Shown in pieces: positions 1 to 40,754 of a stretch of 40,754 nucleotides of DNA; position 1 is the stretch's first letter, and the number at the start of each line of letters is the position of its first letter. A program made the translations under genes and the position numbers. The notes beneath the pieces were generated by a model. That model made no database searches. It saw only the letters and a program-made list of their open reading frames with translations, and was not told where the DNA came from. This DNA comes from Acidimicrobiaceae bacterium. Its GTDB lineage: Bacteria > Actinomycetota > Acidimicrobiia > Acidimicrobiales > Aldehydirespiratoraceae. The stretch lies in NCBI GenBank assembly GCA_026710865.1, contig JAPOQG010000098.1, forward strand, positions 1 through 40,754, in the 5' to 3' direction.

Positions 1-1
1 C

Positions 2-130
2 GACCTCCTCGCCGCACAACGCCGCGAACGCGCCCGAGTCCGCTCCCAGCGAGGACGCCGCTGGGGCATCCCAGCCGCACAACCAGCACGAAACCCAACC
101 ACACACAACACGCGCGCAAACGTTTGTTGA
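2..130 (+). CDS. C-terminal fragment of a possible transposase (partial, runs off left edge)
   Basis: Frame 2 is open from the edge to TGA at 128-130 (DLLAAQRRERARVRSQRGRRWGIPAAQPARNPTTHNTRANVC). The basic tail ends just where a reverse-strand gene seems interrupted. Family not recognised. Confidence 0.3.
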   Translation, partial: DLLAAQRRERARVRSQRGRRWGIPAAQPARNPTTHNTRANVC

Positions 131-478
131 CAGAGCACTAGGCGGGGCAAGAACAGACTTGCTGATGATGCCGTAGACCTGAACCTCGGCAGCCCGATCC
201 AAAGCGAGTTCCGTACGAGCCGCTGGGACGCCGAGTCGTCCAGCGACCCCGTTGGCGACGCGCTCGGACCAGTCGTCCCCCTTCCGGTACCTTGTCCCGT
301 CACGGCGGCGATTCTCGGTGGTGAGCTTCATGAGCCAGCGAGTGCCGTCCGGATCGAGGATCCACCGCTTGGGCTTCGTGCCGAGTTGCTCCCGCCGCAC
401 GACCGCCCAGTCAGTGACGTCGAACACGGGGTAGCGTTCATCGTCGACCGCTGTAGACAAAGCCTCGGGTCCAGCCAT
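131..478 (-). pseudogene. HipA-like/kinase-like protein, N-terminal fragment, apparently interrupted near 131-145
   Basis: Reverse frame from ATG at 478: MAGPEALSTAVDDERYPVFDVTDWAVVRREQLGTKPKRWILDPDGTRWLMKLTTENRRRDGTRYRKGDDWSERVANGVAGRLGVPAARTELALDRAAEVQVYGIISKSVLAPPSAL, then low-quality sequence. Absent from the ORF track because it has no stop before the window edge. Confidence 0.45.
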
Positions 479-591
479 CACGGCCCATTCAAGCGCGTGG
501 CTGGCCGACGGAGGCAAGGGCAGTCCGAGACGGAGACCCCCGATTCCCTGGACGGGTTACGGGATCCTGGACGGCGTTGGTGGCCCCGAAC

Positions 592-760
592 GTTTACATT
601 TTCGGCCCGTAAGCGGCGTTTCTTTACATCTTGGCGACTTAGCGGGCGAGCAACGGCCAGCCAACTCGCCGTTTCTCAGGATTAGCTTACATTCTGGCGA
701 CTTAAGGAGAAGGCGACAGCCAGTCAAGTCACCGTTCTCGGTATCACCTCACATCTTGCG
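592..760. repeat. Degenerate tandem repeat (~63-bp period, TTACAT-ctTGGCGACTTA core)
   Basis: TTACAT/TCACAT cores at 594, 624, 687 and 749 (spacing 30, 63, 62), followed by related TGGCGACTTA...GCCAGYCAASTCRCCGTT sequence in the two full units. Confidence 0.6.
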
Positions 761-800
761 GCGAGACGAGTCTGAAGTCGCCGCAAGTTGTGCGCAGGGA

Positions 801-1298
801 TCAGTGGCGCTTGACGCCTCCGTACTTCATGCGGGTGTCGCTCATGGAGGCCGAGCGGGCCTCGTCAATGTGGATGTCGCCGTCGACCAGCTCACCCACG
901 AACAGGGTGTGGGTCCCGAGGTCGATGGCGTGGCGAACCTCGCAGTCCATCCAGGCGATGGCCTCGGTGAACACCGGCGCGCCGGTGGTCGCCTCCCGCA
1001 CCGCCCGGCCGTTGAGGGTCCCGTCGGCGTAGGTGGCCGGTTTGGAGAACTTGACGAACACCCGGGTCTCCTCCGCGTTCCAGAGATTGACGGTGAAGGA
1101 TCCGCCCTCGGATATGAGCCGGTGCGTCACCGCCGTATTGTCCACCCCGACACCTATGAGGACCGGCTCCATCGACAGCTGCGTGATCCAGCGCGCGGTC
1201 ATGCCGTTGCGCTCGTCGCCTGAGCGCGACCCGATCAGGGCCAACGCGTTGGGGATCTTCCAGGTGAGCCGGTTCACGAGCTGGTCGTCCAGAGTCAT
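801..1298 (-). CDS. Flavin reductase-like family protein
   Basis: 165 aa; flavin reductase-like fold signature (NALALIGSRSGDERNGMTARWITQLSMEPVLIGVGVD...GGSFTVNLW). Confidence 0.85.
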   Translation of the reverse strand: MTLDDQLVNRLTWKIPNALALIGSRSGDERNGMTARWITQLSMEPVLIGVGVDNTAVTHRLISEGGSFTVNLWNAEETRVFVKFSKPATYADGTLNGRAVREATTGAPVFTEAIAWMDCEVRHAIDLGTHTLFVGELVDGDIHIDEARSASMSDTRMKYGGVKRH

Positions 1299-1322
1299 GG
1301 CGCAACCCTATCGGGAGCCCTG

Positions 1323-2162
1323 ATGCGGCCCCGAGAACTCGCCCCCGAAGGCCTCTTCATGGTCGGGGCGGTGTCGCAGTACCTGGGCGCCGTGGTGGCC
1401 GTGGTGCTGTTCGATGAGCTGGCTCCGGGCGGGGTGGCGCTGCTGAGAGTGCTGGCCGCGGGGGCAGTGGTCGTCGCCCTGCGGCGCTCATGGCGACGGC
1501 GATGGCAGGCCCGAGAGCTGGGTCGGGCCGCCGCCTTCGGCGTGTCGCTGGCCACCATGAACCTGTGTTTCTACCTGGCCATGGACCGGCTCCCGCTGGG
1601 CAACGCGGTGGCCATCGAGTTCACCGGACCGGTATTGGTCGCTGCTCTCGGGGCCCGCACCATGCGCTCCGCGGGGGCGGTCGTGCTGGCGGTGGCAGGC
1701 GTGCTGGTACTGGCCGGCGTGGAGTCCGAGGGCACGGCCGCCGGGGTGGGGTTCGCGCTGCTGGCCGGCGCGTTCTGGGCCGGCTACATCCTGCTCGGCC
1801 ATCGGGTGGCCCGCAGCCCGGCCTCGGTGGACGGGCTGGGGCTGGGCATGCTCGTCGGCGCGGCGGCCATCAGCCCGTTCGGCGCGACCGCGGTGGCCGC
1901 AGCGCTGGACTCCCCGCTGGTGCTGGCGCTCGGACTGGCCACCGGCCTGCTGTCCAACGTGATCCCCTACCGCATCGACCAGACGGTGATGCGCCGGGTC
2001 GACCCGCACCGCTTCGCCCTGCTGCAGGCGCTGCTGCCCGCGACGGCCGCGGTGGTCGGGCTGGCGGCCCTGGCCCAGGTGCCCAGCGGCCAGGAGGCGC
2101 TCGGCATCGGCCTGGTGATCCTCGCCATCGTGGCCGGCCGCCCCGACGCCGAGCCGGAATAG
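1323..2162 (+). CDS. EamA/DMT-family transporter (RhtA-like)
   Basis: 279 aa, ~10 TM helices, EamA-like repeats (LCFYLAMDRLPLGNAVAIEFTGPV; NVIPYRIDQTVMRRV). Confidence 0.85.
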   Translation: MRPRELAPEGLFMVGAVSQYLGAVVAVVLFDELAPGGVALLRVLAAGAVVVALRRSWRRRWQARELGRAAAFGVSLATMNLCFYLAMDRLPLGNAVAIEFTGPVLVAALGARTMRSAGAVVLAVAGVLVLAGVESEGTAAGVGFALLAGAFWAGYILLGHRVARSPASVDGLGLGMLVGAAAISPFGATAVAAALDSPLVLALGLATGLLSNVIPYRIDQTVMRRVDPHRFALLQALLPATAAVVGLAALAQVPSGQEALGIGLVILAIVAGRPDAEPE

Positions 2163-2201
2163 GGGGCGAGCCCAGCCGCAGGCTCGCCGGTTCGGGCGGG
2201 G

Positions 2202-4665
<2,464 letters not shown>

Positions 4666-4764
4666 CGCCGATCAGGCTACCGGCGCGCCCAGAGGCCGAG
4701 CCCGGCCGAGAAATGCCCCGTGCAGGCCGCAGCAACCGCGCCGATTCGTGGCATTCTTTCAGGT

Positions 4765-5166
4765 GTGAGCGATGGGCTCGCGATCGACGAGATAGTCCTG
4801 AAGGTGCCCGCCACCGCCGCTTGCGGCAAGATCGTGCGCGTGGGCGCCGCCGCGGTGGCGCTGCGCCAAGGCATGTCGTTCACGGAGATCGACGAGTTGC
4901 GCGCCGCCCTGGACCAGGCGACAGAGCTGCTGCTCGCGCCCCCGGCAGGTCCCGGTGCCACCATCGTGTGCGTGCTCCGGGCCCACGGCGGCCGCCTCGA
5001 GGTGGACTTGGAGCGCACCGACGGGGCCACCGTCGCGGCCACCGACGCGGCCCGGTTCAAGAAGGCAGCGGATGCTTCGAACGTGACCGCCACAGTGGAG
5101 TCCGAGCGGGGACGGCTGCTGATGCGCAAGGACATCGGCCGACCCGGCAGCCGGCCCGCGGCCTGA
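4765..5166 (+). CDS. Anti-sigma regulatory factor-like ATP-binding protein
   Basis: GTG start; LKVPATAACGKIVRVGAAAVALRQGMSFTEIDELRAALDQATELLLAP resembles the RsbW/SpoIIAB-type N-terminus. Confidence 0.6.
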   Translation: MSDGLAIDEIVLKVPATAACGKIVRVGAAAVALRQGMSFTEIDELRAALDQATELLLAPPAGPGATIVCVLRAHGGRLEVDLERTDGATVAATDAARFKKAADASNVTATVESERGRLLMRKDIGRPGSRPAA

Positions 5167-5186
5167 CGGATCGGCGGCTCCGAGGC

Positions 5187-5654
5187 TCAGCGCCCAGTCG
5201 AGCCAAATCCCTGGTCGCCGCGCGTCGAGGGGTCGAGGCTGTCCGCCTCAACCAGGCGCACCTGCTCCACCGCCATCACCACCAGCTGGGCGATCCGCTC
5301 GCCCCGCTCCACCGCGAACGGCTCGGACGGGTCGGTGTTCACCAGAATCACCTTGAGCTCTCCCCGGTAACCGGAGTCGATCAATCCGGGCGTGTTCAGG
5401 CAGGTCACGCCGTGGGAGAGGGCCAGCCCGCTGCGGGGGAGCACGAAGCCGGCGCACCCCTCCGGCAATGAGACGGCGACGCCGGTGGGCACCAGCGCCC
5501 GGCCCCCTCCCGCGGCGAGCACCACAGGAGTGCGGGCCATGAGGTCGATGCCGGCGTCGCCGGGCCGGGCGTAGGCGGGCAGGGGCAGGTCAGGATCGAG
5601 CCGCAGCATGGGAACGTCGAGCACCGGCCGAGAGTAGCGGAACCGCCCCGACAC
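5187..5654 (-). CDS. dut: dUTP diphosphatase
   Basis: YARPGDAGIDLMA; PRSGLALSHGVTCLNTPGLIDSGYRGELKVILVN; RIAQLVV; RGDQGFGSTGR. Confidence 0.96.
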   Translation of the reverse strand: MSGRFRYSRPVLDVPMLRLDPDLPLPAYARPGDAGIDLMARTPVVLAAGGGRALVPTGVAVSLPEGCAGFVLPRSGLALSHGVTCLNTPGLIDSGYRGELKVILVNTDPSEPFAVERGERIAQLVVMAVEQVRLVEADSLDPSTRGDQGFGSTGR

Positions 5655-5676
5655 CCACGGTCGTTATCCTGCCGCG

Positions 5677-6231
5677 GTGCTCGCCTGGATGGACTTGGAG
5701 ATGACCGGCCTCGACCCCGAACTCCACTCCATCGTGGAGATCGCGGCCCTCATCACCGATGACGACCTTCGGTTGGTGGCCACCGGCCCCGACCTTGTGA
5801 TCCACCAGCCGGAGCGGGTTCTGGCCGGAATGGACGACACCGTGAGAGCCATGCACGCCGGCAGCGGGCTGCTGGATCAGATCAAGTCTTCGGCCGTGAG
5901 TCTCGACGAGGCCGGCGCGACGGTGCTCGCGTTCCTGCGATCACACATCGACGCGCCCCGGACCGTCCCGCTGTGCGGCAACTCCATCGGCACCGACCGC
6001 CGGTTCCTGGCCCGGCACCTGCCCGATGTCGAGAACTTCCTGCACTACCGCTCGATCGACGTGTCCACCGTGAAGGAGCTGGCCCGCCGCTGGCAGCCGT
6101 CGGTGTACGAGGGCGGACCCGCCAAGGCAGCGGGCCACCGGGCCCTCGACGACATCACCGAGAGCCTGGAGGAATTGCGCTGGTACCGCCGGGCCGGGTT
6201 CATCGGCGGCATCGCCGAGAGCGCGCCATGA
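5677..6231 (+). CDS. orn: Oligoribonuclease
   Basis: LAWMDLEMTGLDPELHSIVEIAALITDD; LCGNSIGTDRRFLARHLP; HRALDDITESLEELRWYR; DEDDh exonuclease. Confidence 0.96.
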   Translation: MLAWMDLEMTGLDPELHSIVEIAALITDDDLRLVATGPDLVIHQPERVLAGMDDTVRAMHAGSGLLDQIKSSAVSLDEAGATVLAFLRSHIDAPRTVPLCGNSIGTDRRFLARHLPDVENFLHYRSIDVSTVKELARRWQPSVYEGGPAKAAGHRALDDITESLEELRWYRRAGFIGGIAESAP

Positions 6232-7361
6232 GCGTGAGGACCTACACCAAGCAGGAGCAGGAGCCCGCGTCCTCAGAGGTGGCCGAGGTGGCGCCCGGGG
6301 TGCTTCGGCTGCAGCTTCCGGTGAGCATGCCGGGCCTGGGCCACGTCAACTGCTACGCGCTGGTCGACTCCGACGGCGCGGCCCTGGTGGACCCCGGACT
6401 GCCCGGCGAGGAGTCGTGGTCGGCGCTGGTCGACCGGCTCGAGCAGGCCGGCATTCCCCTGCGACGTGTGCACACCACCGTCGTCACGCACTCCCACCCC
6501 GATCACTACGGCGGCAGCCACCAGCTGCGCGAGGAGACCGGCGCCGAGCTGCTGGCCCACGCCGCCTTCACCTCCAGCCCCGCGGCCGACGACGCCAACG
6601 CCGACATCGACCTGGAGCTGCTGGAGTTGGACGCCGAGGCGCTGGTCGAGCTCTGGAAGGCGAAGCTGGCGGACCGGGGCAGCACCCCGTGGGGCACTCG
6701 CAGGGAGCCACCCCCCGACGAGGCCATCCGGCTGTTCATCCAGAGCAACGTCGAGGGCCGGGTGCCCCGCTTCCGGGTGCCCGAGCCGACCATCCGTGTC
6801 GCCGACAGCGACCCGGTGCGGCTGGCCGGGCGGGACTGGTTCGCGGTCCACACTCCGGGCCACACCACCGACCACCTCTGCCTGTGGGACCCCACCGAGG
6901 GCGTGCTCCTCTCGGGGGACCATGTGCTGCCCACCATCACGCCCCACATAGCGGGCTCGACCGAGCTCGACGACCCGCTGGCGGCCTTCTTCGGGTCTCT
7001 GGCCCGGGTGGGGGCCTTCGAGGGGGTCAAGGTGTGCCTGCCCGCCCACGGCCACCCGTTCACCGACCTGCGGGGCCGCACCGACAGCATCCGCCGCCAC
7101 CACGTCGAGCGGCTCGACGTGCTGCGGGCCGCGGCCGCCGCGCTCGGCGACGCGCCGGTGGAGGCCTACATGAAGGAGCTCTTCTCCGAGCGGGCCTGGG
7201 GGGACATGGCCGCCAGCGAGACCTTCGCCCATCTCGAGCATCTGCGGGTGATCGGGGAGGCCGACAGCAGCCGCGGCGCCGACGGCCTGCTGCGCTACCG
7301 GCTCAAGGTGCCCGGACACCACGGTTCCGGGCCGTCGGAAGGCTCGGCCGACGCCGCCTGA
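6228..7361 (+). CDS. MBL-fold metallo-hydrolase
   Basis: VVTHSHPDHYGG and HTPGHTTDHLCL...LLSGDHVLP motifs; ATGA overlap with orn. Confidence 0.9.
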   Translation: MSVRTYTKQEQEPASSEVAEVAPGVLRLQLPVSMPGLGHVNCYALVDSDGAALVDPGLPGEESWSALVDRLEQAGIPLRRVHTTVVTHSHPDHYGGSHQLREETGAELLAHAAFTSSPAADDANADIDLELLELDAEALVELWKAKLADRGSTPWGTRREPPPDEAIRLFIQSNVEGRVPRFRVPEPTIRVADSDPVRLAGRDWFAVHTPGHTTDHLCLWDPTEGVLLSGDHVLPTITPHIAGSTELDDPLAAFFGSLARVGAFEGVKVCLPAHGHPFTDLRGRTDSIRRHHVERLDVLRAAAAALGDAPVEAYMKELFSERAWGDMAASETFAHLEHLRVIGEADSSRGADGLLRYRLKVPGHHGSGPSEGSADAA

Positions 7362-7417
7362 GAGGCCTCATGGGCATCCTCAAGCAGGCGAGAGCCTGTC
7401 GCGTCGCAGCGGTGCCA

Positions 7418-7468
7418 TTCCCGCTCCTGTTCGCTGCCACCTGAGGGCCGCTCGGGCCACGGCCTCGC
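7418..7468. repeat. Left arm of ~50-bp inverted repeat flanking tlpA
   Basis: TTCCCGCTCcTGTTCGCTGC..GGGCCGCTCGGGCCACGGCCTCGC. Confidence 0.8.
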
Positions 7469-7538
7469 GCCGTATGGTCCGCGTGGTCCCGCCTTTTTGG
7501 CTCGGCCTCGGGCCGGCGCCGGTACTGTCGGCTGCGCC

Positions 7539-8159
7539 ATGAGGGGCAAGCCGCCGGCGCAAGCCGGGATCCGGGCCGGGCTCGTCGCCGGACTCGTCGT
7601 CGTGCTGGCTGCGACGGTGAGTGCATGCGGCGGCGGCACGGCCGCGACCGCAGGCGACGAGACACCCAAGATCGTCCTCAGCCAGGACAGCCCGGGCTTC
7701 GTCGCCGGCACCGACATCTCGCCCGACACGTCCGACGGAACCGACCTCTCCGACCTCACCTTCGACCTCTTCGACGGAGGCGCCGGCACCATCGCCGGCT
7801 ACGAGGGCAAGCCTCTGGTGGTGAACTTCTTCGCGTCGTGGTGCCCGCCCTGCGTGCGGGAGATGCCGGAGTTCCAGGGTGTCTTCGAGAGCCTCGACGG
7901 CGAGGTGGCGTTCCTGGGGCTCTCGCAGGACCAGACGCCCGGGGACGCGCTCGCCCTCGTCGAACGGACGGGGGTCACCTACGACGTGGGCTGGGACCTC
8001 GACCTGGAGGTGTACGGGGCGACGGAGAGCATCGCCATGCCCACCACCGCGTTCGTGTCGCCCTCCGGCGAGCTGCTCGACACCTTCGCCGGAATCCTCG
8101 ACGCCGAGGCGCTGACCGAGCTCATCGAGAATGTCCTCGGCGTGAGGCCGAGCGGGTAG
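7539..8159 (+). CDS. TlpA/ResA-family thioredoxin-like lipoprotein
   Basis: Lipobox-like VSACGGG; NFFASWCPPCVREMPEFQ active site. Confidence 0.9.
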   Translation: MRGKPPAQAGIRAGLVAGLVVVLAATVSACGGGTAATAGDETPKIVLSQDSPGFVAGTDISPDTSDGTDLSDLTFDLFDGGAGTIAGYEGKPLVVNFFASWCPPCVREMPEFQGVFESLDGEVAFLGLSQDQTPGDALALVERTGVTYDVGWDLDLEVYGATESIAMPTTAFVSPSGELLDTFAGILDAEALTELIENVLGVRPSG

Positions 8160-8193
8160 GGGGCAATTCATGAGGGTCGAGGCGGTGCAGGAA

Positions 8194-8243
8194 GCGAGGC
8201 CGTGGCCCGAGCGGCCCGTGAGCGCAGCGAACAAGAGCGGGAA
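8194..8243. repeat. Right arm of ~50-bp inverted repeat flanking tlpA
   Basis: Reverse complement reads TTCCCGCTCtTGTTCGCTGC..GGGCCGCTCGGGCCACGGCCTCGC. Confidence 0.8.
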
Positions 8244-8311
8244 ACACAACGCTGCACCGCGAGGAGTCATCGCCTGTACGCGCCCGCTCGTAGCGGCTAG
8301 ACCGTAGGGCC

Positions 8312-9454
8312 ATGGACTGGGCCGCGCTCGCCTACCCGTTCTCCCTGGGCTTGGTCGCCGCGTTCAACCCGTGCGGCTTCGCCCTGCTGCCCGCCTACCT
8401 GTCGTACTTCATCGGCCTGGAGTCAGGGGACGCGCAGCCGACGTCGGGCGCTCAGACGCTGGGCGCGATGTTCCGGGCCATCGGCGTGGCGCTCACGCTC
8501 ACCGCCGGCTTCATCGCCGTCTTCGGCGCCTTCGGCCTGCTGTTCGAGACGGTGCTCAGCCAGGGCACCGTGCTCGACCGCATCGGCTACGTGACCATCG
8601 CCATCGGCGCGATCATGGCGCTGCTGGGCCTGTGGCTGCTGACCGGGCGGGCCATCAACCTGCGACTGCCCAAGATGAGCCGGGGCACCGGCGGCCGGGG
8701 CCTCGGGTCGGTGTTCATGTTCGGCATCAGCTACGCGGTGGTATCGCTGTCGTGCACGATCGGCCTGTTCATCGCGGCGGTGGCGACCAGCTTCTCGTCC
8801 GACGGCGTGGCCGACGGCACAGCCAACTTCGTGGCCTACGCGATCGGGATGGGCGCGGTCATGACGTTCCTGACCCTGGCGCTGGCACTCGCTCGCACCA
8901 GCGTGGTGGGCGCGATGCGCAAGATGTTCCGCTGGATCAACCCGATCTCGGGGCTGGTGCTGATCGCGTCGGGGATCTATGTCGCCAACTACGGCTGGTG
9001 GGAGCTGCAGATCCTCGAGGACCCGCTGGCCACCAACGTGCTGGTCGACAAGTTCACCGAGTTCCAGGCGGCGGTCAGCAACTGGATCGACCACGCCACC
9101 GCCGAGCGCCTGGGCGTGCTGTGCGCTCTGGGGGTGCTCGGCGCCCTCGTGATGGGATGGCGGCAGGGCGAGACCAGCGTGTTCCTGCGCCGCTCCGTCA
9201 CCGCGGTCTACCTGGCCCTGTACCTGATGGTGGAGTTCTACTTCAACCGGGCCGACTTCGTGGTCCTGCCGATCCTGCGGTTCGTCGGCGGGTGGCCGCT
9301 GCGGGTCGGCCACTGGTTCACCGACCCGCTCCGCTTCGGGGTGCCGCTGGAGATCCTGTTCACCGCGCTGGTCGCCTGGATTGCCTGGGGGATCGTGAAA
9401 CGGGCCAGGCGCCGGCTGCGGCCTGCGCAGGACGCGTTGAACCGGCCGCTTTGA
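8312..9454 (+). CDS. CcdA-like cytochrome c biogenesis protein
   Basis: FSLGLVAAFNPCGFALLPAYLSYFIG and VSLSCTIGLF cysteine motifs; multi-TM. Confidence 0.9.
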   Translation: MDWAALAYPFSLGLVAAFNPCGFALLPAYLSYFIGLESGDAQPTSGAQTLGAMFRAIGVALTLTAGFIAVFGAFGLLFETVLSQGTVLDRIGYVTIAIGAIMALLGLWLLTGRAINLRLPKMSRGTGGRGLGSVFMFGISYAVVSLSCTIGLFIAAVATSFSSDGVADGTANFVAYAIGMGAVMTFLTLALALARTSVVGAMRKMFRWINPISGLVLIASGIYVANYGWWELQILEDPLATNVLVDKFTEFQAAVSNWIDHATAERLGVLCALGVLGALVMGWRQGETSVFLRRSVTAVYLALYLMVEFYFNRADFVVLPILRFVGGWPLRVGHWFTDPLRFGVPLEILFTALVAWIAWGIVKRARRRLRPAQDALNRPL

Positions 9455-10134
9455 CCGGGAGCTTCCCGGCACTGCTCGCCCACCCGGGCGTGGACGAGGT
9501 GTGCGAGCTGCGGGACCGGTTCGGGATCATGGCGTTCCACGGCGGCAACCTGGAGCGCACCACCGACGCGATCGCCCGGGAGGTCGCCGAGCGCAGCGGA
9601 ACCTCGTTGTACGCGGTCATCCAGCACGCCCCGCTGCGAGAGCACGTGCCCTCCATCGCCATCCGGCCCGAGCACTCCGCCAGCCTCCGGGAGTTCCTCG
9701 ACCACGTCCACACGGTGATCGCGGTGCACGGCTACGGCCGCGAGACCCAGTTCTGGAAGGTCCTGCTGGGGGGAACCAACCGGCGACTCGCCGGCCATCT
9801 GGCCGGACACCTGCGAGCCGCGCTGCCGTCCGGCTACGGCGTGGTAGACGATCTCGACGAGATCCCGCGGGGACTGCGGGGACTGCACCAGGCCAACCCG
9901 GTGAACCTTCCCGCCAACGGAGGGGTGCAACTGGAGCTGCCCCCGACCATCCGCTGGAACAAGCAGGCCCGCAACTGGTCCGACCACGACGGAACGCCCC
10001 GGGCCCCCCAGGTCAGCACCCTCATCGACGCCCTCGTCGATGCCGTCGACGCCTGGACTGCCCAGTACGACGGTCAGGGCGCGAGGCGCTCGATCACCCA
10101 GTCCGCGCCCGCGGCCCGGTCCGGGCGGCGGTAG
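9451..10134 (+). CDS. Poly-gamma-glutamate hydrolase / phage replication protein-like
   Basis: TTG start overlapping ccdA stop; ELRDRFGIMAFHGGNLERTTDAIAREVAERSGTSLYAV; VIAVHGYG. Confidence 0.7.
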   Translation: MTGSFPALLAHPGVDEVCELRDRFGIMAFHGGNLERTTDAIAREVAERSGTSLYAVIQHAPLREHVPSIAIRPEHSASLREFLDHVHTVIAVHGYGRETQFWKVLLGGTNRRLAGHLAGHLRAALPSGYGVVDDLDEIPRGLRGLHQANPVNLPANGGVQLELPPTIRWNKQARNWSDHDGTPRAPQVSTLIDALVDAVDAWTAQYDGQGARRSITQSAPAARSGRR

Positions 10135-10724
10135 CGCAGCCGGTCGTGCAGGCGGCTGCGGCGTCCCTGCCAGAACTCGACCGTGACGGGTCGCACCAGG
10201 TAGCCGCCCCAGTGGGGGGGCCGGGGCACGGTGCCGGACCCGGCGAAGCGGGCCTCGGTCCCGGCGGTCAGGCGCTCCAGTTCGGCCCGGTCGGCGATCA
10301 CCTCGGACTGCGGCGACGCGCTGGCCGCGATCTGGGCGCCCCGGGACCTCGACGCGAAGTAGGCGTCGCTCTCGTCGTCGGGCAGGTGCTCCGCCGTTCC
10401 CACCACCCGCACCTGGCGCTCGAGGGGATGCCACAGGAAGCACAGCGAGGCCCGGTGCGACCGGTCCAGGTCCAGCCCCTTGGCCGAGCGCCGGTTGGTG
10501 TGGAACACGAAGCCGCGCTCGTCGAGCCCCTTGAGGAGCACCGCCCGGGCCGAGGGCCAGCCGTCGGCGTCGGCAGTGGCCAGGATCACCGCGTTGGCGT
10601 CGTAGGGCTCCGCTGACAGCCATTCGTCGAACCAGCGCTTGAACTGGGCGATGGGGTCGTCGGCGACATCGTCCTCGCTGAGCCCGACCTCGGAGTACTG
10701 CTCGCGCATCTCCGCCAGATCCAT
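10074..10724 (-). CDS. pdxH: Pyridoxamine 5'-phosphate oxidase
   Basis: PSARAVLLKGLDERGFVFHTNRRSAKGLDL; EFWQGRRSRLHDRLRYRR; C-terminal RLAP. Confidence 0.95.
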   Translation of the reverse strand: MDLAEMREQYSEVGLSEDDVADDPIAQFKRWFDEWLSAEPYDANAVILATADADGWPSARAVLLKGLDERGFVFHTNRRSAKGLDLDRSHRASLCFLWHPLERQVRVVGTAEHLPDDESDAYFASRSRGAQIAASASPQSEVIADRAELERLTAGTEARFAGSGTVPRPPHWGGYLVRPVTVEFWQGRRSRLHDRLRYRRPDRAAGADWVIERLAP

Positions 10725-10796
10725 ACCTCGACTCTACGGGGCCTAGACAGCCGCAAGCCTGCAGCCGAGCGAGCGCGCCCAGCCCTCGGTGCCAGT

Positions 10797-11058
10797 TCAT
10801 CGATAGACCTGATCCCGTCTGCCGATTCTCACCACCAACACACGCACAGCCTCGTCTTGGAGGTCGCACACAACGCGGAGGCTTCCCACCCGATAGCGCC
10901 ACAGCTTGCCGAGCGGCCCGGTCAGCGGCTGGCCGATGCGGCGCGGATCCCCCGTCGCGACGCGGTGATCCATGTAGTCCAGGATGCGGCGCGCGGTACT
11001 CCGGTCGAGTTTCCTGAGTTGCGTCCTCGCCGTGTCGGTGTACTCAATCCTCCATGCC
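10797..11058 (-). CDS. RelE/ParE-family toxin (start approximate)
   Basis: LAWRIEYTDTARTQLRKLDRSTARRILDYMDHRV...LGKLWRYRVGSLRVVCDLQDEAVRVLVVRIGRRDQVYR; overlaps antitoxin 3' end. Confidence 0.85.
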
Positions 11059-11271
11059 AAGCTCGCTCCGCACCTCCCCGGCGCCGTGCACACGCTCTCG
11101 GCCTCCGCGGACGCGTTCGAGGACGTCTGCGGCCAAGTAGTAGTCCTCGATGTCGTCGAGCCCGCGGTCGATGATCTCGCGGAGATAGAAGGCCTTGGTT
11201 CGCCCCGTCGTCGAAGCCAGGAAGCTGATCCGCTCCTCGATCTCGGGCGCTAGGCGGATCGATGTGGGCAC
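11044..11271 (-). CDS. RelB/ribbon-helix-helix-type antitoxin
   Basis: MPTSIRLAPEIEERISFLASTTGRTKAFYLREIIDRGLDDIEDYYLAADVLERV. Confidence 0.85.
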   Translation of the reverse strand: MPTSIRLAPEIEERISFLASTTGRTKAFYLREIIDRGLDDIEDYYLAADVLERVRGGRERVHGAGEVRSELGMED

Positions 11272-11307
11272 GGGCGACTCCCTTGCGTAGTACGTGTATT
11301 CAAAGTA

Positions 11308-11946
11308 TCAGCACGCGCGGCGGGCGACCAGCCAGAACCCGGTGCCGGCGTGGCTGCCGGTGGCCGTCCAGCGGCCGGGAAGCAGGTCCATCACCTCGCC
11401 GGGCGGGAAATAGATGGGGGTCTCGTCGCCCATCGTGCTGATCCACACGAAGCGGCCGCCGGGGGCCAGCGCCCGGTCGTAGGAGTCCGCGAACATGAAC
11501 ATGTTCACCAGCACCATCACGTCGACGGACCCCGATGCCAGCGGCAGCGCTCCGGCGTCGGCCCGGACGAACGGCGCCACCGTCCGGTCGGCGAGGGCGA
11601 GCATCCTCGGCGACAGGTCCACAGCGGCGGCCACGGGACGGCGGGCGGCGATCCGCTCGGTGGCCGCCCCGGTCCCGCAGCCGATCTCCACCAGGCGGCC
11701 CGGCGGAAGATCGCCGCGGTCCAGAGCGTCCTCCAGCGGGGCCAGACGCAGGTCGCTGCTGTGATCGGAATGCCAGCCGACGCTCAACTCGTCGAAGACC
11801 CCGGCCACGAACGAGGCCCGCTCGGGCGACCAGCCCCCGCCTCCCCCGATCTGGCGGGTGACGGTCCGCATGGGATGGTCCGAGCCGAACCGGGCCGGCT
11901 CGACCCGGTCCCTCACCGGCTCGATCCAGGTGATCGAACCAGCCAT
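11308..11946 (-). CDS. Class I SAM-dependent methyltransferase
   Basis: LVEIGCGTGAATERIAAR; AAVDLSPRMLALADR; ADAGALPLASGSVDVMV. Confidence 0.85.
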   Translation of the reverse strand: MAGSITWIEPVRDRVEPARFGSDHPMRTVTRQIGGGGGWSPERASFVAGVFDELSVGWHSDHSSDLRLAPLEDALDRGDLPPGRLVEIGCGTGAATERIAARRPVAAAVDLSPRMLALADRTVAPFVRADAGALPLASGSVDVMVLVNMFMFADSYDRALAPGGRFVWISTMGDETPIYFPPGEVMDLLPGRWTATGSHAGTGFWLVARRAC

Positions 11947-11947
11947 C

Positions 11948-13234
11948 TCAGCGCGGGCCGATCGACGTGATGCCGCCCATGTAGGGGTGCAGGACCTCGG
12001 GGACGGCGATCGAGCCGTCGGGCCGGCGGCAGGCCTCCACCAGCGCGGCCCACACCCGGGGGACGGCCAGGCCGGATCCGTTGAGGCTGTGCACCATCCG
12101 GGTGCGGCCCCCGGCCTCGGGCCGGTACCGGATGTTCGCCCGCCGGGCCTGGTAGTCGCGGCACCACGAGATGCTCGACACCTCCAGCCAGCGGTCGGCT
12201 CCGGGGGCGTACACCTCGATGTCGAAGGTGCGGGCCGATGCGTCGCCCAGGTCCGGCGCGCACAGGTCGAGGATCCGGTGGGCCAGGCCGAGATCGGCTA
12301 TGGCCCGCTCGGCCCGGTCGAGGATCTCGGCGTGGATGTCGCCGGCCTGCTCGGGCGTGCAGAACCCGTACAGCTCCACCTTGTCGAACTCGTGGACCCG
12401 CAGCAGGCCGCGGGTGTCGCGGCCGGCCGCGCCGGCCTCCCGCCGGAAGCACGACGTGTGGGCCATCAGCCGCACCGGCAGGTCGGCCTCCTCGACGACC
12501 TCGCCCGACAGCAGCGACGTGAGCGGCACTTCCGCGGTCGGGACGGCCCACAGCCCGTCGCGCTCGAGCTGGTAGGCCTCGTCGGAGAACTTGGGCAGGT
12601 GCCCGGTGCTGGTCATGGTCTCGGTCCGCACCAGCGTGGGCGGCCTGACCTCCTCGTACAGGTCCCGGTTGCGGTCGAGCCCGTAGTCGATGAGGGCCCG
12701 CACCAGACGGGCCCCGAGCCCCCGGTACATGGCGAACATCGAGCCCGACATGCGCACGGCCCGGTCGATGTCGAGGATGCCGAGCTCGGCGCCGATGTCC
12801 CAGTGCGGCACCCTCTGGTGGTCCTGGTAGGAGCCCGGGTCGTAGCCGACGGTGCGCACCACGACGTTGTCGTCGGGTCCCGAGCCGTCGGGGCAGTCCT
12901 CCGCGGGCATGTTGGGCACGAACAGCAGGATCCGCTGGATCCACTCCGAGAGCTGGTCGGCCTCGGCGGCCAGCTCGTCGATGCGGGCTCCGAGCTCCCG
13001 GCTGCGGGCCCGCAGCCCGTCGGCCTCGGCGGCCCGCCCGTCGCGATGGAGCGCGCCCACCTCGGCCGAGATGCGCTTCACCTCGGCCCTCAACCCGTCG
13101 GCCTCGCTCGTCACAGCCCGCCGCCGCTCGTCGTGGACGACGACCTGGTCCAGCGGCGCGGTCGGCTCGCCCCGGCGGGCCACCGCGGCCTTGACCGTCT
13201 CGGGCTCGGCCCTCAGTTGGCGCAGATCGAGCAT
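11948..13234 (-). CDS. serS: Serine--tRNA ligase
   Basis: MLDLRQLRAEPETVKAAVARRGE coiled-coil start; SLLSGEVVEEADLPVRLMAHTSCFRREAGAAGRDTRGLLRVHEFDKVELYGFC; class II motifs. Confidence 0.97.
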   Translation of the reverse strand: MLDLRQLRAEPETVKAAVARRGEPTAPLDQVVVHDERRRAVTSEADGLRAEVKRISAEVGALHRDGRAAEADGLRARSRELGARIDELAAEADQLSEWIQRILLFVPNMPAEDCPDGSGPDDNVVVRTVGYDPGSYQDHQRVPHWDIGAELGILDIDRAVRMSGSMFAMYRGLGARLVRALIDYGLDRNRDLYEEVRPPTLVRTETMTSTGHLPKFSDEAYQLERDGLWAVPTAEVPLTSLLSGEVVEEADLPVRLMAHTSCFRREAGAAGRDTRGLLRVHEFDKVELYGFCTPEQAGDIHAEILDRAERAIADLGLAHRILDLCAPDLGDASARTFDIEVYAPGADRWLEVSSISWCRDYQARRANIRYRPEAGGRTRMVHSLNGSGLAVPRVWAALVEACRRPDGSIAVPEVLHPYMGGITSIGPR

Positions 13235-13434
13235 CCCCCGACGGTACCGGCTCATGGGATCGGCGCGTGGCGTGGCGCGGCGGCAGCGCTCCGGGGTGGC
13301 GGTGCCACTTGCCTGACTGGACATTCCCACTTATCCTCAGGTTAGGGTCGGACTGTGGACGGTCCAGTGGAACTGACTGTCAATGCATATAGAATAGTCA
13401 AGCATCTGATGACTCACCAAAGAAACGCAACATC

Positions 13435-14958
13435 ATGAAGAAGGCAAAGTACGTACCCACCGACCGAGAGCGGCAGGTCCTCGACCACGTCGAGAATCCC
13501 CGCTACGACCGCCAGATCGTCAATGGTCTGGACCCGTTCATCAACGAGAACGCTCCGGAGGACATGCGCGGCTTCTACACCCCCGTCGAGCTGTCCGACC
13601 TGCAGAGCCTCAAGGGAACGGACCGCGACGTCGAGGACCGCATGCCGGTCAAGATCACCCGCCACTACTTCGACATGGCCCGCAACAGCGCGGCCCTCCA
13701 GAAGCTGGTCAAGGCCTCCCCGGACGAGACCCTGAACCTCGACGGCGAGGAGGACCCCGCCAACCAGCTCAACTACAGCCCGGTCGAGGGGATCCTGCAC
13801 AAGTACGAGATGGCGCTGCTGTACGTGATCTCGACCTGCTCGGCCCACTGCCGGTTCTGCTACCGCGAGGAGTTGATCGGCCGCAAGGACATCGAGCGAG
13901 CCGACGGCACCGTCAAGAAGAAGGGGCTGGCCAACGTCGCCGAGGTGACCGGCTACATCCGGAGCCACAACGCCGCGGTCGCGGCCAACGGCGGCCGCCA
14001 TCCCGAGACCGGCCGGCCCAAGCTGCGCGAGATCCTGCTGTCGGGCGGGGATCCGATGGTGCTGCCCAACTCCAAGCTGGCCGCCTGGTTCACCGCGCTG
14101 GCCGAGGCGGGCGCGGAGGTCATCAGGGTGGGCACCAAGGAGCTCGCCTTCCATCCCGACCGCTTCGACGACGCGTTCATGTCCATGATCGACCGGTTCC
14201 ACGAGGTGTACCCGGATGTGGCGCTGCGGTTGATGGTGCACTTCAACCATCCCGACGAGCTGCTGGCCAAGGACGCCGGCGGCGACTACATCGCCGGCGA
14301 GCACGGCCACTACCAGTGGATCCCCAGCACCCGGCGGGCCGTCGACGCGGTCGTGTCCCGGGGCTGGATATGCGTCGAGAACCAGTCCCCGATCATCCGG
14401 GGCGTCAACGACGACGCCGACGCCCTGCGCATCCTGCAGCGGACCCTCAAGGCGGCCGGCATCGAGAACCACTACTTCTTCGGCGGCCGCAACATCGTGG
14501 CCTACAAGGCCTTCAACGTGCCCATCGAGACCGCCTGGCACCTGCTCAACGACTCGCAGCGAGGACTGTCGGGCGTCGAGGCCCACGCCCGGCTCGCGTG
14601 CGTGCACTTCAAGGGCAAGACCGAGGTCTGCGCGGTCAGCGAGGAGCCCATTCCCGGCCTTCCCGGCGCCGAGAACGGGGTCGTCGTCTTCAAGGTGCTG
14701 CGCAGCCCGGCCGACGCCGGCGAGCGGGGCAAGGTGGCCATCGTGGGACGCAACCCCGAGGCTCTGTGGTTCGACGACTACACCGACCGGGTCATCATCG
14801 ACGAGGCCGGGCTCTTCGACTACTACCGGAGCGTCGAGGCGGCCGCGGCCGCTGCCAACGGCTCGACGGTGGCGAGCCCGTCCCGCCGCACGCCGGCGGA
14901 CCGGCACCGCGACGAGGAGATCCACAAGCACCGCACCGCGGTCCAGCCCCGCACCTGA
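13435..14958 (+). CDS. KamA-family radical SAM protein (lysine 2,3-aminomutase-like)
   Basis: CSAHCRFCYREELIG (CxxxCxxC); EILLSGGDPMVLPNSKL; AGIENHYFFGGRNIVAYKAFNVPIE. Confidence 0.88.
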   Translation: MKKAKYVPTDRERQVLDHVENPRYDRQIVNGLDPFINENAPEDMRGFYTPVELSDLQSLKGTDRDVEDRMPVKITRHYFDMARNSAALQKLVKASPDETLNLDGEEDPANQLNYSPVEGILHKYEMALLYVISTCSAHCRFCYREELIGRKDIERADGTVKKKGLANVAEVTGYIRSHNAAVAANGGRHPETGRPKLREILLSGGDPMVLPNSKLAAWFTALAEAGAEVIRVGTKELAFHPDRFDDAFMSMIDRFHEVYPDVALRLMVHFNHPDELLAKDAGGDYIAGEHGHYQWIPSTRRAVDAVVSRGWICVENQSPIIRGVNDDADALRILQRTLKAAGIENHYFFGGRNIVAYKAFNVPIETAWHLLNDSQRGLSGVEAHARLACVHFKGKTEVCAVSEEPIPGLPGAENGVVVFKVLRSPADAGERGKVAIVGRNPEALWFDDYTDRVIIDEAGLFDYYRSVEAAAAAANGSTVASPSRRTPADRHRDEEIHKHRTAVQPRT

Positions 14959-14998
14959 TTCCCCACGCAACCGGCCGCGTTCCGCGGCCGGCGCTGGA

Positions 14999-16249
14999 TC
15001 AGGCTGCGACCAGCGAGTCGAGGTGTCCGGCCAGGTGTGAGACCAGGTCGCGGCTGTCGTCGCCGGCCCCGCAGATGAAGCTCGACTTGCGCCGGCGCAG
15101 GAAGTTCAGCCCGATGATGTACATGCCGGGCGACTCGGCGACGACGCCGCCGTCGTGGCGGACCTGGCCCTTGCGGTCGATCACCGGAACGTCGAGCCAC
15201 TGGTATTCGGGCCTGAACCCGGTGGCCCAGATGATGGTGCGGATGTCCCCGCGGGCCAGGTCCAGGCTCAGCGGCGGCGATTCCGGCACCCGGGTGGGCG
15301 CGAACCTCTCCGGCGCCCCGACCGTGTCGAGGCTGTGCTCGTCGGCCCACTCGTCGAAGGTGTCGAGCAGCCGGCCCAGCTTGAGGTCGGCCAGCTCGCA
15401 CTTGTTGGTCAGCGATCCTGACAGCAAGGCCTCGGTGCCCCGCAGAGCGGCGAGGCGCCCCACCAGGCGCACTCCCCGGTCGGTGAGGGCGTTGAGGTCG
15501 AGCGTGACCCGCTCGGGGGTGCCCACCAGCTGCGGGGAAGGGGTCTTGCGGACTCGCACCACGTCGTCGACCTCGTCGTAGCGCTCGTCGAAGAGGCCCG
15601 AGCGCTCCATCCACCACAGGATGTCCCGGCCCCGGTAGATGCGGGGCATTCGCACATGCTCGCCCACCGCCACGGTGACGGGACGGCCGGAGCGGTGCAC
15701 CTCGTCGGCGATCTGCACGCCGGTGGCCGAGGCGCCCACCACCAGCACCCCGCCCGGGGCCAGCCCGGCCGGACTGCGGTATTGGAAGGCGCTGAGGGTG
15801 CTGACCGGCGGCGGTGGCGAGCCGCCCAGCTCGGGCACTCTGGCCACGTTGAAGCCGCCGGTGGCCAGCACCACCGTCTGGCACTCCCAGCGGCCCTTGT
15901 CGGTGTCGACGATGTAGCCGCCCCCGGAGGACCGCACCGACGTGACCGTCGTTGCGGTGCGCACCGGCGCCTCGATGGCGCGGGCGTAGTCCGAGATGAA
16001 CTCGATGACCTCCGGCATCGACATGAAGCCGTCGGGGTCGGTGCCGCCGCGCGAGGTGTAGGAGCAGCCGGGCAGCCGGCTCTGCCAGTTGGGGGTGAGC
16101 AGCCGCAGCGAGTCCCAGCGCTGGGTCCGCCATGAGTTGGCCACCTCGCCGCGCTCGAGCACGACATGGTCGATGGAGCGCTCGGCGAGGCGCCGGCTCA
16201 CGGCCAGCCCGCAGTGCCCGGCCCCTATGACGACCGTCGTGGTCCTCAT
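14999..16249 (-). CDS. Flavin-containing monooxygenase / NAD(P)-binding oxidoreductase
   Basis: TTTVVIGAGHCGLAVSRRLAER FAD site; VLVVGASATGVQIADEV NADP site; IIWATGFRPEYQWLDVPVID. Confidence 0.9.
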   Translation of the reverse strand: MRTTTVVIGAGHCGLAVSRRLAERSIDHVVLERGEVANSWRTQRWDSLRLLTPNWQSRLPGCSYTSRGGTDPDGFMSMPEVIEFISDYARAIEAPVRTATTVTSVRSSGGGYIVDTDKGRWECQTVVLATGGFNVARVPELGGSPPPPVSTLSAFQYRSPAGLAPGGVLVVGASATGVQIADEVHRSGRPVTVAVGEHVRMPRIYRGRDILWWMERSGLFDERYDEVDDVVRVRKTPSPQLVGTPERVTLDLNALTDRGVRLVGRLAALRGTEALLSGSLTNKCELADLKLGRLLDTFDEWADEHSLDTVGAPERFAPTRVPESPPLSLDLARGDIRTIIWATGFRPEYQWLDVPVIDRKGQVRHDGGVVAESPGMYIIGLNFLRRRKSSFICGAGDDSRDLVSHLAGHLDSLVAA

Positions 16250-16292
16250 GTCCCGCGGACTCGCTCAGTGGGTGCGGCTCAGCGGGTGCGGC

Positions 16293-16847
16293 TCAGCGGA
16301 CCTCGACTGTCACGTTCGTCGGGTTGGTCATGATGTCGTAGACAGCCGACCGCTTCTGGGACTGGGCCACCAGTGCCCGGATCTCGTCGGAGGTGGCGTC
16401 GGCATCGATGTCGTAGGACACCTTGACGTCGTTGAACCCGTTGCGGACGTCCGGGTCTCCGCCGAGGATCCCCAGGATGTCCATGCTGCCCTCCAGGGTG
16501 GCCTTCACCGAGCGCAGCTGGATGTCGCGGTTCTGGGCCACGGCGGCCACGCCCGCGGTGAGGCAGCTGGCCAGGCCGGCCAGGACCAGCTCGACCGGTG
16601 TGGCCGCGTTGTCCTCGGCCCCGAACACCAGCGGATGATCGGCCTCGAAGGTGAAGGTCGAGCGATGCTGGTGCTCCTCGCCGAGCCCGTGGTAGCTGTC
16701 GATCGAAGAGCGGCTGTGGGTGCCGTTCAGCCACTCATTGGTGGCCTTCCAGGTGAACTGGGCCGCCTCGGGGGCCTCGCTGAGGGCCGCCCGGGCGCCC
16801 AGCAGGTGTTCGACGTTCACGCCGTTGTCAGCGTTTGCGGTGGTCAT
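16293..16847 (-). CDS. OsmC-family protein
   Basis: TPVELVLAGLASCLTAGVAAVAQNRDIQLRSVKATLEGSMD. Confidence 0.9.
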   Translation of the reverse strand: MTTANADNGVNVEHLLGARAALSEAPEAAQFTWKATNEWLNGTHSRSSIDSYHGLGEEHQHRSTFTFEADHPLVFGAEDNAATPVELVLAGLASCLTAGVAAVAQNRDIQLRSVKATLEGSMDILGILGGDPDVRNGFNDVKVSYDIDADATSDEIRALVAQSQKRSAVYDIMTNPTNVTVEVR

Positions 16848-17011
16848 CGGCTGGATTTCTCCTGTCTTGACAGATGTGGCTCGCCGGCGTGACGGTTCGG
16901 GTCACGAACAGTGTCATCGACGGCGACACTGCAATCTAGAGCCCTGCCGATCAAATCCCGACCTTGTAGATCAACATTTCCGGGAATTGGACGGACCGGC
17001 CCGCGCGGCCT

Positions 17012-18088
17012 CTAGTCGGGCTTGCGGGCCAGGAAACAGTAGAGCGGCGTGAAGATCCCGGCTCGACCGCCGGCTGCATAGGCGTTGGCTGTCCGATGCA
17101 GCATCTCGACGACCTCCGCAGAACCCTTCGGGAGGATCCTCAACGCCTCGGCCAGCCTCGATCCCCCGATCGCCGTCTTGCGGCCGTGCGGAACCCCCAT
17201 CACGGAATTGCCCAGCGTTCTGCTCCAGGACTCCAGGGGCCGATACCACGGCGTGGTCGAACCGTTCTCCTCGGCGCCCCGATCCATCCCCTCGATCAAC
17301 TCGAATCCCGCCGTCTCGAGCGCCCGGTTCACCTCGCCGAACGTTGCGATGTCCTTGAGGGCGATGCCGTGCCTGAGATCCTGCTCCATGGCCCGATGCT
17401 GGTCGTCGTCCGGATCGAACCTGTCCGTCATGCACATCTCCTGACCCCAGAAGAGGGCGCCGGGCTTCAGCACGCGGAAGATCTCGGCGAAGGCGCCCAC
17501 CTTGTCCGGCGCATGGCATGTCGATTCGATCGCGTAGCCGCGGTCGAACGTGCCGTCCGCCACGGCCGACATGTCCATGAAGCTGCATGTCAGGTAGTCG
17601 ACCATGTGGTCGAGGCCGGCCTCGGCGTCCAACGACTTCGCCCTCTCCATCTGGGTCTCGTTGATGTTGACCCCGACGACCCTGACGCCGGCCTCCGAGA
17701 CGACACGGCGCATCGGGCCGCCGATCCCGCAACCGATATCGACCACCGTCATGCCCTCGCGCAGCTCCAGCTTCGAGATCATCAGTCGCTGGTGCGCGAT
17801 CTTGGAGTCCTGCACGCTCTCGCCGGGCGACAGCGGCGCGAAGTGCAGCGACTCGCCCCAACCCCACACCATCAGATCGTTGGAGATGTCGTAGTACTCC
17901 CTGACGGTCTCGGTGTGGTCGTAGCCTGCTGCGCCATCATCCCGGGTGGACGCTCTGTCGAGCCATCCATCGAAGCGCCGGATCCGGCGGGCGACTCCCC
18001 CGCCGGTGCGGTTCGCGGCCCGCAGCCCCGTGAGTACTCGCAATAGTTTAGACACCCTCGCGAGCCTAGACGAGACGAGGCGCTCCAA
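17012..18088 (-). CDS. Sterol C-24 methyltransferase (SMT/ERG6)-like SAM methyltransferase
   Basis: WGWGESLHFAPLSPGESVQDS; VVDIGCGIGGPMRRV; YAIESTCHAPDKVGAFAEIFRVLKPG; EMCMTDRFDPDDDQHR; TTPWYRPLE. Confidence 0.8.
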   Translation of the reverse strand: MERLVSSRLARVSKLLRVLTGLRAANRTGGGVARRIRRFDGWLDRASTRDDGAAGYDHTETVREYYDISNDLMVWGWGESLHFAPLSPGESVQDSKIAHQRLMISKLELREGMTVVDIGCGIGGPMRRVVSEAGVRVVGVNINETQMERAKSLDAEAGLDHMVDYLTCSFMDMSAVADGTFDRGYAIESTCHAPDKVGAFAEIFRVLKPGALFWGQEMCMTDRFDPDDDQHRAMEQDLRHGIALKDIATFGEVNRALETAGFELIEGMDRGAEENGSTTPWYRPLESWSRTLGNSVMGVPHGRKTAIGGSRLAEALRILPKGSAEVVEMLHRTANAYAAGGRAGIFTPLYCFLARKPD

Positions 18089-18178
18089 CCGTCAACCTAG
18101 CTGCACCACGTCAAGCACTCGATGCGCCCGCTACGGCTGCGCCACCCAGAACTCCACTCAGGGAGCGCGACCCGGAAT

Positions 18179-19084
18179 TCAGACAGTCGGCTCCTGGGGC
18201 GGGGGGCCGAGACGTTCGAACTCGGCCTCCACGTCCTCGGTGGTGAGGGTGTTGGCCGAGAAGCGGAGACGGCGATCGGCGGCGTCGGCGTGGCGCTGGG
18301 CGGCCGAGAAACGGAAGAACCGGATGGCGATCAGGGTCCACAGGTACAAGCCGCCGAGCACCTTCATCACCGCCCCGGCGGCCTGCTGGTCGGCGGCCAC
18401 CGAGATGCCGAACAGGCGCTGGGCGTGGTCGTAGACCGGGTACACCGAGCCCTCGGCGAAGGTCAGCCAGGCGGCCGGAACGGTGGGGACGATCGACATG
18501 GCGAACAGGTAGACCATCTTGGCCGGCTCGGACAGGTGGAACTCCCGCAGCGGCCCCACCACCGGCGTCCACATCGCCAGCGCGCCGGCGAACATGAGCA
18601 GGTGCATGGCGTAGTGGAAGGGGCCGCTGCGCACCGACAGCTCGACCAGGGTGTTCCAGTGCATCAGCCCCTGCAGCGCGTTGAAGACCACCGCCGCCAC
18701 CAGCGGGTGCACCAGGCGGCGGATGATCCGGGCCGAGAGCGAGCCGTCGACCACGATCAGCCGGGCCAGCCACTCGGGCACGGCCATCAGCAGCAGCGGC
18801 GGCACCACGAAGCTGATCAGCAGGTGCTGCACCATGTGCACCGAGTACAGGTACTCCTCGGCGATGTCGTGCATCGGCCAGTCCGCCGAGACCCACAGCA
18901 GGGCCGTAGCGGCCACGAAGCACAGCCGCTGGCGCTTCGTCACCGCGGCCACGCCCGGCGGCACCGCCACCGGGGCCACCACCCTCACCACATAGACGGC
19001 GACGCCGACCAGCAGGGCGATCGTCAGCCACACCTCGGGATGGAACTGGTAGCGCCAGGCGTCGGTGGCGGCCGGCGCGCCCAT
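18179..19084 (-). CDS. CtaG-type cytochrome c oxidase assembly factor (caa3_CtaG family)
   Basis: Multi-TM with SVHMVQHLLISFVVPPLLLMAVPEWL; located in the oxidase operon. Confidence 0.88.
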   Translation of the reverse strand: MGAPAATDAWRYQFHPEVWLTIALLVGVAVYVVRVVAPVAVPPGVAAVTKRQRLCFVAATALLWVSADWPMHDIAEEYLYSVHMVQHLLISFVVPPLLLMAVPEWLARLIVVDGSLSARIIRRLVHPLVAAVVFNALQGLMHWNTLVELSVRSGPFHYAMHLLMFAGALAMWTPVVGPLREFHLSEPAKMVYLFAMSIVPTVPAAWLTFAEGSVYPVYDHAQRLFGISVAADQQAAGAVMKVLGGLYLWTLIAIRFFRFSAAQRHADAADRRLRFSANTLTTEDVEAEFERLGPPPQEPTV

Positions 19085-19086
19085 GC

Positions 19087-19467
19087 CTAGACCCAGAATT
19101 CGAAGACCGTCAACGTGACCAGGTACACGCCGACGGCCAGGGTGAGCCCCGCGGTGAACATCCGGCCGAACAGCTTGCTGTCGAAACGCAGGTGCATGAA
19201 CCAGGTGGCCACCAAATAGAACTTGACGACCATCATGAAGATCAGCGAGGGCACCAGCGCGACGCCCCAGTCGAGCACCGTTTCGAAGTAGGTGAACACC
19301 TCCAGCGCGGTGATCACGGCCAGCACGATGGCGATCTTGGCGTAGGCCCAGTCGGAGGGATGGGCGTGGCCCTCGTCGTGGTCGGCGTCGGAGTGCTCGC
19401 CGGCCGCGCCGGTAGCGGGCTCGGGGTGCTCGGAGGTGGCGGTGTCGCTCATCGGAGAGTGTCGCAT
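19087..19467 (-). CDS. Cytochrome c oxidase subunit IV-family protein
   Basis: 126 aa; IVLAVITALEVFTYFETVLDWGVALVPSLIFMMVVKFYLVATWFMHLRFDSKLFGRMF. Confidence 0.88.
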   Translation of the reverse strand: MRHSPMSDTATSEHPEPATGAAGEHSDADHDEGHAHPSDWAYAKIAIVLAVITALEVFTYFETVLDWGVALVPSLIFMMVVKFYLVATWFMHLRFDSKLFGRMFTAGLTLAVGVYLVTLTVFEFWV

Positions 19468-19492
19468 ATGGGGGCAGTGTCGCGCATGGGAG

Positions 19493-20125
19493 TCAGTCGG
19501 CGGGGATCAGGTAGATGACGGTGAAGATGAAGATCCAGACGATGTCCACGAAGTGCCAGTAGAGGCCCACGATCTCCACCGTCTCCGCGTTGCGCTGGGT
19601 CAGCTTGCCCTTCACCGACGCCACGAACAGCGACATCAGCATCACGATGCCGAGGCTCACGTGCACGCCGTGGAAGCCGGTCAGGGTGAAGAAGGCGCTG
19701 CTGGCCGGGTTGGTGGTGAAGGCCACGCCCTCGCGCACGAAGGTGGTGAACTCGTACACCTGCCCGCCGATGAAGATCCCGCCGAGCAGCGCGGTGGCCA
19801 GCAGCCAGGTGCGGCCGGCCTCGTCCTCGCCCCGGGACACCGCGGAGAGGGCCAGCACCATCGTCAGCGAGCTCATCAGCAGCACGAACGAGCTCACCGA
19901 CGTGAACGGGATGTCGAACACGTCGGTGGGCAGCGTGCGCCCGTTGCCCCGGGTCTTGTACAGCAGGTAGGTGGAGATCAGGCCGCCGAACAGCAGGCAC
20001 TCCGAGCCCAGGAACACCCACATGGCCAGCTTGGTGTGGGACAGGCCGGTGGTTGTCGCGTGCTCGTCGTGGCCGTCCTCGTCGGCCGCGTGGCCGTGAT
20101 CGGCTACCAGGGGCTCCGCGCTCAT
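19493..20125 (-). CDS. ctaE: Cytochrome c oxidase subunit III
   Basis: TKLAMWVFLGSECLLFGGLISTYLLYK; TGFHGVHVSLGIVMLM; GLYWHFVDIVWIFIFTVIYL. Confidence 0.95.
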   Translation of the reverse strand: MSAEPLVADHGHAADEDGHDEHATTTGLSHTKLAMWVFLGSECLLFGGLISTYLLYKTRGNGRTLPTDVFDIPFTSVSSFVLLMSSLTMVLALSAVSRGEDEAGRTWLLATALLGGIFIGGQVYEFTTFVREGVAFTTNPASSAFFTLTGFHGVHVSLGIVMLMSLFVASVKGKLTQRNAETVEIVGLYWHFVDIVWIFIFTVIYLIPAD

Positions 20126-20163
20126 GGCTGGGCTCCCCGGCCGGCGGGTTCGATGGCCATCAT
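20122..20163 (-). CDS. Candidate 13-aa micro-ORF coupled to ctaE (MMAIEPAGRGAQP)
   Basis: ATG at 20163 preceded by GGGAGGG; TGA overlaps ctaE ATG as ATGA. Confidence 0.3.
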   Translation of the reverse strand: MMAIEPAGRGAQP

Positions 20164-20276
20164 GACTGGCCCTCCCGGCCGGCGGGTCCTGTCCCCGGCG
20201 CGGCCTGACGGCGCGAGCGCCGCCATTCCTTGCCCCGGCGCCACCCCCCGGCCTGACTGGTCGCGTCGGGGGTCAT
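20160..20276 (-). CDS. Candidate 38-aa micro-ORF between coxA and coxC (MTPDATSQAGGWRRGKEWRRSRRQAAPGTGPAGREGQS)
   Basis: ATG overlaps ctaD stop (ATGA); its stop overlaps the next micro-ORF start. Confidence 0.4.
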   Translation of the reverse strand: MTPDATSQAGGWRRGKEWRRSRRQAAPGTGPAGREGQS

Positions 20277-22252
20277 GGCTGGTCGCCTTCTGTCGAACTG
20301 CCTTCGGTGGCCTCGTCGTCGTGGTGGTCGTGGGTGGCGTCTGGGTCGTCGACGGGTTCCATGGCCCACGAGTAGAGGGAGGCGATGGTGAGGAGGGCGC
20401 CGATCAGCGCCAGCCAGAGGTTGAAGATCAGGCCGTAGCCGATGAGCGGCAGCCCGACCGCCACCGCCAGCGGCCAGAACGACGGCGACGGCAGGTGCAC
20501 GCCGGTGGCCTCGCCGGTCTGGGCGGCCTCCTCCACGGTGGCGACCCGAACCACGGTGCCCTCGTCGTTCTCGGCGTACTTGTTGTGCCACCAGTCGTCT
20601 CGCCCGTGCACCTGGGGCACGGTGTCGAAGTTGTGCTCCGGCACCGGCGACGGGATCGACCACTCGAGGCTGCGGGCATCCCACGGGTCCGGCCCGGGCG
20701 GGGGCAGATGGGGGGCGTCGCGTTTGGACTTGACCACGTTCCACATGAACACCACCACGCTCACCGCGATCAGCAGCGACCCGACGGTGGCGGCCATGTT
20801 CCAGAACTCGAAGCCGTAGCCCCTCGCATAGGTGTCGATGCGCCGGGACATCCCCTGCAGGCCCAGGATGTGCATGGGGCCGAAGGTCAGGTTGAAGCCC
20901 ACCAGCATGATCCAGAAGTTCCAGTTGCCCAGCCGCTCGTTGAGGAAATGGCCCCACACCTTGGGCCACCAGAAGTACAGGCCGGCGAACAGGCCGAGCA
21001 CGCCGCCGCCGAAGATCACATAGTGGAAGTGGGCCACGATGTAGTAGGTGTCGGTCTGCTGGGTGTCGGCCGGCGCCACCGAGTGGGTCACGCCGGACAG
21101 GCCGCCGATGGTGAACATGGCCACCGTGGCCACCGCGAACTTCATGGCCACCGTGAAGCGCAGCCTCCCGCCCCACATCGTGGCAAGCCAGTTGAGGACC
21201 TTCACCCCCGTGGGCACTGCGATGAACATGGTCGAGAGCGAGAAGGCGGCCACCGAGATGGGCCCGATGCCCGAAACGAACATGTGGTGGGCCCACACGC
21301 CCCAGCCCATGAAGCCGATGGCGATGCCCGAGAACACCATGAACTCGTAACCGAACAGGGGCTTGCGGCTGAAGGTCGGGATTATCTCCGACACCACCCC
21401 GAAGGCGGGCAGGATGATGATGTACACCTCCGGATGGCCGAATATCCAGAACAGGTGCTGCCATAGGAGCGGGTCGGCGCCGGCGTCGGGGTTGAAGAAC
21501 TGGGCGTCGAAGAGCCGGTCGAACATCAACAGGAACAGGGCGACGGTTATCACCGGCAGCGCGAACAGCAGCAGGAACTGGGTGATCAGCAGCATCCAGG
21601 TGAGCACCGGCATGCGCATCAGCGTCATGCCCGGGGCCCGCATGTTGAGGCAGGTGACGATGAGGTTTATGGACGAGACCAGCGACGCTATGCCCAGGAT
21701 CTGCAGGCCGATGGCGTAGAAGTCCACGCCGTGGCTGGGCGAGAAGGCCACGCCGCTGTTGGTCGCATAGCAGAACCACCCGCAGTCGGCGCCGCCGCCG
21801 CCCACAATCCATGAGGTGTTCAGGAAGATGGCCCCCGACAGCCAGATCCAGTACGAGAGCGCGTTGAGGCGGGGGAAGGCGACGTCGCGGGCCCCGATCT
21901 GGAGGGGAATGAAGTAGTTCGCGAAAGCGGCGGCCAGCGGCATGATGAACAGGAACACCATGGTGACGCCGTGCATGGTGTACACCTGGTTGTAGACGTC
22001 GGCGCTGAGCACCGAGCCCTCGGGAGCGGCCAGTTGCAGCCGGATGAGCAGCGCCTCGACCCCGCCGACCACGAAGAAGAACATCGCGGAGGCGCCGTAG
22101 AGGATCCCGATGCGCTTGTGGTCGACGGTGCTGAGCCAGTCCCGCCAACCCCGGCCGCCCTGTGGTCGAGTGAACACGCCGAGGGGCCGCTCGACATAGC
22201 GGGCGGTGTCGCCCGGGCCGAGCTCGAGGGGCGTCTTCTCAGTGATCGCCAT
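20273..22252 (-). CDS. ctaD: Cytochrome c oxidase subunit I
   Basis: YTMHGVTMVFLF, WIFGHPEVYIIILP, GWGVWAHHMF and YYIVAHFHYVIFGG heme/CuB ligand motifs. Confidence 0.97.
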   Translation of the reverse strand: MAITEKTPLELGPGDTARYVERPLGVFTRPQGGRGWRDWLSTVDHKRIGILYGASAMFFFVVGGVEALLIRLQLAAPEGSVLSADVYNQVYTMHGVTMVFLFIMPLAAAFANYFIPLQIGARDVAFPRLNALSYWIWLSGAIFLNTSWIVGGGGADCGWFCYATNSGVAFSPSHGVDFYAIGLQILGIASLVSSINLIVTCLNMRAPGMTLMRMPVLTWMLLITQFLLLFALPVITVALFLLMFDRLFDAQFFNPDAGADPLLWQHLFWIFGHPEVYIIILPAFGVVSEIIPTFSRKPLFGYEFMVFSGIAIGFMGWGVWAHHMFVSGIGPISVAAFSLSTMFIAVPTGVKVLNWLATMWGGRLRFTVAMKFAVATVAMFTIGGLSGVTHSVAPADTQQTDTYYIVAHFHYVIFGGGVLGLFAGLYFWWPKVWGHFLNERLGNWNFWIMLVGFNLTFGPMHILGLQGMSRRIDTYARGYGFEFWNMAATVGSLLIAVSVVVFMWNVVKSKRDAPHLPPPGPDPWDARSLEWSIPSPVPEHNFDTVPQVHGRDDWWHNKYAENDEGTVVRVATVEEAAQTGEATGVHLPSPSFWPLAVAVGLPLIGYGLIFNLWLALIGALLTIASLYSWAMEPVDDPDATHDHHDDEATEGSSTEGDQP

Positions 22253-22287
22253 GTTGCTCCAGCACCTCCCTGCTCTCTAGCGCCACG

Positions 22288-23568
22288 TCACTCCACCTGG
22301 GTCGCTTCGATGATCCAGTCTGCGGGCCTGTTCCCCAGCCCTGCAAGGTAGGCCACCAGGTCGTCGATCTGCTGCTCGCTCAGGTCCAGGTCGGGCATGC
22401 CCCGGTACTGCTTGCCCGGCACGGTGTAGTTGGCCTTGAGATCTCCGGGGTTGCGCAGCCAGGCCTCGAGCTGGACCCGGTTGAGCGACCCGTCGGCGTT
22501 GTAGAGGTTGAAGATGCCGCCGGCGAAGGTGCTCCGGCTGGCGAGGTGGGTCAGGTTGGGGGCCGCCCCGGACGCCTGGTCGGCGCTCTCGAAGACGTCG
22601 TCGTTGACTCCCTCGATGACGTGGCAGGAGGTGCAGATGCCGGAGAACACCTCCAGGCCCGCCAGTGCGGCCGGATCGGCAGGCTCGACCGCGTCCTGAG
22701 TGGTATCGTCGACCCACGACTGGAAGTCGGCGGGGGTCAGCGCCACCACCTGCATCCTCATGCGGGAGTGGGACAGGCCGCAGAACTCGGTGCACTGCCC
22801 GAAGTAGAAGCCGGGATCGGAGGCCTCGATCTTCCAGGGCGAGAAGCGGTTGGGCACGGCGTCGCGCTTGCCGTTGAGGGCAGGGATCCAGAACGAGTGG
22901 ATCACGTCGCGTGAGGTGAGGATCAGCTCGACCTCCTCGCCGGTGGGGATCACCATCTGGCCGGAGGTGACGATGTCGGCCGGCGGCAGCGTCTTGGCGT
23001 CGCCGTGGGCCCTCAGATCGGCGAGGTCGACCTGATCGCTGAAGTAGTAGCGGAACTCCCACCACCACTGGTTGCCCACCACCACCACGGTCGGCTCCCA
23101 CTCGACGCTCCGATCGTCGACGGTGACGCCCATCAAGTTGGTCTCGGTGGCGTCGACGGTGGGAAGAGACCACAGCATGATTCCGGCCACGGCGGCCATT
23201 GTCACGAAGAAGCCCACGGTCCAGCCGACCTCCAGCGGGACGTGGCCGTGGGTCTGAGCGGGCCACTCGTCGTCGCCCTCGTAGTTCTTGACCCGGTTGC
23301 GCCATATCAGCCAGACCATGGCCACCGTGATGCCCACCAACACCACCGCGGCGATCCAGAAGACGGGAAGCACCCCCCTGGAGTGCAGTTCCCTGGCGAT
23401 CGGGCCCTGCGGTGCGAACGTGTCGAGCTCGGCGTCGGATGCGCAGCCCGTGGCGACGGCGGCGCCCAGCAGCGAGAGCAACCACCCAGAGACGCGGCCC
23501 AGCGGCCGAGCGGGGAGACGCACGTCAGCCGCTCTCCTCATGCACGGCCGGCTCGCCGGTCTCCTCAT
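22288..23568 (-). CDS. ctaC: Cytochrome c oxidase subunit II fused to a c-type cytochrome domain (start may be 23541)
   Basis: CuA motif GQCTEFCGLSHSRMRM; C-terminal CTSCHVIEG heme c motif. Confidence 0.95.
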   Translation of the reverse strand: MRRPASRPCMRRAADVRLPARPLGRVSGWLLSLLGAAVATGCASDAELDTFAPQGPIARELHSRGVLPVFWIAAVVLVGITVAMVWLIWRNRVKNYEGDDEWPAQTHGHVPLEVGWTVGFFVTMAAVAGIMLWSLPTVDATETNLMGVTVDDRSVEWEPTVVVVGNQWWWEFRYYFSDQVDLADLRAHGDAKTLPPADIVTSGQMVIPTGEEVELILTSRDVIHSFWIPALNGKRDAVPNRFSPWKIEASDPGFYFGQCTEFCGLSHSRMRMQVVALTPADFQSWVDDTTQDAVEPADPAALAGLEVFSGICTSCHVIEGVNDDVFESADQASGAAPNLTHLASRSTFAGGIFNLYNADGSLNRVQLEAWLRNPGDLKANYTVPGKQYRGMPDLDLSEQQIDDLVAYLAGLGNRPADWIIEATQVE

Positions 23569-24322
23569 GGGTGTCGACCTCGTGGTGGACGAAGTCGCGC
23601 TCGCCGGCCACCGCGGCGAGCACCCCGCCCACCAGCAGCAGCAGGGCGGCCACCGGTCCCAGGATCCGCACCAGGCGACGCCCGAGACCGGGACGGCTGG
23701 TGTACACCCAGGCGCCGATCAGGATCAGCCCGGACGCGACACCGGCGACCCACACTGCCTCCAGCTTGGACACGTTCAGCAGGATGCGGGAGGCGGCCAG
23801 CACGATCACAGCCACACCGAGCGTGCCCACGACGGGGATCTCGATGGGCGCCATGATGCGGTTGCGCAACTCCCGGTTGATCTCGGCGTCGCCGGTGGCC
23901 CGGTCGGACCAGGCGTCCATCGTCCACTCGACCAGCGAGAGGAAGAGCAGGGCGAGGCCCAGCACGAACACCATGGGGTGCAGCACCAGGCCCACCGCGG
24001 CCGCGCCCACGCCGAAGGCGGCCACCACCGGCCAGAAGCTGGCCCTCACGGGCTGGTCGGTGAGCACCTCGGCCAGGTTCTGGAGGCGGGCCTGGGCCGA
24101 GGCGTCGGCGTCGCGGAACGACACCAGCACCAGGCTGACGGTCAGACAGGCCACGGCCAGCCCGACGAGCACCCCGTAGCCGATGTGGTCGCCGACGCCG
24201 CCCTTCCAACCCAGCGAGACGGGGCCGACGTGGCTGCCGCCCGTGGTGTAGCCGTAGACGAGGGCGGCCGCACAGAAGGCGGCGGACAGTCCGAAGAAGA
24301 ACTTGAAACCGGTGGTGAACAT
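23525..24322 (-). CDS. Multi-TM membrane protein of the oxidase operon, function unknown
   Basis: 265 aa, several TM segments; overlaps ctaC 5' end. Confidence 0.75.
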   Translation of the reverse strand: MFTTGFKFFFGLSAAFCAAALVYGYTTGGSHVGPVSLGWKGGVGDHIGYGVLVGLAVACLTVSLVLVSFRDADASAQARLQNLAEVLTDQPVRASFWPVVAAFGVGAAAVGLVLHPMVFVLGLALLFLSLVEWTMDAWSDRATGDAEINRELRNRIMAPIEIPVVGTLGVAVIVLAASRILLNVSKLEAVWVAGVASGLILIGAWVYTSRPGLGRRLVRILGPVAALLLLVGGVLAAVAGERDFVHHEVDTHEETGEPAVHEESG

Positions 24323-24338
24323 GCTCGGCCCGCCTGCC

Positions 24339-24923
24339 CTACTTCGTGACGAACACGACGTACCACACCAGGAAGTAGCACAGCACGCACATATGCCAGA
24401 ACATTGCCGAGGCCTGCACCGCGTGGGCCAGATCGCGACCGAAGGGCCCCAGCAGCGAGCGGATGGTGGTCACCGCCAGCATCGCCATCGCCCCGACGAG
24501 CATGGCGATGAACGACCCGGTGACCGCGTAGAACAGCAGCTCGGCCCGGCCGCCGTCGATGGCGAAGGCGGTGTCCTGGTAGACGAACCAGAACTGGTTG
24601 ATGACCGCGGCGCCGAACATGAGGGTGACCCCAAGCGCGATGAACCCGTGGGGCCGGTCCTCGGCCCGGGCGGCCTGCACGGCCCACTGCACCGTCACCA
24701 TGGACAGCGCCAGCGTCATCATCATCATCCCTGCGGGGCCGAGCTCGACCGTGCCCGACGGGAACCACTCCTCGCCCAGGGCCAGGGTCTGCTGGCGCTG
24801 CTGGACGTACACCGACACGAGGGCGGCGAAGGCCATGAAGACCGCTCCGGTGGCCATCAGGGCGCCGACGACGACAGTGCGGGGGCGGGTCGCCTCCGCC
24901 GCCGGCAGCTCGGTCGTCCTCAT
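24339..24923 (-). CDS. Second heme-copper oxidase subunit III-like protein
   Basis: 194 aa; MMMMTLALSMVTVQWAVQAAR and MFWHMCVLCYFLVWYVVFV COX3-like helices. Confidence 0.8.
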   Translation of the reverse strand: MRTTELPAAEATRPRTVVVGALMATGAVFMAFAALVSVYVQQRQQTLALGEEWFPSGTVELGPAGMMMMTLALSMVTVQWAVQAARAEDRPHGFIALGVTLMFGAAVINQFWFVYQDTAFAIDGGRAELLFYAVTGSFIAMLVGAMAMLAVTTIRSLLGPFGRDLAHAVQASAMFWHMCVLCYFLVWYVVFVTK

Positions 24924-26479
24924 GCCGGCTCGCTCCCGGCCGCCTCGGGCGTGTCCGCCGCCGACGGCTTCAGGGCTGAGGCCACACCGAACAGGGCCAC
25001 GGACAACCCGGCCGCCACCAGCAGGGATCCGATCAAGGCCACCACGTTGAGGGCGGCGCTTCCGTCGAGCGCGAGAGCCATCAGATCAGGATCATCGGCG
25101 ATGAAGCCGGAGGCCAGGTCGGCCAGTACCAGCAGCCCGCCGCCGCCGAACAGCAGCACGATCGCTCCCCGGGCAAGCCTCGGCTGGATCGGGCCGAACA
25201 GCAGCTGCGGCCAGGTCGCCAGAGCAGCCACGGCCGCGACGAGGCCGGCGACGACGACGCCGTGGAACACCGCCCAGGTGGCAGAGGTCTCGAGCAGGTC
25301 AAGGGGCTCGATCACTCGAAGGGCCCCCACCAGGGCGGCCGCGCCGAGGAGCTTGAGGGCCGCGCCCGCGCCCAGCATCCGGGTGTCCAGGAGCCGGTCC
25401 AGCGTCTTCGATCCCCGCATCGCCAGCTCGCCGACGCCGCCGGCCGTGGCCACGACCGGCACGACCGCGGCCAGACCGAACGCCACGTAGACGAGCCCGT
25501 CGCGGAGGTCCTGCGGGGCGGTGAAGTAGTCCTGTGACCAGCCGCCCATCGCCAGCAGGCCGAACAGCCCCACCACGATGAGCATGGCCTCGGGACGGCT
25601 GGAGCGGGCACCGACGGCCGCGCCGGCCGCAGTGAAGATGATGCCGAGCACCGGCACGGCCATGGCGTACACCGCGGGCTGCTCCACGAGCCAGTCGAGC
25701 TGGAGCCAGATGTCGGGGCTCTCGGGGCGGCCGAAGGCGATCGCCGGCCGGCCCCGCAAGTCTGCGTAGATGACCACGATGTTGGCGATGGCCACCGGCA
25801 GCGAGAGCAGCCACACCACTGCGGTCACCAGCACCGACCAGGAGAAGGGGGGAACGTCCAGGAGGCTCATGCCGGTCCGGCGCAACGAGATCACGGTGGT
25901 GGCGACCACGATGGCCCCGAGCAGCAGGCCGACGATCATGATGCCGGTGCCGAGCAGCGTGAGGGCCATGGCGTCGCTCTCGTTGCCGGTCACACCGTCG
26001 AGCGCGCCCCAGCCCCCTCCCGCGAGGACCGACGCGACGACGATGACCGCGCCGATCTTCCACGACCAGAACGACGCCAGCGCGGCTCGCGGGAAGGCCG
26101 CATTGCCCGCTCCCACCTGGGCCGGCATGACTGCCATTGCCAGACCGAGGAGCAGCGGCATCACCACCAGCAGCAGGAACGACACCCGGTAGAGCGTCCA
26201 CATGCGGAAGTAGGCGTTGAGGCCTCCGAACAGGTCGTCGGGAGCCACCGCGTCGGTGCGCCCCAGCGAGAGCAGCACGCCGATGGCGGCCGTGCCCAGC
26301 CCCAGCAGGAGCGACGAGATCACGAAGAGCCTGCCGACCTGCGCCGCGTCGTTGGTCATGAACGGCTGGGCCAGCCCTCTGGGCGCCCCGATCGTCTCAG
26401 CGGGGGACGCCGGCGCGGCCGCGCCTACGGCGTCGGCCGCAGCCTCCGATTCCGCGACGGGGGAGTCGGTCAGCGTCAT
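24920..26479 (-). CDS. COX1-like (heme-copper oxidase subunit I) paralogue lacking metal ligands
   Basis: Colinear with CtaD (YFRMWTLYRVSFLLLVVMPLLLGLAMAVMPAQVGAGNAAFPRAALASFWSW; WLVEQPAVYA; MGGWSQDYF) with the ligands substituted. Confidence 0.8.
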   Translation of the reverse strand: MTLTDSPVAESEAAADAVGAAAPASPAETIGAPRGLAQPFMTNDAAQVGRLFVISSLLLGLGTAAIGVLLSLGRTDAVAPDDLFGGLNAYFRMWTLYRVSFLLLVVMPLLLGLAMAVMPAQVGAGNAAFPRAALASFWSWKIGAVIVVASVLAGGGWGALDGVTGNESDAMALTLLGTGIMIVGLLLGAIVVATTVISLRRTGMSLLDVPPFSWSVLVTAVVWLLSLPVAIANIVVIYADLRGRPAIAFGRPESPDIWLQLDWLVEQPAVYAMAVPVLGIIFTAAGAAVGARSSRPEAMLIVVGLFGLLAMGGWSQDYFTAPQDLRDGLVYVAFGLAAVVPVVATAGGVGELAMRGSKTLDRLLDTRMLGAGAALKLLGAAALVGALRVIEPLDLLETSATWAVFHGVVVAGLVAAVAALATWPQLLFGPIQPRLARGAIVLLFGGGGLLVLADLASGFIADDPDLMALALDGSAALNVVALIGSLLVAAGLSVALFGVASALKPSAADTPEAAGSEPA

Positions 26480-26543
26480 CGGGGGGCGATGCTACACATT
26501 GACGATGGGGCCGCCGACAATCGGCGTCGACGCGTCTTCATTG

Positions 26544-27440
26544 CTAGAACCCGTTGCGGATCAGGACGTCGGCCGCGACCGCTCCGAAGAGCAGCACGAT
26601 GTAGGCGTTCGACCAGCCGAAGAGCCGCATCGACCGGGTCGGGTCCGGACGGCGCAGCACATCGACGGCCAGGCCCAGGAAGCCCGCGCCCAGCACCAGC
26701 GCAGCCATGGCATACAGGACGCCCATCGACGCCACCGGCACCAGGACCAGGGTCAGGGCCCACAGCGCCAGCGTGTAGGCGACGATGCGGCGAGCGGTCG
26801 CTCGCAGACCGGCCACTGCGGGAAGCATCGGCACGTCAGCAGCCTCGTAGTCGCTGCGGTAGCGGATGGCGAGGGCCCAGAAGTGAGGCGGGGTCCAGTA
26901 GAAGATCACCGCGAACAGCACCACCGGGGGCCAGTCGAGCGATCCGGTGACCGCGGTCCAGCCCACGAGCGTCGGCACCGCTCCGGCCGCACCGCCGATC
27001 ACGATGTTGCGGATGGAGGTCCGCTTGAGCCACAGCGAGTAGACGAACACGTAGAACAGGGCGGCCGCGGCGGCCAGTGCGGCCGACAGCAGGTTCACGA
27101 AGGCCCACAGCCACACGAAGGATCCCGCGGTGAGAGCGACCGCGAAGAGGATCGCCTCGGCAGGACGGACCGCGCCGGTGACCAGCGGCCGGTTCCGGGT
27201 CCGGTGCATCAGCCGGTCGATGTCCCGGTCGACGTACATGTTGAGCGCGTTGGCCCCTCCGGCAGCCATCGAACCCCCCACGACGGTGGCCGCCATGAGC
27301 CAGACCGACGGCAGACCCCGCTCGGCCAGAACCATCGAGGGAACCGTGGTGACCAGCAGCAGCTCGACTATGCGGGGCTTCGTCAGCGCGACGAAGGCCG
27401 CTGCGCGGGCGCGGCGGGGCGCGGCCAGAATTCCGGTCAC
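26544..27440 (-). CDS. ctaB: Protoheme IX farnesyltransferase
   Basis: [48 protein letters not shown]. Confidence 0.95.
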
Positions 27441-27470
27441 ATCCGCAGGCTACGACGATGAAGCCCGCCT

Positions 27471-28448
27471 ATGACAGCCGAACGGGTTTTCCGACCGATT
27501 CCGCCGCCGAGGATTTGGCCGTACGATCGGAGTGTGGCTCCACCCACATACGCCCGGCTCACGCGATTCGCGCTGTGGGCCCTCGCGGCCATCGTGGTGA
27601 CCGGCGCGGCAGTGCGCCTCACCGGCTCGGGCCTGGGATGCGAGGACTGGCCGACCTGCTCCGAGGACCGCTTCGTGGCCGACCTCGAGTACCACGCGCT
27701 GATCGAGTTCCTGAACCGGCTGTTCACCGGGGTGGTGGCCCTCGCGGTGATCGCAGCCGTGCTGGGCTCCTGGGTCCGGCGGCCCAGGCGGCGGGACCTG
27801 GCGGCGCTGTCGCTGGGGCTGGTGGCCGGGGTGCTGGCCCAGGTCGTGCTGGGCGCGCTGCTGGTGAAGACCGAGTTGGACCCCCGCTTCACCATGGGGC
27901 ACTTCCTCCTGTCCATGGTGCTGCTTCTGAACGCGGCCGTCCTCGACGTGCGGGCCCGTCCGGGCGCACCGGAGACGGACGGGAGCCAACGAGCCGACCC
28001 GTGGACCAGGCTCATGCTGCGGGCGGTGCCGGCCGTGGGCGCGGTGCTGCTGGTGACCGGAACCCTCGTCACCGGGGCCGGCCCCCACGCCGGGGACAGC
28101 CGGGCCGAGCGGCTCCCTCTGCTGGTGCAGGAGGCAGCCCGGATCCACGGCATCGTCGCCATGTCCCTGCTGGTGCTGGCGGTCTGGACGTGGTGGCGCC
28201 TGCGCGGCACGGGTGCGCCCGCTCACGCCCGGATGGGCCGGGTGGCGCTCCTGCTCGGCGCGCAGGGCGTGATCGGCTACACGCAGTACTTCACCGGGGT
28301 CCCCGCCCTGCTGGTCGGGATCCACGTCGCGCTGGCCTCGGTCATCTGGATCGAGATCGTCAAGGCCGCCTGCAGGCCGGCCGCAGCGGAGGCGGCCGCG
28401 CCGAGTTGCCGGCCCGATCGGGCGGCCATCGCCGGGGCGAGCCCATGA
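27471..28448 (+). CDS. ctaA: Heme A synthase (COX15/CtaA family); start may be GTG near 27534
   Basis: [46 protein letters not shown]. Confidence 0.93.
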
Positions 28449-28771
28449 CAGCAGCATCCGGAATCGCCGTGCCGTTGTCGATGGCATCGCCGGTGACCGC
28501 TCCGGTGAAGGACCCGGTGGACCAGACCGACCGCCGGCCCGATCTGCCGTGGAAGGTGATCGTGCTCGACGATCCCGTGAATCTGATGTCGTACGTCACG
28601 TACGTGTTCCGCAAGCTGTTCGGCTACTCGCACGCCAAGGCGCACCGCCTGATGATGCAGGTCCACACCGAGGGCCGGGCCGTGGTGGCGTCGGGGCAGA
28701 AGGAGAAGGCCGAGTTCGACGTCTACCGGCTGCACGAGCACGGCCTGTGGGCGATCCTCGAGCAGGATTGA
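28445..28771 (+). CDS. clpS: ATP-dependent Clp protease adaptor ClpS
   Basis: [46 protein letters not shown]. Confidence 0.95.
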
Positions 28772-29259
28772 TGCCGGGCGCGCGATTCAGACCCGGCCGC
28801 GACGGCATCAGGGTGACCCTGCGCGACGACGAGCGCGCCGGCCTGGCCGCGATCCTCGAGCAGTTCCGGCAGCTCCTGCTGGGCGGCAGGGATCCGTCCC
28901 TGCTCCGCTTCCAGCCGCCGGTTCACATCCACGACCGGGAGGCCTCCGAGGAGTTCTGGGAGATGGCGGGGGATTCCCTGCTGCGTCACCGTCTGGAGGC
29001 GATCGACACCGTCGAGGCCGGGCTGGACGGCGCCCCGCTCGACGGCGAGGGGGTGGAAGCCTGGATGCAGACCCTCAACAGCGTGCGGCTCTACCTGGGT
29101 AACACCCTTGAAGTGGGCGCAGCCACCTTCAACCCTCCCCGGGAGGACGACCAGCCCCGGGAGGCGGCCAGGTACGTTCTCTACGAGTGGCTCGGCGGCC
29201 TGCTCGACCAGCTCGTGACGGTGGCGGCCGGGACCCTCCCGCCGGGCATGGACGACTGA
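28771..29259 (+). CDS. DUF2017-family protein
   Basis: Coupled to clpS; LNSVRLYLGNTLEV...ARYVLYEWLGGLLDQLV; established clpS neighbour in actinobacteria. Confidence 0.8.
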   Translation: MPGARFRPGRDGIRVTLRDDERAGLAAILEQFRQLLLGGRDPSLLRFQPPVHIHDREASEEFWEMAGDSLLRHRLEAIDTVEAGLDGAPLDGEGVEAWMQTLNSVRLYLGNTLEVGAATFNPPREDDQPREAARYVLYEWLGGLLDQLVTVAAGTLPPGMDD

Positions 29260-29262
29260 CGC

Positions 29263-30357
29263 ATGGAGCCCACGAACACGCCGCTGGCGTCGGCCTTTCC
29301 CGAGGGCTGGTACCTCGTCGCAAGCCGAAGGGACCTGGAGAAGGCCGGGATCGTCCGCAAGACCTGGATGGGCACTGAGATCGTCGCCTGGTCCGGTGAT
29401 GACGGGAGCGTCTGCGTAGCCGAGGCCTATTGCCCGCACCTGGGTTCCGACATGGGGCCCTCGGTCGGGGGGAGCGTGCGCGACGGCCGTCTCGTCTGTC
29501 CCTTCCATGGCTTCGAGTACGACACCGGCGGACAGTGCGTCGCCACCCCCTTCGCCCCCGCACCGAGGGCGGCGCGGCTGCGGGTCTTCGAGTCCCGCCA
29601 GATCGCCGGCCTGGTGTTCGCCTGGTGGGGCATCGGTGGACGGCGACCGCAGTGGCACCTGCCCGAACAGGAGCCGGACCAGACCGGCTGGAGCGGCCTG
29701 CACATCTGGACCTCGCGTTTTGCCGGCCATCCCCAGGAGACCACGGAGAACTCGGTGGATCTGGCCCACCTGCGCTACGTCCACGGCTACGACAACGTGA
29801 GCCGCGTCGGGTCGATGTCGGTGGACGGGCACGTTCTCTCGAGCGACTTCGACTTCACCACCACCCGGAGGATCGCCCGATTCGCCTCGACCAAGCTCAA
29901 GGTGTCCGCCCGCACGCTTGTCTCGGGTCTGGGCTACTCGTTCGTGGAGGTGCGCGAGCACACCATCGGCCTGGACATGCGCCTGTGGATACTGGCGACG
30001 CCCGTCGACGGCGCGCTCATCGACCTGGCGGTGGTGTTGCAGACCGGGGAGATACGCAACCCGAGCCGCTGGATCGCGGGTCTGGGGTTCCTCCCGGTGA
30101 GGCTGCGCGCCCCCGTCATCAACAGGATCATGGCGTCCTTCGAGCGGCGGGACGTACTGCAGGACGTGCCGATCTGGAGCACCAAGAGCTACCGGTCCCG
30201 CCCGCGCCTGGCCCGCTCCGACGGCGAGATCATGCAGTACCGCTCCTACTGCGCCCAGTTCTATCCCGACCTGCCGGCCGAGGCCGGCGGCGCCGAGACC
30301 GTGGTCGACCTGCGCCCGGCAGCCGACGGGCAGAGGGCCATCGAGCGCCGCGCATGA
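29263..30357 (+). CDS. Rieske 2Fe-2S non-heme iron oxygenase (possible sterol C7-desaturase/KshA-like)
   Basis: CPHLGSDMG...VCPFHGFEYDTGGQCV Rieske centre; ENSVDLAHLRYVH mononuclear iron motif. Confidence 0.85.
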   Translation: MEPTNTPLASAFPEGWYLVASRRDLEKAGIVRKTWMGTEIVAWSGDDGSVCVAEAYCPHLGSDMGPSVGGSVRDGRLVCPFHGFEYDTGGQCVATPFAPAPRAARLRVFESRQIAGLVFAWWGIGGRRPQWHLPEQEPDQTGWSGLHIWTSRFAGHPQETTENSVDLAHLRYVHGYDNVSRVGSMSVDGHVLSSDFDFTTTRRIARFASTKLKVSARTLVSGLGYSFVEVREHTIGLDMRLWILATPVDGALIDLAVVLQTGEIRNPSRWIAGLGFLPVRLRAPVINRIMASFERRDVLQDVPIWSTKSYRSRPRLARSDGEIMQYRSYCAQFYPDLPAEAGGAETVVDLRPAADGQRAIERRA

Positions 30358-30430
30358 CCTCGAGACGCTCATCGGCGACCCAGAGGAGCCGTCAGAGGCC
30401 GTCTCGGCCGGGAAGGTACAGTGACGGGCC

Positions 30431-32914
30431 ATGAGCCGCCTGCTCGACCGGTTCAGCCGGCTGGTCACGGCCCGCCCGGCCATCACGATCCTCGTCCTCA
30501 TCCTCCTCACCGTCGTGCTGGCCGCGGGAGCTGCCCGGCGCGCGCCGCCCACCGAGGGAAACTCCGTGGAGTTCCTCCCACCCGGCAGCGCCGTCGCCAC
30601 CACGCTGGCCGAGCTCGACGAGCTCTTCGGGGAGTCCAGCGACGTCAGCGTGGCGACCCTGGTCTTCCGCGGCGAGGCGCTCTCGCCCGGCGGGCTCGCC
30701 CAGATGGACGCCCTGCTCGACGAGATCGAGAGCGACGCGGGCGTGGGCGGGCTGCTGGCGCTGGCCGACCCGGTCATCGCACCCTCGCTGGTGGTCCAGG
30801 CCGCCGGACTCGACCCGGCCGCGGCCACCCAGGCAGGGATCGACGCCGTCCGCAGCGTTCCCGAGATCGGCGGGGCACTGGGCGCGATGACCGGAACCGA
30901 CACGGACGGAACGCAGGTCGCGGTGGCCACCGTCCGTCTGAGCAACACCGGCGACGAGAGAGTCTGGGACGCCGAGCGGACCATCAACGATCTGGCCGCA
31001 GCCAGCGACGGCCCGCTGAGCGTGAGCAGCGTGTCGCCGATCGTGATCGAGGACGAGTACAAGTACGCCACCGAGACGGGGATGGCACCCCTGATCGGGC
31101 TGGCACTGCTGCTGATCGCAGGGCTGATCCTGCTCTTCATGCGCACGCTCTCGGACCTGCTGCTCACCCTCGCCGGCCTGCTCCTCTCGGTGAGCTGGAT
31201 CGTCGGGGCGGAGGGTTGGCTCGGGCCGAACGGGCTGGGCTGGATCGGTCCCCCGAGCTCGGTCTCGACGATGGTGCCGATCATCGTGATCAGCCTCACG
31301 GTCGACTACGCGATCCAGGCCGTCTCGCACTACCGCGAGCGGCGGCTCGACGGCGAGCCGGTGCTCGAGGCGGTCCGGACGGGACTGCACAACGTCGGCG
31401 TCCCCATCGTGCTGGCCGCGGTCACCACCATCGCCAGCTTCCTGTCGATCCTGTTCTCCCCGATCGGCGTGATCGGCGACTTCGGAGTCGTCGCCGCGCT
31501 GGGCGTGGCATTGAGCCTGATCGTGATGCTGTCGCTGATCCCGGCCGGACGGACGATCATCGACCGGCGGCGCGAGGCACGCGGCAGGCTGAAGGAGCCG
31601 CGGCCGGTCTCGGGCGCGCTGCCCGGCATCGAACGGGCGGCCGAGATGTTCGGGACGGCGGTGGCCCGCCGGCCGGCCCCCTACCTGATCGCCGTGCTGG
31701 CCGTGACAGTCGCATTCGGGTTCGCGGCCACGGGACTCCACTCGGTGTTCAGCATCCGCGACGTCCTGCCCCGGGGCGGGACCGTGCTGAACGACATGGA
31801 GACCCTCGAAGCAGCCGTCGGCGGCTCGACCGAGCAGGCTCGCATCCTCGTGAAGGCCGAGGCGACCGAGACCCGCACGCTGCTGAATGTGAGGGATCTC
31901 ACCAACGCCTTCGAGGACGGGCAGCGCCGCCCGCAGGCGGCTGCCGGGCCGATGGAGGCAACGTACGAGTCGCTGGCGCGCGACTGGACCCACGACAGCT
32001 CCGAGCCCGGCGACGACTACGACCCCGGCCTCGCCGCGCTCTTCGAGGAAGCCTCCGCCGGCGTCCAACTCGACCCGGTGCTGATGCAGGAGTTCCTCGA
32101 CCGGCTCGAGGCGATGGAACCCGCCCTGGCCCACGTTCTGGTCAACAATCCGGACGGGACGGACGCCATCCTGCTCCAGTTCCCGACCTACACCGACGAT
32201 CCCCGGGCGACCGCGGTCCTCCAGGAGGAGATCGAGGCCCTCTGGACCGGCGACGACGACGCCATCACCGCGACCGCCGAGAGCATCCTGGCGGTCGCGG
32301 TCACCGACCAGATCACCGACGGGCAGACAGAGTCGATCAGCACCACCGTCGCGGTCGCCCTCGGCATCCTGGCAATCTTCTTCTGGGTGACGCTGCGCCG
32401 GCCCACGCTGGCCGTCATCGCGGTCGGGCCGATCGTGCTCGTCCTCATCTGGGTCCTGGGCACGATGGCCCTGCTGGACATCCCCTACTCGCTGATCACC
32501 TCGATCATCACCGCGCTGTCGATCGGGATCGGCGTGGACTACACCATCCACGTGATCCATCGCTACCGCGAGGAGTTCGCCCAAGTGCGCAGGCCGGAGA
32601 CGGCCGCGATCCGGACCCTCGCGACCACCGGGTCGGCGCTGCTGGGCTCCGCGCTCACGACCGCGTTCGGATTCGGCGTGCTGGCCTTCTCGCCGCTGGA
32701 CGGGTCCCGGCAGTTCGGCATCACCGCGGCCATAACGATCGGGTACTCGCTGCTCGTCGCGGTCCTGGTGGTCCCGCCGGCGATGACCGTGTGGGGCGCC
32801 TACGAGAACATGCGCCTGCGATCGACGGTCCAGCGCCTGTGGGACGACATCGACGTGGCGGCCGAGGAGGTCTATCAGCGCCACGCCCAGGAGCCGGGCG
32901 CGTCAGACGGGTAG
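30431..32914 (+). CDS. MMPL/RND-family transporter
   Basis: 827 aa; two sets of TM bundles with VPIIVISLTVDYAIQAVSHYRE and ITALSIGIGVDYTIHVIHRYREE. Confidence 0.92.
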   Translation: MSRLLDRFSRLVTARPAITILVLILLTVVLAAGAARRAPPTEGNSVEFLPPGSAVATTLAELDELFGESSDVSVATLVFRGEALSPGGLAQMDALLDEIESDAGVGGLLALADPVIAPSLVVQAAGLDPAAATQAGIDAVRSVPEIGGALGAMTGTDTDGTQVAVATVRLSNTGDERVWDAERTINDLAAASDGPLSVSSVSPIVIEDEYKYATETGMAPLIGLALLLIAGLILLFMRTLSDLLLTLAGLLLSVSWIVGAEGWLGPNGLGWIGPPSSVSTMVPIIVISLTVDYAIQAVSHYRERRLDGEPVLEAVRTGLHNVGVPIVLAAVTTIASFLSILFSPIGVIGDFGVVAALGVALSLIVMLSLIPAGRTIIDRRREARGRLKEPRPVSGALPGIERAAEMFGTAVARRPAPYLIAVLAVTVAFGFAATGLHSVFSIRDVLPRGGTVLNDMETLEAAVGGSTEQARILVKAEATETRTLLNVRDLTNAFEDGQRRPQAAAGPMEATYESLARDWTHDSSEPGDDYDPGLAALFEEASAGVQLDPVLMQEFLDRLEAMEPALAHVLVNNPDGTDAILLQFPTYTDDPRATAVLQEEIEALWTGDDDAITATAESILAVAVTDQITDGQTESISTTVAVALGILAIFFWVTLRRPTLAVIAVGPIVLVLIWVLGTMALLDIPYSLITSIITALSIGIGVDYTIHVIHRYREEFAQVRRPETAAIRTLATTGSALLGSALTTAFGFGVLAFSPLDGSRQFGITAAITIGYSLLVAVLVVPPAMTVWGAYENMRLRSTVQRLWDDIDVAAEEVYQRHAQEPGASDG

Positions 32915-35059
32915 CTCGCGCCTCTTCTCGGAGATGCGGAACTTCAGCCTCCTGCTCGGTGACATCGACGGGAACGGGCTGATCCTGAATTTGTAGTTCT
33001 TGGGGGCGATCTCGAGCTTGAAGTAGTGCGCCATCATCAGCAGGTTGGTGGTCAAGTACAGTTCCGTCAACCGGGAGCCGAGGCAGGTGTGGGTGCCCAA
33101 GCCGTACGGGGCGTACCCGCTGCCCAGGTGTTCCTTGCGGGGAGCCTTGTAGCGGTCGATGTCGAACTTGTAGGGATCGGGGAAGAGATCCTCCATGTAG
33201 TGCGTGGCTGTCGTCACGATGAAGACCCGAACGCCCTCGGGCAGTTCGTAGCCCTCCACCTCGCACGCATTCGCAACGTTCCGGAGCGACAGCGGGACGA
33301 TCGGGTACATGCGCATCACTTCCATGATGAAGCGGCGAGTGACGTCGGTCCCCGGCCCGGTGAGTGCCTCGCCGTCCGGATCGCCGTCGGCGAACAGGGC
33401 ATCGGCCTCAGCGCGGATCCTCTCGTGGAACTCCGGCCGCGACACCATGGCGTGTGCGATGAAGCTGAGTTGGTCTCCGACGTACATGCTGGCGATCAGC
33501 GGTGCCGACAGCACGAACCGCAGATTCGACTCCGGGAGGAACTGCCGATCATTCGCATGCATGGTCAGCAAGTCGTCCACAAGATCCCGAGGACATCCAG
33601 CCCGCTGGGCGGGGGTATGGACCCTGAGGACCCGATCCACCACCTCACCGACCAGCTTCGCCCGGCGCCTCATGCCCGGGGTCTTCAGCATGAACTTGGG
33701 AAGAGTCCTGCCGATGTGCGTCTTGAGGGCGCGATCCTTGAACTTGTGCATGTCGTCGACGATGTCCTGCGAATCGATGCTGACAAGGAGCGGCGACATC
33801 ACCGAGTTGACCAGTTTCCGGCACATTCCCACCGCGGGGAGCCTCTCTCCGACATGCCAGGTCGACATCTCGTTCCGCGCGTGGGCGTAGAAGTCGTCCA
33901 ACTGCTCCGCCAGCCTGCTACGCGAGTAGGCGGGCTGGATGGACTTCCGGTACCGGAAGTGGTCGGCGCCATCGAGCGCGGGCAGCAGTCCCACTCCGCC
34001 GTAGACCTTCTCGAAGTCCTCCAGATAGTCCCTGGCTCTCAGGTGCGTGCGGCCATGCCGATGCACCCAGTGATTCGTCTCGGGCCCTACGAGACAGACC
34101 ATGTTGTCCGCGATCGGCGGCCGGATCTCGAACACCGGGCCGTACTCCGCGTGGAGTTCGGCGAACACCGCAGGGAGGTTGCCGGCGCGAACGTTCTTGC
34201 TGCGAAGCAGCTTCCGCAGCTTGACGACGGGAATCTGCTTGCTCAGGGCGGATCGCCGGAACAGTGGCCCAGCGATGTTGTGGCCGACCGCTTCGGCGAT
34301 GGCCCGCCCGATCAGGTCCATCCTGCAGATGTCCTCGACACGCTGCTCGGACTCCTCGTCGAGCTCGAAGATGAACCGCAGGACGTCGCAGGTGTCGATG
34401 AGACAGATGATGATGACGTCTCTCGGGTCCGGGATCTCGTTGTTGAAGATGGCCCGGCTGATGCGGGTCTTGACGAACTCGACGGCGGTGCCCACCTCGG
34501 ATCCCGTGTGGGCTCCCATCCGCCAGGCGGATCCGGCCAGCGACCAGAAGTCGCCGTCGTGATGCTGCAGGATCTTCAGGTCGCACAAGCGGGCCAGCGT
34601 CAGGTCGATGATCGACTCCGCCTCGGGGGCGAGCCGCTCGATCCAGTAGTGGGCGCTGCGTCGACTCTTCTCAGCCGCGATCGTGTAGAGGACGGGGTCG
34701 AGCGCGGGATCGCCGGTCGCGGTCCCGTCCAGAAGGATCAGAGACTCCATGTCCGTGTCGATCCGAGACAGGAGCGACAGCTCGGCGAGGGCCGCACCGA
34801 CGACGGCGCAGTTCAGGTTCCAGCCCGCAACCTGGCGGAAGTAGCCGCTCTCCTCGTTGAGGAGCGTCAGGACGAGCTCGTCGATGAGAGTCAACGACCT
34901 GGTCATCACGCCGCTTGCCGAGGTCATGAGACCTGACTCTACGCGCCGCAATCGGCCGATGGGTAGTCGTTTCTAACACTGCGGACAACAGCGACGGGCC
35001 CTCCCCGAGTCCGCTACCCGGCCCGCCGCAGGGGGCCGGTAGGCTGGGCCGGTCGGCGA
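32634..35059. repeat. Segmental duplication, copy 1
   Basis: Direct sequence similarity to 36717-38996 (mmpL 3' end, GPP34-P450 gene, upstream non-coding sequence). Confidence 0.9.
32903..34927 (-). CDS. GPP34 (GOLPH3-like) domain - cytochrome P450 fusion, copy 1
   Basis: N-terminus SLTLIDELVLTLLNEESGYF...AALAELSLLSRIDTD...DGTATGDPALDPVLYTIA (GPP34-like); C-terminus EVMR (ExxR) and YAPYGLGTHTCLGSR (heme Cys). Confidence 0.85.
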   Translation of the reverse strand: MTSASGVMTRSLTLIDELVLTLLNEESGYFRQVAGWNLNCAVVGAALAELSLLSRIDTDMESLILLDGTATGDPALDPVLYTIAAEKSRRSAHYWIERLAPEAESIIDLTLARLCDLKILQHHDGDFWSLAGSAWRMGAHTGSEVGTAVEFVKTRISRAIFNNEIPDPRDVIIICLIDTCDVLRFIFELDEESEQRVEDICRMDLIGRAIAEAVGHNIAGPLFRRSALSKQIPVVKLRKLLRSKNVRAGNLPAVFAELHAEYGPVFEIRPPIADNMVCLVGPETNHWVHRHGRTHLRARDYLEDFEKVYGGVGLLPALDGADHFRYRKSIQPAYSRSRLAEQLDDFYAHARNEMSTWHVGERLPAVGMCRKLVNSVMSPLLVSIDSQDIVDDMHKFKDRALKTHIGRTLPKFMLKTPGMRRRAKLVGEVVDRVLRVHTPAQRAGCPRDLVDDLLTMHANDRQFLPESNLRFVLSAPLIASMYVGDQLSFIAHAMVSRPEFHERIRAEADALFADGDPDGEALTGPGTDVTRRFIMEVMRMYPIVPLSLRNVANACEVEGYELPEGVRVFIVTTATHYMEDLFPDPYKFDIDRYKAPRKEHLGSGYAPYGLGTHTCLGSRLTELYLTTNLLMMAHYFKLEIAPKNYKFRISPFPSMSPSRRLKFRISEKRRELPV

Positions 35060-35186
35060 CGACCACGCCGCGGACCCGTCGGCGGGCACGCTGTGCAGCG
35101 TGTCGGCCACGATCACCCGCCGACACTCGTCCCCGAAAGCCCGGGGTCGAGGCCTCGGACCCTCTCGGCCGGCCGAACGCCCGGGG

Positions 35187-36638
35187 TCAGGTGTCGATGA
35201 GCCAGGCGAGCATCGCGGCGGGCACGGCCGCCGTCAGCGGGTCGTCCAAGTCGAGCTCGGTGCGCGTGGCGACCAGGCCCCGCCACGGAGAGGCTGCCAG
35301 TGTCCTGCCGACGGTCCGGCGCCACCGTCCGTCGACGTACTTGGACTCTATGGCCACGCCGCCGAAGTCCGGGCCGACGAAGTCGATCTCCGCGCCGGTG
35401 GCCGAGCGGTAGTGCAGCACCCGGTCGAAGGCCGTGTAGCGGCTGTGGCCGTCGCGGAGGCTGCTGCGCAGGAGCGCCATCCCCAGCTGCTGCTCCGACA
35501 GCGCGGTCTCATCGGGCACGCCGGTGTCGCCGCCGGGCGCGAGGCGCGCGTAGATGGGATCGGTGAAGTAGATCTTCTCCTGGGCCCGCAGCCGCGGCTT
35601 GAGGCCGGTCTCCTGGAAGGCGGGCCACACTATGAAGGACTCGCGCAGGTCGTCGATGCGGTGCTGGGCGGTGGGCGGCGACACGTCGATGTGGCGGGCC
35701 AGGCCGGCGGCGTTGAACTTCGAGCCGAGCCCCCGGGCAAGCTGGTGCAGCATCTCGCCGGTCTGCAGGTCTGAGAGCCTGGCCCGCTGGAAGGCGTCGC
35801 CGCTGATGACGCCCTGCAGCGCGAGTCTGAGGCTCTGGTCGGGCACCCGGGCGCGGATGTGGGCGGCCACGGCCAGGGGGAAGCCGCCGACATGCAGGTA
35901 GTCCTCCCACGCCTCAGCCAGCATGTGCAGCCAGGGAGTCAGGCGATAGGCCGCGTCGCGGAGCCGGTCCGGCGTGAGGTCGGCCACCGCGAGCGGTTCC
36001 GGCGGCGTCGCCTCCTCCGCGGGCGGATGGCGGGAGACCAGCTTCACGAAGGTGCGGAACCCGATGGGGAGCATCACGCGGTCCGGGTCCGAAGCCGGGC
36101 CGCGGCGCCCGGCCAAGTCCCCGACAGAATCCCGCAGGTTCGATGATGACGAGCCGGTGAGGACCACGGTGTCGCTGCGGAATCGAGAATCGTTGTCGCG
36201 CAGCCATTTGATGCGTGCCGACCAGCCGTCGGTGATGGACGTGATCTCGTCGATGAGCCACCAGCGGCGCCCTTCCGGCGGCATCAGCCTGTCGGCTGCC
36301 CTCACGAACGCCCCCAAGTCGTCGGCCACCCACCCGTCCACCGACATGTGAGCGATGGCCCGCGGATCGACGCCCTCGGCTAGGAGACGCTCGACGGTGC
36401 GCTTGAGCTCCACTGACTTCCCGACCCGGCGGGGCCCGCGCAGCACGTAGAGACCGCCCGGGGTCAGGTCGTCCAGCACGCCCGCAGAGTGCACGAACGG
36501 GGCATCGGAGGCCTCGCGAAGATCCGGGTCCCTGCCGACCCAGTCCTTCGGGTGAGCCCACCAGAGGTTGGTGGAGGTCAGTCTGGCTTGGATCTGTCCG
36601 GCTCGCATCGCTCCTCCCGGGTCTACCCCGGCAGACAA
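35187..36638 (-). CDS. AAA-family ATPase with DUF4143-like C-terminus
   Basis: LYVLRGPRRVGKSVELKRTVERLL Walker A; RRWWLIDEITSI Walker B; C-terminal RSATGAEIDFVGPDFGGVAIESKYVDG nuclease-like/DUF4143 region. Confidence 0.85.
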   Translation of the reverse strand: MSAGVDPGGAMRAGQIQARLTSTNLWWAHPKDWVGRDPDLREASDAPFVHSAGVLDDLTPGGLYVLRGPRRVGKSVELKRTVERLLAEGVDPRAIAHMSVDGWVADDLGAFVRAADRLMPPEGRRWWLIDEITSITDGWSARIKWLRDNDSRFRSDTVVLTGSSSSNLRDSVGDLAGRRGPASDPDRVMLPIGFRTFVKLVSRHPPAEEATPPEPLAVADLTPDRLRDAAYRLTPWLHMLAEAWEDYLHVGGFPLAVAAHIRARVPDQSLRLALQGVISGDAFQRARLSDLQTGEMLHQLARGLGSKFNAAGLARHIDVSPPTAQHRIDDLRESFIVWPAFQETGLKPRLRAQEKIYFTDPIYARLAPGGDTGVPDETALSEQQLGMALLRSSLRDGHSRYTAFDRVLHYRSATGAEIDFVGPDFGGVAIESKYVDGRWRRTVGRTLAASPWRGLVATRTELDLDDPLTAAVPAAMLAWLIDT

Positions 36639-36642
36639 GTAC

Positions 36643-36686
36643 TACCATAGATCACTCACTAATCTATTGGTTTACTATGGTAAAAC
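36643..36686. promoter_or_regulatory. AT-rich region with inverted repeats upstream of the ATPase gene
   Basis: TACCATAG (36643-36650) / CTATGGTA (36675-36682); GGTTTACTATGGTAAAACC near-palindrome 36668-36686. Confidence 0.45.
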
Positions 36687-36716
36687 CATCATAATCTGTT
36701 TATTCGACGAGGATGG

Positions 36717-36822
36717 GGCGGCGCTGTTGGGCTCCGCGCTTGCGACGGCGTTCGGGTTCGGCGTGGCGGCCGAAGAGGTGTACCAGCGCCACGCCCAGGA
36801 GGAGGACGCGTCACACGGGTAG
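36717..36822 (+). pseudogene. Remnant of MMPL transporter 3' end
   Basis: GAALLGSALATAFGFGV|AAEEVYQRHAQEEDASHG matches intact mmpL residues with a 59-codon internal deletion. Confidence 0.88.
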
Positions 36823-38835
36823 CTCGTGCCTCTTCTCTGCCACGACGAACTTCAGCTTCTTGTTCGGGCACATCGACGCGAACGGGCTGATCTTGAGCTT
36901 GTAGTTCTCGGGGGCGATCTCGAGCGTGAAATAGTGGGCGATCATCAGCAGGTTCATCACCAACTGCATCTCCACCTGCCGGGAACCGAGACACGTGTGC
37001 GTGCCCAAGCCGTACGGGGCGTAACCACTGCCGAGATGCTCCTTGCGCGGAGCCGCGTAGCGGTCGATGTCGAACTTGAAGGGGTCGGGGAAGAGTTCCT
37101 TCATGTAGTGGGTCGCGGTCGTGGCGATGTGGACGCGTACCCCCTCCGGCAGCTCATAGCCCTCGACCACGCACGCGTTCATCACGTTTCGAACCGACAT
37201 CGGCACGGTCGGATAGAGACGCAGACACTCCATGATGAAGCGGGACGTGACGTCGACCGCCGGGCCTGTGATCGTCTTGGGATCCGGATCGCCGTCGGCG
37301 AACACGGCATCGGCCTCGGCGCGGATCATCTCATGGAACTCTGGCTGCGACAGCATGGCGTAGACGATGAAGCTCAGTTCGTCTCCTACATACATGCTGG
37401 CGAGCAGCGGAGTCGAGAGCACGAACCGCAGATTCGACTCCGGAAGGAACTGCCGATCATTGGTGTGGATGCTCAGCAGGTCATCGGCGAGATCTCGGGG
37501 ACACCCAGCCCGCTGAGCAGGAGTATGGCCGCTCTGAACCCGGCTGACGACCTCGTCGATCAGTCTTGCCCGACGCTTCATTGCCGGGGTCTTCAACAGG
37601 AACTTGGGGTGGGTCTTGGCGAGGTACGCCTTGAGTGCTAGCTCCTTGAACGTCTGCAGATCCTCGACGATGTCCTGCGACTCGATGCTGACTGTCAAAG
37701 GCGATATCTGCGAGTTGACCAACAACCGGCACATTCGCACCGCGCGGAACTCCTGTCCGACAGCCCAACTCGCCATGTGGTTCCGTGCGTACGAGAAGAC
37801 CTCATCAAGCCGCTCTTCCAGCCTGGTGCGCGAATACCCGGACTGAACGGACTTCCGGTACCGGAAGTGATCAGCGCCGTCGAGACCAGGCAACAGGCCC
37901 ACCCCGCCATAGACCTTCTCCATGTCCTCGAAATAGTCCCTGGCCCTCAGGTACATGCGCCCGTGCCGATGAACCCAGTAATTCGTCTGGGGCCCGGCAA
38001 TGAAGATCATGGGCTCCTTGAAGGGCGGCCGGATCTGGAACACCGGTCCGTGCTCTTCTGCGATCTCCGCGAAGAGCGCGGGGATGTTGCGGGTGCGGAG
38101 GTGCTCGCTGCGCAGCAGCCTGCGCAACTTGACGACGGGAATCTGCTTGGTCAGGGCGGAGCGCCGGAACAGTGGCCCGGCGATGTTGTGGCCGACCGCT
38201 TCGGCGATGGCGCGGCCGATCAGGTCCATCTTGCAGATTTGCTGGACGCGCTCCTCGGACTCCTCGTCGAGATCGAAGATGTAGCGCAAGGCGTCGCAAG
38301 TGTCGATGAGACAGATGATGATGACGTCTCTCGGGTCCGGGATCTCGTTGTTGAAGATGGCCCGGCTGATGCGGGTCTTGACGAACTCGACGGCGGTGCC
38401 CACCTCGGATCCGGTGTGGAATCCCATCCGCCAGGCCGATCCGGCCAGCGACCAGAAGTCGCCGTCGTGATGCTGCAGGATCTTCAGGTCGACCAAACGA
38501 TCCAGCGTCATGTCGATGATCGACTCCGCTTGGGGAGCGAGCCGCTCGATCCAGTATTGGGCGCTGCGTCGACTCTTCTCAGTCGCGATCTTGTAGAGCA
38601 GGGGGTCGAGCGCGGGATCGCCGGTCGCGGTCCCGTCCAGAAGGATCAGAGACTCCATGTCCGTGTCGATACGAGCCAAGAGCGACAGTTCGGCGAGGGC
38701 CGCGCCGACGACGGCGCAGTTCAGGTTCCACCCCGGAACCTGGCGGAAGTAGCCGCTCTCCTCGTTGAGGAGCGTCAGGACGAGTTCGTCGATGAGAGTC
38801 AACGACCTGGTCATCACGCCGCTTGTCAAGGTCAT
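36811..38835 (-). CDS. GPP34 (GOLPH3-like) domain - cytochrome P450 fusion, copy 2
   Basis: Same architecture; ECLR (ExxR) and YAPYGLGTHTCLGSR. Confidence 0.85.
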   Translation of the reverse strand: MTLTSGVMTRSLTLIDELVLTLLNEESGYFRQVPGWNLNCAVVGAALAELSLLARIDTDMESLILLDGTATGDPALDPLLYKIATEKSRRSAQYWIERLAPQAESIIDMTLDRLVDLKILQHHDGDFWSLAGSAWRMGFHTGSEVGTAVEFVKTRISRAIFNNEIPDPRDVIIICLIDTCDALRYIFDLDEESEERVQQICKMDLIGRAIAEAVGHNIAGPLFRRSALTKQIPVVKLRRLLRSEHLRTRNIPALFAEIAEEHGPVFQIRPPFKEPMIFIAGPQTNYWVHRHGRMYLRARDYFEDMEKVYGGVGLLPGLDGADHFRYRKSVQSGYSRTRLEERLDEVFSYARNHMASWAVGQEFRAVRMCRLLVNSQISPLTVSIESQDIVEDLQTFKELALKAYLAKTHPKFLLKTPAMKRRARLIDEVVSRVQSGHTPAQRAGCPRDLADDLLSIHTNDRQFLPESNLRFVLSTPLLASMYVGDELSFIVYAMLSQPEFHEMIRAEADAVFADGDPDPKTITGPAVDVTSRFIMECLRLYPTVPMSVRNVMNACVVEGYELPEGVRVHIATTATHYMKELFPDPFKFDIDRYAAPRKEHLGSGYAPYGLGTHTCLGSRQVEMQLVMNLLMIAHYFTLEIAPENYKLKISPFASMCPNKKLKFVVAEKRHELPV

Positions 38836-39006
38836 GAGACGGTGACCTCCACCGGTAGAGCTTGCCGACCTACTCTACGCGGCGCAATCGGCCGATGGGT
38901 AGTCGTTTCTGACACTGCGGACAACAGCGACGGGCCCTCCCCGAGGTCCGCTACCCGGCCCGCCGCAGGGGGCCGGTAGGCTGGGCCGGTCGGCGAGGGC
39001 CGGCGG

Positions 39007-39079
39007 GCCCCCATCGTCCAGCGGCCTAGGACGCCGGCCTTTCACGCCGGTAACACGGGTTCGAATCCCGTTGGGGGTG
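39007..39079 (+). tRNA. tRNA-Glu (TTC)
   Basis: GCCCCCA/TGGGGGT acceptor, anticodon loop CCTTTCACG, GGGTTCGAATCCC T-arm. Confidence 0.93.
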
Positions 39080-39134
39080 CGACCAGCGGCGGGGTTCGCT
39101 AGCGTCTCTACTTCCGCACGCGAGTCGTGTGCCC

Positions 39135-39209
39135 GGTCCTGTAGATCAGTCTGGAGTGATCGCCACCCTGTCAAGGTGGAGGCCGCGGGTTCAAATCCCG
39201 TCAGGACCG
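39135..39209 (+). tRNA. tRNA-Asp (GTC)
   Basis: GGTCCTG/CAGGACC acceptor, anticodon loop CTGTCAA, GGGTTCAAATCCC T-arm. Confidence 0.92.
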
Positions 39210-39241
39210 CGTTGCCGCCCTCCGGGGCCGGCGACACCCCC

Positions 39242-39314
39242 GGTCGGGTAGCTCAGTTGGCAGAGCGTCCGCCTGAAAAGCGGAAGGTCCGCGGATCGAC
39301 GCCGCGCCCGACCA
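39242..39314 (+). tRNA. tRNA-Phe (GAA)
   Basis: GGTCGGG/CCCGACC acceptor, GCTCAGTTGGCAGAGC D-arm, anticodon loop CTGAAAA. Confidence 0.92.
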
Positions 39315-39368
39315 CTACAGTTCAAGGGACCGATCCCCAAGCCGGCGGCCGGCCCGCCTCTCGATGCC

Positions 39369-40682
39369 ATGACACTCGTCTCGCCCGGTCCTTCCATCAA
39401 GCCCCCGCCCGCGACGGAGGCGGACCCTCGCAACCCGATCCACAACAAGTTCTGGATCCGGCCCCGCGACCAGGTGGAGGAAGACCTCAGTGGTCTGCGC
39501 TCGCAGCCGCTCACGTTCTTCCCCGGCTTCCAATTCAAGGACGAACTGGCGGGCCTCCGGACTCCGGGTGCCTGGGTCGTGCCCCGGCACGCTCCCATCC
39601 TGGAGGTGTCGCGCAACCCGAGGATCTACTCCTCGGCCTCCGGAGTCACCATCAACGACTTCCCGCCCGAGTTCAACGAGTACTTCAACTCCATCATCTC
39701 CATGGACGCCCCCCGCCACGCCCGGCTCCGGAGGCTGGTGGCGGCAGGGTTCACCCCCCGGATGCTGGCCCGGCTGGAGGACTCGGTGCAGGACCAGGCC
39801 AAGATCATCGTGGACGAGGTCTGCGAGCGGGGCGAGTGCGACTTCGTCACCGACGTGGCCGCCCGCCTGCCGCTGCGCATCGTGTGCGACCTGATGGGGA
39901 TACCCGACTCGCACCACGACTTCGTGTTCGACCAGTCCAACATCATCCTGGGCGCGGCCGACGAGGAGTACGTGCCCGAGTTCGGCGACCTGATCACCGC
40001 CATCCTCACCGCGGGCGAGGCCCTGTCCCAGCTCATGGACGACGTGGCCACCTCCAAGGTGGGCGTGGACTCCGACGACCTGACCAGCATCCTCGTCAAT
40101 GCGGAGGTCGACGGCGAGCGGCTGACCCGGGCCGAGCTGGCCAGCTTCTTCATCCTGCTGGTGGTGGCCGGCAATGAGACCACCCGCAACGCCATCAGCT
40201 GGGGCCTGGTGTACCTCACCGACCATCCCGACCAGCGCCGCATCTGGGCCGAGGACTTCGAGGGCGTGGCCCACACCGCGGTGGAGGAGATCGTGCGAAT
40301 CGCCAGCCCGGTCACCTACATGCGCCGCACGGCGTTGTGCGACACCGTGCTGGAGGGCACCAGGATCGACGAGGGCGACCAGGTGGTGATGCACTACCTG
40401 TGCGCCAACCGGGACGAGTCGGTGTTCGACGACCCTCTCGCCTTCGACGTGCGGCGCGACCCCAACCCCCACGTCGGCTACGGCGGCCCCGGCCCCCACT
40501 ACTGCCTGGGCGCCCACCTGGCCCGCCGGGAGATCAAGGTGATGTTCCGCGAGCTGTTCACCCGCATCGGCGACATCGAGGCCACCGGCGACCCCGAGCT
40601 GCTGTCCTCCGCCTTCATCCACGGCATCAAGCACCTCCCCGCCCAGTTCACCCCGACCAACCCAAGTCCCACCCACCCCTGA
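39369..40682 (+). CDS. Cytochrome P450 (CYP124/125/142-like)
   Basis: VVAGNETTRNAISWG I-helix; EEIVR ExxR; GYGGPGPHYCLGAHLAR heme-binding motif. Confidence 0.93.
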   Translation: MTLVSPGPSIKPPPATEADPRNPIHNKFWIRPRDQVEEDLSGLRSQPLTFFPGFQFKDELAGLRTPGAWVVPRHAPILEVSRNPRIYSSASGVTINDFPPEFNEYFNSIISMDAPRHARLRRLVAAGFTPRMLARLEDSVQDQAKIIVDEVCERGECDFVTDVAARLPLRIVCDLMGIPDSHHDFVFDQSNIILGAADEEYVPEFGDLITAILTAGEALSQLMDDVATSKVGVDSDDLTSILVNAEVDGERLTRAELASFFILLVVAGNETTRNAISWGLVYLTDHPDQRRIWAEDFEGVAHTAVEEIVRIASPVTYMRRTALCDTVLEGTRIDEGDQVVMHYLCANRDESVFDDPLAFDVRRDPNPHVGYGGPGPHYCLGAHLARREIKVMFRELFTRIGDIEATGDPELLSSAFIHGIKHLPAQFTPTNPSPTHP

Positions 40683-40754
40683 CCCAGCCAGTCACCGAGA
40701 CGTCAGAGTCGGAACGGCGGTCCCCAGGCGGGCGATGCGGGCGTTCGATTGCGA

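Follow-up and report, generated by a model that had tools for sequence, protein, structure and literature searches.

A divergent bacterial subfamily of the sterol methyltransferase family and its putative sterol-tailoring gene set

Introduction

Does a bacterial protein that shares most of its motifs with sterol C-24 methyltransferases (SMTs) methylate sterols at C-24, or does it act at another position or on another lipid altogether? The question is raised by a gene, here called SMT-A, in a 40,754-nucleotide stretch of DNA (the window) from an Acidimicrobiaceae MAG. An earlier note on this DNA proposed that the lineage may alkylate sterols or another lipid, and described sterol alkylation as rare in bacteria. 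This rarity needs qualifying, because SMTs of sponge-symbiont bacteria have already been published and steroid clusters of Acidimicrobiia are known as well (PMC10070321, PMC9531527). 24-Isopropyl and 26-methyl sterols in old rocks are read as the first trace of animals; side-chain alkylated sterols are taken as such a trace because sponges contain them. SMT-A may therefore help to settle who makes the unusual 'sponge' sterols that serve as fossil evidence of early animals.

Results

SMT-A carries the domains of the SMT family

The gene under study is the following:

17012..18088, minus strand: SMT-A, a divergent sterol methyltransferase-family protein (PF08498, Methyltransf_11 and CMAS matches; alignments, fixed residues and tree)

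The open reading frame encodes 358 aa when counted from a TTG codon, but aligned orthologues suggest that a GTG at 18055 is the likelier start, which would give 347 aa. It was confirmed as real: Pfam matches, orthologues across the genus and the dN/dS ratio all argue against a chance frame. Most genomes of the genus have an orthologue (76-86% identical), a further three genomes, from two sister genera, encode SMT-A at 61-69%, and dN/dS is 0.23-0.30; this conservation, together with the ratio, indicates a functional gene under selection.

A Sterol_MT_C domain (PF08498; 56.5 bits against a cut-off of 21.7, E=3e-15, residues 302-357) follows a SAM methyltransferase domain that matches Methyltransf_11 (E=6e-17) and CMAS. 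SMT-A is the sole PF08498 protein detected in the window's genome, and none was found in any of 14 control genomes. All the strings on which the earlier note had relied, WGWGESLHFAPLSPGES, DIGCGIGGP, YAIESTCHAPDKVGAFAEIFRVLKPG, CMTDRFDPDD and PWYRPLE, occur in the frame, and Region II (DxGCGxGGP) is present as VVDIGCGIGGP. Against reference sequences that serve as a yardstick and stand for no database record, SMT-A is 32% identical to yeast Erg6 (202 bits), 40% to Arabidopsis SMT1 (234 bits) and 32% to SMT2 (208 bits). On these sequence features, SMT-A is assigned to the SMT family.

An AlphaFold model was confident (mean pLDDT 85) and had the expected fold. Its nearest solved structures were small-molecule and isoprenoid C-methyltransferases, including geranyl diphosphate methyltransferases, and the matches listed contained no structure of a eukaryotic SMT. 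The fold search on this model adds just that the predicted fold is right.

Region I residues tied to C-24 chemistry are replaced across a distinct clade

The earlier note had credited the protein with the full motif set of C-24 SMTs. We compared 82 members of the SMT-A subfamily with 9 canonical bacterial SMTs and with reference SMTs. Regions II and III proved intact, but the C-24 signature of Region I, Y81EYGWG86...F89HF (numbering from PMC6997595), was not found in the window protein, which reads MVWGWGESLHF (MVWGWG for YEYGWG). In Region III, YAIESTCHAP is present, followed by GQEM in place of (V/A)YEW, so that QEM stands for YEW. These replacements are fixed or nearly so: Tyr81 is Met, Phe89 is Leu and Tyr223 is Gln in 82/82 members, and Glu82 is replaced in 79/82 (by Val or Ile in 78) and kept in 3. 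Region I has been tied to the methylation-deprotonation chemistry of SMTs (PMC5711494), and SMT-A is not classed here as a C-24 SMT because its Region I signature is replaced.

The subfamily nevertheless retains much of the canonical framework. Among 115 columns conserved in canonical SMTs, 75 keep the same residue in SMT-A; GWG, HFA and an aromatic residue (W/F/Y) at the Erg6 83 position are retained in nearly all members, so that among the 24-SMT aromatics of Region I Y81 is lost whereas W/F/Y83 and W85 are kept. With the eukaryotic C-24 SMTs (yeast Erg6, plant SMT1 and SMT2) SMT-A shares the domain order, Region II, Region III YAIE(S/A)TCHAP, Sterol_MT_C and PWY.PL, but it differs from them by Y81 to M, E82 to V, F89 to L, Y223 to Q and W225 to M, and by forming a clade of its own. 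This single clade was recovered with support of 98/98; the all-SMT clade, set against distant methyltransferases, was not rejected (p-AU 0.32), with very long outgroup branches. Alignment and tree thus define SMT-A as a separate subfamily of the SMT family, with predicted alterations among substrate-pocket residues. Canonical SMT paralogues encoded within the same clusters retain FYEYGWG or FFEFGWG.

SMT-A is embedded in a gene set that recurs across phyla

A scan of 85,462 species genomes yielded 548 relatives of SMT-A, and the best 80 of the 548, described here, are 63-86% identical to the window protein. The MAGs that encode these 80 are labelled Acidimicrobiia, Chloroflexota/Dehalococcoidia, Dadabacteria, Nitrospinota, Gemmatimonadota, Nitrospirota, Alpha- and Gammaproteobacteria, Latescibacterota and Acidobacteriota. 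Many relatives carry bin codes that we take to be sponge-survey codes. A published list of sponge species backs this reading (PMC8163846), and the Nitrospirales genus 'bin75' is sponge-associated (PMC11812461); on this reading, the relatives come mainly from sponge-symbiont MAGs. Because SMT-A occurs across phyla at such identity, we infer horizontal transfer among them, to which the sequences point.

Neighbours were counted at the 57 SMT-A loci flanked by 5.5 kb or more on each side. A protein fusing GPP34 to a cytochrome P450 (GPP34-P450) and a KshA-like Rieske oxygenase were each found near SMT-A in 40/57 loci, a flavoenzyme in 28/57 and an MMPL transporter in 23/57. In 25 loci GPP34-P450 is the next gene downstream of SMT-A, in convergent orientation, and the two genes co-occur over 61 genomes with p=1e-6, by a statistic that ignores relatedness. 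SMT-A, GPP34-P450, the Rieske oxygenase, the flavoenzyme and the sterol-type MMPL transporter most likely make up a putative sterol-tailoring set.

All members of this set but the flavoenzyme are present in the window, 11-22 kb from SMT-A, together with a CYP124/125-like P450; they lie beyond a cytochrome oxidase cluster:

18179-27440: cytochrome oxidase cluster (CtaG-like, subunits I-IV), with SMT-A directly downstream

29263..30357, plus strand: Rieske [2Fe-2S] oxygenase of the KshA_C type (PF00355, PF19298 E=1e-23; PDB KshA E=3e-22)

30431..32914, plus strand: MMPL/RND transporter with sterol-sensing-domain similarity (PF03176 E=1e-41; PF12349 Sterol-sensing E=5e-12; Patched)

32903..34951, minus strand: GPP34-cytochrome P450 fusion, copy 1, 682 aa (PF05719 E=1e-29 at 22-223; PF00067 E=7e-31 at 256-656)

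35187-36638: AAA_14/DUF4143 ATPase gene, flanked by the tandem GPP34-P450 copies

36811..38835, minus strand: GPP34-cytochrome P450 fusion, copy 2, 674 aa, 78% identical to copy 1

39369..40682, plus strand: CYP124/CYP125-like P450 (PF00067; PDB CYP124A1 E=5e-114, CYP125 1e-82)

The transporter matched MmpL4, HpnN, PTCH1 and NPC1 in the PDB. The GPP34-P450 fusions of the window showed no I-helix motif of the usual form [AG]Gx[DE]T, but their haem-binding motif is intact (YGLGTHTCLG in copy 1), and the fusion is an unusual P450, perhaps docked to the membrane by its GPP34 part. The CYP124/CYP125-like enzyme belongs to a group of methyl-branched lipid and sterol omega-hydroxylases.

In related genomes SMT-A stands closer to these genes. 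It directly adjoins the MMPL gene, with GPP34-P450 nearby, in two genus mates (G002, G003), and in the former a P450 43-44% identical to the window's CYP124/125-like P450 also lies close to SMT-A. It directly adjoins GPP34-P450 in a sister genus (G019), and in another (G025) it lies between MMPL and GPP34-P450, with the Rieske oxygenase and a PF01593 flavoenzyme upstream. The position downstream of the oxidase cluster is found in most of the genus but is missing in G002, G003 and the sister genera, which indicates that either SMT-A or the oxidase cluster has moved. A quinone or haem substrate, as the oxidase neighbours could suggest, was considered and rejected, since that arrangement is confined to some members of the genus, whereas the sterol-type set is found again in other phyla.

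SMT-A is linked to sterol biosynthesis genes in relatives

The core genes for OSC (oxidosqualene cyclase), CYP51 and ERG24 were not found around SMT-A in the window but were found in Nitrospira relatives (e.g. L178). At five SMT-A loci of sponge Nitrospira (L178, L191, L207, L212 and L188), several of the following lie within 10 kb of SMT-A: SdmB, SdmA (409.9 bits to the SdmA model), an ERG4/ERG24 reductase (E=3e-70), a true CYP51 (PDB E=1e-100), a fusion of squalene epoxidase and oxidosqualene cyclase (SE-OSC, 1146-1220 aa), a canonical SMT, the flavoenzyme, the Rieske oxygenase and GPP34-P450. The canonical SMT stands beside SMT-A in L178, L191, L207 and L212. The idea that GPP34-P450 might serve as this pathway's CYP51 was also rejected: the Nitrospira cluster that carries the fusion has a separate CYP51, to which the fusion is only 22-23% identical.

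Within the genus of the window, 10/16 genomes encode squalene epoxidase (SE) and OSC: seven have them fused in a single ORF of ~1115-1146 aa, and three have two genes side by side. In G001 the separate genes adjoin GPP34-P450 and MMPL; in G005 and G012 their neighbours are SdmA- and SdmB-like genes. The genus cyclase is an OSC by its match to lanosterol synthase (E=1e-136 vs ~1e-52 for hopene cyclase) and by its DCTAE motif.

Fused SE-OSC ORFs of ~1112-1220 aa were located at L118:7202-10549, L121:9351-12689, L117:735-4103, L212:2202-5642 and L178:4381-8043, and the fusion is 68-69% identical over its full length between Acidimicrobiia and Nitrospirota. A PF04116 gene of the fatty acid hydroxylase/sterol desaturase family, with a frame that appears broken by stops, lies inside a Nitrospira sterol cluster (L188:7543-7830).

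Sterol supply may differ among SMT-A genomes

The epoxidase and cyclase search proposed in the earlier note thus gave hits in the genus, but neither squalene epoxidase, OSC nor SHC was found in the MAG of the window itself (4.33 Mb, 92.8% complete, 424 contigs) with Pfam models and the full SE-OSC protein as queries, which returned FAD-domain look-alikes only. An assembly gap may account for this, since 7/12 SMT-A-bearing genomes of the genus have the SE-OSC fusion, often near contig ends. The same MAG does encode a sterol reductase of the ERG4/ERG24 family, of which 14/14 control genomes have no member. The sterol in this genome may be made de novo, which is conceivable because genus mates have SE-OSC, or it may be taken from the host. 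As the host could supply the substrate, SE and OSC count as a supporting trait of an SMT-bearing organism and not as a defining one.

Beyond the genus, the fusion was found in just 7/40 other SMT-A genomes examined, several SMT-A genomes have either SHC-like cyclases alone or no cyclase, and a Dadabacteria MAG that consists of a single 1.6-Mb chromosome (OX638332.1) matches no cyclase. The low count indicates that sterol supply is often external, or that the substrate is not a sterol. Host-sterol use has been argued for a chlamydial SMT (PMC10070321), and by analogy host sterols may be the substrate in cyclase-less SMT-A symbionts; a non-sterol substrate is the main alternative for these genomes.

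Adjacent HpnC/HpnD-type squalene synthase genes are present in the MAG of the window (G000:C212:17486-19291, L062). The lack of a detectable squalene cyclase or epoxidase is shared by G003, G008, G015 and G019.

Discussion

We propose that SMT-A is a SAM-dependent carbon methyltransferase of the SMT family that likely methylates a sterol, probably on its side chain, within a tailoring set of sponge symbionts, a reading based on sequence comparison to which we give a probability of about 0.6. The suggestion that the lineage alkylates sterols is in part borne out by the SMT family assignment, by SE and OSC in genus mates and by the Nitrospira sterol cluster, but Region I is incomplete at the very residues linked to C-24. 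Counting against the proposal, too, are the lack of hits for SE or a cyclase in the window's MAG, the low number of other SMT-A genomes with SE-OSC (7/40) and the 11-22 kb that part SMT-A from its set in the window. In the proposed mechanism, a double bond in the side chain of the bound sterol would receive the SAM methyl group by electrophilic transfer, what is left of the aromatic wall (GWG, and W/F/Y at the Erg6 83 position) would hold the resulting carbocation, and proton loss would then yield a new alkene. The substrate would probably be an already methylated or otherwise modified sterol rather than that of the first C-24 methylation, since Y81, E82, F89 and Y223 are replaced and canonical SMTs adjoin SMT-A in some clusters. 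A more ambitious version is tentative: SMT-A may methylate sterols at a new position or use a new sterol substrate (e.g. C-26, or C-4 on a 3-oxo sterol), acting in a horizontally shared set with a membrane-docked GPP34-P450 through which sponge symbionts of many phyla would remodel sterols, self-made via SE-OSC in some of them and sponge-derived in others.

Several other assignments were weighed against this proposal, one being an ordinary C-24 SMT that performs the first methylation (desmosterol or zymosterol type) and tolerates the Region I changes. The 75 retained canonical columns, the standing of SMT-A as the only PF08498 protein found in the window's genome and the methylation of desmosterol by bacterial SMTs from sponge metagenomes (PMC10070321) are all consistent with it, but of two residues in the Region I that the literature ties to C-24 cation-pi chemistry, Y81 is replaced in all 82 members and E82 in 79 of them, and the same clusters also encode canonical SMTs with the signature intact; we regard this assignment as unlikely. 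A specific form of our preferred reading, in which SMT-A methylates C-26 or acts in a second or third round on the side chain, leading to 26-methyl, 24-ethyl or 24-isopropyl sterols of the sponge type, is possible but rather unlikely. It would fit the divergent paralogue that adjoins a canonical SMT in four sponge Nitrospira loci, one of which (L178) is from Nitrospira 'bin75', a genus mainly from marine sponges including Aplysina (PMC11812461). The 26-methylated aplysterol is the major sterol of Aplysina aerophoba, and the C-26 alkylation enzymes (for aplysterol and 26-methylstigmastane precursors) were still to be identified in 2023 (PMC10070321). Against this form, one published bacterial SMT reaches the 24-isopropyl stage alone, and SMT-A is also found where no canonical SMT is, as in the genome of the window.

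Substrates and sites further from the sterol side chain fare less well. Methylation of squalene, a hopanoid, a polyprenyl or another isoprenoid lipid could be imagined from the HpnC/HpnD-type genes that stand without a detected cyclase in the window's MAG, and from the SMT-A genomes with SHC-like cyclases or none; it is distinctly improbable, however, as two SMT-A genomes (G025, G036) gave no match to squalene synthase, the Dadabacteria examined match no cyclase, and in Nitrospira SMT-A sits among sterol-specific genes (CYP51, ERG24, SdmA/B). Ring-A methylation at C-4 of 3-oxo sterols would parallel the nematode 4-SMT (H14E04.1), an SMT-family enzyme without the Region I signature aromatics whose pathway includes the delta-7 desaturase DAF-36 (PMC6997595), and SMT-A does combine an altered Region I with a KshA-type Rieske neighbour. 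The analogy is strained by the GWG, HFA and position-83 aromatic kept in nearly all members, and by the greater closeness of SMT-A to 24-SMTs (32-40% to the yardstick references) than is seen for the nematode enzyme, which is far more distant from Erg6 (21%, PMC6997595); because SMT-A retains most 24-SMT features, C-4 methylation is very doubtful. Finally, general methyltransferase models and structures match the catalytic domain, as they would in a small-molecule methyltransferase (tocopherol, phosphoethanolamine, sarcosine or RebM type) with SMT-like motifs. But the RebM-like, CMAS, sarcosine, PEAMT and UbiE models match mainly the Rossmann domain, the best NCBIfam match reaches 77 bits against a cut-off of 550, and Sterol_MT_C and Regions I and III are SMT traits, which makes such an enzyme highly improbable.

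How does this system compare with those already described? The sponge-symbiont SMTs of Brown et al. 2023 share with ours the symbiotic setting, the uncultured bacterial hosts and sterol clusters with sdmA/sdmB; that study tested 24 SMT proteins, and its main text names neither P450 nor Actinobacteria (PMC10070321). The steroid clusters of Ircinia symbionts span 11 classes including Acidimicrobiia, are often flanked by SMT1/ERG6 and contain ERG24, CYP51 and lanosterol synthase; GPP34-P450, the KshA-like Rieske oxygenase, the flavoenzyme, MMPL and the SE-OSC fusion are not among the genes named in the passages on these clusters (PMC9531527). As far as the literature was searched, the substitutions fixed in Region I, the recurring gene set and the GPP34-P450 and SE-OSC fusions are new, no description of either fusion having been found, and this novelty would partly fall if the 24 SMTs of PMC10070321 include SMT-A. 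The SMT-A subfamily, its associated oxygenases and the transporter provide named candidates for the alkylation steps still missing and for the remodelling of host sterols by bacteria, and both fusions offer enzyme architectures that can be tested.

Variation of Region I extends to a third type of SMT-family protein in the genus: a long-branched protein of G005 (L018:1480-2643), 32% identical to that of the window, has Region I altered otherwise (YELAWG), and its genome also encodes SdmA- and SdmB-like proteins, SE and OSC.
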